Shown piece by piece: positions 1-64,000 of a DNA stretch of 64,000 nucleotides. A program made the position numbers and the translations under genes. The notes under the pieces were generated by a model, which was not told where the DNA came from, searched no databases, and saw only the letters and a list, made by a program, of their open reading frames with translations. The DNA is taken from positions 558,001 to 622,000 of the forward strand of contig CAWUHX010000083.1 of the NCBI GenBank assembly GCA_963922205.1, read 5' to 3'. Numbering within the stretch: the first letter of the stretch is position 1; each line of letters opens with the position of its first letter. Origin of the DNA: Romanomermis culicivorax (Eukaryota > Nematoda > Enoplea > Mermithida > Mermithidae).

Positions 1-665
1 GATGGAGCAGTGTACCGGATCTCGTCCCGAAAGATTTGGGATTCTGCGTAACAGGCTGCCTTGAGTGTCTCTTCAAGAGTCGTAAACTCCCTAAACTTGA
101 TACTATCTCGGAGGACCGGCTTCAATCCTCGCAGAAAGATAGGTTTGATGATAGAATCTCGGACATCCGTCACGAGATCTGGATACGCTACCCTGGATAG
201 TCTCTTGAGGTGCTCAAGGTAGACTATCGCGGACTCTGTCGGCTTCTGCAGTCGATCTTGGATCAGCTGCTGATGCAGATCAGAGTCGCGCCCTACCGGA
301 AAATCTCTCCGTAGAAAAGCCGTAAACTCTTCGTAGCGGGTAGGTATTGGAGTGCTACTGCTAAAGTCCCGGTAGGAGGCAAGAGCAGGACCCGTGAGGC
401 ATGACTCCAGAAAGGCGATTTTATACGCATGATCCGTTTCGCTTACACCCTGGAGTGTAAAGAAACGAGTAAGATGCGACATAAAATCAGTGATAGACTC
501 ACCAAAAGCACCGGAGAAGGTGGGAGGGGCCATAAAGCTGGACACGGGAGGGTGCCTCCGACCATTCATGGCCTCTAACTTTTGGTTGAGGGGTCCAAGA
601 GCATTCTCAAATGCTGCCTGGACCTTGTTCTCGATCTGTGAAGGGAGATCAGCTTCCGACTTCAT
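1..665 (-). CDS. gag: Gag polyprotein, partial (Ty3/gypsy-type LTR retrotransposon, copy 1)
   Basis: Reading the minus strand from the Met codon at 665-663 gives an open frame to the window edge. It is collinear with the Gag of copy 3 (62124 onward) and shows the Retrotrans_gag-like layout: a variable N-terminus, a helical core with RRDFPVGRDSDLHQQL and KRLSRVAYPDL, then ETLKAACYAES. The frame stays open upstream of the Met to about 832 and aligns there with copy 3, so the true start may lie upstream or use another codon. Unlike copy 3 it has CAG, not TAG, after DRL, so this copy is intact over the part seen. Gag would build the capsid shell that packages the element RNA. The zinc-knuckle part lies outside the window. 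Assignment to Ty3/gypsy rests on the Gag core pattern; RT is not visible. Confidence 0.85.
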   Translation of the reverse strand, partial: MKSEADLPSQIENKVQAAFENALGPLNQKLEAMNGRRHPPVSSFMAPPTFSGAFGESITDFMSHLTRFFTLQGVSETDHAYKIAFLESCLTGPALASYRDFSSSTPIPTRYEEFTAFLRRDFPVGRDSDLHQQLIQDRLQKPTESAIVYLEHLKRLSRVAYPDLVTDVRDSIIKPIFLRGLKPVLRDSIKFREFTTLEETLKAACYAESQIFRDEIRYTAP

Positions 666-2105
666 GTCCGAGGGTTCGTTTTCCCATAAGGTGGTTAGAA
701 CAGACGTCCTTGCCCGTGAAGCAATTAAGTCAAATTGAATAGAGAGCGGCTCACTGGTCTGTACAGGCTGGGTACTGAGACGGCAGGAACGACGGGGTGT
801 CTCTATTGTGTAAAGTGAAAGTGAGTACTACTTTTGAATTCGCGGCGAAAGAGCGCGTGAATTCGGAAAACGCGTGCGCGACAGCGTTTGTGACGTAAAC
901 TTGATTTAGCTTAAGACTAGCGACCACGAAAAGGGAGCTAGAATGGAATAGGATTATAAGATGCAAGATCAGAGTACATCAGGGTGACGCAGAAGGGAAT
1001 TTATCTGGTCGCCCGTGATGGACAGAGGCATGGCCTGAGATATGGGGGAATCGATCCCGACCAAAAATGTAGAGTTGGGGCCTGGACCCGGCAATTAGAA
1101 TAGCCGAAGAGGACAGAAGATTAGATATAAAAGGAGAGAAAAGGCGGTTTTTCCTGCCGAGAAATAAGATGACGGATGAACCCGCTCAGGAGGGATTTTT
1201 CCTGGAGGTTCGACCGTTGTACTAGTTTACAAACCTTGGGGCGAGGCGGACTCGTAGCCGGCAAGATCCTACTCACCAGGAGTAGCGCATAAAGTGGCAT
1301 AAAGTGAAAAGGATGGGGACAACTGAAAGTGAACTTAAAAGGGAGCAATAAATAGGGACAAAACTAATTTACAAACCCAGTTACGCAAAGGGGTCGCGCA
1401 GTTACGCAACGGGCCTCACTCGCCAGGAGCGATTGCGATCTCTGCACAGTGTGATGGACTATACAGAGGTTCCGTGTTGGACGACATTCGCAAGTAACTT
1501 ACAGCCGTGTCCGAAACGGGAGCCCGCATTCCGAACAGAACGGACACTCTCCAGGAGTATTATATACAGCTGGTGGCCGGGTTGCCGATCACTGAGATGA
1601 AATGAGGCTCGCAGGTCACACAGTGGAAGAGAGAAGGAGCACGGGTACCAAGGGTGCTATTCTGACACACTCAGTCAGTTAAAATGAATTACTCTGGATG
1701 TTTTGAGGGCGCACCCGAAAACATCTAAGGGATCACGGGTACAAGGTGTCCCTGGGTGAATATGAGTGTAAAATAACTGAGGCGGACGCAGTTATGTATC
1801 GAGGCGTACTCAATACCTTCGCTGAGGCGGACTCAACGGTGCCTATTACTTTACATGACTAACAGGGGTGGACCGCGGAGGCGGACTCTGGGTCAGTGGC
1901 GACTCTAGCGCGGGCATCGTTAAGCCAGTTAACGAAGGCGTTCAAGTGAATAAAATATGACAGGGGGTCCTATACACTCTAGGCCCAACCGGAGGCTGTG
2001 CCGCGGTCCCTTGGGAACCACTACGGCGGGGACACTAAAGAAGATCTATGTATGACAGCTCGATGAGATGAAAGAAGATGAGTGAATTTAGATAAGAAAT
2101 TTACA
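666..2105 (-). other. 5' leader of LTR element copy 1
   Basis: No coding frame is supported. Read on the minus strand, the stretch aligns with the leader of copy 3 (61215-62120), including the segment with CTCCTGG/AGAGTGTCC, GCACGG/GACACGG and the TTTGTAAA..TTTTGTCCCTAT block. It lies between the TGACGTCA array and Gag. Part of it (1955-2105) also matches copy 2 at 55690-55810, where copy 2 then jumps directly into mid-gag, so copy 2 carries a deletion. The primer binding site and the exact LTR end could not be fixed. Confidence 0.6.
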
Positions 2106-2109
2106 AGAA

Positions 2110-3180
2110 GATTGCTAACCCCTTGCAGACGTCAGACACAGGCAGTACCGACTGCAAATGCCTACCGTCTACACGAGTCAAACAACCAACCCAGCTGAGG
2201 CCGAGTGTAACTCGTTCAAACCTGCAGTTAAAGCTTGAAAGCAGCCACGTGCTGATCAACAGTGCCGCTACCCGGGCGGACAACCTGATCAGTACGCAGA
2301 CTAGAGAGCATCTCAGGTGGTGTATGTATGTGGACTGATGTTTCCCAGGCATCAGCCCCCAGACACACACAAACCCTTGGACAAGAGAGGTAGGTGATAG
2401 GACCATGCGCCAGCGACCACCTACAACTCAAGTGGAATACTCATAGGACCGACAGTAACCTGGTGCTGACGTCAAAAGGTAGGGGGTATGAACCAACACA
2501 TGACCTTGGTGCTGACTGGAGGTGCCTGGGATAAGAGTATTCAAGTATCATGTCGCAGTTGCAGACGCCAGGGGTGAGTGCCTAAGGCCAGCAAAACCCC
2601 TGCAGTAGCACGTAATGTTACCGTTGCGGACGTCAGAAATAGGATCATGTAACCTCAATTCCTGCTGCGAGAACATGATACATTGTCATTGCTGACGTCA
2701 GCAATAGGGCCCTGAAGCCAACTATCGGTATACAGCAACACGTGATGGTGCCGTTGCTGACGTCAAAAGGTGGAACCGAGGGTCTGATACCTTAAGTCAA
2801 TGACATGAGATGCAGTTGTTGCAGACGTCAGATGTGGCACCCGTAAGACCTGCACATCTTCGAATAGTGACACGGTGCGTCACCATTGCTGACGTCACAG
2901 ATGGGGTGCAGGAGACCAGCCAAACCTGTTGCAACAACGTAGCTTCAGCTGTTGCAGACGTCAGGAGTCAGTACTGCAGGAGTGTTAACTTAAACAACAA
3001 CACGTAATGTCTGTTGCTGACGTCAGGAGTAGAACCCGGAGGGCTACCCACCCCTTAAAGCAACAGCAAGTGAAGCGGCTGTTGCAGACGTCAGTGGTTG
3101 CATCCGTGAGGCTGAACCACACAACAACAACAACCCGTAACGTTGTCGTTGCTGACGTCAAAGAGCATGACCCGTAAAGT
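2110..3180 (-). repeat. ~60-66 bp tandem array of bZIP-type TGACGTCA/AGACGTCA sites (copy 1)
   Basis: About a dozen units follow one another every 60-66 bp. Each carries a core GTTGC(T/A)GACGTCA, with T and A tending to alternate in successive units (for example near 2693, 2757, 2823, 2889, 2955, 3016, 3085, 3154). TGACGTCA is the palindromic CRE recognised by CREB/ATF bZIP factors. The position upstream of the leader fits an LTR enhancer; enhancer activity is inferred. Copies 2 and 3 carry the same array. Confidence 0.8.
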
Positions 3181-3303
3181 CTATGGTCTAGATGCAACAA
3201 CCCGAGAATAGAAGAGAACAGACCTTACAGTAAGTAGAAATGAAGAAGAGAGAAACTTACGTAAGGGTGTCATACTGTAGCGGTGGCATCAGAAAAACAG
3301 AAA

Positions 3304-3324
3304 TTTTTTTTTTTTTTTTTTTTT
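3304..3324. repeat. T21 homopolymer
   Basis: A run of 21 T inside the terminal region of LTR element copy 1; the corresponding place in copies 2 and 3 has shorter A/T runs. Confidence 0.9.
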
Positions 3325-3819
3325 GACACCGCTCAGATGACCGAGAAAAGAAATGGGGAAAAATAACCAAAAGAACGGGAAATACGAGATTTGGACATAC
3401 GCGTGTTAAGTGTGTAAACAGTAAATGGAAAATTTTGGGGCCGGAAAAGTGAGCAATTCCGACAGTTTCCGCCGACATACAAAAATACTGTACACAATTA
3501 ACAGATCGCAGCCACGTATGACGTCCAGAATCATACGTGGAGGGTGTACGGTATCATGGGGTCATGGACCACCGACAGTCAGGAGAGGCCGTCAACCCCT
3601 ACAGCTGTGATACCAGTACCCGCGTATGGGTATACTGTAGTTACAGTACGGGAATGGGCACAGGCGTACTGTAATGGCACCCACCCTGAGGGCTACAGTA
3701 TACCACCCAAAATTAGAGAAGGGGGGGAATAAAGGGAAAAGAGACAGATAAGGTAGTTTACAACACAGATTAAGTATGCAGAATGTACAGAATTAATCAG
3801 AGGAGAAATACAGAATACT

Positions 3820-4320
3820 CGATATATAACTCAACTCTGGGACAAATAACTCGACTCTGGGGATAAATAACTCGACTCAGGGGGAATTTATTACTCATAG
3901 GGGGTTATACACACGCATGAGATAATTATTTACACATGTAGATCACATTTAGATCACTCGTAAGGGCAAATCCCGTCTTACAGTAATTAAACTCGATGTT
4001 AAGGGATAAATTCCCGACCTACAGTAATAACTCTCGGTGGCACGGGAAAAATTCCGACTTACAGTAATAACACGCGACTTGAGGGGAGGTTTCCGACCTA
4101 CAGTAGCGGTAACCCGAAATAAGGGACATTCCCGACCCATTAGGCAGTAAACCCGAATTTGGGGGGTCTCCGACTTATTGGATGGCTAGTACCCGATTTT
4201 AAGGGGGCTTGTCCGACTTAAAATGGGAATTGACCCGACCTGGGGGTAGTTCCGACCCAAGGGTGAAGTTTTTGCACTTAAGGGCGAGTGCCAGACTTAA
4301 GGTCGATTTTCCAGCCTCGC
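3820..4320 (-). repeat. Short-period array in LTR element copy 1 (TTACTGTAG / ACTCGA units)
   Basis: A series of 35-60 bp degenerate units such as AATAACTCGACTCTGGGG and CCGACTTACAGTAATAA is repeated along 3820-4320. The same array, on the other strand, is found at 53200-53720 and 59230-59710 in copies 2 and 3. Function unknown; I see no coding frame. Confidence 0.7.
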
Positions 4321-5750
4321 CATGTCACATTTTACGGCATGTCACGTGTATGACATGTGGATTTGGGAGAGCTGGGGAGGTTTGGGTATCTCATCAGGTA
4401 ATACCGTGTTTTAGACGTCACATTGATGGTGAACCATATCAGATTGATCCTATTACAGTGAGTAATAGGCTGTGACTCCTGATGGATACTGGCATTTTCC
4501 CCAGGCTTCCCAAGTTGCCGTTGGGGCCTAACCTGGCAAATGGTGGCTATAGAGAGGTCTATAGTTGGTTCTCTTGTGTTGTCCTTGGGGTCTTGCTGTA
4601 GGGTAATGGACAACGCTGCCAGGCTAGGTGCGACAATCCCCGAGTCCTACTCAGTGAGAGTGGGGACAGGGTCACCCGTAAAATGACCTAATTTGTGGGA
4701 CCCGATTATGAACCAGACAGCCCCTTTTAGCCCGAACCTGAGAGGTGGAGGCCCTACTTATCTGTGGAAACCTTGGGAAACCGACTTAGGAAGGATTTCC
4801 CAACAAATACCCCACAAATAACAATAATCCCCTGAGAAGACTCACCTAGTCCTGTTTCTCAAGCGATTCGACGAAACGGGCGGCAAGTCCCTGGATACTT
4901 TCGGTCTTCTGGCACTGGGGCGGGGATGCGATCCACAAACGTCCTAGCGGCGAGCGGCGGCGAGCGGGAGGCGATTCTCCAACGTTTTCTTCACGAACCG
5001 GGGGCGGTCGGACACCTGGCACTGATGGGCAGCGGGTACTGTAGGCGGTAAGCGGCGGACGCAGTGAACAAGGGTAAATTTATGCAAATTTATTGGTAAT
5101 AAGGCGGCGGACGCACAAGTGTATAATAAAATATGCAAATTTGACGAAAAGGCGGCGGACGCGGAGTTACAACCGGATGGAAAGCTTGGTGAACCCAAGA
5201 ATGAGTGAAAAACTAAAGAAACATGTCCTTTTAAGGACATGTTTGGCTACAGCTGCAGCTTGGGCGGAGTTTCTCGGCGCTCAAGCTAACTTCTGCAGCT
5301 AGACGCGATGCAGAAGATGCCTATGAGCACATAGACATTTTTTCGTTCACATGCGTTTAGCACTGAGGCCGACTGCAGTGCCTATGCTAAGCATATGAAC
5401 GTCTTTAGCTAAACTTCTTAGCTAGTCGTTTTTGCGTAACAAAAACGACGCTAATTTTTGATGATAAGAGGTGCATGGAGCGCACCAAAAATAGCCATGT
5501 GCTCGTGGAGCACGACTGGCGGAAGTTTTTAGCTAAAGGGCCTACTGTAGCCGCGTTCATGTAAAGAAATAAAAATACAACAAAACGAAACATAGAAATG
5601 CATGAAAAATATAAAAACGAACACAAAATGCATGTGTAAAAATGAAATAAACAAAAGCATGAATAAGTAATAAACGAAACATGAAGAAATAACAAAATGT
5701 CGGCATGATCGGAATCACGTGACATTGGTGAAATTGAGCGGCACGTGACA
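4320..5750 (-). repeat. Terminal region of LTR element copy 1 (shared with 43330-44917 and 51624-53040)
   Basis: Non-coding. Segments such as GTAATGGACAACGC, GAAGACTCACCTAGTC, GGCGGCGGACGC and the GCATGT..AAATGCA-rich part match the inverted arms at 43.3-44.9 kb and 51.6-53.0 kb. Similarity between copies 1 and 2 ends close to a shared TGTCACGTGCC on the minus strand (start at 5750), which would suit an LTR terminus beginning with TG. That terminus is inference; no matching 3' LTR is inside the window. Confidence 0.55.
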
Positions 5751-5983
5751 CTACGAACACTATTGCCTACGGCAGGGTTTCTCCCAAAAACGCAAGCTCC
5801 TTTCAGTTTCAGGTTTTTCGGGTGGAGGTCTGGTGTGAGGTTGAAATCGGTCTTATTATACTTCAATGTTATTGTTTTGTTTCAAATCACTTGTCATGAA
5901 GCAAGTCTTGCCCATTCGTGCAGCGTACCTATTTCACACGTGATTACTGTAGGAATACAGAATTTGCCGCGATAATAAACAAC

Positions 5984-6849
5984 CAGTGTTTTTTTTTTTG
6001 TGCCAAAACATGGTTTTTGGCACAAAAAAATTTGGAATGGCACAAAAAATTTTGAGCGTTTGTGCCAATTGGCACAAAATTTTTGGCTGTTCAAACATTA
6101 AATTTCCTTGATTTTTAGACGTCTTAGGGGCTGAAAATGTTAAAAAATTTTCGGCGCTTCGCGCCGAGTCAACGAATATAATATTTTCCATTTGTATATT
6201 TGACCCGAATGCGAACGATTCCTCTTCGAACAGTGTATTAGTATCGTTGCAGCAAACTCTATAGGCTGTCAATGTCAACGACTGATGGATGAAAAGAAAT
6301 TCTGAATATTCTCTCTCTGTTCATTCAGTCCAATTCCGGATTTAAAACTGAAATTCTCACTTTTTGTGTTTGATTGATTCAAGTAGAATAATAGAAAAAT
6401 CGATATCGTTGGTAAAGGTACAATGTTTCGATCGAAAATTTACACAATTTTCGACTTTATTTGCTCTACTTAGTCTTAACATTGTTGTTAAATATATTTT
6501 TCCTAAAGATATTCATATTCGTAGTCAAAAATTGAATCAGTTTGAATTTCCTGAACAGTTCTAGAGTTATTTAAATTTTCTCAGCATCCATTCCTTTTTG
6601 AGTCGTCGTGAACTATTTTCCCGCACAGTTTTTCTTATCGACATGGTTAGCTGAAAAATAGGTAGGGCACGATTTTTACAAAAAAGTAATGTGTAAAACG
6701 TTAACTTCCCATGAAAATTTTTGGCCTAAAACATTTCCGCAGTTTTCAGTATGTTTCTAGTAGAAAAAATTTTTTTGTGCCATTGGCACAAATTTTTTTG
6801 GCCTCTTGTGCCAATTGGCACAAGTGCCCGTGCACAAAAAAAAACGCTG
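5984..6849. mobile_element. Non-autonomous hAT-like transposon, 866 bp
   Basis: The ends are CAGTGTTTTTTTTTTT and, inverted, CAGCGTTTTTTTTTGTGC. The 8 bp TAAACAAC occur immediately outside both ends (5976-5983 and 6850-6857), a perfect 8-bp target duplication as made by hAT transposases. Both subterminal regions carry several copies of the palindrome TTGTGCCAATTGGCACAA or close variants, a typical place for transposase-binding repeats. No transposase frame is present. Confidence 0.88.
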
Positions 6850-6857
6850 TAAACAAC

Positions 6858-7159
6858 GCATTAGGGAGCGAGATCTGTCATCAATTTGATTGGTGGAAAA
6901 ATTTCACACCTTCAATTTGATTGGTCGAAAAGTTGTAGTCCACTCCTTCCTAACCGTGAGTCCAAGCCTAAGCCCAGGCCCAAGCCTAGCCTAAGCCTAA
7001 ACCTAAGACTAAACCTAATCCTAAGCCTAAGCCTTAGCGTAAACCTAAGCCTAAGCCTGGGTCAAAGCTTAAGCCAGAAAATTTGCCAGAAACAACAGAA
7101 AAAATCAATACATTTTTTTTCGACCAATCAAAATGATGACAGATCTCGCTTCGCAATGC
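6858..7159. mobile_element. MITE-like inverted-repeat element carrying telomere-like repeats
   Basis: About 45 bp at the left (GCATTAGGGAGCGAGATCTG onward) return inverted at the right (ending AGATCTCGCTTCGCAATGC), including CAATTTGATTGGT / ACCAATCAAAATG. It abuts the hAT target duplication. The interior is mostly GCCTAA-type repeats. No obvious target duplication was found. Confidence 0.65.
6961..7077. repeat. Degenerate (GCCTAA)n = TTAGGC telomere-type array
   Basis: Repeats of AAGCCT/AAGCCTAA with point changes fill this stretch. TTAGGC is the telomeric repeat of nematodes (established knowledge). A smaller tract, AAGCCTAAGCCTAAGCCTA, lies at 8546-8564. The degeneracy and the inverted-repeat flanks argue for an interstitial array, not a real chromosome end. 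Confidence 0.8.
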
Positions 7160-7200
7160 TTTCACGATAATAACGCGATTTAGAATCAAGGTTTTTTTGC

Positions 7201-7620
7201 ACAGGCCCGGGCCCGTATTTAAAGGGGGGAAGGCATACCTGTAATTGGGGGGAGGTTGGGGGGGGGGTACCCCCACCGCCAACTTGGTCGAACCCTAAAC
7301 CCAAATGTCGGGACCCCCACCCCCAACTTGGTCCATACCTGTAAGACCTCCGACCAACTGGGGGGGGGGGGGGGTAAATCCGAAATTTTGGGGGGGGGGC
7401 GGGTAGGAAAAACTCGAAATTTTTACCAAAAAAGGCCAAAAAACATACACTTTTTTGAAAATTTTTTTTTTCCAAACTGGGGGGGGGGGTTGGGGGGGGA
7501 AATGATTTTGGGTATAGGGTTCCAACCCCCCCCCAAGTACAGGTATGACTTGGTCAACCGTATACCCAACCACTGTTTTTTCCCCCGGTCCTTTTCCCCA
7601 AATGGGGAAAGACACGTCGA
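7201..7620. repeat. G-run / C-run dispersed repeat
   Basis: Multiple runs of 8-16 G or C alternate with ACTTGGTC and CAGGTATG motifs. A related copy in inverted orientation is at 11385-11640 and weaker relatives at 10215-10350 and in the SDR intron at 39690-39880. It ends in the near-palindrome CCTTTTCCCCAAATGGGGAAAG, also present at about 8250 and 10130. Proline- or glycine-rich frames here are composition artefacts. Confidence 0.75.
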
Positions 7621-8063
7621 TTCACGGCATAATTCAATAGTTCGTATTCTGGGACATATAGCTCTAAATATACTACACATCGTAAAAAAACAAAAGTAGA
7701 TTCAGAATCAGCTTTCTTTTTCCTATCAGAAAATCTATGTTTCGCGTGACAGAGTTCAGTGAGACGTTAACCTGATTTACGCCAAATGAGGAAATCCGCT
7801 CTGAAAAGTTTCGTAACTATCAAGGCGGTAATTGAAATTTTTGGCTACATTAAACTATGATACCGAAATGGAAAAAAAAGGTCCCAACGCTATGTTGAAG
7901 ACAATTGATAATTATGCAAGATTCACTATCGTACGCTGAAATTGGTTGTTTCTTTGCCGAGATTATGTAATTAACCGAAATATTTTTTAATTCACTATTA
8001 CTGTAGCAACGGTATAACGAATTTTAATTTCTCCGCTGATGAATTTACGTGAAGGGGTCAAAA
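7621..8063. other. AT-rich non-coding stretch
   Basis: No coding frame, RNA gene or clear repeat structure seen. Confidence 0.5.
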
Positions 8064-8234
8064 TTTTTTTCCCCATTTTCCCGAAGTCATTTTTTTCGCT
8101 TAAAAATGCTCATAGACGCTTTATTTAGGTGTTTTTGAGCCTTTTCAAGCCTTCTGGTGTTTTCAGACCCGTTGATTCATTAAAATTGGGGGAAAATTGA
8201 AATTTTCGAGTTCAAAGTTTAATCTGCAAGCATC
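8064..8234 (+). repeat. Dispersed repeat, copy A1 (direct partner at 9298-9469)
   Basis: About 170 bp from TTTTTTTCCCC through GAGCCTTTTCAAGCCTTCT to GTTTAATCTGCAAGCAT are nearly identical to 9298-9469 in the same orientation. Non-coding. Confidence 0.85.
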
Positions 8235-9297
8235 ACTTTTTCTTCCCCAGAGCCTTTTCCCCAAATGGGGAAAGGGGTCAAAATTTTTTTTGGGCGGAAT
8301 ATTTTTTAGGCTTGAAGTCCAAAAATGAGCAAAACACATATTTTTCGGCAGTTTATCACCTCAAATGATCAATGGACAGCAAATGGAAGCGCAGAAACCA
8401 AGTTGAAGCAAAATTATTCAAATTTTTAAATAATGAAAAATATGCAAATTTTTGACAAAAATCATTTCCTCCTGCTAACAAAATCACTCCACTGATCATT
8501 TCCAATGATAAGCTACCGTAAAAAAACCTAATCTACATTGCTTCAAGCCTAAGCCTAAGCCTAGAGGCCCTGTCATACTTCACCGCGCGGTAGTGTTGTA
8601 TTTGTAAGTGGGGCGGCGATTGATGAGTCACAGGCAGGATTGGGATTCCAGGATTCCTCCTTAATGTACGTGTTTCCCACGCCCACGTTTACCCGATTAA
8701 CTTTATTATTTGTACTTAAACCCGACACTAATAATCCCACCAATTAAGGAAAAAACTGAGTTTCCTTAATTGTCTCCCTTACTGCATAAAACTGGAAGGA
8801 GAGAATTTTCTACCTTTATATTACGCAATAAAACAAACGAAACTTACGTACAAAACGAAAGCGGGTGAGAAAAGTGAATAATCAACTCCCACGCACTGGA
8901 CGGGAAAAGAAGGCTGCATGGTGGGAGGCGACGAGTGGTGAGAATATAGTAGTGGCCAGTGGGGCGCACACAAGTATATAAAACATACAATAATAATAAA
9001 GAAGAATAATCAATGGAGAGAGACCAGCGCACGCGTACCGATGTGCACTACAGTAAGACGGCTGCTAATGGTCCACGTTGCTCGCTCCACTTGCCACCTG
9101 CCGGCCTCATACACACTTTGACAAAATAGCGAAAATCGGCGGAAAACACACTACAACACCCCTTCCCCCCTTGCAGTAGATCGCCCTAAGCAATCATCAA
9201 GAAATAACCCAAAACGTGCAAGGGGAAGGGAACCGCCACTACAGGCCGTCACCAGGGTTGCCGAAGGGGTCTTCGGTATCACACCTCTTCGGTATCA
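8235..9297. other. Non-coding stretch between dispersed repeats
   Basis: Contains the small GCCTAA tract near 8546-8564 and a GC-richer segment (8580-9250) without an open frame longer than about 60 codons. Nothing further recognised. Confidence 0.5.
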
Positions 9298-9469
9298 CTT
9301 TTTTCCCCCATTTTCCCGAAGTCGTTTTTTTCGCTTAAAAATGCTCACAGATGCTTTATTTAGGTGTTTTTGAGCCTTTTCAAGCCTTCTCGTGTTTTCA
9401 GACCCATTAATTCATTAAAATTGAGGACAAAATTGAAGTTTTCGAGTTCAAAGTTTAATCTACAAGCAT
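9298..9469 (+). repeat. Dispersed repeat, copy A2
   Basis: Direct, slightly diverged partner of 8064-8234. The overlapping short frames on both strands are shadows of this repeat. Confidence 0.85.
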
Positions 9470-10419
9470 TGGAACAAACTTTCAAGCAAACTATCCAAAA
9501 GCATAATGACTTTGAATTACATAAGAAATCGATGGTCAAGTCCTCGATGATGACAAGTGAGAACCCAAAAGTATTGATATTCTGCGGTATTGATATTCTG
9601 CGACGCTGGAAAATCAATTTTCCGAACATTTATTTCAAGAATTAGATTTGAATTTTGTGTTCAAAAGTCGTAATTTCTAGAATTTTACTTGAAAAATTTT
9701 TAAACCGGTATAATCTATTTGTAAACTCTCATACTTGGTTGAAAATACATGAGTAAGCAGAGTATAAATTTCCGAAAGATATTTCCATGAAGCATTTGAA
9801 TTGATTTTACGTTATAAAAGAAATAATTGCATCAAAAAGCTTAGAGACTTGACGTATTGATTTTTCTCCAAACGAAAAAATGTGAATCTTCGTTAAATAT
9901 CATGATAAAATATTGAAGATTACTAATAAAAATATGAGATAATACGTTCAAGATGATGAAAACTATTATAGATTATATGATAAATGAAGGTAGACATGCT
10001 AGAAGCCGTGCATGAGCTGAGTTATGCATAATAATGATTATTAAAGTTATAATCGGCGCGGAGCAGTGGAAAACTTTGAGATTATGATGCACCAAATGCA
10101 TCTTTTCTGTATCCGATCCCCAAAATTTTCTTCCCCAAATGGGGAAAGAGCCCAAATTTTTTTCCCTTCTCCAAAATTTTTTCCCGAAAAAGCACGATTT
10201 GAGGAAAAACAGTGTACCCAATTCCCCCCCCCCAAACTCGGAAAAATTGGGAAAAAGTGGCTTTTTTGGGAAAATTTTCGAAATTTTTTCGACTTTCTTG
10301 GGGTTTTTAACCCCTCTTCCTAAAATTTTAGAAATGTTGGGACCTCCACCACCAAAATTTTATGTTTACCCTCCCCTTTTAGTTTTTGGTTTTTTTGTTT
10401 TTCTTCCAAAATCATTAGG
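9470..10419. other. AT-rich non-coding stretch
   Basis: No gene supported. From 10130 it contains CCCCAAATGGGGAAAG and C-runs related to the G-run repeat family. Confidence 0.5.
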
Positions 10420-10568
10420 AAACTGTTTTTTCACATTAGTCGATCTCCTAGCCATGTATTGGTGTCTATCTAAATCAACAAAACAATTAATTTAGTTGAA
10501 TTGACTTCACTACAAAGTAGAAAAAAGTCGTATTTTTATGATACATTTCGTACTCAAAAGATGTAATA
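10420..10568 (+). repeat. Dispersed repeat, copy B1 (partner at 30815-30958)
   Basis: The segment containing GTGTCTATCTAAATCAACAA, TTTAGTTGAA.TGACTTCA and TATTTTTATGATACATTTCG recurs in the same orientation at 30815-30958, beyond the Polinton. Both copies follow a TTTTTGGTTTTTTTG-type stretch. Confidence 0.85.
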
Positions 10569-11384
10569 TAAATCAATCGATATCCTTTGTATCCATCTTG
10601 CAAGCACACATTTAGTACATAAGTCAACTTTGCTATAATTTGCTCACAAAAAAGTTTCGTGGAGTGTACTCCGATTATACAAGGTGACATCCATTGATCC
10701 ATATCATCATCAAAATGTTGTAAAATATGATAGAGTTTAATATCCTGAATTTATTAATACAGTAAGCTTTTTAATTTTCTTGGCTCGAAATTTCAAAATA
10801 TAAATGAGACAACATTAATAAAATTTTATACAGATCAGTTAAGCATACTGTAGGTTAACAGAGAGAAGAGCTTTTGAGTGGCTCATTTTTATGTGACCTG
10901 ACGTCGCTACTAAGTAGAAAAAATCATACAAAAAAATGTATCTGTCATGCAAGCGAGAATAGTATAAATAAGACCTATTTGCTGTAGTTATAGCTCGCAG
11001 ACAGGTTTGAAAAGTAAAGCATCTGAAATGTCTATGTGTGACCTTCAACTGCAGTTAGTAATATTAATAGCATATGTAATAATCTATCAATTCATTTCAA
11101 CTCATGGTTCCTTTTTTATGTGCCCACTATTACTGTATTTCTATTGTTATAATATGGATTTCCTATAGCATAAAATAATGACACTCTCGATAAGATTAAT
11201 ACTTCTAGCTGCCATTTTAAGGCTCCCTTACTAGTCTTAGATGATACAGGGAGCTTCCAGCAGTTTTTTACATAGTTATTTTGATGTACCAAACATTCCA
11301 AAGAATTAAACCAGAAAAAAACCATAAAAAAACTAAAAAACCAAAAAGTCGAAATTTCAAAATATTGGTTTTTGCCAACCCTGC

Positions 11385-11640
11385 TTACAGGTATGGGGGA
11401 AGCACTGGGGGGGGGGGGCTTGGGGAGGGGTAAGCCCCCAACTTGGCCAACCATATACCTAACGCCCCCCCAGTTTGGGAAAAATTAAAAGAATGTGCAA
11501 AAAGTGTATGTTTTTTGGCCTTTCTTGGGAAAAATTTCGGGTTTTTTCGACCCCCTCCCCCCAAATTTCCGATATACCCCCCCAACTGGTCAGACCTGAC
11601 GGGGAAAGGGGGGGGGGAGGAATTTTCACCCCAAATTTTT
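11385..11640. repeat. G-run dispersed repeat, second copy (inverted relative to 7201-7620)
   Basis: Carries GGTATGGGGG, long G and C runs, AAAGTGTATGTTTTTTGGCC and CCCAACTGGTCAGACC, matching the reverse complement of 7330-7490. Confidence 0.75.
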
Positions 11641-13126
11641 TTCAAAATAAAAATTTTCAGCTATATCATTGTACCTATACATCAAAATTCCAAAATTATA
11701 TTTGCCTTATATAGAATGGAAAATAGTGAAAATTTTCCGGCTCTCCACTCCGCGCCCGATATTAGTTATTCAATAATTTTTCTATATTATTTCAACTGCG
11801 TGGTTAGAAAATGTCAATCTAGCTAATACTTATAGCTTTTAATTATCAACATATTATAGATTAAAATATGATCCTGTGTTGTTTTTTGGCGAATTGGGCG
11901 GAAAGCAAGATTTTTCTCGGTTATTTTCCCAAAATTTTTTTGCGATCTTGACAAAAATTTTGACACCTGTGTGATTAAATCATTTTTAGTCCGAGTCGAA
12001 ATTCTTGCAGGTGGAAGAATTAAAATTCTTGGTTGCTTTCCCAGTTTTAATTTGTAGTTCGACTGAAAATTCATCGAACTTTACTGAAAAATTGAACCTT
12101 CTGTCTAGGAAATGGAAAGTGAAAAGCTTCATTTTCCAGTGTTTCAGAATATCCAAATCCATAAAAATTTTCGGTGCTACGCGCGGAACAAGTTAATTCG
12201 TGTCAAATCAACCTTTTCCATTTTCTTTCCAAAATTCAGAAATTTGGCTTTCGAAAGTTGAAAATTGACGTGAATCGAATGAAATACAATAAAACTAGCT
12301 CCTGATATTTTTTCCCATAAATCAAAATGCTTTTTTTTATTCAGTGGATTCTAGAAAAAATTGAAAAATTCCCCTTTTTTTGAAAATCCTGGATACAGGT
12401 ATGTACAGGCCAGGTTGTAATGTGCAACTTGAAGCAAAATTTTGGTTTCACAGATAAATTTTTTGGTTCTCATTCTGAAATCGATAAATTTGCTTAAATT
12501 TAGCGGAAAAACCATTGAAAACTAGTTTTCTTGTATTTCATTCGATCCACGTCAGTTTTAGGCATTTAAAACCCAATTTTCTGAGTTTTGGAAGAAAATC
12601 AAAAGATTATTATGACTACACTAGAGTAATTTGTTCAGGGCGTAGCGCCGAAATTTTTTTTCTGAATTTCAATATTCTACAATGCTGGAAAATGAATTTT
12701 TCTATCTTCTATTTCTCAGACAGAAGGTTTGATTTCTCAGTGAATTTAATGAATTTTCAGTCGGACAAACTAAAATTTAAAGATAGGCAAGCGCCTAGGA
12801 ATTTTGATCCTTCAACTGGCAAGAATTTCTAGCACTGTATTACACTTGAAAAGTTTTTAACCACAGCAAAGTCAAAATTCTTATGAAGATCACAAAAATT
12901 TTGTGGGAAAATGACCCAAAAAATGTTAGTTTTCATCAGATTCGTCGAAAAACAATACCGGATCAAACATTTACTAATAATATGTTGATAATTGGAACCT
13001 ATAAGCACTAATCAGAATGACATTTTCTAACCGCGCACTAGAATAATATAAAAGATTATAAATGAATTGAAGAAAGCCAGCGCGAAGCGCCAGAAAATTT
13101 TAATTCTTTTCCACTTTAGAATGCAT
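11641..13126. other. AT-rich non-coding stretch with CGCTTCGCGCC-type mini-hairpins
   Basis: Short hairpins built on GCGCCGAA or GGCGCGAAGCGCC recur (near 12175, 12640, 13080; also at 6150). No gene supported. Confidence 0.45.
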
Positions 13127-13192
13127 AAAAATTAGGGTTGTTCCGGGGCAGACATTTTAGCTGGAGCTGTTGCAGCTGCCCCGGGGCTGGGG

Positions 13193-13725
13193 CAGCGATC
13201 AACCGGGCTCGAAATTTTGCTGGGCCCGGGCCTGGGCTTCAATAATTTACCGGGCCTGGGTCCGGGCCCAGGCTTATTACGTAATATGTATTTAACATAT
13301 AATATATGCATTTAATATTTTGAATTTAAGTTCAATTTTTTAATTTTTTTCCAAATTAAAGTTAATTAAGCTGTAAATAAAAATAGGTTTATGTAAACGT
13401 AAAATCAGATGACTTTATAAAACAATCTTAAACAAAATAAAATATAAAAAGTGAAAACGCAAACAGAAAAGAGAAGATGAAAACCTTTTTTACGGTATTT
13501 ACAATATTTATTTGCCGAAATTCAATTGTAAACATTTTATTGTAATTAACACAAATAGACAGTATATAAAATGAATGGAACAACTTCAATGTTACACACC
13601 GTTTATTCCATTTCACGAGAAATCAAAAAATTGCACCCAAAATTTTGAGCCCGATACCCGGTAATATTTGGCCCGGGCCCGGTTGTGCCAAGACCGGCCG
13701 GGCCTGGGTACCCGGTCGATCGCTG
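13193..13725. mobile_element. Non-autonomous hAT-like element with GC-rich ends, 533 bp
   Basis: Termini CAGCGATCAACCGGG and, inverted, CAGCGATCGACCGGG. The outside 8 bp are GGCTGGGG (left) and AGCGGGGG (right), an imperfect but compatible 8-bp duplication. GC-rich arms (GGGCCCGGGCC types) enclose an AT-rich middle without a transposase frame. It sits inside another GC-rich repeat beginning near 13127 (TTAGGGTTGTTCC). Confidence 0.6.
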
Positions 13726-14019
13726 AGCGGGGGCAGACATATAACGTATGAACATATACATCATCACTGGTACCATACTTCATGTATCATCAATGGAAAA
13801 AATGTTATTCCATGTCAGCTATGATAATGCATTGATTGATATGTTAGAAAGAGTTTGAGTATTTTAGACAAAAAAATTTAATTTTTAAGATAACTGTCAT
13901 TACTAAGTATGAGGAAGCTCAATCTTTTCCCAAAGAAACTGCGTTGTACACATGCCCAGACACTTCTATCGATTCATCTACAGGGTTTTTAGCACAGTGC
14001 TAATGAAACCAGAGCCATG

Positions 14020-14025
14020 CTAATG
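14020..14025. repeat. Target-site duplication of the Polinton (left)
   Basis: CTAATG, identical to 29894-29899. Confidence 0.93.
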
Positions 14026-14172
14026 AGTAGTTAAGTGCCCCCCCTTAGGAGCAGATTTGGACCAGCCTGTGTTAAAGATGGAAAAAAGTGTACACAAAAA
14101 AACTCGAGGACCGAAGCATTGAAAAAGCTCATCTAGCTCTGACGTCATCGCTTTAGCTAGCTGGCCAAGTTC
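14026..14172 (+). repeat. Polinton left terminal inverted repeat
   Basis: About 147 bp, matching the reverse complement of 29743-29893 with few differences (length of the C run, GAAGCATTG vs GAAGCGTTG). Includes a TGACGTCA palindrome in GCTCTGACGTCATCGC. Confidence 0.95.
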
Positions 14173-14364
14173 AGTGAAGAAAAAGCATGTTGCGTTGTCT
14201 ACCTATGTAGGTCATCTTTTTTTTCAAAATCGAGTACCCTTATGATAGAATTTCATATTCAAATGATAATGAATCAGATTTTTGTCAAAATTTTAATGAA
14301 TTTCAGCCGAGAATAAAAAATCAATGACAAATAAATCAATAAGTAAACATACGATACAAATTTT

Positions 14365-17300
14365 CTATAAATCTAACGGAACTGTTGTTATTCCATCGTT
14401 CAAAACCTTTCTTTTTATGTAGAGGTAAGGGAGCCCTTGCTTTTTCTGAATGTAAGTCCATATTTTGTTGTCAGCTTGCATTCTAAAGCCGACATTTTCT
14501 CCACCCCCAGGCTTTTTGGTTTCCAAAACTGACAAGTATTCGTCAAATGTTATGGCATTGGTCTTTCTCATTAAACCTTTGCTACTTATCTTTTGTCCAT
14601 TCTCTTGGTTGCCTATCCCAATGTACGGTTTTGCAGCCAAGCAGCACATTGATGTGCCTTTCCATTCTACTTTCAAAAGTCCTGGTGTTCTCTTGTCACC
14701 CTTGTTTGTTACGAACCATTTTGGGTAGACATCTTGCATAAATTCTTCCTTGAGCTCTGATCTTACAGCACTTAGTAAATCGGAGCATGATACAGCCAAA
14801 TATATACTATCAGTGTCTGTCTCCATACACTGATACTTCAATTGATCAAAATATACCTGCAGTACATCGTAGAAAAACTCCAGCATTTTGATTTTGGCCC
14901 AGTTGTAAACTGACAAGCCAATTACAATGGGCAAATCGTGGGTAATTTCTGATTTTCGCATATGCACTTCATAGCAGTCCTCTGCAATGCATTTTACATT
15001 TTTGATGTATGGACTGTAGCTACTTTCTATGGCTTTTTCAGTGTCACAGTAGAATACATTGACATGGTTTTCCTTATTGGTCAGAGTTTTACCATATCCC
15101 CTGTTCCTGAGAAGTTTGTAGGTGTGAAACATGGTCAAGAAACATGGTCAATTCTGCATCAGTATCACCCTCCATGCGGTGTTTCGTAACTTTCTCTCTA
15201 AAAGCCTCAAATGGCCTTGATTCATCATATTGGACAACTTTGTAGATTTTTTCTAGCCTCAGCCCATGTTGAACAAGAAATCTAATCATTGGTGTTGATA
15301 AAAAAATGTTTCTACCTAAGTAGCTGCTAATTAAACAATCACGAGGCTTTTTTAATAGATCATTTCCCATTGCATAGTCTTTCATATGTGGGCCAATATC
15401 GTTAATGCCGACCTTTGCGTGCTTAATTATAGGAGGGAAATCTGCATATTTTTCTTTCAAATTTTACGGAGTAGAAATATCAACTTTAGCAAACCCAAAG
15501 ACACATCCATTTAAAATGGCATCTTCCATTTGTTTATAAGATACCAGTCTTTTGTCATAAAATGTATGATGCAAAATATTATTGTGTGCAAAGTATTTTG
15601 GTCTTTCCTTGTACCACTCACATTCCCAAATGGAGATCAAGTTGTAACCGAATGTTTGTATATAAGCTTCCTTTTCCTTAAGCCATGCTGCAGCTTCTAC
15701 GGCACATTTTTGCTTATTTTTGCTTCCAATTGGGCAGCTATGACAATGCCAATAGCAGCCGTAGAATTCGTTTACTGTATTTGTTGCTGAACAAAAACCG
15801 TCAACGGATAAATGTCTTGGACCAATGCTTTTTTCTGGCCCATTACCCAAATGTTGAATAAAACAGGCACATTTTAGAGCTTCTTGCTCCAACCATTCGA
15901 TTGAAATGGATTTTGATGAAACAACTTTTTGGAAGCCTTTATGTTCATTGGAGACCCAATAATCAAAGTGGCCTGTTGGTGTTGGCATCGATTGAGCCCA
16001 TAAGTAGAGAGCATTAAAGTCCAATCCAATAACAGCTTGCACAACTTTTTCGGGATTGTTTCTGATGAATGTTCTGTCCTTGATGGCGAGTCTTGTCATG
16101 ACCATTGCAAGGCCACCTCGCATACTGGTTTTGAGTTCGTAATATATATCCTTTGATTTCTCATTGAAGAGGGCAAAATGTGTGTCTGGTAACTCCTAAA
16201 TAAATAGCGCTCAGTGACACCTGGGAGGGACATTGCCTCACGGAAAATATCAATATCAAAGTTTAGCCAATAAACTTTGGACATGTTGAGGCAAGCTTCT
16301 AGAAATGGAATCACGTCTTGCAAATTGTAAAATTTGAGGTAATCAAACATGGTCTTCATTCCATATTCTTTCCAATTTTGTTGACATTGGTCATAATCAG
16401 CCTGACTAATGTGTTCTTTCTTTAAGGAACTATAGAAGCATTCTTTTGGTGGTAGTTGAGTCTCATTGAGTTTGTCATATGCCTTCAAATATTCATAGGG
16501 AAAATGAGATTTTGACAGTTTCGCCTTGTAGGCTTGCATGAAAGTGTTGAGGCTATACCCTGGTGCAGAATAAACTCGGGCATCTAGGAACTTCAGTGAA
16601 GGAGTGGTGAAGCACAGATAAGCCCCATTTCTAAGAATTGCTTTAGGCCAAGAATTTATTTCTTTTGACCGTATCTGTTGAACCAGCCCTGGAAAAAGAC
16701 TTTTTAATCAAATTTACATCCTATTTGCCAGAATTAAACCCAATACAAACTAACTGGTTGCAGTATTGAGCTAACTTCTTTTTTATAGACGTTATAAAAT
16801 TTGAATGACCTTTTTCTCTACGAGTATCTTTGTTATTTAAGTTTCGGGCAGCTATCAATTGTTCAGTATCCTTCAGTTGTTGGTCAAGTTCGAGAAATAC
16901 TAATTGAAATTGTCCCATCAGGATTTCCCTTTGCATTATACTAACTGTATTGAGGTAATGAATCATTTTTGCTACCAAAGAATCTGGGTCTTTATCAATA
17001 AAACAAATTGGCTCTTCATATCCTGGAACATTTGTGGCAATTGCACATGACACTGGAGTGTGCATTGCAGTAAATATTAGTTTTTCTGTTGGTTGATTCT
17101 GCTGTTGCTCCAACAGTGATTCAAAATCATAGACTGCTATGAATGGGCAGTATCGCTGGGTCACTGGTACATGAATATCTAACATTTCTAATGATTCAAA
17201 TACAGAGTTTTTAACTTGAAAGACACCACCTGGAAATTTATGGTGACTTTGTCCACTGTCGCAATGGTTCTGCATATGATCTTTTAGATTTTTGGCTTTC

Positions 17301-17486
17301 TTGAACAAGCGACTGCAATCTAAGCACCCATTCCTTTTAGCGTAATGACCCAAGTCGACAATATATGCAAAATGAACTTGTCCTTTCGCCGAAAATGAGA
17401 CGTCCAAGTTCATCAAGTATTTACGACTTTTAAGTACATTTTTCCAGCAGGTGGCATCCCCGAATTCGTTTGTGTAGTATATTTGA
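14365..17486 (-). pseudogene. Protein-primed family-B DNA polymerase, exonuclease and palm/thumb part (Polinton PolB), broken
   Basis: This is the replication polymerase of the Polinton. Five overlapping or abutting frames read in order on the minus strand: 17486-16721, 16539-16096, 16123-15464, 15460-15089, 15138-14365. Visible motifs are Exo I (VYDFESLL), Exo II (CIGFNSGK), the Exo III region (FYNLQDVIPFLEACL), Motif A (LDFNALYLW), Motif B (NRGYGKT) and Motif C (METDTDSIYL). So both the proofreading and polymerase catalytic sites remain recognisable, but at least four frame changes separate them. Near 17310-17260 a Cys/His cluster (CLDCSRLFKKAKNLKDHMQNHC) precedes the exonuclease. Transcription runs towards the left TIR, as usual in Polintons. 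Upstream the gene is interrupted by the pogo-type insertion at 17490-18432. Confidence 0.92.
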
Positions 17487-17489
17487 ATA

Positions 17490-18432
17490 CCGTCAACTGG
17501 GGCTATTCCGGACACCGGGGTAATTCCGGACAAACTTTTGTTTTGATGCTTAATGTCATTTTTTTAGGGAAATATGGTCTTTTATTGCGTTTTTGTTCTT
17601 GTGTTACATAATATGACCATTTGGCGATAATACTGTGTTCAAAATTAGTTTTAACCATCATTTGATTTCTTACTGTAACATATATACAAATTGTTGCATT
17701 TTTCAAAAATTTTCAGGGGTAGCAAACTTTTTCTAGTACTGGACTCTGGTTTGAGTCACAAATTTCAAATTTTGTTTTAAGATAGTTAAATATCTATATT
17801 AATTCGTCGTATAATCAATTTTGCTGAATATTGTGCCCGTCGGAAATTCTGACAGTTGAAAGGTAAAAATAAGATTTTTTGAAAATCACGGGGCTATTCC
17901 GGACACTCTGTCCGGAATAGCCCCGTCTATTTTCATAGTATATTTTTGCATTTTTAAGACCATGCCACGCACTTATACACTGAAAAATGTCAAATCGGAG
18001 TATTCGGCTGATGATATACGTCGTGCTGTGGCAAATGTTAAAGAAGGAATGATTCCATCGGTCGTGCCTTGATTATCCTTGATATTGATCTGATTGGATT
18101 CGTATTTTGTTTGCTCAATTTTTTAAAAACCATTAAAGTGTCCGGTTTAACCCCCACTAAGTGTTATTTGCGTACACAGAGCGTTTAACATGCATTTTTC
18201 AGTCAAAATAACCCACTGTCCGGAATAACCCCTAATACCGGGTAAATCCGGACACCGAGGTTTTTTAAAAAAAAAGCATGAATGTACTGTAGGTACATTC
18301 ATGCTTTTTGGTGTACGTCTAAATTGAGCAGGGACCAGAATTTAAAAAAAAAAATCGAGTCTGTAGTCCTCATCTTCGCTGAGATACATCACTTCAAAGT
18401 TCAAAAGTGTCCGGAATAGCCCCGGTTGACGG
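17490..18432. mobile_element. Pogo/Tigger-type (Tc1-mariner superfamily) deletion derivative, 943 bp, inserted in the polymerase gene
   Basis: Ends are inverted copies of CCGTCAAC followed by GGGGCTATTCCGGACAC, bounded on both sides by TA (17488-17489 and 18433-18434), the Tc1/mariner target duplication. Copies of the GGGGCTATTCCGGACAC motif recur inside, including a near-perfect internal palindrome at 17889-17928 and decayed copies near 17520, 18217 and 18235. An N-terminal transposase remnant (17962-18072) identifies the family. The flanking polymerase reading frame resumes on either side, which shows that the insertion came after the Polinton. Confidence 0.88.
17962..18072 (+). pseudogene. 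Pogo-type transposase N-terminal fragment (psq helix-turn-helix)
   Basis: A 36-residue frame starts MPRTYTLKN and continues with YSADDIRRAVANVKEG before a stop. This is the usual start of the Psq-type DNA-binding helix-turn-helix of pogo/Tigger/jerky transposases, which bind the terminal repeats of their element. The rest of the second helix-turn-helix and the DDE catalytic domain are missing, so this is a relic inside a non-autonomous element. Its orientation is opposite to the polymerase gene it disrupts. Confidence 0.8.
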
Positions 18433-18434
18433 TA

Positions 18435-18820
18435 TCTATGTCAAATAGGAATTCTAATTCAGGCAAATCACTAAAATAAATTCCTGGGAAGAAATCCACT
18501 GTAGGGGTAATGCCTTTTGTTACACAAAATTCTGAAAAGCTCTTAGAAACCAAGTCTGTATCTTGGAAATTGCCAACCAAACACTGAGCCCAACAACGGA
18601 AAAAACATAAATTGTCTTTAAACTTTGTATGGTGGCTGTCCTGGGTCATTCCCAATAGGTTGTGCCTTTGATGGCTGACTTGACTCGGCAAAATGTGACC
18701 TATACACCCAGCAACAAAATTAATTTGAGGAATAACATAAAACTCAACATTTGTGATTGCAGCCAGGTGCCACTTTGTGTTTGGTCGCGTAAATTTTTCT
18801 GTCATATCGATTTGTTGCAG
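18435..18820 (-). pseudogene. Polinton PolB, middle N-terminal segment upstream of the pogo insertion
   Basis: The minus-strand frame containing HLAAITNVEFYVIPQINF and ELEFLFDID runs into the left border of the pogo element and resumes at 17486 as QIYYTNEFGD, so both belong to one ancestral gene. Upstream (18820-19030) the frame is interrupted by stops and a shift but still shows NRETQETKYWYACHNN and VAEALQQIDMTEKF. No catalytic motif is present here; its role in the polymerase is unknown. Confidence 0.7.
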
Positions 18821-19038
18821 TGCCTCTGCTACTCTGTTGATATCCTCAGTATTTCAAATTATTTATAAATGGTTCAATAATGTAAAATTGTTGTGGCATG
18901 CGTACCAGTACTTTGTTTCCTGGGTTTCCCGATTTTTAAGAATACATCGGATGGCCGCATCAACCTTAAAGCACTGTTTTTCTTTGATATATATATATCT
19001 GTAAGCATATTAAGAAAACAGCCCTCCATTCCACTCCA

Positions 19039-19500
19039 TCAATAATTAAATATGTGATCCAATAAATTTATCCTTGATTCTTTTGTTCGTATTAGTCGCC
19101 AATAATTAGTAATTTCATTTCGTAAATCCTCTGGATAATCTAGCACATTGGGTATTTCTGAATCCTCCCCCACAACTGAAGCAACTCCTGTCATAAGGCT
19201 TGAAAATTCTTCATTATCTTGATTAGTCGGCTTGATCAACAAGCAACCACCAATGTGTTCCTTGGACATCATGGAAGCCCAACTTGTAAAAGCTTTTTTG
19301 CACTGTATACATTCAAAGCCATCTGAATGCTTCCCTTTGCAGTGACTCTTCATTCCTCTCTCATGACTAAAAGTTGAGGAACAAACTGGGCAGCTATAAT
19401 GCCAACCTTTGTGAATGGCATTTTTATGCTCATTCAAATATTTGTGTTTAGCAAAGAACTTTCCACAAATATCACAATTGAAAATTTTATTGCTCATCAT
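19039..19500 (-). CDS. N-terminal C2H2 zinc-finger segment of the Polinton polymerase (or a separate gene)
   Basis: From the Met at 19500-19498 (a second Met follows) the frame encodes two classical C2H2 fingers, CDICGKFFAKHKYLNEHK and CPVCSSTFSHERGMKSHC, each C-x2-C-x12-H with the second His in place, then a third Cys pair (CIQCKKAF), followed by an acidic linker ending at 19039. It is collinear with and directly upstream of the polymerase fragments, so I read it as the broken-off N-terminus of that protein. Alternatively it is an independent DNA-binding regulator. The minus strand upstream has TAAAAGTT at 19562-19555, a partial match to the promoter 10-mer of the plus-strand genes, but lacks the TATA part. 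Confidence 0.7.
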   Translation of the reverse strand: MMSNKIFNCDICGKFFAKHKYLNEHKNAIHKGWHYSCPVCSSTFSHERGMKSHCKGKHSDGFECIQCKKAFTSWASMMSKEHIGGCLLIKPTNQDNEEFSSLMTGVASVVGEDSEIPNVLDYPEDLRNEITNYWRLIRTKESRINLLDHIFNY

Positions 19501-19562
19501 GTTGATATAACCCAACCTTTCTCTATTTTAAAATTTTCAAAAATGACTCTACTCAACTTTTA

Positions 19563-20238
19563 CTGCCTTTCATACTTTCTGAGCAGGGTTACTGTGGCTT
19601 GATTTGGAACAGTGAAAACTTCCTCATCAATTACATTGAATGCCACATTTTTTTCATTTTTCTTAGCCATTCCTACTGAAAAAATCTGGCTTTTTCTGGT
19701 TTTTTTATCTCATTTTTTGATCTTTTCTCAAAATAAAATTTGATTAAAATGCACACATAAAAACTTTCATCATTTGTGATGAATGAGAAAATGCTTACAT
19801 AATTTTTCTCCAGACAGGCAGTCTCTTTCTTAGTGGTTTCTCATCTATCTTTACCCATAGCTGCTTTTTCCTTTTAGCTGAGATGTTTATCTGCTCACAT
19901 CATGCATATAGACAGGGTTTCTTCTCCAGTCAAAAAAGCTCCTATTATGTCCTAAAGCTTTTGATCTACAAATATCAGTATATTAATTACTTTAGCTTGT
20001 GGTAGTGTACTCTACTGTTATTTCAATTTGATTCTGTTTGCTACTCTTATTAGTAAAACCATGGGAGACTTTCAACCACCTTTTCATGTAGCTTGTACAA
20101 GTACACAAAATGTCCCACATAGATGGGTGGGTGGAAAAAGTTTTCAATCAATAAGCTGTAGGTAAACATCAACTGGCTGGGTTTGAAAATTGATCGGTTA
20201 TTTTTTATATATTAGAGATGTGAACGAATCTTGCTGGT
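19563..20238. other. Divergent intergenic region of the Polinton
   Basis: Separates the minus-strand polymerase from the plus-strand gene block. No coding frame supported; likely holds both divergent promoters. Confidence 0.6.
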
Positions 20239-20248
20239 TATAAAAGTT
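20239..20248 (+). promoter_or_regulatory. TATAAAAGTT promoter element (membrane protein gene)
   Basis: Exact copy of the element-wide 10-mer, 35 nt upstream of the ATG at 20274. A eukaryotic TATA box normally lies 25-30 nt from the transcription start, which would leave a very short 5' leader. Confidence 0.75.
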
Positions 20249-20273
20249 GGCACACTCTCTATAATGAAAAAAT

Positions 20274-20495
20274 ATGGATGCTAACCATACTATGGAACAT
20301 TTTCTAGCCTGTCTGGAAAGGCAGGATGGGAAAACATTTTTTACTGAAATATGGTACTGTGTGGTCTTATTAGCTGTACTAACAATACTGACTCTGTTGA
20401 AGTTGTTGAGAAGATACTTGGAGAATCTGTTTTCAAAGAAACCTGGAACTAATACAAAAAATGTCAGATTCAATCTTGCAGATGGTCAGGTATAA
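20274..20495 (+). CDS. Small single-pass membrane protein of the Polinton
   Basis: A 73-residue intact frame follows a TATAAAAGTT box. Residues about 27-45 (WYCVVLLAVLTILTLLKLL) form one strongly hydrophobic helix followed by basic residues (RRYLENLFSKK), so the N-terminus is probably outside or lumenal and the short tail cytosolic. I do not recognise a named family. Small membrane proteins are frequent in Polinton and adintovirus gene sets, but no function can be assigned. It ends just before the TATA variant of the integrase gene. Confidence 0.6.
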   Translation: MDANHTMEHFLACLERQDGKTFFTEIWYCVVLLAVLTILTLLKLLRRYLENLFSKKPGTNTKNVRFNLADGQV

Positions 20496-20506
20496 ATAAA
20501 AGTTTG
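20491..20506 (+). promoter_or_regulatory. TATA variant upstream of integrase (TATAAATAAAAGTTTG)
   Basis: A TATAAA box followed by TAAAAGTT, 37 nt before the ATG at 20528. Looks like the common 10-mer with a partial duplication; it overlaps the end of the preceding gene. Confidence 0.6.
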
Positions 20507-20527
20507 AGAGATGTGTGATTGAGAAAA

Positions 20528-21580
20528 ATGGACAAGCTCTTGGAAAGCATATATTTCAACCCCAGTACAGGGTATTGCAGTGTTCAGAATCTGTTCCTAC
20601 GAGCAAAAGCTGTTAACCCCAGTGTGACCCATCACTATGTTAAGGAATGGTTGCAAAAGCAGCCCACATATACTGTGCACAAGTTAGCCCGGCGTCATTA
20701 TCCTAGAAATAAAGTACTAGTTACTGATATTGATGAACAGTGACAAATAGATCTTGCTGACCTCAAATCACTTGCTAAGTATAATAGTGGTTTCAAATTT
20801 CTTCTAAATTGTGTAGATGTGCTGTCAAAGTTCGCATGGTCTGTCCCATTGAAAAATAAAAGTGCATCATCTATTTTGTGTGCCTTTGATAATATTTTAA
20901 ATTCTGGCAGGAAGCCCCAGAAAATACAGACTGATGCTGGTACAGAGTTTACAAACAAACCTTTTCAGGCCTTATTAAAAAAGCTCCACATAAGTTTTTT
21001 CATAACTGCTAGTGAAACAAAAGCCAGTATTGTTGAACGATTCAATAGGACTTTGAAAGAAAAGATGTGGCATCATTTTACTCACAATAATACATATTGT
21101 TACCTAGACATTCTGCCTCAACTGCTCAGCTCCTACAACTCGAGCAAGCATAGAACTTTAGGTATTGCTCCTGTGGATGTTACTGACAAGAATAAAGCTG
21201 AAATTGTTGAAAAACTTTTCAGTAAATGCAAGTCTGGTGTAAAATTTAAACTGGCTCCCGGTGACAAGGTTCGTATCAGCAAAGTAAAAAGGACTTTTGA
21301 GAAGGGTTACACTCCCAATTGGAGTGAGGAAGTTTTTGTCATTCATGAACAAAAAACTAGACATCCGCCTGCATATAAAGTAGAAGATCAGCTAGGAGAA
21401 GTCATACAGGGCGTATTTTAGGAACCTGAACTACAGAAAGTTGATGAGATTACAGATGTATGCCTCATAGAAAAGATCATAAGAAAAAGAAAAAGGGCTG
21501 GGAAAGCAGAATACTTTGTTAAGTGGAAAGGACACCCAGATAAATTCAAATGTTGGGAAACTGATTTGATAAAACTATGA
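20528..21580 (+). pseudogene. Polinton RVE-type integrase with C-terminal chromodomain, two in-frame stops
   Basis: Encodes the integrase that would insert the element. One frame runs from ATG 20528 to TGA 21578-21580, interrupted only by TGA at 20741-20743 and TAG at 21419-21421. Order: an N-terminal helical region (YVKEWLQKQPTY), the RVE core with first acidic site in QIDLADL, second in QTDAGTEFTN and the Glu in VERFNRTLKEKMW, an SH3-like basic region (LAPGDKVRISKVKR), and a chromodomain end (YFVKWKGHPDKFKCWE). All three D,D,E residues are present. Because the frame is otherwise kept, the stops are probably recent. The first stop lies directly before the catalytic core, the second between core and chromodomain, which would target chromatin. 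Confidence 0.93.
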
Positions 21581-21700
21581 CTATAATATGAGAAATACAC
21601 AATGACATGCAGGTTTGAAAAGTTTTACCCAAACCAAATTTTTTATATATAAGGAAGGAAAAATAGCCTTCCCTTAATTTGAACATTTTGATGAGCCAGA

Positions 21701-21979
21701 ATGGAGTCAAACAAAGTTAAGTCTCCTATTGAGCTGTGTGCTCGCAATATGCCTAGACCAATGTATCCACTCATGATCTACCTCTGTTACTTTTGTCAAA
21801 AGAATAGCTCTGAAAAAGAATGCTTTCAAACTAAAAATGGATACACATATTTCACAATTGGCATGTGCCAAAAATGTTTGGAATATAATCAAGCATTACA
21901 AGATGCTGGCAAAGCTGTACTATACAAACAGCTGGAAGAAAGAGAAAAAAAGTTATTCAGTGGACACACCAAAGAATAA
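21701..21979 (+). CDS. Polinton protein with a zinc-ribbon-like Cys pattern
   Basis: Intact 92-residue frame. It contains C29-x2-C32 (CYFC) and C56-x2-C59 (CQKC) 23 residues apart, with C13 and C41 as extra cysteines, then a charged helical tail (LEEREKKLF). Two CxxC knuckles at this spacing are typical of zinc ribbons or treble clefs, found in many transcription and DNA-processing factors. I do not recognise the family and assign no function. An AT-rich TATATATAAGG lies at 21644-21654, 57 nt upstream of the ATG, unlike the standard 35-39 nt spacing elsewhere. Confidence 0.6.
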   Translation: MESNKVKSPIELCARNMPRPMYPLMIYLCYFCQKNSSEKECFQTKNGYTYFTIGMCQKCLEYNQALQDAGKAVLYKQLEEREKKLFSGHTKE

Positions 21980-22244
21980 TGTACTTACATGGACTAAAAA
22001 TTTTTTAGCACTCAATCATCTATGCACAGGTGTGCACAGCGCACAAGTGCAGAGATGCCTTCCCCAAGGCAGCCGTGGCAGTGGCCGCAGAGTTTGGACC
22101 TCCTAGACCCTACAGTAGGCTAATAATAGATGATTGTCAAGTTGGAGCATAACAAGTCTTCTGTATATAAGCAAACAAATGTATTTTCAAAAAATCTCTT
22201 CATTTCTTCATATTTTCAATCTACTGGTTGGTAGTGTCTGTAAA
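21980..22244 (+). other. Short Polinton stretch with possible small exon or broken ORF
   Basis: A 42-codon frame after a stop reads AHKCRDAFPKAAVAVAAEFG and ends before 22150. It may be the remnant of a gene or a small exon (a TTTTTTAG acceptor-like sequence precedes it). Not enough to call a gene. Confidence 0.25.
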
Positions 22245-22583
22245 ATGGAATGTATTTTTACAACAACCGCCCTCAGAATGGGGATTTTTCTCTATAGACC
22301 TTATACACAGGGGGATGTGGCCAGATATGTCTCCTTCTTTTGGGAGAGGGTAAGTGAAGACTACAAGAGGCGCTGGAAAATATTAGCACGAAGCATCAAT
22401 GAAATTGAAAGTCGAACAGGCAGAAGAAAACTGTCTGCATTTTGGCATTTCGCCAAAGCCCTGGAAGGGTTAGTTAAAACATTTAGTGCTGAGCCACTGT
22501 TGTATGAAATTTGGATGAATTTAACACCTGAAGCCAGAAGGGAATTTTTCACAGATAATAAAGGAATTGATATTCCATATTGA
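22245..22583 (+). CDS. Polinton protein of unknown function, helical
   Basis: Two Met codons (22245 and 22278) open the same frame; I take 22245, giving 112 residues. The sequence is mainly amphipathic helix with conserved-looking stretches YRPYTQGDVARYVSFFWERV, KRRWKILARSINEIE and MNLTPEARREFF. No zinc site, signal or membrane segment. Family unknown to me. It sits just before the packaging ATPase and transcribes in the same direction. A TATATAAG at about 22158 could serve as its TATA box. Confidence 0.5.
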   Translation: MECIFTTTALRMGIFLYRPYTQGDVARYVSFFWERVSEDYKRRWKILARSINEIESRTGRRKLSAFWHFAKALEGLVKTFSAEPLLYEIWMNLTPEARREFFTDNKGIDIPY

Positions 22584-22707
22584 TCATGTAATTTTATTTG
22601 AATGAAGATAACAAAAAAAATTCAATAAAAGAAGGCAAAAACAAAACTTCGAGTATATATGCAAGCACAAAAGTGCCTGATTCTGATGTTCGCCGGGTGT
22701 TCTATCT

Positions 22708-22717
22708 TATAAAAGTT
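22708..22717 (+). promoter_or_regulatory. TATAAAAGTT promoter element (packaging ATPase)
   Basis: Exact 10-mer, 39 nt before the ATG at 22747. Confidence 0.8.
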
Positions 22718-22746
22718 ATTTTTCCATAATTTTCCGTTACAAAAAC

Positions 22747-23370
22747 ATGGCTGTAAAATTTAATCACCCTTTTACATGTATTGTTGCTGGCCCTACAAAA
22801 GTGGGTAAAACAACCTTTGTAAAGAATTTAGTACTAAATGTGAAGTACTTGATTGAACCAGTTCCTGAACATATTCACTGGTTCTTTAGTGAGAAGCAGC
22901 CAGTCTACAATGACTTGTCTGGCAGAGTCAACTTCTATCAGGGATTACCTGACATGAACTTGATAAGAGAGCTCAGTCCTGCACCCCAACTTGTTATACT
23001 AGATGATCTGATGCAGGAAATGGCAAAAAATAAGCATCTCAACATTCTTTTTACTCGTGGATGTCATCACATGAATGTGTCTGTGACACACATTGTTCAA
23101 AATGTTTTCTTCGAGGGTCTAAGAATATCTAGAATAAATGCAGAGTACCTTGTTTTGATGAAAAATCCTGCAGATAGGCTACAAGTAAAAACTTTGGCAA
23201 GACAGTTGTTTCCTGATAAAGTAAAGTACTTTCTCGAGTCTTTTGAAGATGCCACATTTAAACCATACAGTTATATAATTATTGATCTTTCTCAAACAAC
23301 ACCCGATAAACTTAGACTCAGAGCTGATATTTTCTCAAAATTTTCCACGATATATGTGCCAAAAGTATAA
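22747..23370 (+). CDS. Polinton packaging ATPase (FtsK/HerA-type, A32-like)
   Basis: Intact 207-residue protein that would pump the element DNA into capsids. Walker A is in VAGPTKVGKTTFVKN (residues about 13-27) and Walker B in LVILDDLMQEM (about 84-94). A DEAD/HR-like sensor region follows in THIVQNVFFEG. Length and motif order match the genome-packaging ATPases of Polintons, related to poxvirus A32 and other double-jelly-roll viruses. The stop codon TAA is embedded in the TATAAAAGTT box of the next gene. Confidence 0.93.
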   Translation: MAVKFNHPFTCIVAGPTKVGKTTFVKNLVLNVKYLIEPVPEHIHWFFSEKQPVYNDLSGRVNFYQGLPDMNLIRELSPAPQLVILDDLMQEMAKNKHLNILFTRGCHHMNVSVTHIVQNVFFEGLRISRINAEYLVLMKNPADRLQVKTLARQLFPDKVKYFLESFEDATFKPYSYIIIDLSQTTPDKLRLRADIFSKFSTIYVPKV

Positions 23371-23375
23371 AAGTT
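23366..23375 (+). promoter_or_regulatory. TATAAAAGTT promoter element overlapping the ATPase stop codon
   Basis: Exact 10-mer, 36 nt before the ATG at 23402. The ATPase stop TAA (23368-23370) forms part of the TATA box. Confidence 0.82.
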
Positions 23376-23401
23376 GTCTATTCTTCAGTTGTATAGTCAA
23401 A

Positions 23402-23746
23402 ATGCCTTGTGATCGTCTTAGACATAATATTGATTACATCAGGGTACTAGCTAAGGCTAAACCCAAGCAATGTAAAGCTATTATCAGCACCGCTGATCGT
23501 GAACTGATACTTTGTTTGTGTGAATGTATGCTCAACTTCCTCGGAGGCAATATAAAAGTTGACAAAAATATCTTGAATAAATTAAGTTCCCACAAGGGAC
23601 ATTTACGATTATTAGCAGATGAGAAAACAAGTCTCAACAAAAGACGAGACATTCTAGAACAAAAAGGTGGATTTTTGCCTGTTTTGTTGGCACCAATTTT
23701 AGGAATAGCTGGACAATTACTAGCTGATCCAATTATAAAAAGATGA
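23402..23746 (+). CDS. Polinton pX-like small basic protein with hydrophobic C-terminus
   Basis: Intact 114-residue protein. An N-terminal helical, basic part (VLAKAKPKQCKAIISTADRE) is followed by HLRLLADEKTSLNKRRDILE and a glycine-rich hydrophobic end (GGFLPVLLAPILGIAGQLLA). This pattern is a widespread Polinton/adintovirus family that has been compared to adenovirus core protein pX; the link and a DNA-condensing or membrane-active virion role are from family knowledge, not shown here. The stop overlaps the next start (TGATG, 23744-23748). A further exact TATAAAAGTT lies inside it at 23551-23560. Confidence 0.68.
   Translation: MPCDRLRHNIDYIRVLAKAKPKQCKAIISTADRELILCLCECMLNFLGGNIKVDKNILNKLSSHKGHLRLLADEKTSLNKRRDILEQKGGFLPVLLAPILGIAGQLLADPIIKR
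23551..23560 (+). promoter_or_regulatory. Internal exact TATAAAAGTT within the pX-like gene
   Basis: Fifth exact copy of the 10-mer, 195 nt upstream of the next ATG (23746), so spacing differs from the other four. It may be chance, coding NIKV in frame, or an internal promoter. Confidence 0.3.
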
Positions 23747-24320
23747 TGCATACAAATAAAATGATTCTTGTACCGCATAACATTGGTCATAGGGAGGATA
23801 TAGCAGCTAATGTCATGACTGCTTTGGATAAAGAAATGAATGATATTTTAACTAATAAGTCATTGCCCTCTGACAGATAGATAATCTTATACAATCAAGT
23901 GTTGCACAGATATAGGCAGGCTACGCAGGATCAAACCAGACCTTATAAGTTGACTGTTAGTGAACCTGTTGCAGAACACCCCATTCCTGATCTGGAAGAA
24001 ATAACACCAAAGCAAAAAAGCCAGACACTGCTGAAAGCACTGTTGATGTTACCCCGAGAAAAGATGTGCTGTATGAAAAAACTATGAAAATTGTACCAAA
24101 AAAGTGGCATAGTCAAGCTAAAATGTTATATGATTATGCTAAAGATAATCCACACATGGAGTTGTGGGATAAAGGAGAAATGATTCTGAAAGGCAACAAA
24201 ATAAGTGGAACTAACATTGTTGATTTGATTTCTGATGTAGCAAGAGTTGGTCCGAGGCACCAGCAAGCAATAGGGTTAGAATTGTTTGTCAAGAACCTCT
24301 TAAAGGAGAATGTGCCTTGA
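23746..24320 (+). pseudogene. Conserved Polinton virion-type protein (GTNIVDLISD motif), broken
   Basis: Starts at ATG 23746, overlapping the previous stop. The frame has an in-frame TAG at 23877-23879, continues to about 24015 and then moves to another frame near the A-rich AAAGCAAAAAAGCC at 24010-24020, ending at TGA 24318-24320. Recognisable parts are YNQVLHRYRQ in the first half, and WDKGEMILKGNKISGTNIVD with ARVGPRHQQAIGLELF in the second. This two-part arrangement is a common Polinton protein next to the capsid genes and is often suspected to be a minor virion component; its exact function is not known to me. Confidence 0.72.
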
Positions 24321-24396
24321 GATCTTTTTGTAAATAAGTCCAGGTTAAATGATCCAGGTTAAATGATTCAAATGATTCATTAAATGATTTCCTCAC

Positions 24397-25528
24397 ATGA
24401 TTCAGCTCAGCAAAAATTATCTGTACATGATCTTGAAAATTACTTACACTGTTCCTGCTGGTGGAGCTGCACCAGTAATTGCACCTATCAATCTGATTGG
24501 TAAAGCATTTTTCTGACAAGTGAAGCTCTTCCTGAATGGCTGTCTTATTCATGATAGTGGGGATAAGTATGCCTACAGAGCATTATTTGAAACTGATTTG
24601 AATTTTGGTTTTGATGCTAAAAATAGTCACTTACAGTCTTCTTTGTATACTATGGAAGCAGGTCCTAAAATAGATACTGCTGATTACCAGGGTTTTAAAG
24701 ACAGAGTAAAGTACTTTGAAAATGGTCAAACAGTTGAAATAACAGCTCCTCTTCATATTGATCTTCTAATGCAAGATCGATATTTACTCAGCAATACTGA
24801 GCTCGAACTGGAATTGATTCGCAATAGTAATCCATTTGTATTACAGTGTCCAGCTGGTGATGCAGAAGATGCAAAACTGGAAGTTTCCCAGATTAAACTC
24901 TTCATCAGGAAAGTTGAAGTTCTCGACAGTGTTGGATTGGCTCTCAAAAAAGCAATGTTAAAGACACCAGTCAAGTACCCAATTAGACGAGTCCAAATGG
25001 TGAATCTTCATATTGCTAGTACAACGCAATCCACACCTCTGCATACTCTATTCACTGGTCAGTTGCCACGTAGGATGATTATAGCATGCGTCGATGCGGA
25101 TGCATATCGTGGAGAAATAAAAAAATCTCCATTTAATTTTAAATGTTACAGTATAAGTGAAGTCAAGGTTGACTCTGGTGGTCAAGCTTTTCCAGCGACT
25201 CCATTAACACTTGATTTCGCCAACAACAAATATATTCGAGCCTATGATCAGCTCTTTGAAACTCTAGACATGGCTAAAGATAACAAAGGGAATGGCATTA
25301 GCAGACTTAATTTTAAAAATGGACAGTGCTACTTTTGCCTTCGATTTTACACCTGATGAAGATGATAGTGGACATTGGGACTTGATTAGAGATGGTTCCA
25401 CAAGTATAGAATTGACGTTTGCTGATAGGATACCTGACGCAGGTATAGAAGTTATTGTTTATGCAGAATTTGACAATTTGATTATGATTGATAAAAATAG
25501 ACACGTCTTTAATGACTATACTGCATGA
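24397..25528 (+). pseudogene. Polinton major capsid protein (double jelly-roll, F54H12.2-like), broken
   Basis: Would form the hexon-like shell. The frame from ATG 24397 shows QLSKNYLYMILKITYTVPAG, has an in-frame TGA at 24514-24516, then a long open run to 25356 with VKLFLNGCLIHDSGDKYAYR, IDLLMQDRYLLSN, KYPIRRVQMV and LFTGQLPRRMIIACVDADAY. At the KNG/MDSA boundary near 25328 the frame changes and continues to 25528 with FAFDFTPDEDDSG and EVIVYAEFDN. Compared with the family, the N-terminal roughly hundred residues are missing, so an internal deletion near 24330-24390 (an area of short ATGATTCA repeats) is likely. ORFs of this type are annotated in nematodes as F54H12.2-like. The last codons overlap the protease start. 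Confidence 0.85.
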
Positions 25529-26019
25529 ATACCTCTGAAATCTACATCTTGATCAATAGAGACCAAGCTCTCAGACAAATCTTCAATGGGGTATTTCCTA
25601 TAGACTGTTTACCACCTCTGGACACTGTACCAGCAGCATTGGTTGTAAATCTGGACAAGCAGGATGAACCTGGTTCACACTGGGTAGCTCTGTTTGTTGA
25701 TAAAAAACATGCGTGTTGTTATTTTGACAGTTACGGCCTGGAACCACCTCAACAGCTTAGGAATTACATCAAGACTATATCTACTTCTTACAAGTGCAAT
25801 ACCAAATGTGTTCAACAGTACCTGACTGCTACATGTGGTCAGTTATGTGTATACTTTCTCGTGTGGATGGTTAGAGGTATAAGTATGACAGATATTGATG
25901 CTAGTTTGGAACAAAGCTATGCTGATGAATTTGTCACTGGCTTCATCAACAGTCTCTTTAGAACAAATACTCCCATATATGATGATGCATTTTTATTTGA
26001 ACAGCTCAACAGAATATAA
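25525..26019 (+). CDS. Polinton maturation protease (adenain/Ulp1-like cysteine protease)
   Basis: Intact 164-residue protein that would process capsid precursors. The catalytic set is visible in order: His in GSHWVALF (about residues 50-57), Asp in CCYFDSYGL (about 65-73), Gln/Cys in TATCGQLCVYFLVWM (about 102-116). Length and order match adenovirus-type proteases and the Polinton PRO gene. The start overlaps the capsid stop by four bases (ATGA, 25525-25528). The stop TAA is embedded in the promoter 10-mer of the next gene. Confidence 0.93.
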   Translation: MNTSEIYILINRDQALRQIFNGVFPIDCLPPLDTVPAALVVNLDKQDEPGSHWVALFVDKKHACCYFDSYGLEPPQQLRNYIKTISTSYKCNTKCVQQYLTATCGQLCVYFLVWMVRGISMTDIDASLEQSYADEFVTGFINSLFRTNTPIYDDAFLFEQLNRI

Positions 26020-26024
26020 AAGTT
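26015..26024 (+). promoter_or_regulatory. TATAAAAGTT promoter element overlapping the protease stop codon
   Basis: Exact 10-mer, 39 nt before the ATG at 26054. The stop codon TAA (26017-26019) is in the same register within the box as for the ATPase. A three-codon upstream frame (ATG 26038) lies between. Confidence 0.82.
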
Positions 26025-26053
26025 AGTTTCTACCATAATGACATATTGAAAAA

Positions 26054-26836
26054 ATGGATTTTTCACAGTATTATGTAACATTACCGAGCAATGCTCAGAG
26101 TGATCCAAGTAACTCTGCTTCAAATTTTAGTATCAGGTTGCCTCATAGACTGATTTTGCAAGGTGAATGGGAATGTGCACTTTGTGAATTCATCTACCCA
26201 AATACGTGGTTCAATATAACACCTAGTGATAGTATAATAAAATTTTATGATCCTCAGACCAATACTAGGCAATTACTAAAAGTACCTTCTACAGGGTATG
26301 AATCTATAATAGATTTAATTGAAGCTATTCAACAATCCATCAGGTTGTTGAGTGAACAGGAAAAAGTTCCATATGAGGAGTTTATTGAATTTTCATACAG
26401 GAGATTAGCCAGAGCAGTTGTCCTGAAAGTCAACTTGACTAGAATCAAGAGCATAAAATTAAGTGATCCTCTACTCTACCTGTTGGGCTTTGAGAAATCA
26501 CAACTAGAAACAACTTCATCTGAAAAATTGAAAATTGCTGCTGCACACCCTGCTGATATGAAGGCTGGTCTCGAAACTATGTATGTTTATTGTAACATCA
26601 TTGAACAACAGATTGCTGGTGATATTGTAGCCCCCCTCCTCCGTATTGTTAATATAGAGGGAGCTTTTGGTGACATTATAGATAAGATATATATAGCTCC
26701 TCACTATTTGCCTGTACTCGTAAAAGATATCAATTCTATCGAAATTTCAATAAGAACAGATCAAGACAAACCTATAAAATTTGTCACTGGTAAAACAATT
26801 GTGAAGTTACACTTTAGAAAGCGAAGTTTATTCTAA
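26054..26836 (+). CDS. Polinton minor capsid (penton-like, single jelly-roll) protein
   Basis: Intact 260-residue protein. The N-terminus YYVTLPSNAQSDPSNSASNF and the following RLPHRLILQGEWECALCEF fit the Polinton penton/minor capsid family, which begins with a Y-x-LPSN and an L-x-GxWEVAL-type strand. It would occupy capsid vertices next to the double-jelly-roll major protein. The C-terminus is basic (KLHFRKRSLF). Only 2 nt separate its stop from the TBP-like ATG at 26839, so both are presumably expressed from the promoter at 26015. Confidence 0.88.
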   Translation: MDFSQYYVTLPSNAQSDPSNSASNFSIRLPHRLILQGEWECALCEFIYPNTWFNITPSDSIIKFYDPQTNTRQLLKVPSTGYESIIDLIEAIQQSIRLLSEQEKVPYEEFIEFSYRRLARAVVLKVNLTRIKSIKLSDPLLYLLGFEKSQLETTSSEKLKIAAAHPADMKAGLETMYVYCNIIEQQIAGDIVAPLLRIVNIEGAFGDIIDKIYIAPHYLPVLVKDINSIEISIRTDQDKPIKFVTGKTIVKLHFRKRSLF

Positions 26837-26838
26837 AA

Positions 26839-27357
26839 ATGCAAGTACAAAACATTACTGTCACAGCTGAACTTGGCTGTCAACTCAATTTGGACTCACT
26901 TGTTAAAAAACTGGATGACTCTAAATGGACTATGGGAAAATTCAGGTCACTAATTTGGCACCTTCGTGATCCTAAATGTTGTCTGCTGTTGTACGAAAAT
27001 GGCAAGGTTGTATGTGTGGGTATTAAGGCAACTCAGCAGGCTGTGAAAAGTATAGATTATGCTACAAAAATACTTCTCAAACATGGCTATCAACCAAGAC
27101 CCAGGAAATTTAGAATGTGCAATGTTGTCGGGTCATGCGCCCTAGATCACTGTATAAATGTTGAAGAATTCTATAACACTCATAGGGGTCAATGTGATTA
27201 TTCTCCTGAATTATTTCCTGCACTCAAATATACAATCAACAAGCAGGGCTTATGTGCATTGATTTTCCATAATGGCAAAATTATTATTACAGGTGCCAAA
27301 ACCTATAATGAACTACAAAAAAACTTCAAAGAGTTACTTGTCAATTTTCAAAGTTGA
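26839..27357 (+). CDS. TATA-box-binding protein (TBP) core encoded by the Polinton
   Basis: Intact 172-residue protein with the two direct repeats of the TBP saddle and almost nothing else. Repeat 1, residues about 4-80, has AELGCQLNLDSLVKKL, then KFRSLIWHLRDPKCCLLLY and NGKVVCVGIK. Repeat 2, about 91-170, has CNVVGSCALD, YSPELFPALKY and LCALIFHNGKIIITGAKT. Of the four DNA-kinking Phe positions of TBP, three are Phe here (F35, F126, F143) and one is Tyr (Y52). The stirrup PELFPAL that contacts TFIIB in cellular TBP is kept. There is no N-terminal extension. In the cell TBP nucleates transcription complexes on TATA boxes. The gene follows the minor capsid gene by 2 nt. Whether it was captured from a host TBP or from a virus is not decidable here; a TLF/TRF2 origin is less likely given the retained Phe residues. 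Confidence 0.93.
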   Translation: MQVQNITVTAELGCQLNLDSLVKKLDDSKWTMGKFRSLIWHLRDPKCCLLLYENGKVVCVGIKATQQAVKSIDYATKILLKHGYQPRPRKFRMCNVVGSCALDHCINVEEFYNTHRGQCDYSPELFPALKYTINKQGLCALIFHNGKIIITGAKTYNELQKNFKELLVNFQS

Positions 27358-27400
27358 TGAGTAAGTACTAGTATGATTCAATTACAGTACTACCCACTGT

Positions 27401-27410
27401 TATAAATATA
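27401..27410 (+). promoter_or_regulatory. TATA box (TATAAATATA) upstream of the small Cys-rich gene
   Basis: A TATA variant in GTTATAAATATATC, 43 nt before the ATG at 27444; weaker match to the 10-mer. Confidence 0.45.
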
Positions 27411-27443
27411 TCAAGTCAATAGGTGAAACATTCATTCTCTAAA

Positions 27444-27664
27444 ATGGAGCCTTGCAACTTGCAACTTGCAACTTATGTGGGAAAACTCCTGTGCATTCTG
27501 TGCATTATGCTGTGTGTAAATATGTTCAGGGAGGTAGATACAGAGAATTGGGTGTTGATCCTCCAGGAGTGAAAAGAATGAAAAAGGCAAACTGCTATGA
27601 TCACTGGGATCATAACTATTTTGTTGGATCAAAAATATTATGCATACAAAAAATGAAAGAATAA
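27444..27664 (+). pseudogene. Small Cys-rich Polinton protein, frame broken by a 7-bp tandem duplication
   Basis: After ATG 27444 (MEPCN) the heptamer TTGCAAC occurs three times in a row (27454-27474 region), and the conserved-looking downstream frame (LCGKTPVHSVHYAVCKYV and onward to 27664) is in a different phase. Two extra heptamers add 14 nt, so slippage explains the shift. The downstream part has CNLCG and later Cys/His residues like a small zinc-binding fold and a basic stretch (GVKRMKKANC). Function unknown. Confidence 0.5.
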
Positions 27665-27669
27665 TCAAT

Positions 27670-27743
27670 GGATGAGAAAAAATAAATAAAATAAAAATAA
27701 AAATAAATAAATAAATGAATAAATAAATAAATAAATAAATGAA

Positions 27744-27822
<79 letters not shown>

Positions 27823-27892
27823 ATGAATAAATAGATAAATAAATAGATAAATAGACACATAAAATATAAGATAAATAGATGAATAGATACAC
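27670..27892. repeat. (AAAT)n microsatellite
   Basis: About 220 bp of AAAT units with scattered G substitutions (AATGAATA, AGATAAAT). Long YLFI-repeat frames on the minus strand are translations of this satellite and not genes. Confidence 0.97.
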
Positions 27893-28264
27893 ATACATTT
27901 TGATCATCCTTTTACATGCTTGCATTCAGCTGAGCTGAAAAGGCTAAATAATGAACACATTGTATACCTCATTAACCAAAAAAATTTTTTGGCCGTACTT
28001 TTTTTTAATCCAAAAACATATTTGTACCCAAAATCGTGCATTTAGTTTATTGATTTTTCCACGGAAAAAATCGAAAAAATTTTTTTTGCCAGGCTCACTA
28101 CCTTTCAGGAAGCCTCTGTAAGAAACAACAAGCATAATATTCGTTAGTTATGGATTTAACCTGTTAAACGGCATAACCTGATTATCTGAGGAAGATCAAG
28201 ACATAGATAAAATGAAGTTTCACTGTGAAGAAGCAGAGAGAAACATTTGAGTTTGTGGGTACAA
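27893..28264. other. Non-coding Polinton interior
   Basis: AT-rich with A/T runs; a 13-codon frame from 28211 could be an upstream exon of the following gene, but this is unsupported. Confidence 0.4.
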
Positions 28265-29164
28265 ATGTACTTTGTTGTGCACCATGAATTTTGTAAATTT
28301 GCCTATGGAAATAAAGTCAAGAATTTTTGGTTTTTGGAAACACACTTAAAGTGTGAAATTATTTGCAAAGATTGGCTTATGCATCTTCCGAATGGGCCCA
28401 TTGGGCCAGGTACAACTGCCAGGTTGAATATTGTTGTTGACAACAATATTTCGGATCAGGATCAATTTCAGTGAGATTTTGACAAATATTTCATTGATTT
28501 TTTATTTACTTTTTCCTCTATGTACTTAGAATACTTTCTAAATGTTCTGATTACAACAGAAGTGTAATCCCGAAGCCTGGGGTTCGTCCTTGGACACCTG
28601 AACTTTTCCGGGGCGTCAGTTTGTATTTTCCGATTTGCATTTCAAACATTGCCTTGGATACATTAGAACGGATTATTCGACAATTGCAGCCAACATCATT
28701 GGCAATTTACGGCCATCAGTGCCCCAGCATCATTGTTCACAGAATTTTACAATTCACTCTACAATCGGAGCATTTGAGAGTGGATCTGGGTTTTCACAAC
28801 TTCGATCTTTTGTATGGGCTACCACGTTTGCAGGTCCTTGATGTGCCATTTATTATTTTTCCAACCAGATATCCATGTTTTTTGAAAACGTTGATTTTAC
28901 ACAAATCGACAATTTTTAATGTGGGTAAGATAATTCTCATGCTAAATTCATAATGTGGTCACAAAAAATTAAAAATGGCAGTTCATAAAAATGTAATCTA
29001 ATCTGTTTACAGATCGCATCTTGGATGCTGTATTGGGGCCTCATATTCAAAATTTAAGATGCAATTCCGTCGAATTTTATGGAAATATGTTGGATGTACT
29101 CATCCAAAAGTGGGGTCAGGCCTTGACCCCATGTGAAACCTCGCCGACCCTCTATATAACCTGA
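28265..29164 (+). CDS. Three-exon gene of unknown function inside the Polinton (possible cargo)
   Basis: Model: exon 1 28265-28470, exon 2 28530-28924, exon 3 29013-29164, giving 250 residues. Introns are 59 and 88 bp with GTGAGA..CTTAG and GTAAGA..TTTACAG borders, and the joined phases keep one frame, which is unlikely by chance. Exon 1 has CEIICKDWLMHLPNGPIGPG, exon 2 KPGVRPWTPELFRGVSLYF and leucine-rich stretches (LLYGLPRLQVLDVPF, CFLKTLILHKS), exon 3 LDAVLGPHIQNLRCN. The VCK-W-like end of exon 1 followed by Leu-rich segments resembles an F-box/LRR layout, but weakly. The start codon is uncertain; upstream exons may exist. It is near the right TIR where Polintons often carry host-derived genes. 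Confidence 0.5.
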
Positions 29165-29742
29165 GAGTGCACCCACAGGCAGATCCAGTTGACCCCAACA
29201 ATGCATGTTTACGATCGTTCCAATGCCACATGCATTTTGTACTTTAATAATTTGTGAGTGGTTATGCAAGATAACTGCGGCTTGAACCAAAGACATACAC
29301 ATTGAGGTAAATAAAGAAACAAAAAATTGATGATGATTCACAACCATGTTTTACTTTTAGATAAGCTCTTACAGAAGAAAAAGCCATGAAAAAGTGCGAC
29401 AACCTTGTAGATTTTTTTTGCAGTATATGACACAAGGTGCTTTAATACTTTTTAATCTTTTTTTTGCGCGCTTTTAGAGTTGATCAATATTTATTTGAAT
29501 TTAGTAGAAGAACAAATAAATTAGCATGTGATTTCAATCTCTAATATAATAACCCCACAAGAAAAGTTGAGAAATTTTAAGGTATGTTAATGTTAGGAAA
29601 GAAAAAAAAGAAAATAAACGAGAAAAAAAACAATAATTGACAATTTCTTAAGCCACTTGTGTGCAAAGATCTTATCAAACTTTTTACAAAGCCAGGAATA
29701 ATTTGAAAACATTTTACTAGTGTACTGCATTGTGGCCACATT
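29165..29742. other. Non-coding stretch before the right Polinton TIR
   Basis: AT-rich with poly-T and poly-A runs; no gene supported. Confidence 0.5.
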
Positions 29743-29893
29743 GAACTTGGCCAGCTAGCTAAAGCGATGACGTCAGAGCTAGATGAGCTTTTTCAACGCT
29801 TCGGTCCTCGAGTTTTTTTTGTGTACACTTTTTTCCTATCTTTAACACAGGCTGGTCCAAATCTGCTCCTAAGGGGGGGGGCACTTAACTACT
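29743..29893 (-). repeat. Polinton right terminal inverted repeat
   Basis: Inverted partner of 14026-14172. A 102-codon frame (29767-30075) running out of it is a chance frame across the insertion junction. Confidence 0.95.
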
Positions 29894-29899
29894 CTAATG
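29894..29899. repeat. Target-site duplication of the Polinton (right)
   Basis: CTAATG, identical to 14020-14025. Confidence 0.93.
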
Positions 29900-30814
29900 G
29901 AAATTTTTCAACGTTAGCACGCATGCTAATGACTGGAAGTGAGGAATTTTTGAAAAAAAGTTTGAGAAGAAAGTTGAAGATATCACAAAACTTAAACAAT
30001 TGTACCTTTTCTGAAAAAAATCAAGAACCTGTATTGAAGTTGAAGTGCAGTTTGAAATACAATGAAAATATGTAAACTTTTATCGAAACAGAATGTGAAT
30101 TTCGCAATTCCTATAAGTATTACTGTCAAAATGACTTGTCATATTCTAGACTTCAGTTCTTTTATAAATCGAGCTTGTCTTCCTATAGAAACTACTAGTT
30201 TTATGTAGTCTTGCGCCAGACCAGGGGAACCCTAGCCCCAGCCCGGGGCCGAGGCAGCTGCGCTGGGGCTGGGGCCTGGGAAAACCCTAATAAAAATGCA
30301 TCTCTTTACAGAAAAGCCTATAACCTAGTGAATAGGCAGTCAGGCCTCAAGTTGCACTGTGCAACATGGTAGAAAACAATTGGTTGCATAGCCCATGGTT
30401 GCTGTTTGCAAAAAAACCCTGTTTTGAATCAGTTTTTTTCCTCAATCGACGATTTTTGCAGAATTTTTTTTTTGAAATTGAGGAAATTTTTTTTGTGCTC
30501 AGGCATCACTTGGAGGACAAGTTTTTGATGGTCAGGTTCATAAGATTAATTTTCCGAAAAATCCCTTATTGCTTTATTATTCTACAACAACGATTGCATT
30601 GCTCCCTTATTTCCTAGTTTTTCGTCACAAATTATTGCAAATTTACAAAAATTAACAGACCTTTTCTGCATTAACCAAAAGGAGGGTATATAATGCTAAG
30701 AAGCTCAGTAACAAGGTTGGCAGGCTAGGCTTTGGTTTTTTGGTTTTTGGTTTTTTTAAAAAACCAAAAAGCTGGAAAATCTCTGGTTGTTTAGTTTTTT
30801 TTCCAAAATCCAAA
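29900..30814. other. Host flank of the Polinton
   Basis: Holds a GC-rich repeat at 30205-30290 (AGCCCCAGCCCGGGGC and ending AACCCTAAT) that is inverted relative to the one at 13127-13192 on the other side of the Polinton. Then AT-rich sequence and TTTTTGGTTTTTGG runs from 30730. No gene seen. Confidence 0.5.
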
Positions 30815-30958
30815 ACTGTTTTTTCACGTTAGTCAAAATTCTAGGCATGTATTAGTGTCTATCTAAATCAACAAGACAATTAATTTAGTTGAACTGACTT
30901 CACCACAAAGTAGAAAAAAGTGGTATTTTTATGATACATTTCGTACACAAAAGATGTA
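30815..30958 (+). repeat. Dispersed repeat, copy B2
   Basis: Direct partner of 10420-10568. Confidence 0.85.
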
Positions 30959-31139
30959 GGGTAAAACACATTACATTGGACGCTCTTTTATCTTCGATGG
31001 TCCAGCGGCGTAAAAAACGAAGAGCAATATATAATTTTTATGGTTATTAGGCACACCATCCCTCTATAAAATGGCAAAATTTTATACAACAGCTACCATG
31101 GAGATGTCGGCCTTTTTTGAAACATAGCACATGTCCAAT

Positions 31140-31220
31140 CAGTGTTTTTTTTGTGCACAGACATTTGTGCTAATTGGCCCAAAGGGCTAAAAAATTTTGT
31201 GGCAATGGCACAAAAAAACG
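31140..31220. repeat. Fragment related to the hAT element at 5984
   Basis: Starts CAGTGTTTTTTTTGTGC and contains GTGCTAATTGGCCC and GGCACAAAAAAACGG, like the ends of the 5984-6849 element. No target duplication identified. Confidence 0.5.
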
Positions 31221-31427
31221 GATTTTTTTTCACCAAAAAAGTTCGAAAAACGTTTCAAAAAATAGTAATTTTTTTTCAATAATTTATTAGGAGAGAAAAA
31301 ACAAAAAAGCAGCACTCATGCACTTAAAACCAGGAGAAAAAAAGAAAAAGGAAACATTATTCATAATATGATATTTTTTATTGACTTTGTATGGCCTCAG
31401 TGGCCGTATTCATATATTTTATACATT

Positions 31428-34400
31428 TTATACTTCACACAGATAGCTTTCGATAAAACTCATACTTACATTCAGTTTATTATTTCGTTTGAATATTTTT
31501 GCCTGTGTTTTGACTGAATTTGTACAGGCTGAATGGTTTGGTATTTTACCACTTTTTCTTGTTTTATAAATAAAAAACTTGGCCATAATCAGTAGTACAT
31601 TAATTATTTGAAGTTCTAGCGGATCATACCCATTTAATATTCCAAAGATTACATCCACTCGTGAGACTTTTATTGGTATAAGCATTTTTACTTTAAGTGA
31701 GTCCTCAAACTGCTTCCAAAAGAAGCCATTTGTCTTACATTCAAACAATGTGTGTAGTATATCATCATTTTGGTTGTCGTCGCAAAGGTTGCATCTACTT
31801 GATTCACTGATTTTATACTTATGCAGTAAATTTTGTGTCACCAAAATATTATGCAGAATTTTGAACTGAAATTGATTATATTTATTGCTTAGTTCAAGAT
31901 TATATAAATTTTTCCAAATCTCCTCAAAGTTTATGAGTTTGGTGGCATTTAGTTTTGACATCCATGCCTTTTCACCTGTTGGAGTTTCCAACTTTGCCTT
32001 TATCATGCACTCTTTGATCTTCTCTAAATCCTTCTTATCCCATACTTGAACTTCAAACTCACATTCACTCTTTGAATTGTAAGTTTTGACCAATTGTTTC
32101 CAATTTTTTGGAATTAAGTTGATTACGTTTGCATAATCAAACCAGGAAATTTTACATCTCTTTATCATCATATCATCCTACTTCTCTAAATTGCATTTTT
32201 CGTCAAACCAGTGGAACATATAGTTGAAATGTGTGCCCTGAAGTGATTTTATAAACAAGGATTTCTTGCCACTTATCACAAATCTGTTATTATTTATTTC
32301 TTGTACCATTACTTGACATGGGGTGAGGATATCATAAATGTTACTACTCAGGACATATTTTACTGTTTCGAGAACTTGATTATAGAATGGTGGTACACTA
32401 ACAGCCAGAAATTTGATTGTATTACATTTTCCAGGCTGCCAATTTGTTCAAGGTTTTTTACTCCAATTTGGCACCATTTGCCTGGGTTATTCAGCATTCT
32501 CAGTAGCCATTTTGCTTTGAGTGACATTACTGTAGCCTCAATCTATGGCATTTTAATTCCACCATGTATGTACTCTTGTATCATCACTGTCTGTTTGATT
32601 TTGGGCATTGATCCATTCCAAAGAAAATTTTGTAGCATTCCTGTTAATTTTTTGATAATAATTGGTTCAACTACCAGGTTGATCATACTGTAGGTAAGTT
32701 TAGATGATATAAGATAGTTCCAAATCACTATTTTTCCATAGAAGGTTAAATTTCTTTTTTGCCATTTATCACATTCTTTTTGGCATTCTATAATTTTTTC
32801 ACCAAAGTTTTTTTCTAGCATGTTTGCCTATCATATGAGAAAAACACTCCTAGTACTTTTATTGTGTCTACTATTTCACACCTTGCGATATACCCTATTT
32901 TTATTTTGTTGTATCCTAGACCAAGCATCTGAGTTTTTGCTATATTGATCTTTAAGCCTGAGGCCTCTGAGAACATTTTAATTAACTTCATAGCATGCGA
33001 AAAATCCTGCTCATCTTTTACCAGTAACATAGTGTCATCAGCATACATAAAGACTTTGTTTCTTTGATCATATATATTCAGTCCCTCAAATTCTTTGGAG
33101 TCCCTGAGTGATATTGCCATGTATTCCATTGCACATATGAATAGGTATGGTGAGATTGGACATCCTTGTCTTACTCCTCTACTCAACTTAAAACTTTTGG
33201 TGCTGTATCCCATTTTGGTTACAACAGCCTCAGAGTTTTTGCACAGTGTTTCTATCCAAGAGCAGAACCTTTCCCCCATGTTAAAATTTCTCAGCACTTT
33301 AATCATAAAGGTTCTGTCTAGGGAGTCAAAAGCCTTTTCTATGTCTAAAGCTACTAGATAGCCCATTTCTTTTTTGGATTCATAATGTTCAACAATGTCT
33401 AAGATATATCTGATATTTTCCCCTATGTATCTATCAGACAGGAAGCCTTTTTGATCTTCATGTATCAACTTTTTGAGACATAATTTCATACAATTTGCTA
33501 AGGTTTTAGCAAAGATCTTATAGTCAACATTTGTTAATGATATAGGTCTCCAGTTTGCCAAGTTTTGTGTATCTTTCCCACTTTTTGGCAACAGAGTAAT
33601 AACACTTCGTCTTTGAGATCGAGACATATGCCCCATCTCTAAATTTGATTTCAAGCAGTTTATAAATGGATCCTTTATCAGGTCCCAATAGCCTTTATAA
33701 AACTCAACTGTTAAACCATCATCACCTGGTGTTTTCCCATTCTTCATTGTGTCAAGTCTATCTTTCAACTCTCCTTCTATTATGTCTTTTTCTAGGGAAT
33801 TTTTTTCCCCATCTGTTAATTTTGGAGTATTGAGTTGCTCAACTGCATTGAAAAATATTCGCTGGCTCTCAGTTTTATTACTGTGACTAGAATATAGATT
33901 ACTGTAGAATTCATAAATGTATTCTAGTATAGCTTTCGAATTTTCTATAGTGTTACCATTTGTGTCTCTTAGATTGTAGATGGCTTTCTTATTATACTTT
34001 CTTTTCTCTAAGTTTAGAAAGTCCTTTGAAGGTTTTTCTCCTTGTAAGTTCCATCTAATTTTTGTTTTTTCCATAGAGAATGCTACTTTCTGTTCCATTC
34101 TTGTCATTATTTCTGCTTGCAGTTCACTGTGTTTGGCCCTTTTTTCAGCATTTTCCAATTCATCTAGACTTGTTTCTAAATCTTGTAACTGCTCTCTGAG
34201 TTGCTCTTCGTGCTTTCTTTTCTTTTTTGCAATATTCTTGCAGTAGCATATTGTTTCACTTCGTATTTTGTATTTAACATATTCCCAGGTTGAAGCAGCA
34301 TCAAAGTTGGTAGATTTACTTTCTTTCAGTGATATTTCTATGGTATCTTTCAGTAGAAATTTGTACTTTTCATCGTTGATAAGTGAGTTGTTAAAAATCC

Positions 34401-35165
34401 AAAAACCTGGTCCTCTCCTTTTGTGTAGCCTTCCAGTTATGGTGAAACAAATTCCATTGTGATCTGAGGGTAATCCAGAGATAACATCACATTTAGTTTT
34501 TTCATTTATCAGTTCTTCTGATATGAAAAAATAATCTAATCTACACTTCATTGATTTATCATGGTTAGACCATGTATATCTCAGTCTGTTGGGATACTGG
34601 TGCCTAAATGTGTCGATCAGATCATGCTTGCTTAGTAAATTTATAAGTTTTTGTGTAGATCTATTTTTATTTTTATTTTGACCACCACCATTCTTGTCTA
34701 TTGTTGGATTCAGTGTAACATTGAAATCTCCTCCTAGAATTATGGGGTATTTATTTTCTGCAAAAGTTTCTAACTGGTTAAAGAGTTCATCCCAAAATAT
34801 AAGCTGTTCTTTCTCTGTCACTGGTGTATAAACATTTGCTATGATAAAGATAGAATCCCGTCTTAAGTTTCATAAGAATATATCTACCTTCTTTATCAGT
34901 CTTAACTGTCTCCACTTTGTATGTGAATGAGTTATTTAATAGGATCATGACTCCTCTAGAATTTGACAAGCCATTAGAATATATAGTGCTACTTTACCCA
35001 CAGCCCCATTCATTTCTAACGTGATTCTTAGACAATAATGTAAGGTGAGTTTCCTGAAGAAAAATTAATCATATTTATTGTCTCTACAGAATTGAAAAAT
35101 ATGTTTCCTTTTCTTTTCAATATTAATACCTTTTGTATTTAAAGATAAAAATTTAAGGTTATATG
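31428..35165 (-). pseudogene. LINE ORF2: endonuclease, reverse transcriptase, zinc-knuckle; several frameshifts
   Basis: Order on the minus strand. The endonuclease starts near 35165 with FLSLNTKGINIEKKRK and IFLQETHLTLLSKNHV (catalytic Glu in QETH), continues through 34969-34787, and then shifts frame near 34870. The long frame 34821-32815 contains the rest of the endonuclease (ILGGDFNVTLN, LPSDHNGICF) and the RT with KTPGDDGLTVEFYKGYW, VALDIEKAFDSLDRTFM and the active site MYADDTMLLV. After a shift near 32815 the thumb/linker follows (32821-32543), then 32171-31428 with the C-terminal CNLCDDNQNDDILHTLFEC knuckle. The protein would nick target DNA and reverse-transcribe its RNA there. At least three breaks make this copy inactive. 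Confidence 0.9.
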
Positions 35166-35339
35166 ACATATATGAGGTTTTACATTTGGGCAGAGTTTTC
35201 CTTTATTTTCAAATTGTCAAAAACATATTTTGAGTGGTGATTTAAATGACATTATTATTATTTGAATTTGTGATACTTTTCACATTTTCATGTTACCATA
35301 TTTCTCTGAGATTCATAGGAATAAAGCATAGTTCTAGAT

Positions 35340-35720
35340 AAGATCTAGTGTGTGCCCTCAGTAGGGCTGAAACTACATTCACGTTACTGCAAACCATGAA
35401 ATCATCAAGATAAACATCTAGTTAGAGCGTCGAGTTAATGCCCATAGTAGGGCTGAACTACAGACATCTTACTGTAAAACCATGAAATCATCAAGATGAC
35501 ATCGAGTTTGACATCGAGTTAGTGCCCATAGTAGGGCTGAACTTCAGACATCTTATTGCAAACCATGAAATCATCAAGATAAACATCGAGTTAGTGCCCA
35601 ATGTAGGGCTGAACTTCATTCTTTTCATTATAAACCATAAAATCGTCATGTTATATAACATCTAGATAAAACATCGTGATTGTGCTCATTTTAGAGCTGA
35701 ACTTACATCCTGTTGTTTCA
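35340..35720 (-). repeat. Five-copy tandem repeat (70-90 bp) between LINE ORF1 and ORF2
   Basis: Units share AGTGCCCATAGTAGGGCTGA, CATCTTA.TG.AAACCATGAA and ATCATCAAGATAAACATC; the GGGCTGAA core is at about 35363, 35453, 35534, 35605 and, decayed, 35693. Confidence 0.85.
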
Positions 35721-35890
35721 ATTTCAAAAAGATGATCAAGACCATGTTGACAAAGGCGACCCTTTATGGGGCCCTGTCAAACCATTTACTCGTATAAGTA
35801 TAACCTATTAGCAATAACAAACAATGAAAAAAGAAAAAAGCCCAAATGTTAGTTGTCAAAAAGAAAAAAGATGATGATCACTTTTTCATT

Positions 35891-36403
35891 TTATAATTTG
35901 TCTTTTTTCTGTTTCTTGTTGGCGAGATTCCTTTTTTGTTGCTCCTGTTGCTCTTTTGTCAGATCGTCCATCCAAATCATAAGGGGCTTTCTGGCTTGAT
36001 TGAATGTCTTCAAGTTTTTCAAAAAGCCAGCAATTTTTACCATGGCTTCCATCGTTTTGAAATCAATTTTCACCATAGGCAGTGCCTTTTCGCCAAATTT
36101 TTTGTTCGGGTAACATTTTGGGCAGCTTATCGAAGTACCATCTGCCATATCTTGTGGCACCGCCATTCCTTGTTTGAAAAATTTCTTGATTTGTGTTGCA
36201 CGAACCGGGGCATTAAAGAAATCCAATGGAAAAATGTCCGTAGGAAAATTATAAATCCATATCGCGGTTTTTCGAACAATACGATCAATAATCTCCACTC
36301 GATTTTCTAACTTTTTGAAACGTTTTTCAAGATTTTCTTGATCATCTCCAAGTTTTTTCGTATCGTCTTGATCTAACCTTCTTTTCGAATTTGTGCCCTC
36401 CAT
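35891..36403 (-). CDS. LINE ORF1-like RNA-binding protein
   Basis: Intact 170-residue frame. It begins with a charged segment predicted to form a coiled coil (DQENLEKRFKKLENRVEIID), then a globular part with IWIYNFPTDIFP, CPKCYPNKKFGEKALPMVKI and IAGFLKNLKTFNQARKPLMI, and a very basic tail (KRNLANKKQKKDKL). Coiled coil, RRM-like fold and basic tail are the layout of L1-type ORF1 RNA chaperones, though this match is by architecture only. It lies 5' of ORF2 on the same strand, and starts shortly after the likely element 5' end near 36440. Confidence 0.62.
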   Translation of the reverse strand: MEGTNSKRRLDQDDTKKLGDDQENLEKRFKKLENRVEIIDRIVRKTAIWIYNFPTDIFPLDFFNAPVRATQIKKFFKQGMAVPQDMADGTSISCPKCYPNKKFGEKALPMVKIDFKTMEAMVKIAGFLKNLKTFNQARKPLMIWMDDLTKEQQEQQKRNLANKKQKKDKL

Positions 36404-36440
36404 AATCGAATTTAAATCGTAACCTTTCTAATAAATGTTA

Positions 36441-38672
36441 TATAATATAGTGTAAAACTTGCCGCCAAATAGTGACCAATATAGAGAAAGAAAAAACTCT
36501 GCCCAATATGCAATTTACAGGCAAACAATGACTAAAAACATGCAAATTTTTATAGAAGAAGGAGCGATAAACAACAAACGACCAACCGCTGGAAAATTTT
36601 TTCAATCCAATGCAAAAATCAAATAGTAATTTTTGCCTAAGAAACTGCAAAAGATGTATTCATGGTGCGAGGCGCCGGTAAAATTGACATTGTTGACCAG
36701 TTTTTGTTCAAAATTTGACATTTTTTAATTCAAAAAATTTAAATTTTTCAGTATTTTTCCGACCAAAAGTATGGGGGTCTCTATGACTACCATATTGCTA
36801 GCCATAGGATTGGAAAATTTTAGGGGGTCACTGCCACGTAATCTCTAGCCATATGGCTAATGATTTCTGGGGAAGGGGTTCCTATAGCACTTCCATTTCC
36901 CGAACTATGTGTATGGTAACCAGGCGTTTTTTAGTCTTTTTAGGGGCTTAGGAGCCTAAAAATTTAGAAAGCTCCTAAAATTTTTCGTCTAGTAGCTGTT
37001 GTGTGGGTCAGTAGGTTTATCCTCTACTGGCGGCCCACACATACAATGACGAAAGAATACACGAAAAAGATGCACATATAAAATTTACATAGTCCCTGGT
37101 GGGCGAAAAATAACACAATAATATGTGGGCAAAATTTGCCTGCCCAAAAACTATATGCACGTGCACCAACATGATGTGCACGTGCAAACACATCAGTAGC
37201 CATTTTGGCTTCGGAAATTTTGATTTATATATTTATATTTTGGTGAATTACAGTTATTTTCATCCAATTTAGGTTTAAAGTAAGTGTTTGGCAGACGTCA
37301 AAATCAGGAAACATTGAAAATTGCTTGGTGCATGGCGTCGAAAATTCTGTTATTTCATAATTTTTCAGATTGGTCTACCCACCGTTTTGCCACAAATTAA
37401 ACTGTTTGGGGAGAAAAAGTTTTCGAAAAAGCGACCATCATGAGGTTTCGACGCACAAAATATGAATTTTGGTGCATTTAAGTGGTAAAAGTCACAAGTT
37501 TTCATATTTTTTGTTAGGATATTTTCAAACACGGAGCCGAGTTTTAATTTAAATCCGTCATGGAAGATTTCCAAAAATTTGAAGTTTAACTATGTAATGA
37601 ACCTTTTCGGATTGTATAATGAAAGACATGTTTTTGAACAGAAAATTTAAACCTTATGCCTACTATATAAGTTATACATAAATTGATTTTCCGGCATTTC
37701 GGAATGTCAGGATCTAAATATTTTTTTGACGCTACGCGCTGGAAAAACAGGAGACAACGGAAGGAATAAAAACAGAAGCTGCATTCTTCAATATGCCCCA
37801 TACTTTTGTGCCAGAAGGACATGAACTCAAGTGTCTTCGAAGAAGGTTTCTGCAAAAATACGCAAGATATCGTGGTTTTTCGAATACAAAAATTTTCTTT
37901 GTACGAAGGTTCTTTGGATGCTTTTTGTATGTATATATGTACGTGTATGGAGAGGCCTGTACCAAAAAAATATTGGTTCAGAATAAAATTTTGAACGGTA
38001 ATTTTGCTGAACAAGTACCAACTAATTGAATATCCTTATAATTATGCGCATTCCACTGGGTGTTACAAGCCCGTTTTTTTGTTACAAGTTGTTACAAGCC
38101 CGTTTTTCGTTGTTACAAGCCCGTTTTTCGATATTCTTCAATTACAAATTTTTAGCTTCCTAAATTTTAATTTGGTCATTGAAAATTCAGGCCCAAGGAA
38201 CATTTGGCTCACTATTTTGAAAGCAAAAAAGTGGTCAAAAAAATACTGAAAAATGTCAATCTTTGAGCAAGAAATGGTCAAAAATTTCAATTTTCTCTAC
38301 GCTTCGCGCCGTGAATACATTTTTATGGTTTTTTAGACAAAAATAACGATTTTTGAAACGTTATTCGGACTTTTTCCGTGAGAAAATTGATTTTTTTTCT
38401 TCGGAGACCTCCTCCTAAAATTTTGGTGAATCGGTGACTCCCGGCCCAAAAGGTCGCTTGCCCCCAGTTCTCTGGGCTCCGTTACATGTATGGCCTCGTA
38501 TAAGGTATAAAGAGTGTGTAATTATATTTTTGTCTCTTTCTCCATTTGAGGTAAAGGTCGGCGGCGGAAAAAACAGTGTGAAGAAGCAGTTTAATATTCA
38601 CTGCTATTTTTGAAGTGAAAGTAAATGAAAAAAATCTTATTGTCTGAATTTGCGTTATATTCTCTTTCAGAA
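36441..38672. other. Host intergenic region upstream of the SDR gene
   Basis: AT-rich, no gene supported despite several 60-140 codon frames on both strands that lack recognisable domains. A three-unit short tandem GTTACAAGCCCGTTTTT lies at 38060-38130. Mini-hairpins with GCGCTTCGCGCC type cores recur (37725, 38300). Confidence 0.5.
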
Positions 38673-40501
38673 ATGCCGGATTTCCGCTACTGCTTATCCG
38701 TGGCCGCTTGCACTGTATTATTGCTAGGTTTTTGGTCCATTTACTTTTACTATCGCAAGTGCAAAAAAGCGTTATCATCGGAAGCTTTTGACGGACGAAC
38801 AATTATAATCACTGGCGCTAGTAGCGGTTTGGGACGCGCCTTAGCCATCGAGTTGTTCAACGCAGCCACTGGTGCGCAATTAGTTCTAGCATCTCGAGAC
38901 CTTGATTCGCTGAAAAATCTTGTTCTGCAATTGCAAAATGACGACAAAAAGAAATTGGCACCAATAGTTTACCGTTTAGATTTGGAAGACAACGAAAGCG
39001 TAGCGAAGTTCGCACAAGATTTTTTGCGTGATTTCCCGCATGGTGTCGATATTTTAATCAATAATGCTGGTGAGTTCGTGCATTTGTCATACATGTCCAA
39101 ATCTACGTGGCCTGCGCGTTAGAAAAATAACGTTCGGTGAAGGGTCCGACTCTCGACCCTAGGTGGACGCGGGGCAGGCCGCGTGATTAACAGCTGGGTC
39201 ACAAAACATTCCACAATCAACTAGCATGCAACTAATTGCCTCTTGCTGTTAATTGTCAGACTCTTCTGTGTAGGTGTTAGCATTCGCGGAGATTGTTTCT
39301 CCACTTCGATGGAGATTCACAGGCGCTTGATGCAAGTCAATTACTTTGGACATATTGATTTGACATCCAGACTATTTTCCGAGTATTGGAATAATCCCAA
39401 AAAGCTGGTTACCAAACGGGTCATTGTGGCCGTAAGCAGTGTCCAAGGCCGCCTAGCCGTACCTTACAGGTACGTTTGTTCCTTACTTAGCCTGAAGATA
39501 TTTTGTCGAATTTTAGTGACCAGTCGATGTCGGAACATGGGTTAGAGTTTGTCGAAGAAATTTCGCAAATATGTACATAACGGCACAAACTAGGAAAATA
39601 GTTTCATTTTATACGAAATCTTAGTAATGTTCAGTGACAGACATGCACGGCAAGAATTTTCCATGGGAAGGGTCCATGGATTTTTTTCCCTGGGGGGCAG
39701 GGGGGTGGGTGAGCAAAAAAACAAAAAAAAGTTTCGAAAGCCTGTTTTTCATACAAAATATACACAAAAATCATGAAAAAAGCTGTCTTGGAAAAAGTTC
39801 AGGTAGGGGTGTTTGACGATTTTTTTCGACCAGGGTGGGTGGCCAGGGTCTCAGGTATGGGGGTTTACCCTCCCCGTACCCCCTATGTGCATGTATGTTC
39901 AGTGATCGGTCGAAGTTCCGGACTCCAGCATTAATAGTTTTGACGTATTTATAATTTATCTTGAGAGTGATTTCTTACTCAAAGGAAGATTATTTTTATT
40001 TTCATTTTGACTTTCATCAGTCGAAATCTGTCGTATTTGCAACTTGCAAGCTTTCAACGCTTTGTTGATTGAAACTGTGGTCCACTTCTCTCTCGGTGAT
40101 GTTTTGTTGCTCTCGAACAGTCAAGTGTTTTATCATCGTACAGATCAGCGTATAGCGCCTCAAAACACGCTTTCACTGCTTATTTCGATAGCCTAAGAAT
40201 GGAATTAAAGTCGCGAAATATGGAAAATCTGCGCATTTTGTCCGTCGGTCCTGGCTACTTGAGAACTAATTTATCCAAAAATGCTCTGACATCATCGGGT
40301 CAAATATACGGAAAAGTCGACGCCACCCAGCAAAAAGGTATAGACCCGAACGTTGCCGCACGTAAAATTATGTCTGCTATTGCGAATTGCGAGTCGGAAA
40401 TCTGGTTATGCGGTTTACATGTTAAGCTAATGTTTTATGTACGGTTGATCATGCCTGATCTTTATTTTTACTTAATGGCGAGAAGGTCAAAAAATGAATG
40501 A
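38673..40501 (+). CDS. Short-chain dehydrogenase/reductase, DHRS7-like (host gene, three exons)
   Basis: Exons 38673-39069, 39274-39469 and 40144-40501 join in phase to 316 residues. The protein starts with a signal-anchor (residues about 6-25, YCLSVAACTVLLLGFWSIYF), so the enzyme is likely held in the endoplasmic reticulum membrane. The NAD(P)-binding TGASSGLGRA is at about residue 47, NNAG ends exon 1, a conserved Ser is in VSSVQG, and the catalytic YSASK opens exon 3, followed by VGPGYLRT. All core SDR residues are present. It would oxidise or reduce alcohol/carbonyl groups on a lipid or retinoid-type substrate; the substrate is unknown. A TCTCTTTCAG acceptor ends 2 nt before the ATG, as in cis- or trans-spliced nematode mRNAs. 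Intron 1 is 204 bp and intron 2 is 674 bp with G-run repeat sequence. Confidence 0.92.
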
Positions 40502-40739
40502 TTTCTTCGCAAACATTTTACTTTTGTCGTGATCTTGTTGTTTATCTAGTAATATTGCATGACAAAAGCGGAAGCTTCAAATTTCATCATTGTCGAATCT
40601 TTTTCAAGTGGGCAATCTATCCTATGTAATTAGTCAGAATTGCATCAGCTATGTGGTCAAAGACATCTAAAACCAATCCGAAAGAGCTTCATATTTTGTT
40701 ATTCTTTTTGGAGTGTTGATTTTCAACGATGCTGCTCTC
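40502..40739. other. 3' flank of the SDR gene
   Basis: No gene. An AATAAA-type signal in TTACAATAAAGATTC near 41008, beyond the MITE, is the closest good poly(A) signal on the plus strand. Confidence 0.4.
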
Positions 40740-40742
40740 TTA

Positions 40743-40970
40743 GGAGCCAACTATACTTCGCCGTACGGCACCACATTGAGCTCTATACTTCGCCGCACGC
40801 GCCCTGCGGTGCCGTACGGCGCCTGATGAGTGGCTGCTAAACTTCACGACGTACGGCGCCGTACGGTGGTAAATGATAATAAGTAAATGAGAATGATAAG
40901 TAAATGAAAAACGAAAATGATATGTCGTACGTCACCGTGCGCCTCCGTACGGCGAAGTATAGTTGGCCCC
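40743..40970. mobile_element. PIF/Harbinger-like MITE, 228 bp
   Basis: Inverted ends GGAGCCAACTATACTTCGCC and GGGGCCAACTATACTTCGCC, continuing into CGTACGG, and flanked by the 3-bp duplication TTA (40740-40742, 40971-40973) typical of PIF/Harbinger. The interior has more CGTACGGCGCCGTACG palindromes and no frame. Confidence 0.85.
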
Positions 40971-41148
40971 TTAGACTATCAAATATAGTACGTATCCGTC
41001 ACATTTACAATAAAGATTCTTTCTGAAATAACCATTTTTCATTTTTTGATGTTGCCGTTCGATTTACATTTTACAATAAAACTTAGCCTCTGGCCATGCA
41101 TCACCTGAAATTCTAGTTCCTTTTCTAGAATAAGGTAACATGTTCAAC

Positions 41149-41481
41149 TCAGTCCATTCTTCTTCTGACATTCATATATGTAAAAAGTCGAGGAAAGTTA
41201 TTCATAGCGGTTTCTCTGTCTTTCGTTGAATGGTTGTCAGCGATCTGAAACAAAACAGTTCTAGCCAATTGTCGGCCGGTCGAATAAACGATAGTACGTC
41301 TAGCCGTTGAAATGTAAGTATCTTGTAATTCCAAAAAATCGTCGCCCTTGAGGTTGCCCAGGTCCAATTTTTTTGTACGAGACGAAAATTTTTGGCTCTG
41401 TAAAGATACTTTTGTGATGTTTATGCAACCAAAGTACATGGACATTTTTTGATATTTCCTGGTCAGAGAAGGATTTTTCAT
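41149..41481 (-). CDS. Hypothetical exon or small gene, minus strand
   Basis: 110-codon frame; the ATG lies 10 nt after a TTTAGTGTTTTCAG acceptor-like sequence on the minus strand, and a second acceptor-like TGTTTTGTTTCAG falls inside at about 41250. Composition (SMYFGCINITKVSLQSQKF, FPRLFTYMNVRRRMD) looks protein-like, but no family is recognised. It would be convergent with the SDR gene. Could equally be a chance frame. Confidence 0.3.
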   Translation of the reverse strand: MKNPSLTRKYQKMSMYFGCINITKVSLQSQKFSSRTKKLDLGNLKGDDFLELQDTYISTARRTIVYSTGRQLARTVLFQIADNHSTKDRETAMNNFPRLFTYMNVRRRMD

Positions 41482-41735
41482 GCTCCAAAACCTGAAAACA
41501 CTAAAGAAAGTTTATATTTGTTCGCATTGTTTCGTCTAAGCAAGCTTTAAAAATGTGCAAAATTTTCTCGCTGTATACTGGAATAGTGTCAATGTTCGCT
41601 ATTCCTTCTGTTTTATGTGCTAATATTTATGACCAAGTATGACCTTAATTTTTGATAAAAAAATATATATGTTCAACCGTAGTGATGTTCATTGTATATT
41701 TTTTGGCATCCGGATGTCCGGGTTTTTGCAGAGTT

Positions 41736-42803
41736 CGTATATCCGGATGGTCTATTCCCAAGTGAGCGATTCCCAGGTGAGCCATTCCCATGTGAGTGAT
41801 TCCCAAGTGTGCGAATTCTCAATTGAGCGATTCCCATGTGAGTGAATTCCGAATTGGGCGATTCCTATATGAGCGAAATTCAATTTGAGCGATTCTCATG
41901 TGAGCGATTCCCAAGTGAGCGATTCACAGGTGAGCGAATTACCATGTGAGCGAATTCATAATTGCGCGATTCCTATATGAGCGAATTCCCATTTGAGCGA
42001 TTCCCAATTGAGCGAATTCCCAATTGAGCGACTCCAAACGAGCGATCGAGAATGTAATAACACTTTCTTCCTTCTTTATCTAACATTTTTCTTTGTATGT
42101 ATTTCTTTTTTCTTTCGTTTTCTGGGTGTATTGTTAATGTTTTCGTTTATGTATTTTTTAACGTTTTCATCTTTTGTCTCTGCTAGGTCTCCTTTTCATT
42201 TTTCTTGTCATCTACTTTTTTCTTTTTTGCTCATGAAACAACACATTACAAGTTGTCATTTTAAATAACCGTAGTCTCCTGTATAATTCTAATACAGTTC
42301 GACATGCTCGAGTCTTTCGTCGTTGTAAATCTTCATAAAAAACAAACAAGAAAATGCTGAAACAAACAAAACATCAAGAGAAAGGAAACCTCAACAATAA
42401 TGAAGACATTAAGAAAAGTGGAATGGAAAAGCATTAAAAAAGACAGAAAGCATGAAGACAGTTACAAGAAAGAAGAAGCAATATAGAGAAAGCAGCAAGA
42501 AAGAGACAAAAGAATGTGAAAAAAGGAACAAAAAAGAAAAAAATGAGGAGAGACTGAAAGCAAAAGAACTTGTAATTTGTTGTTTCATGAGCAAAAAAAG
42601 AAAAAAGTAGATGAAAATAAAAACGAAAGTAAAAGAAAACAGAGACAAAACATGAAAAAAAACAACAGAAAACAAAGAAATGTTTACCACATTATCGATC
42701 GCTCGTTTGGAATCGCTCACTTGGGAATTCGCTCAATTGGGAATCACTCACATGAGAATCGCTCATTTGGGAATCGCTCACATGGGAATCCAGATATCTG
42801 GTC
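41736..42803. mobile_element. Foldback-like element with tandem-repeat arms
   Basis: The left arm (41736-42268) and right arm (about 42560-42803) are inverted. Outer parts consist of 18-20 bp tandem units GAGCGATTCCCAAGT / GAGCGAATTCCCATT (about 14 units at left, 6 at right). Inner parts share CTCATGAAACAACA.ATTACAAGTT in inverted form, and CCAAACGAGCGATCGA marks both inner junctions. The spacer (42269-42559) is A/G-rich and non-coding. Confidence 0.78.
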
Positions 42804-43329
42804 ATATAAATTTGACAACATCGACTTGTGTTCACTGTTTTTAAAATTTAAATTGAAAACTAAGCTTCTAAAATGTTTTTTGACGTCGTCACTGATGATA
42901 GATTTTAAGAATTTTCGTATTCCAAATTTCCTTACTTTAACAATCATCAAGTGAGGAAAAAATTGGAATAAAATCATTAGGAAAGCAAAAATCGAGAATT
43001 AACTATGAATATCAATGTTTAGTGAACATTTCAGATGCACTGAAAAAATCAAACATTGATTGAGAAACAGTACCTGACTTCCTGAGAGTCACGCTTGAGC
43101 CAAATTCAAATTAAAAATGATAAATATATCTAAAACCAGTGCTCAGCATTGTAAAATTGAATGATTTTGACTTTCTAAAACACTAAAGAAAAACTTTTTT
43201 TTATCGTGATGGCCGAATTTTTCTTCGACATTTGTGCAGTGACAGCTCAAATTTTTTTCGCCTGTGTGAACAAGATAACCTGTGTTTGGTACGTCTAGTC
43301 GACTGTATCACGACTTGGCATCCATGCGA
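42804..43329. other. Non-coding stretch
   Basis: No gene or clear repeat recognised. Confidence 0.45.
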
Positions 43330-44917
43330 TGTGTCACATTAAACGAAATGGGAGCCATGTCACATTAAGTAGATCTTGTGATCAGTCACATTGATGGGAA
43401 AACCCATACCATATTCCATAGAAAATACAGTCATGCCACTGTGAGTGACATGCTTTGACTCCCTTGGGTGGCTCCATTTTGTATTCATTGCAGGAATCTA
43501 ACCCAGCTGGTACTACTACAGGAAAACCTATAGTGTACCTCGGCCTTGTCCTAGGGTTCAGCTGTAGAATAATGGACAACGCCGCCCGGTCAGGGGTGAC
43601 AATCCCTAGTCCTCATTCACTGAGAATGAGGGACTGTGCCATTTGTGGAAAGGCTTACTGTAGGGGACCCGATTGTAAACCTAAATCCCCTATTTGGCCC
43701 TGACCTTAAGGGTTCAAGGGCTTTTCTAACTGAGGGTACTCTCAAGGGGAACTGGCTTATGGAGGATTCCCACAAATATACCCTCAGCAATAATTACCCC
43801 TGAGAAGACTCACCTAGTCTTCTTCTCAAAGTACTCCACACTGGGGGATGGGTTCAAGGGTTGCATGCGGGCCCTAGGGATGATGGAGAGCGGGTACAGT
43901 TCAACAATAATTACCCCTGAGAAGACTCACCTAGTCCTCTTCTCAAAGTACTCGACACTGGGGGACAGGTTCAAGGGTTGCATGCTGGCCCTGGGGATGA
44001 TCGAGAGCGGGTACAGTAATCCCAAACAATTCAGCCCCAGAGTTCAACTGACATGGGTCAGCGGATGATGGTACAAATGTTCCTCAGGGGACGGCAATGG
44101 GGAATCTCTAACCAAAAAGGACGGGGTAACTCCTAGGTTGGAATACAGTAACATAGAACACAAGGGAGGCACCGAAGGCAGAATATGTAAAATTATTGAA
44201 GTGGCGGCGGATGCAGGCAAATATGTGAATTTATATAATAAAGATGTTGCCAAACACGGAGACACAAGCTAAAATGCAGAGAGACGATTAGGCCCAAAAA
44301 TGAGTGAAAAACTAAAGAAACAAGCCCTTTTAAAGGGCCTCCTAAACCTACAGTATGCCTTGGGCGGAGCTAAGACACACCCAAGCTAACTTCTACAGTG
44401 GAAATGGCTGCAGAAGATGCCTATGGTCACATGGACATTTTCCAGTTCACTACGTTAAGCATTGGGGCGAGTTTCACTCTCCATGCTAAACATATGAACG
44501 TCATTTAGAGAGAATCTCCAACTAGGCCTTTCACATTGCGAAACGTTGCTAGTTTTTGCTGATAAGGGGTGCACATTGAGCTCCAATTATAACGATGAGC
44601 TCGAAGAGCTTATCTTTGGCGGAAATTCTAACTAACGGGTTACATACCATAGTCTACGTAGGCAACAGAAAAATAACAAATCGTAATGGAAATGAGAGTG
44701 CAGAAATGAAACAGAAATGAAACGCAAAAAGTACACACAGAAATTGCATGTAAAATATAAAACAAAATGCAAAAAGTACACACAGAAATTGCATGTAAAA
44801 TATAAAACGAAATGCAAAATTAATGTAAATGATTGTAAAACAGAAAGTGGCGAAAAACATAATGAAAAAGCCTGATGTGAATCACATGACATTGGGCTGA
44901 ATCGTCGGCACGTGACA
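43330..44917 (-). repeat. Inverted copy of the LTR-element terminal region (arm 1)
   Basis: Closely matches the reverse complement of 51624-53165, including a 125-bp direct duplication (43778-43903 and 43904-44030, each with GAAGACTCACCTAGTC and GGGTTCAAGGGTTGCATGC). Breaks off at 43330 inside the ATGTGACAT segment that in copies 2 and 3 leads into the short-period array. Confidence 0.9.
43778..44030. repeat. 125-bp tandem duplication within the LTR-element terminal region
   Basis: Two units with the shared AATAATTACCCCTGAGAAGA and CTCAAAGTACTC.ACACTGGG; the same duplication is visible inverted at 52555-52740. Confidence 0.88.
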
Positions 44918-45279
44918 CTTTTCAATTCAAAATGAAATCTCAAACATTTTGGGTGGATCACCAAATGAGAGTCTCAAGAAAATAAGGAAAAGATTTATAA
45001 ATATAACACTGGTGATCCGTTTAAGTTTATTAAGTACTTACCTTTTCTGTGTTGAGTCCAAGTTTCCTTGACTTCTAATCGAATACTGGAGGCTAGACCT
45101 GGTAGGACATCTGCCTTAGGTTATGTTCCAGGTTTTCACAAAATGCTAATGAACTCTCAAAAAATTCCTTGTCCCCACCAGTGAATAGCACTTGACTAGA
45201 TGCTCCCACGGCACTTATCAACTCGCTATTTTTCTCTGAGTCCTCAAGTAATGTAATTTCTGCACAACCGAGGCCAGTT

Positions 45280-47655
45280 GTGCAGGCAGTTGCACCATCA
45301 GCTCTCACTCTACCACAGGTGGGATCGAGTCCTCAGGATTCTGTCGATCAGGTGCAAATGTCAGCCAATTCGGCGCCTAGTAATTATCCTCAGGTACCTC
45401 AAAATTTATCTGTTCAGTCACCCTATCTAATTAAATTTCTAAATTCAGCTCAAAATACTCCTCCTAATTCTGTTTTGTTGGCACTGCTGCCTCAGTTGAT
45501 TGGAGCTCCGATTTGGCAATCAGCAACTGCTCTTATTGGGGTTCCCAGTTCTCAAGCAAACCTAGCCTCAGGAATTCGGCTGTCGCTATTGCACCTTCTT
45601 ATTTCTAGTTCTCAACAAACTTCTTTACAACCTGTTTCTTCTGATTCTGATTCTGTAAAGGTTTATTATTCCGTAATGTCCTCCTCTTCTCCCCCTCATA
45701 AAAGTAGGAAATCTCAACCTAAAACCATCCTGTGCCTGTGCAGCCGAGATTGAAAATTTCCGAGCGGAAGCTTCGGTGCAGTTAACTGCCCTGGTGGAAG
45801 CTACTAAGTCTGTTATACAAAATATTCCTACTACTGCTACTATTAATCAAATTCTCAGTTTTGTGGAAGACAAAGCCCAAGAAAGTAAGGAAAGAAATCT
45901 GCAACTCCTGAACAAAGTTCAGGCGAAGCATGATAATCAAACTGCCACCATGTCTGCTACTCTGAATACTTTAATGGAACAATTTAAGCTTTTCATTTCT
46001 GCCAATTCTGCTAATCCTTCTGCCCTAAATTAATTAGGTAATTTAAGTAACCCTCCTATTTCTGTACTTCAACCTGAACATCTTGCCTCTCAAAGTATAC
46101 ATGTAACTGGTACTGTACCTATAATGCCTCACATACCTTCTATAGCTCCTGTAATTAAGTTAAAAACTCCTTATACTGAGCAATCTAATCCTCCTAGTCA
46201 TCACGATTCTTCCGTAATTGAAGAAGAGCATATACATAACTCTAAGATACCTCACAATTGCTCACATACTGCTCCTCTTCCTGGCTTTTCCGACTATCCT
46301 CCGGTAAATTTTTCACAGAACTGCTCTTATTGGTTATCACACCGCCGATATTTGCTACCCATCACATCATGATGAGGAAAGCCAAATGGAGGGAGTAGTT
46401 AAGAATATGACACCCCTCTGCATTAACGAAGCAACTGGCAATAAGTGATTGCTACACTTTCCCATTCATCTCAAAAGTGAGTTCGGTTTTGATTTAAGCA
46501 ATTATGTCTAGATCAGCGCACTTCCCAGATTAACTTGTAATGCTCCTAGTGATACTATTCAGGACATCAAAGATTATGGAGAAGCTAAGCATATGTTAAT
46601 GTTCCCTCTCGTTCCTACCTGTCATAAGATGAGTCTTGAATGTGAGTTAGATTGGATGAGGCCGAGCTCTGGGGAAGACCCTGCTGCTTTCCTCAGCTGA
46701 GTCATGACTTACATTCAACTTCTATTTCTAAATAAGGATCAGAAATTCCACTATAAGAAAGTCATCAAGACGGTTTTGATTAAAATGCCTGTTTTCTATT
46801 AAATTTCAATTGGTGACGATGCACAGGAATTCACTATTGTTCAACAACTTGCCACTGCTGTCTCTTAAGCTGGTAAGATTCTTGATGCTATGAGAGCCAA
46901 GATTGGTACTGCAGACTGACCAATTCTCATCAATCGAGCTGATCCTCATTCTCAACTTCAACCTCCTACTCCTCCTTCTCAAAGATGTCATGATAGAAGG
47001 CATTTTCCTCACTCACAATCTCCTCATTGTAATTCTGATAATTCTACTTCTGATAAACCTGGAGTTTTTTTTAGTGAAGGTACTGTTCTGGTGGGTAAAA
47101 TTACTGATCTTCTCCAGCAAATTGCTGATGGAGTTCATAATATTAGGCAACCTGTTTTCACTTCCGAGTCTCGACTTTCTCGCTCTCAATATCTGACTAA
47201 CAGAAGTCGCGATAATTCTCCTCACCCTGATTTTTCGGCCTCACGCAACTGGGATCAATCACACTCAGATAATTGTTCTGATTTTCGTCCTCATTATGAT
47301 AGGTCTCAGAGTAGGGATCGAAACCAACCTCTATCCATCCAGTCCACCAGTCATTGGTGTGAGCCTCATAAAAGCAACACACACAACACTGCAGACTGCA
47401 AATGGTTGAAGTGCATTAATCCTCAAACTCAATCTTCTTCTGACCATCAAGTAGTTCCTTATAGTGATAATAGGTATCAACACCATTACAATCCAAACTT
47501 TGGTAATGATGTTCCAATCAACCCAAATTAGAGAAACAACAGAGGTAGCTACAGTAATAGAGGAAACTCTTACTATCGTGGCAGTCATGGTTTGTATTTT
47601 AACATCTATGCTAACTGCAATGTTGATTTAGCTGTCAATTCAGATGCAATTTTCC
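45280..47655 (+). pseudogene. gag: Decayed gag of a second LTR retroelement
   Basis: Frames 45280-45753, 45776-46372 (with an in-frame TAA at 46031-46033) and later 46903-47531 plus intervening stops read as one degraded Gag-like protein. A helical segment (QLTALVEATKSVIQNIPTTA) is followed by a Pro/Ser-rich linker, a capsid-like core (ELDWMRPSSGEDPAAFL and IQLLFLNKDQKFHYKKVIK) and an RS-rich part. It ends with a zinc-knuckle-like WCEPHKSNTHNTADCKWLK of the C-x3-H-x4-H-x4-C type seen in some gypsy Gags. At least six stops or shifts. It is truncated on the right by the palindrome at 47656. It is unrelated in sequence to the Gag at 62124. Confidence 0.75.
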
Positions 47656-48806
47656 TCCGAGAGTGAACCTTGTTTATGCTAGTTCAAGTTTGAGGTTCTT
47701 TTTCATCACGTTTCTCACATGCGTGATTTTTGCAGGTTTTTTTTTGTAACATTTTGTAATTTTTTGTAAATTTTTTTGTAAAAGTAGAATTACGATTTTT
47801 TTGAAAACTTGCGTTCTATTGCAGAAAGCATAAAATATTTTTCAAGCCACATTTTAGTCGAAAACTTCCCACTGAATATGTGATGTTTATAACTAGACAA
47901 AATTCACGTCGAAAGCAAACATAAATCAGACAACCTGAAAAAATCAAAAATTTCTTGGAGCAAAATAATAATGCTTTTTAAATATAGAACTCTAATCATA
48001 ACATTAAATTTACATAATTCATGAAACATTATGCCGGAGACTCAATAATTATTTCTGTGCAAAGACGTAAAGGTATCCATAAAAATTGGAATACTATTCA
48101 ATTTTAAACCAAAATTTGAGTTGGGATGAGTCGGTGAAATGCCTCTTTTTCATTTCTCAACAGAGAATTAACACGAATCAAGTGATTCTAAGTCGTGTTA
48201 AAATATTTAACTCGAGTTTAACGCGATTTCGCTAAGCGGCGCTTAGCTCGCTTTTATGCATACTAGTTAAGCACCGCCAGCTAACTCGCATTAAACTCGG
48301 GTTAAATATTTTAACACGAGTTAAATTGACTAACTTCATGTTAATTTCCAATTGAAAGATGAAAAAACAGACATTTCAGTCACATCCTAGGTCTTGCAAA
48401 GCCAAATTTTGGTTTAAAATTTAATACGAGGTATTAAAATTTTCATGAATGTTTTCACATCTTCGTACATATAAATAATTATTAATTGTTCGGCATAAAG
48501 TTTGATGAATTATGAAAATGTTATGATGACACTTCTATATATAGAATAGCATCGTTCTTTTCAAACTGAGAAATTCTTGATTTGTTTCGGCTGTCTGATT
48601 TATCGTTGATTTCGATGTTGCTCTTGTCTGGTTCCAAATATTGGAAATTGAAAAATAATTTATGCTCTCTCTGCAATAGAACGTGAGTTTTCAAAGAAAG
48701 TTGAATTCTAATCCTTACAATTTGCAAAAATCACGCATAGGAAAAGGGTGATGAAAACTAACTTGAAACTTGAAGTAGCATAAACCAAGTTTACACTCAG
48801 AAGAAA
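47656..48806. mobile_element. Long palindrome (foldback/MITE), about 1.15 kb
   Basis: The two halves are inverted copies around about 48235. Pairs include GTTTATGCTA.TTCAAGTTT at 47690 with its complement at 48765; TGCGTGATTTTTGCA at 47730 with the complement near 48735; TTTTAAACCAAAATTTG at 48105 with 48415; and TCGTGTTAAAATATTTAACT at 48193 with 48315. Termini read GAGTG-AACCTTGTTTATGC and GAGTGTAAACTTGGTTTATGC in inverted orientation. No transposase frame. Confidence 0.82.
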
Positions 48807-51623
48807 ATGGCATATGGATTGACGGCTAAATCTCAATTATGCTCAGTTATGGGGCCCTCCATAAGCCATATTAAAAGAGGATATTTTTTTAATCCTAAAT
48901 GACTAGGCACTGGCGGTGATATCACTCAAATATTTTTTCAAAAAATATTTTAAGGTCAGCGCCAGGTAATGCTCAGCCAAAATTTTTCAGGTGGAAGCAT
49001 TTAGAAAGAAATATAATATAATTATATATTATATAATTATATAATATAATTAGGGGGTGTACCACCACTTTTTTCATTCTTAAAAGTTTAGGCAGAGGTG
49101 AGGCTTTACCCCCCCTTACCACGTATGTTCATTTATGGTTAGCACAATAGCGAAATTTTATCGAAAAATCTTTTTTGTTGTTAACTGCCTTTTGGTGAGA
49201 AATGGGCGAGAAAACACTTTATACCTTTATGACTGTCAGCCGCTGACACTGAGTCCATTTTTTCCAAATGAGTCTCAGAAAGAAAATAGCAGTTAGGAAT
49301 ATAACTCCAAAAAAGAAGTATTGGCTCGATATGCATGATCATCTGTTACATTTTTTGTATTCCGATGCTTATTTGAAAATGAAGAATGGAGCATAACGCT
49401 AATGGTGAAAATGAAAACATTGAACATTTCTAGGCATCAACTGAAATGAAATGTTATTTCATTCACTTCACACTATTTGTATCAATGTATGTATTCATGC
49501 CAATCTTTCGGACATAATGTTCAATCCAAATGAAGATCGTGGGATGAAAACCATCTAATATCAAAAAACAAAATTTTCGTACCATATCAGATGTTCTATA
49601 AAGATAGGCTTCCACAGTCTGAAAAGCTGTCTTTTGCGAGCTCCACCGATTAGCCTACTCATGGAGTTGCTAAAAAATGCTTTTGGCGCGTAGATCACCG
49701 AAACTCGTGAACCCACAATGCCTTGATATTCTAACCTTTCAAACATTGAAGCCTGCATTTGAGTTATTTGACCGGAAAAAATCGAAGCTGCGAGTTTAAT
49801 GTTACAAAATAAATGTCGGTTGTCTGACTCCGCCTATGTTATAAGCTGTGCGAAAAAGCTCAACAGTTGAAGGCACCCTGTTCTACACCAGGGGATGTTA
49901 GAGTGACGAAAATAGAGCAAATGATAGTAGATTGCAGTGCTTTTCCAACAAAGCAAAGAATATCCGAATACCTCTTGCCGTTTTTCTGTAGATGGATTTC
50001 AAACAATCACTTAATTTCTGAAATTTAATGAACATCTTCGAAGTTTTCGATTTTTCATTTGAAGCGCTTTGTTTAGAAACCATCAAACCTAGGTCAATGA
50101 AAATTTACCAGTCACATTTTTTCTCGTAATATATTAGGTTAGGACGCATCCTGTGTTCCCAGAACTTTATTGATAGGACATTTATCCAGATTCAAAAATA
50201 TACATTTGAATGACAGTGCAGTGTATGCAAATGTCTACAGCTGCCAAAATAGTACACGATGATGAGATGTTACTTCCGCGGGTACTTTAGGAATGTATGA
50301 ACTAAAGAATAACAAGATAAAATTCCTCGGCGTCATGGTTGAAGTTGATCCGGAGTGCCAATAAACAGGATATTTTTTTTTGCTTCTCATTTTCGACAGT
50401 TAGAACTTTTTTGCAGAGCGTAAAATGTTCGCTTGGGAAACAATTAGAACATCAAACTATGGTCTGTTACTTATTTGATAATTCTATAGTACAGATAATA
50501 AACGTATCACATGTGATAGACAAGGGCAACCTGGAAAATGCAGTGACTTCTGAGTGATTTCCATGAGTATGCCTTCTTCAGGGCTGTGCTGCTCTCCAAA
50601 TGGTACAAAAATTTTGATGAAAATGAATCCAATACAGTAAGAATGCATTAGCTATAAAATAAGAAAGTTAAATTCTGCGGCATTCGATGAGAAGGTGCTC
50701 GGGAGTGCTCACAAGCAAAATGTTTCTTATTTTGACAGCTCAGTTTCGACACTCTAAACTTTCTTGGTGTAATGTGCAAAAATTTACAAAAAATATTACA
50801 TCAAAAAATTGCTTATTCTCTCTTGTGTAAAACGAATATTCATTTATCAAATGGGATCAATCCGATCTTGAAATATCGCTTGGGTAGCAAACCACTGAAA
50901 AATACCAAAAAATCATCAATTTTCAAACTTTGGCATACTTTAGCGATGTGAATTTTCGTTTTCAAGCAAAACGAATGATACCATGAAACTCAGCACACAA
51001 AACTACCAAAAATATCTCATTTTGAGATGGGATTAATTTTTAACTTATCATAGCAAAGGTAGAACTTCTCAGAAATCGTGTCTTAAAATTGTGGACTTTA
51101 ACACGAGTTAACACCAAGTTGTCTTTATGCATGACGACCATACATGCACATGGTGAGGGTTTGACCCCCGGCAGACTTCGATCGACCCTCAGCAGATTCT
51201 TGCTGACCCCCAGCAGATTTGACTCCCAAGCAATGATTGAGAAGATAGTGAAGTCAAAAAAATGGGAATGATTCTAAATAGTTTAATCATTCTTTTGAAC
51301 AGAGCCTACTTGATTCCCAAAAAGTAACATTAAAAGTTTAAAAAGTGCAGTCAGGCCAAATAATTTCACATATCTGACTAATATAGGTTGAAGAATATGC
51401 TGCTTGGATGTTAGAAGACCTTTCTAAGACCCTTCTTTTCGTTATCAAAAACGACAAAAAAAAATTTGTATTCCACCACCTGTCCTGGCTGACCCACAGC
51501 AGGATTTCTATGCTGTGCATGTATGATAACGACCTTATACTCTTTTCCTTTTCAACTCAATATTTTTTCATCAATCTAATGGCCAAATATACCTTGAAAT
51601 TTACAAATTATTTATTCTACCGA
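48807..51623. other. AT-rich non-coding stretch
   Basis: Contains a small AT palindrome at 49017-49052 and a weak inverted repeat around ACCATACATGCACA at 51125-51160 and its complement at 51515-51545. No gene supported. Confidence 0.45.
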
Positions 51624-53040
51624 ATTTCACCCAACATCACGTGATTCACATCATGCTTTTTCGTTATGTTTTTTGCCACTTTCTGTTTTACAATCATTTA
51701 CGTTATTTTTGCGTTTCATTTTATATTTTACATTCAATTTCTGTGTGTACTTTTTGCATTTCGTTTTTATATTTTACATGCAATTTCTGTGTGTACTTTT
51801 TGCGTTTCCTTTCTGTTTCATTTCTGCACTTTCATTTCTGTTATGATTTGTTATTTTTTCATTGCGCACATAGACTATGGTATGTAACCCATTAGTTAGA
51901 ATTTCCGCCCAAGATAAGCTCTCTGAGCTCATCCCTATAATTGGAGCACAATGTGCACCTCTTATCAGCAAAAACTAGCGACATTTTGCAACCTGAAACG
52001 CCTAGTTGGAGATTCTCTCTAAATGAGGTTCATATGTTTAGCATGGAGAGTGAATGCTTAACGTAGTGAACTGGAAAATGTCTATGTGACCATAGTCATC
52101 TTCTGCAGTGATTTCCGCTGTAGAAGTTAGCTTAGGTGTGTCTTAGCTCCACCCAAGGCATATTGTAGGTTTACGGGGCCCTTTGAAAGGGCTTGTTTCT
52201 TTAGTTTTGCACTCATTTTTGGGCCTAATCATCCCTCTGCAGTTTAGCTTGCCTCTCCGCCTTCGTCAACGGCTTTATTATATTAAATTTGCATATTTGC
52301 CTGCATCTGCGGCCATTTCAATAAATTTACATATTCATCTTCGGTGCCTCCCTTGTGTTGTGTGTTACCATATTCCGACCCTAGGAGTTACCCCCTCCTT
52401 TTCGGTCAGAGATCCCGCATCGCCGTCCCCTGAGGAACATTTGTACCATCGTCCCCTGACAAGTGTCAGTTGAGCCCCTGCGCCGAATTGTTCCCGATTA
52501 CTGTACCTGCTCCTGGTCGTCCCTTGGACACGCGTGCAACCCTTGAACCCATGGCCCAGCGCTGAGTACTTTGAGAAGAGGACTAGGTGAGTCTTCTCCG
52601 GGGTAATTATTGTTGAACTGTACCCGCTCTCCGTCATCCCTAGGGCCCGCATGCAACCCTTGAACCCGTCCCCCAGTGTGGAGTACTTTGAGAAGAAGAC
52701 TAGGTGAGTCTTCTCAGGGGTAATTATTGTTGAGGGTATATTTGTGGGAATCCTCCATAAGCCAGTTCCCCTTGAGAGTACCCTCAGTTAGAAAAGCCCT
52801 TGAACCCTTAAGCTCAGGGCCAAATAGGGGATTTAGGTTTACAATTGGGTCCCCTACAGTAAGCCATTCCACAAATGGCACAGTCACTCATTCTCAGTGA
52901 ATGAGGACTAGGGATTGCCACCCCTGACCCAGCCGCGTTGTTCATTATTCTACAGCTGAACCCTAGGTCAAGGCTGAGGTACACTATAGGTTTTCCTGTA
53001 GTAGTACCAGCTGGGTTAGGTTCCGGCAATGAATACCAAA
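51624..53040 (+). repeat. Terminal region of LTR element copy 2 (arm 2 of the inverted pair)
   Basis: Reverse complement of 43450-44910 and related to 4480-5750. On the plus strand it continues directly into the segment that begins copy 2. Non-coding. Confidence 0.88.
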
Positions 53041-53720
53041 CGGAGCCACCCAACGGGGTCACAGCATGTCACTCACAGTGGCATGACCCTATTTTCTATG
53101 AAATATGGTATGGGTTTTCCCATCAATGTGACTCATCACAAGATCTACTTAATGTGACATGGCTCCTAAATTGTTTAATGTGACATGGTGAGGCTGGAAA
53201 ATCGACCTTGAGTCTGGCTCACAGCTCTTAGGAATGAACCTCTTACATTTTTGAGTGGAGGTACCTCTATCAATTCGGTAAATTTCGGTTTGAGTGGGGA
53301 AACCTCTCTCAAATCATGAGAATCTCCACTTGAGTGGAGAAACCTCTCTCAGGTCTGCTGATTCACATTCGGAGTGGGATTACTGACCCTTAGGATGATC
53401 TTATGCCCTCATGTAAGTCGGAAATGCCCTCAAAGCAGGTATACTGCCCCTTAGGTCGGAAAATGGCCCTTATGTTTGAGTTTTGTTGCCAACTCAAGAT
53501 GCACCGCGTTTGAGTAGAGAGTTTTATTACTGTAAGCCCGGATTAGCCCTTACGAGTGATCAAATTGATGATTCTTGTGTGTATTTTATTGCCTTATGAG
53601 TGTGTACCGCGTGTAAGCCTTAAATAAATCCCCTGGTGTTAAGTTTTCCCAGAATTGGTCCCCAAGAGTCAAAATTTCCCAGAGTCGAGTTTAAATGGAG
53701 TATTCTGACAAATCTCCTTT
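53041..53720 (+). repeat. Copy 2: ATGTGACAT segment and short-period array
   Basis: Starts with ACGGGGTCACAGCATGTCAC, then AATGTGACATGGCTCC twice, then 40-60 bp units around GAGTGGAGAAACCTCTCTCA and GCCCTTA. Matches 59036-59710 in copy 3 and the reverse complement of 3820-4400 in copy 1. Confidence 0.8.
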
Positions 53721-54509
53721 GAGTTCTCTTCTTTTTATTTCTTTTCTTTTTCTTTCATTTGGGTCTCTTTCCACTGCTTGTGATCTGATGGGTTACTGTA
53801 CTGCCGTGGAGCTAATTTGGTTACAGTACACCTCAGAGTTGAATGTACTCTGACTACAGTATACCTGGGTACAGGTACTTGAGTATCACAGCCCCTGAGG
53901 TTTCACAGCCCCTGAGGTTTTGTGGTTCACAATCACGAGATACAGTACTCCCTCTGCATTTGATTCTGGACGTCAAGCGTGGTCATGATTTGTTATCTGT
54001 GTCCAGTATTAGTGTCAACACACTTTTTCAAAATTTTTCTTATCTTCACTGAGCACTAGCCAAGTTGTTCATTTTTTGGGTAACAACAAACTAAATTATA
54101 CTGTTGACACATTTAATGCTGTGCTCATGAGATCACATTGCTTATCTTATCAGCCTCAAATTTTATTTTATTTACTTTACTTTTTATTTTCTCAGTCATC
54201 TATACCTAATGTGTGACACCAATTATAATAACTTTTTCACCCAATAAATTTTCTTATCTCAAAAATCAAATCAAATAAAAACTAATAACCTACTTTCTCT
54301 ACTTTCTAAACAAACAATTTACATTTTACCCTTTTCCTTTCTACTAGATCAAACATTCTTGACTCAAAAAAAATTTTTTTTTCATCGGTCACACATACCT
54401 TATAGTTGGCAGCCCTTCAGTAGGTCATTATTATTATTTCGTCCACCTACTGTAGGGTCGTTTTTCTTTTCGGTCTCTGTGAGTTGTTGCACATGGTGAT
54501 GATTTTACA
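53721..54509 (+). other. Copy 2: pyrimidine-rich segment of the LTR region
   Basis: Shared with 59711-60540 in copy 3, including GGTTACAGTAC.., TACAGTATACCTGGGTAC and CTTATCTTCACTGAGCACTAG. Non-coding. Confidence 0.65.
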
Positions 54510-55690
54510 AATCATAACTGATGATGTCAGCAACAATAACACTAGGTGTTATTGTCATGAGGTGGTGTGTCTTAGTGACCTAACCTGCTGACGTCTGAAA
54601 CTGACTCACATGCTGCCGTTGCATTGAGGTACATGACTCTCGGGGTCATGCCTCTGATGTCAGCAACGGCGGCACCACATGTAGCCATTCAGGGATTGCT
54701 GGTTCTCTGCATCCTCCCCCTGCATATGCAACAGCTGCATCCCTTGCTGTTGCTTTAAGGGGTGGGTGGCCCTCCGGCTCTACCTCTGATGTCAGCAATG
54801 GCAACATAACATGTTGTTATTGCGGGATGGTGACCTTACGGCACCGTCTCTCTGACATCTGCAACAGCAGAGGCTTGTGTTGTTGCACTAGGACTGGTTG
54901 GTTTACCGATTCCAGCCCTTGACATCAGCAATGACAATGCCACGTGTTGTTGTTCGGAGATGTGTGGGCCTTACAAACCCCACATTTGACGTCTGCAACA
55001 ACTGCATCTCATGTCATTGCTGTAGGGTAGTTCATACTCAGCTATGACCTTTTGACATCAGCAATGGTGATGCTCCGTGTTGCCATAGCAGGGTTGATGG
55101 CCTTAGAGCCCTATCCACTGATGTCCGCGATGATAGTATCTCATGTTCCAGTATCCGAATTGAGATTTTACAATCCTATTCTAACATCTGCAACAGCAAT
55201 GCTCCATGTTACCGTAAGGATGTGGTGGCCACAGGCCCTTACCTTTAGAATTCATACTGCAATATGAGACTATGGCACTTACATCCCAGTTACCTGAGGT
55301 CTGCACCAAGTGCGTGGTGGTGTATATCACATCTCTTGACATCAGCACCAGGTTACTGTGGGTTTCCAAAGATGCCACTTGAGTCATAGGTGATTGCTGG
55401 AATATGACCCTCTCACTTATGGCTCTTGCGAGAGGGTTGTGTTTTGTGTGTCACTGATGCTTGGGAAACATCAGTCAACATGCTAACTCAACTTGAGATG
55501 CATCCAGTCTGTGATACTGATCAGGTTGTCCGCCCATATAGCCGCACTATTGGTCAGCATGTGACTAACTTCAAAGCTCCAACTGCAGGTTTGAACGGGT
55601 TACACTCGGCCTCAGCTGGGTTGGTTGTTTGACTTACACAACTGTCAGGCATTTGCAGTCTGTACTGCCTGTGTCTGACGTCTGCAAGGG
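54510..55690 (+). repeat. Copy 2: bZIP-site array, CpG-decayed
   Basis: About 60-66 bp units as in copy 1, but the TGACGTCA cores are largely TGATGTCA or TGACATCA, the products of CpG deamination. One intact TGACGTCTG core remains near 54588 and another near 55676. Confidence 0.78.
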
Positions 55691-55744
55691 TTGACAACCT
55701 TCCTGTAAATTTCTTATCTAATTTCTCGCATTTCTTTCACATCT

Positions 55745-56335
55745 ATGATTTTCTTTAATGTCCCCACCGGAATAATTCCTCAGCAATTAGGGCACAGCCA
55801 CCGGTTGGGCCTAAAGTGTAAAAGAACCCCCTGTAATCTTTCCTTTCCAACTCTTGAAGAGACTCTTAAAGCAGCCTGTTACGCAGAATCACCAATTTTT
55901 CGGGATGAGATTAGGTATACTGCCCCATCTAATGCTGTTTTCTCTTCAGAACAAAAGACCGCTGATAACATCAGGTCAATGTCGAATCAAAGGGGCAATG
56001 CTCAACATCCGTCAGCAACGCCGTCCAACGAGATTCGATGTCTACAATCGGAGATGGCCCAGCTCACGGCCCATATTGCCGGACTTACGGCTCAGCAAAT
56101 GGCACCCACTCCCAGGAATCCGACTCCGTCAATGATGCCGTTGGCGCATGTCCAAAACGCTGGCAATCGCCCATTAGGGGCACATTTACAGATGTGCTCC
56201 TACCATAGATGTTGCACCCACAGCAATGCCAGTTGCCGGGCCCAACATCCCAAGAGCACCAGTCCTAGCAACGCCGCCGCCACCAGTGCCAGCCGTTGCT
56301 ATTTTTGTCGAACGAGGGCACACACGACTGATTGA
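55745..56335 (+). pseudogene. gag: Copy 2: Gag C-terminal part with zinc knuckles, 5' deleted
   Basis: Leader sequence jumps directly into mid-gag at about 55845, so the N-terminal half is deleted. The rest encodes ETLKAACYAESPIFRDEIRY, then a knuckle CSYHRCCTHSNASC and the start of a second, CYFCRTRAH, which is cut by TGA 56333-56335 just before its last Cys. Copy 3 has TGA at the same codon. Downstream of the TGA the same frame stays open for about 270 codons. Confidence 0.85.
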
Positions 56336-57200
56336 TGCAACAGACCCTGTCTGCATTACGATCAAATACGTGTGAACAGGGCCAGGGCCTGCCTACATCG
56401 GAATCGGATGATGCCTGGTGAGACTAACTTTGGTAGTTCTGGTTACACTCCTCAGGGGACAAGTGGGAATCTTCGGCAATATGCTAATCCACCTCCCAAT
56501 GGGCTGGGAAACCAATATCAGCCACCCCCACGGCAAAATAATGCCGTAGGGGCTACTGACGGTCTTCCTCACCCAGATCTGTTTGATCTGGATGATGAAG
56601 TTCTTGCTGAACACCTGGTGGATCCTTCACAACTGTGTTATCCTGTCTGTGTAATCAGTGTTGGATTTTTAGCCATGGCAGTGGTTTGGGCACTGGCACT
56701 GACACCTGCCTCACTGCAGCCCCCACTGAAATATGGGACGCCGGTCACTTTGAAATCGTCGAGGACACCAAAAATGCCTGGCGACGACAGTGTGGTCACT
56801 TCCTATCGACCGACGGAAGGTACACTGGCGCCTCTGGCCCATTTTGCCGCCCAAGGACTGCCGCCCCGACTTCCTACAGACTCTGCACTGGAGGTTATCA
56901 GTCAAATGGAATCGATGAATCTGTTAGGTATACTGCCTTCTTTTTCTGATATTTCAGGTCTGAAAATCAGAGGTTCCTTTAAGTCACAGACTTTAATGAT
57001 TTATCATTTACAGATTCCTCATCCATCACTGATGCAATGCAGGCTGTTTGGTCAACAGATTCAGCCAAGAAATATCCACACCTCCCTTGGGCATTACTCA
57101 ACGAGCCATTCGAGGTTGAGGCCCTTACAGCCCCCAAGGTAGTGCTTTCAGCACCAGGGGCATTGCCGATATTGGGGCCTGAGGTCCCTCGATGAGCCCT
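56336..57200 (+). pseudogene. Copy 2: Gag-to-protease linker with an intron-like segment
   Basis: The frame in phase with Gag continues from 56336 and reads LFDLDDEVLAEHLVDPSQLC and PTDSALEVISQMESMNLL up to 56927. There a GTATAC donor and a TTTACAG acceptor at 57013 bound an 86-bp segment. Joining across it gives a second frame starting [20 protein letters not shown] and continuing to the protease-like part. Copy 3 has the same arrangement (63736-63815). Without splicing the first frame stays open to 57142. A TGA near 57192 (CGA in copy 3 register) is a later nonsense change. Confidence 0.65.
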
Positions 57201-57840
57201 CGAGTTTATCGCCAACAACACTATCCGTGCAACACCAGTCAATAAGATCTTGTTGGATGGTGAACCCTCGTTGCTGGCAGTGGACGCCGTCCACCCGCCT
57301 GTGGAACAGGCGAGTCGCAACGTGCAGCTCCCAGCAGTTGTTGCCGCGCTATTGTCAACAATGACAATAGGAGCCCAAATGCTGGGGGCGATTGCCCAGC
57401 AGCAACCATTGGCCGCCACCACTAATTTGCTGACCAAGGTTGCCAACACCTTTGGAGAGAAGTTGCGCGCCGTCAACAACAACCTCAGCATCATTGAGGA
57501 GTCACCATTTCCAATGGCTACCACCCCGCTGTCCCCGAAGATTGGCTTTCTTCGCGAAGTCCACCCGTGCCGGGGCCTGGTCATCAACTTTCCCGGTGAG
57601 GAGCAGTGGAAGTTGTTGCCAGGAACCCGTCAGCCACACACAAGAGTGGATATACATCTCCATGTGTGTAAGACTACATCTCCTTTTTGGGCACCAGTAG
57701 ATCTGATTCTTGGATTGGACTTTCTGGAACAATTGAAGAATATCACATTTGATTACCAACAACATGACTGTCCGTTGAAGGCGGTAGAACTGCCACTTCT
57801 ATTGACAGCAGCTGAGATTGATCAGGTCGAACCCTGGTAG
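57201..57840 (+). pseudogene. Copy 2: retropepsin-like region lacking DTG
   Basis: 196-codon frame with a variable Ala-rich part ([20 protein letters not shown]) and a C-terminal segment DLILGLDFLEQLKNITFDYQ, which resembles the late flap/ILG-MDFL part of retroviral-type aspartic proteases. No DTG/DSG triad is visible in it. It may be a degenerate or accessory protease domain preceding the intact one at 58422. Confidence 0.5.
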
Positions 57841-58421
57841 GAGAACACACATTCACTATCAAGGGCCTCCCACAGGTCCAGGTCTGGATCAAGATCAAGG
57901 ACTTCATGGGTTTCTCAGCCACCCTCCCAGGCTTCCTCCGTCGCCTCATCATGTGGGTCGACCAGAGGTAGCCCGACCTCTTCTAGATGGGCCAGTCGTC
58001 ATTTAATGGCCAGGTCAGGGTCAAGTTGCCCTCGACCTCCACCTGGAAACTCTCCGGTTACACTGGAGAAGGGCCGTTTCTGTGAGCCTAGTGATTCAGA
58101 TGCATCTCCATCACCTGTGTTAGGAGTGCCACCACTTCCCAATGCAGAAGTTGAGTCACTAGGAGCTACTCAGAGCTCTGGAGAGCGATTGGATTATGTG
58201 CTCACTGTACAGGTCCAATCCCTCCTCGAACTAATCCAGAATCATCTGTTGGTTATGCTCTAGTAAGGTTACTCCAATGCACTGGTTTGCTGATCCCAAA
58301 GCAAACCGATATGCCAGAGTCGAGTTTTGGTGATACCGCACCTGATCCAAGTCATGTAGTATCAGCCTTCTACCCCACTGAGATGAGGACCACTCATATC
58401 AGAGTTCTCCTGAACAATTGA
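57841..58421 (+). other. Copy 2: linker between the two protease-like regions
   Basis: Ser/Pro-rich frames with stops; a short in-phase stretch TEMRTTHIRVLLNN precedes TGA 58419-58421 and the protease domain. No further domain recognised. Confidence 0.4.
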
Positions 58422-58730
58422 GTGGAAGCCAAAGCTCTGATTGATACAGGAGCAGTTTTATCGCTCCTGGATCACAAGTTGGCGGTCCTGTTACCCAACT
58501 TGGTGCTCATAGAGACTAGGACTTGCCCCATAGCAGCCAATGGGTCACCGATTCTACTGCTAGGTGCTGCCTATGTCACGGTGACAGTGGCTGATGTCTC
58601 TGAACGGATTCAGGTTCAAATACAGGAGAATTGTTCAGCTGAACTAGTCTTGGGGATGAACTTCCTTAGACAGTTTATTTGTGTCAGCTTGAACTGGGAG
58701 AAATCCTTTCTCCAGTTCAAGGAACTTTGA
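58422..58730 (+). pseudogene. Copy 2: aspartic protease (retropepsin) domain
   Basis: 102 residues with the active site in ALIDTGAVLSLLD, the flap region SPILLLGAAYVTVTV and the C-terminal LVLGMNFLRQF, the full layout of a Ty3/gypsy retropepsin. It would cleave Gag-Pol during particle maturation. The domain itself is unbroken but stops flank it. Confidence 0.85.
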
Positions 58731-59035
58731 GTTTCGTGTGAGGGCCTCATTCACAACCCCCCTTTTGCACGTGGCGCACTGCCCGTGCAGGAGTTGATTG
58801 TCCTTGAGCCCCGCTCGCTGAAGCAATTTACTGCACGTGTACCATCACTATACATGAATGTGCCCGAGGTAGCTTTCTTTCCTAACGCCCTTCTGGGACA
58901 TCAATGTAGTGTATATTTTACTGGTACTGTGAGTACTGTGACCAACAGTCCCATACTCTTACAGGTAGTCAACCCGAGTACACACCCAGTGGTTCTCTAC
59001 GCCCACATGACCATTGGCCATGTGGGCCAACGAAG
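58731..59035 (+). pseudogene. Copy 2: N-terminal Pol linker, truncated before RT
   Basis: Frame with LEPRSLKQFTARVPSLYMN, FPNALLGHQCSVYF and VNPSTHPVVLYAHMTIGHV, the segment that usually lies between protease and reverse transcriptase in gypsy Pol. At about 59036 the copy 3 terminal region begins, so RT, RNase H and integrase of copy 2 are absent. Confidence 0.7.
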
Positions 59036-60540
59036 AATATTAATGAAGCCACCCCACGGGGTCACAGCATGTCACCTACAGTGTCATGACCATATTACCT
59101 ATGGGATATGGTACAGGTTTTTCCCGTCAATGTGACTGATCACCACCTCCGTTTAATGTGACATGGCTCCACTTCGTTTAATGTGACATGGGGAGGCTGG
59201 AAAATCGACCTTTAAGTCTGACTTTACAGTCCTTAGGAATGAACCTTTTACCCTTTTGAGTGAGATACCTCTTTCAATCAGGTAAATTTTCGGTTTGAGT
59301 GGGGGAAACCTCCATCAGATCATGAGAATCGCCACTTGAGTGGGGAAACCTCTCTCAGGTCTGCTGATTTGCATTCCGAGTGGGATCACTGACCCTTAGG
59401 ATGAAATTTTTGCCCTCATGTAAGTGGATATGCCCTTAAGAAGGTACACTGCCCCTCAGGTCGGAATAGGCCCTTATATTCCAGTTTAACGCCAACTCAG
59501 ATAGCACCACATTTGAGTAATGTTTAATTACTGTAGGTCGGGATTTGCCCCACGTGTGATTAATTTAATGATTCTTGCGCGTAAATTAATGCCTTATGAG
59601 TATAGTAACTCCTGTAAGCTTTAATTAATCCACTAGTGTCGATTTTTCCCCAGATTTAATCCCCAAGAGTCATAAAATTCCCAGAGTTGAGTAAATCGAG
59701 TATTCTGCCTCAATCTCCTCTGAGCTTCATTTTTTCTGTTCTTTCCATTTTTTTTCTCTTCAATTTGGGCCTCCATCCACTGCGTGTGATCGGATAGGTT
59801 ACTGTAGCACCGTAGGCCTTTTGGTTACAGTACGACTGCGATTAGCACGTACTCTAACTACAGTATACCTGGGTACGGGTACTTGAGTATCACAGCCCAT
59901 GAGGTTTTCACAGCCCCTGAGGGTTTCGGGATCTCCGATCACGAGGTACAGTACACCTTCCACTCTTGATTCTGGACGTCAAGTGTGGTCGTGATTCGTT
60001 ATCTGTGTCTGGTATGTGTGTCAACACACTTTTTCAAACTTTTTCTTATCTTCACTGAGCACTAGCCAAGTTGCTCATTTTTCCGGCCAAACAAGCCAAA
60101 ATTTTACTGTTGACACATATAACACTGTACTTAGCAGATCACATTGCTTATCTCTCGGGCCTCAAATTTTTTTTTATTTACTTTATTTTTATTTTTCTCG
60201 GTCTTCTATGCGTAGCATGTGACCCAATTATAATAACTTTTTCACCCAATAAATTTTCTTATCTCAAAATCAACTCAATTAAAAACTATTCACCCATTTT
60301 TCTTCTTTTCCCCTTCTAAACAAACAAATTAAAGTTTATCCTTTTTCCTACCAAAAACAAACAAAACATTCTCTTTCCACTTCTATTCAAATTTACCCAA
60401 AACAAAACTTTTTTCTTCACCGGTCACACATAGGTCATAGTTGGCAAACCTTCAGTAGGTCATTTTTTATTATTTTTTCCACTACTGTACGGTCTTCTTC
60501 TTTTTTTCTCTTTTCTCTCTCTAGGTGGTTGCACGTGGTG
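59036..60540 (+). repeat. Copy 3: terminal region, short-period array and pyrimidine-rich segment
   Basis: Collinear with 53030-54510. It starts with AAGCCACCCCACGGGGTCAC and lacks the 51624-53040 part present in front of copies 1 and 2, so either it is 5' truncated or the true LTR starts here. Confidence 0.75.
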
Positions 60541-61210
60541 GGGATCTTACCGATTGTGACAACTGACGTCAGCAACAACTACTTATTGGGTTGTTGTTAT
60601 GAGGTGATGTGTCTCGAGCGACCCTCCTTCTGATGTCCGCAACTACCTCACATGCTGCTGTTGCACTGAGGCATGACTAGTGGGGTCATGCCTCTGACGT
60701 CAGCAATGGCCGCATAGCATGTGGCCATTAAGGGGTTGATGGTTCTCCGTGTCCTCCTCCTGCGTCTGCAACAGCTGCATCCCTTGCTGTTGCTTTAAGG
60801 GGTGGGTGGCCCTCCGGCTCTACCTCTGATGTCAGCAATGGCAACGTAACAGGTTGTTATTGTGGGATGGTGACCGTATGGCACTGTCTTTCTGACGTCT
60901 GCAACAGCAGAGGCTCGTGTTGTTGCACTAGGATTGGTCGGCTATTCCGACTTCAGTCCTTGAGGTCAGCAACAACAATGCATCCTATTGTTGTTCGGAG
61001 ATGTGAGGCCTTACAAACTGCACATCTGGCGTCTGCAACAACGGCATCTCATATCATTGTTGTAGGATAACTGAGACTCAGCTACTACCTTTTGACGTCA
61101 GCAACGGTGATGCTCAGTGTTGTCATAGCAAGGTTGCTGGCCTAGGGCCCTATCTACTGATGTCCACAATGATAAGTCTCTATTCCAGTATCCGAATTAA
61201 GACTTTACAG
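60541..61210 (+). repeat. Copy 3: bZIP-site array
   Basis: Ten or so units of about 65 bp; intact TGACGTCA near 60566, 60697 and 61093, other units altered. Shorter than in copies 1 and 2. Confidence 0.8.
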
Positions 61211-62123
61211 TCTTATTCTGGGGTCAGCAAGGAGAGTTCCCATTCTGTTCGAAACGCGCATTCCCGTTTTGGGCACGGTTGTAGCATACACGCGAATGAC
61301 GTCCTCCCGGGATCCTCCTGTCTAGTCATCACACTTTTCAGAGTTCGTAATTGCTCCTAGTGAGTGAGGCCCATTGCCTAATAGTGCGTTCCCCTTTGCG
61401 TAGTCTGGTTTGTAAACTAATTTTGTCCCTATCTATTTGCACCCACTAAGTTTACTTTAAGTTGTGCCCCTTTACTTATTAATTCTTAAGCTACTCCATG
61501 CGCTACTCCTGGTGAGTAGGACTTTGTCGGTTACAAGCCCTCCCATATCCAAAGTTTGTAAACTAGCACACCAGACAACCTCCAAATAAAATTCCCTTTT
61601 GAGCGGGTTTATCCGTACATCCTCATGTCGATCCCTTAATTTTATGGTTGGAGTTCCACCACTTTTATTCAAATTTATTTTACTTTTGGTTCCAATAACC
61701 GGGTCTAGCCCCATTAATTTCTAAAGTTTGGGTATAATGGGTTATCCCCTCTTTAACTACGTAGGTGACCAGATAAATTCCCTTCTGAGTCAACCTATCT
61801 TTTCTCCTGGCTGTTCTGAGAGATAAAACCTTGTTCTTTTCTAGCCTCATCGCTGAGTGGCCGCTAGATATTGTAAAGAACAAGAGTTACAGCCTCAACA
61901 CGCTGTTGCGCAAACGATCTCGTACTTCCGGCGCTTCCTCGCCATGTGACTACAAAAGTAACTCTTACTTCACTTCTACAAAATAGAGACACCTAGACGT
62001 TCCTGTCGCCTTAGTACTAAGCTTAAGCAGACAAGTGAGCCCCTCTCTATTCAGTTTGATCGAATAACTTCACAGGCACGATCATCAGTCTTAGATACCT
62101 TACAGGAAGACGAATTCTCATCT
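61211..62123 (+). other. Copy 3: leader
   Basis: Aligned with the reverse complement of 666-1560 in copy 1. No gene; contains the open frame extension of Gag upstream of the first ATG from about 61963. Confidence 0.6.
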
Positions 62124-63173
62124 ATGAAGTCAGAAATTGATTTACCTTCACAGATTGAGAATAAGGTCCAAGCTGCATTTGAGAATGCCCTTGGACCACT
62201 CAACCAAAAGCTGGAGGCTATGAATGGCAGAAGGCACCCTCCTGTGTCCAGCTTCATGGCCCCTCCTGCCTTTTCAGGTGCTTTTGGTGAGTCCATAACG
62301 GATTTTATATCTCACTTGACCCGCTTCTTTACACTTCAAGGGGTAACAGAAGTGGATCATGCATATATAATCACATTTTTGGAGTCTTGCCTCACAGGTC
62401 CTGCTCTGGCATCCTACCGGGACTTTAGCAGTGGTACTCTGCAGCCTACCCGCTACGAAGAGTTCACGGCTTTTCTTAGGAGAGACTTTCCAGTAGGGCG
62501 CGACTCAGATCTGCATCAGCAGTTGATTCAAGATCGCCTGTAGAAGCCGACTGAGTCCGCGATAGTCTACCTTGAGCACCTTAAGAGACTGTCCAGGGTG
62601 GCTTATCCGGATCTCGCGACTGACGTTAGGGATTCTATTATTAAACCTATCTTTCTGAGAGGGTTGAAACCAGTCCTTGGAGATAGTATTAAGTTCAGGG
62701 AGTTCACAACTCTTGAAGAGACTCTCAAAGCAGCCTGTTACGCGGAATCGCAAATTTTCCGGGATGAGATTAGGTATACTGCCCCATCTAATGCTGTTTT
62801 CTCTTCAGAACAAAGGACCGCCGACAACAACAGGTCAATGTCGAATCAAAGGAGCACCGCTCAACGTCCGTCGGTAACGCCGTCCAACGAAATTCGACGT
62901 TTACAATCGGAGATGGCCCGGCTCACAGCTCACGTTGCACGACTTACGGCTCAGCAATCGACGCTGTCATCGACGCCGTCGACGCGTGTCCAAACCGCCG
63001 GCGATCGCCCGTCAGGGGCACATCTACAGATGTGCTCCTACCATGGACACTGCACCCACAATGACGCTACTTGCCGGGCCCAAAATCCCGATAGCGCCGG
63101 CCCTAGCACTGCCACCGCCACGGGCACCAGCTGCTGCTATTTTTGTCGAACAAGGGCGCACCCGACTGACTGA
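62124..63173 (+). pseudogene. gag: Copy 3: Gag, one premature TAG and a terminal TGA
   Basis: 350 codons in one frame from ATG 62124. N-terminal MKSEIDLPSQIENKVQAAFE and the capsid-like core (LRRDFPVGRDSDLHQQLIQD) precede TAG 62541-62543, where copy 1 has CAG. The frame continues through RLSRVAYPDLATDVRDSIIK and ETLKAACYAESQIFRDEI, a knuckle CSYHGHCTHNDATC, and a second knuckle CYFCRTRAH interrupted by TGA 63171-63173. The upstream region is open and conserved with copy 1, so the start may be further 5'. Confidence 0.88.
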
Positions 63174-64000
63174 TGCGACAGAGGTGCACAGGGCTACGGC
63201 TTGCCCAAATTGAAATTCGACATTGCCTGGTGAACTAATTTTGGTAATTCTAGTTACTCTCCTCAGGGGGCAAGTGGAAATTTTCGGCGGTATGCTAATC
63301 CAACTCCTCACGGGACAGGGAACCAATATTGGTCACCCCCATGGCAAAATAATGCTGTAGGGGCTACCGACGGTCTTCTTCACCCAGATCTATTTGATCT
63401 GGATGATGAAGTTCTGGCTGAACATCTGGCGGATCACTCACAACTGTGTTATCCTGTCTGTATAATCAGTATTGGGTTTTTAGCTACCACAGTGGCCTCG
63501 GCGACTCCATTGTCGATTTTGCCGCCGCCTCGGCTGAAATACGTGATGCCGGTCAACGTAAACCCGTCAGCAACACCGAAAATGACTGGCGACGTCAGCG
63601 TAATCGCGTCCTATCGACCGACGGAAGGTACACCGGCGCCCACGGCACGTGCTATCAACCAGGGACTGCCGCCCAAAATTCCCACAGACTCCGCATTGGA
63701 GGTCGTTGGTCAGTTGGAATCGATGAATCTGATAGGTAAACTACCTTCTTTTTTTTCAGATCTGGAAATCAGATGTCCTTATAAGTCACCGGCTTTAATG
63801 ATTTCTTGTTTACAGATTCCTCATCCGTCACCGACGCGATGCGGGCTGTTTGGTCAACCGATTTGGCCAAAAAGTATCCGCACCTCCCCGGGGCGCTACT
63901 CAACGAGCCGTTCGAGGTTGAGGTGCTTACAGCCGCCGACGTCATGCTATTGGCGCCGACGGTGTTGCGGATTTTGGGACCTGACGTCGCTTGACGGGCG
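63174..64000 (+). pseudogene. Copy 3: Gag-to-protease linker with conserved intron-like segment, runs out of the window
   Basis: Collinear with copy 2 (56336-57200). It has LFDLDDEVLAEHLADHSQLC and PTDSALEVVGQLESMNL, then GTAAAC at 63736 and TTTACAG ending at 63815 bound an 80-bp segment; joined, the frame continues SSSVTDAMRAVWSTDLAKKY. A TGA near 63992 follows. A small indel near 63225 changes frame relative to copy 2. Confidence 0.65.

What the first reader, a model, noticed from the sequence alone, without database searches (positions are those of the whole stretch)
26839..27357. A Polinton encodes its own TATA-binding protein core
Seen: an intact 172-residue ORF, 2 nt after the minor capsid gene and inside well-defined Polinton borders, has both TBP direct repeats, three of four DNA-kinking Phe positions (fourth is Tyr52), and the PELFPAL stirrup. 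Known: TBP is an essential host initiation factor, and some large DNA viruses encode TBP-like proteins. I know of no described TBP in the standard Polinton gene set, but I cannot search. Inference: the element redirects transcription initiation to its own promoters.
Basis: partly seen in the sequence, partly recalled or inferred. Interest (0 to 1): 0.95.

Follow-up and report, generated by a model that had tools for sequence, protein, structure and literature searches.

The report
Polintons carry their own TATA-binding protein
A virus-like mobile element repeated many times in an animal genome carries its own version of TBP, the protein that marks where genes start being read, next to its capsid genes and in the same element as a set of matching TATA-box promoters.

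Summary
ORF 26839-27357 is an intact two-lobe TBP (Pfam E 2.5e-39; AlphaFold2 pLDDT 95.7, TM 0.92 to TBP-DNA structures). It starts 2 nt after the gene labelled mCP, inside a 15,868-bp Polinton with terminal inverted repeats and a 6-bp target-site duplication. It is not a recent copy of host TBP: the genome holds a cellular TBP plus over 100 dispersed TBP places, and 99 of 106 mCP matches that reach the C-terminus have a TBP match just downstream. Five subfamilies (S1-S5) are 29-97% identical to this copy; S4 and S5 are tied to Polintons less firmly. dN/dS is 0.12-0.28 in five of six usable comparison sets and 0.85 in the decayed S3. Five element genes have a TATA box 35-39 nt before their ATG; TATAAAAGTT occurs five times in the window, always inside the element. 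No multicopy TFIIB was found. One of two TFIIB-contact Glu, and half or more of a basic patch used by host regulators, are lost in S1-S3. Best reading: an element-encoded initiation factor for its own TATA promoters, using host Pol II. Function is inferred; origin is unresolved. Seven searches of the held open-access library listed no earlier description.

The parts
26839..27357 (+). Polinton TBP, 172 aa, two lobes, intact
26054..26836 (+). gene labelled minor capsid protein (mCP), 260 aa; label by position and recall, no Pfam hit
25525..26019 (+). PRO, adenovirus-type cysteine protease (Peptidase_C5, E 7.4e-5, above cut-off)
24517..25528 (+). major capsid protein, broken: pieces 24517-25356 (DJR-like, E 6.6e-5, below cut-off) and 25268-25528 in another frame (assigned by position); the part before 24517 is interrupted by stops
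23402..23746 (+). small ORF of 114 aa, pX-like (label recalled, no Pfam hit)
22747..23370 (+). packaging ATPase (Pox_A32, E 9.4e-6, above cut-off)
20528..21421 (+). integrase, broken by a stop at 20741-20743 (rve on the downstream piece, E 1.5e-6, below cut-off; the upstream piece assigned by frame and position)
20274..20495 (+). 73-aa ORF, transmembrane-like by eye
14365..18853 (-). PolB region in at least five pieces in different frames (DNA_pol_B_2 E 1e-4 on one piece, below cut-off; the others by position and recall)
19039..19527 (-). C2H2 zinc-finger ORF
14026..14176 (+). left terminal inverted repeat
29739..29893 (-). right terminal inverted repeat
14020..14025 (.). target-site duplication CTAATG, left
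29894..29899 (.). target-site duplication CTAATG, right
20239..20248 (+). TATAAAAGTT, 35 nt before the ATG of the 73-aa ORF
20491..20502 (+). TATAAATAAAAG, 37 nt before the integrase ATG
22708..22717 (+). TATAAAAGTT, 39 nt before the ATPase ATG
23366..23375 (+). TATAAAAGTT, 36 nt before the pX-like ATG
26015..26024 (+). TATAAAAGTT, 39 nt before the mCP ATG, overlapping the PRO stop
26773..26780 (+). TATAAAAT, 66 nt before the TBP ATG, inside mCP

Best explanation
The gene is a long-standing, selected gene of several Polinton lineages that encodes a TATA-binding protein. When the element is expressed, this TBP is made beside the capsid proteins, binds and bends the TATA boxes in front of the element's genes, and brings host TFIIB and host RNA polymerase II to them. 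Having lost half or more of the basic helix patch through which host factors such as TFIIA, Mot1/BTAF1 and TAF1 act on host TBP, it may be held less tightly by them. Shown here: TBP homology, predicted fold, multicopy conservation in place, purifying selection, TATA boxes at fixed distance from five gene starts, no TFIIB detected in the element. Inferred: binding, partner choice, timing and escape from control.
For: TBP family and fold. Conserved place: MCP, PRO, mCP, TBP order in S1, S2 and S3 loci; mCP stop to TBP ATG gap 2 nt in 28 of 30 S1 and 2-3 nt in 8 of 8 S2; 99 of 106 mCP matches followed by a TBP match. Selection: median dN/dS 0.171 in S1 (303 of 325 pairs usable), 0.12-0.13 between S1 and S2, 0.22 between S2 branches, against 0.67 in a neutral simulation. 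Promoters: TATA box 35-39 nt before five gene starts; TATAAAAGTT 5 times in 64 kb, all in the element on the + strand, shuffles mean 0.35, largest 3; TATAAAA within 80 nt upstream of mCP in 29 of 29 S1, 7 of 7 S2 and 7 of 7 S3 copies whose start was seen (43 of 47 loci), PRO control 0 of 28, 0 of 6, 0 of 7. 13 of 20 compared DNA-face positions unchanged. TFIIB: 3 exon-like matches at 2 contigs against over 100 TBP places.
Against: No binding, expression or transcription data. The first TFIIB-contact Glu (C.L3.2) is lost in all S1-S3 rows looked at, so host TFIIB binding may be weakened; the cited paper takes such changes as a sign that viral TBPs do not use host TFIIB. Seven of 20 DNA-face positions are changed, one of them a kinking Phe to Tyr; two of the four helix positions compared are still basic in this copy. 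PRO has no TATA box within 100 nt, TBP's own lies at 66 nt in S1 and is missing in 8 of 8 S2 and 4 of 4 readable S4 copies, the MCP start is unreadable, and one of the five TATAAAAGTT (23551) lies inside an ORF. Host TBP could serve the same TATA boxes, so they do not prove that the element's TBP is needed. Within S3 dN/dS is near 1 (median 0.85, 3 pairs), as for decayed insertions. S4 and S5 are linked to Polintons by short or motif-level matches only.
Confidence: 0.6

Rival explanations
1. A dominant interferer: the Polinton TBP occupies TATA boxes or captures TFIIB without allowing normal initiation, lowering host transcription while the element's strong promoters are served by host TBP.
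For: Loss of the C.L3.2 Glu in S1-S3 rows and of part of the basic patch; no element TFIIB found.
Against: The C.L3.4 Glu is kept in 9 of 10 Polinton rows and both Glu in the S4 and S5 rows. The element's own genes carry consensus TATA boxes, so a pure blocker would harm itself.
Confidence: 0.15
2. A DNA-bending structural protein used in replication or packaging of the element rather than in transcription.
For: It lies directly behind the capsid genes in S1-S3; the predicted saddle fold and much of the DNA face are kept.
Against: The gene has other neighbours in S4 and S5; the C.L3.4 Glu, a TFIIB contact and not a DNA contact, is kept in 9 of 10 rows; TATA boxes mark gene starts.
Confidence: 0.1
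3. A passenger host gene: host TBP or TRF captured once and carried along without function.
For: An origin within animals is not rejected (AU p 0.109, 0.532 and 0.477). Many single copies are broken (21 of 59 fetched), and S3 pairs show dN/dS near 1.
Against: dN/dS 0.12-0.28 in five of six usable comparison sets; 32-35% identity to animal TBPs, whose cores look nearly identical to each other by eye; several subfamilies keep the gene; 5 of 1000 simulated neutral genes at about the S1-S2 divergence stayed stop-free.
Confidence: 0.05
4. An orthogonal initiation system: the Polinton TBP pairs with an unrecognised element protein in place of TFIIB.
For: Giant-virus TBPs mostly come with a viral TFIIB and vary at C.L3.2 (PMC7221094, sections 11 and 12 read). 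Several element ORFs matched no Pfam family, among them 22134-22583 and 23991-24320.
Against: No TFIIB match in the element's scanned ORFs and only 3 exon-like TFIIB matches in the genome.
Confidence: 0.1

Closest known systems
Cellular eukaryotic TBP (PF00352); the host's own is a gene of at least two exons on contig C95
   Same: Two lobes, same predicted fold (TM 0.92), 13 of 20 compared DNA-face positions, three of four kinking Phe, PELFP stirrup
   Different: 32-35% identical to animal TBPs, no N-terminal extension, no introns, Tyr at one Phe position, T and V at two N-lobe contact positions that are V and T in cellular TBPs, part of the basic helix patch and the C.L3.2 Glu lost, lies inside a Polinton
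TBPs of giant viruses and mirusviruses (PMC7221094, passages and sections 11 and 12 read; PMC10132985, passages seen)
   Same: A DNA virus carrying its own TBP; variable TFIIB contact and altered N-lobe regulator patch
   Different: Those genomes are far larger and the TBP mostly comes with a viral TFIIB; here a 16-kb element has TBP and no TFIIB was found. Foldseek against viral models gives TM 0.44-0.81 over the 41 rows with E up to 0.001
Herpesvirus late-gene TBP mimics (search listing with starts of abstracts only)
   Same: Virus factor that takes the place of TBP at its own promoters with host Pol II
   Different: Not compared here by sequence; those act with other viral proteins (six in all, by the listed abstract)
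Polintons / Mavericks / adintoviruses
   Same: Terminal repeats, 6-bp duplication, ATPase, protease, and capsid, PolB and integrase matches in the expected layout
   Different: No TBP is named in the Polinton review-type paper looked at (PMC11071308: 0 occurrences of TATA or TBP in its main text)

Membership tests
TBP (PF00352) | Two direct-repeat lobes scoring above the family cut-off | tested here: met
   133.4 bits, cut-off 22.9, two stretches
TBP (PF00352) | Saddle fold | tested here: met
   AlphaFold2 pLDDT 95.7, pTM 0.85; Foldseek E 6.8e-17, TM 0.92. The model used 46 TBP relatives as its alignment; without them it failed (pLDDT 35.6)
TBP (PF00352) | Four DNA-kinking Phe | tested here: inconclusive
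   F35, F126, F143 kept, Y52 at the fourth; the S3-S5 rows have Phe there, S1 and S2 rows Tyr
TBP (PF00352) | Glu pair contacting TFIIB (C.L3.2, C.L3.4) | tested here: inconclusive
   S122 at the first, E124 at the second; both Glu in the S4 and S5 rows
TBP (PF00352) | Binds and bends TATA DNA | not testable with these tools
   needs a binding assay
Polinton | Terminal inverted repeats and 6-bp target-site duplication | tested here: met
Polinton | FtsK-type ATPase and adenovirus-type protease | tested here: met
   Pox_A32 and Peptidase_C5 above their Pfam cut-offs
Polinton | PolB, retroviral-type integrase, DJR capsid | tested here: inconclusive
   each matched at E 1e-4 or better but below its cut-off; all three genes broken
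Polinton | minor capsid protein | tested here: inconclusive
   no Pfam hit; name by position and recall
Giant-virus TBP plus TFIIB pair | TFIIB encoded by the same element | tested here: not met
   no match in scanned element ORFs; 3 exon-like TFIIB matches on 2 contigs in the genome

The most novel reading that the evidence does not exclude
Polintons of this animal run their own core-promoter system. A Polinton TBP, present in the lineage since before the radiation of sampled cellular eukaryotic TBPs or captured very early, reads a dedicated TATAAAAGTT promoter set with altered contact residues, and works with host Pol II largely free of Mot1, TFIIA and TAF1 control.
Probability: 0.17. Interest if true: 0.92.

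Novelty: new variant of a known kind. Interest (0 to 1): 0.78.

Why it matters
TBP is a central, highly constrained factor of eukaryotic transcription. Finding it as a selected gene of a 16-kb element, with TATA promoters at fixed spacing and no TFIIB found, would put Polintons among the smallest eukaryotic DNA elements known to bring a general initiation factor (inference from the families compared here). It gives a natural, highly diverged TBP for testing which contacts are needed with TFIIB, TFIIA and Mot1, and it suggests a way in which endogenous viruses may be switched on apart from host control.

Tried and rejected
Recent copy of host TBP: rejected (32-35% identity to animal TBPs, several subfamilies, selection). 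Artefact of one insertion: rejected. Wider occurrence in the viral collection: scans of viral contigs with P0001, the ATPase, A1, A3 and A4 found no relative; A2 gave 12 contigs with TBPs 23-27% identical. Seven of the 12 went into the tree; five grouped inside archaeal TBPs, two near the base of the eukaryotic side on very long branches. Their neighbouring genes were listed by length only and not identified. P0001 alone found no protein at E 1e-3 among 13 candidates in 5.8 billion; the six-row Polinton alignment found 654 (best 120 listed), of which I judge P0122, P0147 and P0194 to be Polinton-type by sequence and tree place; their contigs are 1.0-1.6 kb and could not be read. Single-sequence AlphaFold2 failed (pLDDT 35.6). 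Time and place of capture: unresolved. TFIIB partner in the element: looked for and not found. A codon-tool run stopped with an error after partial output and was replaced by my own NG86 code.

Full report
What is there. The ORF at 26839-27357 is a TBP by Pfam (E 2.5e-39, 133.4 bits, cut-off 22.9) and by PDB sequence search (best 2e-29). With an alignment of 47 sequences AlphaFold2 gives pLDDT 95.7 and pTM 0.85, and Foldseek finds TBP-DNA structures first (E 6.8e-17, TM 0.92). It lies in an element of 15,868 bp with terminal inverted repeats (151 and 155 bases; two substitutions, three gaps) and the duplication CTAATG on both sides. The element carries a Polinton gene set, two members above and three below their Pfam cut-offs. 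PolB, MCP and integrase are broken, so this copy is a decaying insertion. The name mCP rests on position and recall.

A family, not a single case. The host genome (359 Mb, 595 contigs) gives 150 scored PF00352 matches out of 438 candidates and 151 matches to this protein; both lists are capped. Merged, the matches and nine more places make 152 places. The host's cellular TBP is a separate gene with at least two exons on contig C95. I fetched 59 TBP loci from the list, plus the host TBP. They fall into S1 (30, the window's type), S2 (8), S3 (9), S4 (8), S5 (2) and two unplaced. Intact ORFs from Met, at least 165 aa: 25 of 30, 6 of 8, 3 of 9, 3 of 8, 1 of 2 and 0 of 2, in all 38 of 59. The fetched set is biased to good scores. 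In S1-S3 those of MCP, PRO, mCP and TBP that were hit always stand in this order on one strand; several loci lack one or more of them, and L135 has TBP alone. The gap from mCP stop to TBP ATG is 2 nt in 28 of 30 S1 (one unread, one out of line at -32), 2-3 nt in 8 of 8 S2, and 84-107 nt in the six of nine S3 copies where it could be read. Of 106 genome-wide mCP matches reaching residue 255, 99 have a TBP match within 700 bp downstream on the same strand, 78 of them at 6 nt between matched ends; the seven others may be real absences or lie beyond the capped lists. In S4 the gene precedes, in L101, a relative of the 22134-22583 ORF (E 8e-5 against the window's ORFs only) and, in L101 and L103, a short mCP-like piece (profile E 3e-18 and 9e-18); the other S4 loci gave no mCP match, some being cut short. 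In S5 it lies head to head with ORFs that I read as PolB by a recalled exonuclease motif; Pfam gave no PolB hit there. One S4 locus (L106) and one S5 locus (L110) share a neighbouring gene (E 3.7e-25).

Selection. NG86 on intact copies: S1-S1 median 0.171 (303 of 325 pairs usable, range 0.083-1.052); S1-S2a 0.125 (38 usable of 40 taken from 78); S1-S2b 0.122 (34 usable of 40 taken from 78); S2a-S2b 0.217 (9 of 9); S2a-S2a 0.280 (2 of 3); S3-S3 0.849 (3 of 3), which is against selection in those copies or reflects decay after insertion; window against S3 gave no usable pair (0 of 2). S1-S2 dS is above 2 and near saturation. Neutral simulation gave a median of 0.67; the lowest of 1000 was 0.15 for 45 mutations and 0.31 for 178. 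The intactness of this single copy proves little: with about 1% repeat divergence a 519-bp ORF often survives by chance (inference).

Promoters. TATAAAAGTT occurs five times in the 64-kb window, all in the element on the + strand (shuffles: mean 0.35, largest 3). Four of the five, and TATAAATAAAAG at 20491, stand 35-39 nt before the ATG of the 73-aa ORF, ATPase, pX-like ORF, mCP and integrase. The fifth, 23551, lies inside an ORF. The shorter TATAAAAG is not rare in the window as a whole: 9 matches, 5 of them in the element, 7 of 100 shuffles as many. PRO has no TATA box within 100 nt. A mechanical control with first-ATG ORFs of 60 aa or more found a TATA box at 33-41 nt in 4 of 36 inside the element and 1 of 70 outside. 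TATAWAWR occurs 29 times in the element against a shuffled mean of 9.6, largest 20 in 60 shuffles. TATAAAA lies within 80 nt upstream of the mCP start, as extrapolated from the alignment, in 29 of 29 S1, 7 of 7 S2 and 7 of 7 S3 copies with a readable start (of 30, 8 and 9 loci), with different flanks in each subfamily; in one S1 copy the nearest match is a different one at 11 nt. PRO in the same loci: 0 of 28, 0 of 6, 0 of 7. Before TBP itself a TATAWAW lies within 100 nt in 27 of 29 S1 (66 nt in the eight shown), 0 of 8 S2, 5 of 6 S3 (72 nt), 0 of 4 S4 and 2 of 2 S5 (46 nt) copies with a readable ATG, so this gene's own promoter is not uniform.

Residues (10 Polinton rows and 3 candidates; yeast and human numbers are recalled). 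Of 20 DNA-face positions the window copy keeps 13 (Q4, N5, F35, L50, K56, V58, N95, V97, F126, L141, F143, K147, T151) and changes 7 (T7, H41, Y52, V60, C94, T132, I149). In the S1-S3 rows the V71 and T124 equivalents are T and V. PMC7221094 names a loop and three helix H2 positions, spaced by four, as a basic site for TFIIA, Mot1, TAF1 and Brf1. I compared four H2 columns spaced by four (which three are the paper's is my guess, and the loop position was not placed): host R, R, R, K; this copy V, D, K, K; S2 rows keep at most one basic residue and S3 rows none. The C.L3.2 Glu is S, T, A or V in the eight S1-S3 rows and in P0194, and Glu in the S4 and S5 rows and in P0122 and P0147. One S1 row (L138) has Lys at C.L3.4 and one S3 row (L145) has Tyr at a Phe position. 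That paper reports that viral TBPs vary at these places and mostly come with a viral TFIIB (sections 11 and 12 read). Here TFIIB has three exon-like matches on two contigs in the whole genome, so the element must rely on host TFIIB or an unknown partner.

Origin. In a tree of 74 rows the 17 Polinton rows and the three outside candidates form one clade (97/91) outside the sampled cellular eukaryotic TBPs (95/84). The tool warns of long branches, says that the bootstrap had not settled, and the archaeal outgroup is not one side of a branch because viral-contig rows fall among it. An animal origin is not rejected (AU p 0.109; 0.532 with S1-S3 and P0194 alone; 0.477 with S4, S5, P0122 and P0147 alone; five long rows were left out of the last two), and neither are separate origins of the two groups (p 0.485 and 0.271). 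So the age of the capture is open.

Relatives elsewhere. The closest outside sequences are P0122 and P0147 (metagenome contigs of 1.4 and 1.0 kb; P0122 is 49% identical to L101 and L110) and P0194 (1.6-kb contig, 38-40% to this protein). Context could not be read.

Literature. Seven full-text searches of the held open-access library listed no paper that places TBP in a Polinton, judged by title and start of abstract except for the papers opened. Searches matched 203, 70 and 928 papers, of which only the top 20, 20 and 25 were listed. PMC10675990 mentions TBPs in elements of putative mirusvirus origin in an alga (passages). PMC10132985 reports TBP in 59% of mirusvirus genomes (passages). PMC11071308 has no TATA or TBP in its main text (find), and PMC11464507 names a giant-virus TBP (passages). 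Subscription papers are mostly not held, so a prior description cannot be excluded.

Verdict. The mechanism, a self-serving initiation factor that uses host Pol II, is the best-supported reading and remains to be tested.

Noticed in passing
window 31428-34869 (-): A LINE-type retroelement (RVT_1 E 1.9e-37, endonuclease and zf-RVT pieces) lies just outside the Polinton's right end.
   Followed up: no
window 43332-53185: Large inverted repeat: arms of 806, 290, 234 and 138 nt, 90-92% complementary, 6.7-8.2 kb apart, possibly a foldback element.
   Followed up: no
window 27633-27913: Short tandem repeat array (8- and 12-nt spacing) inside the Polinton, in the 2.3-kb right part where I recognised no gene.
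   Followed up: no
L112, L115: Two TBP-like copies outside the clear Polinton context; L112 lies beside LINE-like ORFs and a weak relative of the 22134-22583 ORF, L115 is 148 aa in unknown surroundings.
   Followed up: partly
L001, L004, L010, L011, L012: TBPs on IMG/VR contigs of 34-166 kb that group inside archaeal TBPs, perhaps viruses of archaea with their own TBP.
   Followed up: partly
L121 (host TBP, C95:239346-239980): The host's own TBP groups with two nematode TBPs (96/95) in the tree; the host species was not identified.
   Followed up: no
window 38625-39545 (+): ORFs that look like exons of a short-chain dehydrogenase gene of the host (motif recalled, not scanned).
   Followed up: no
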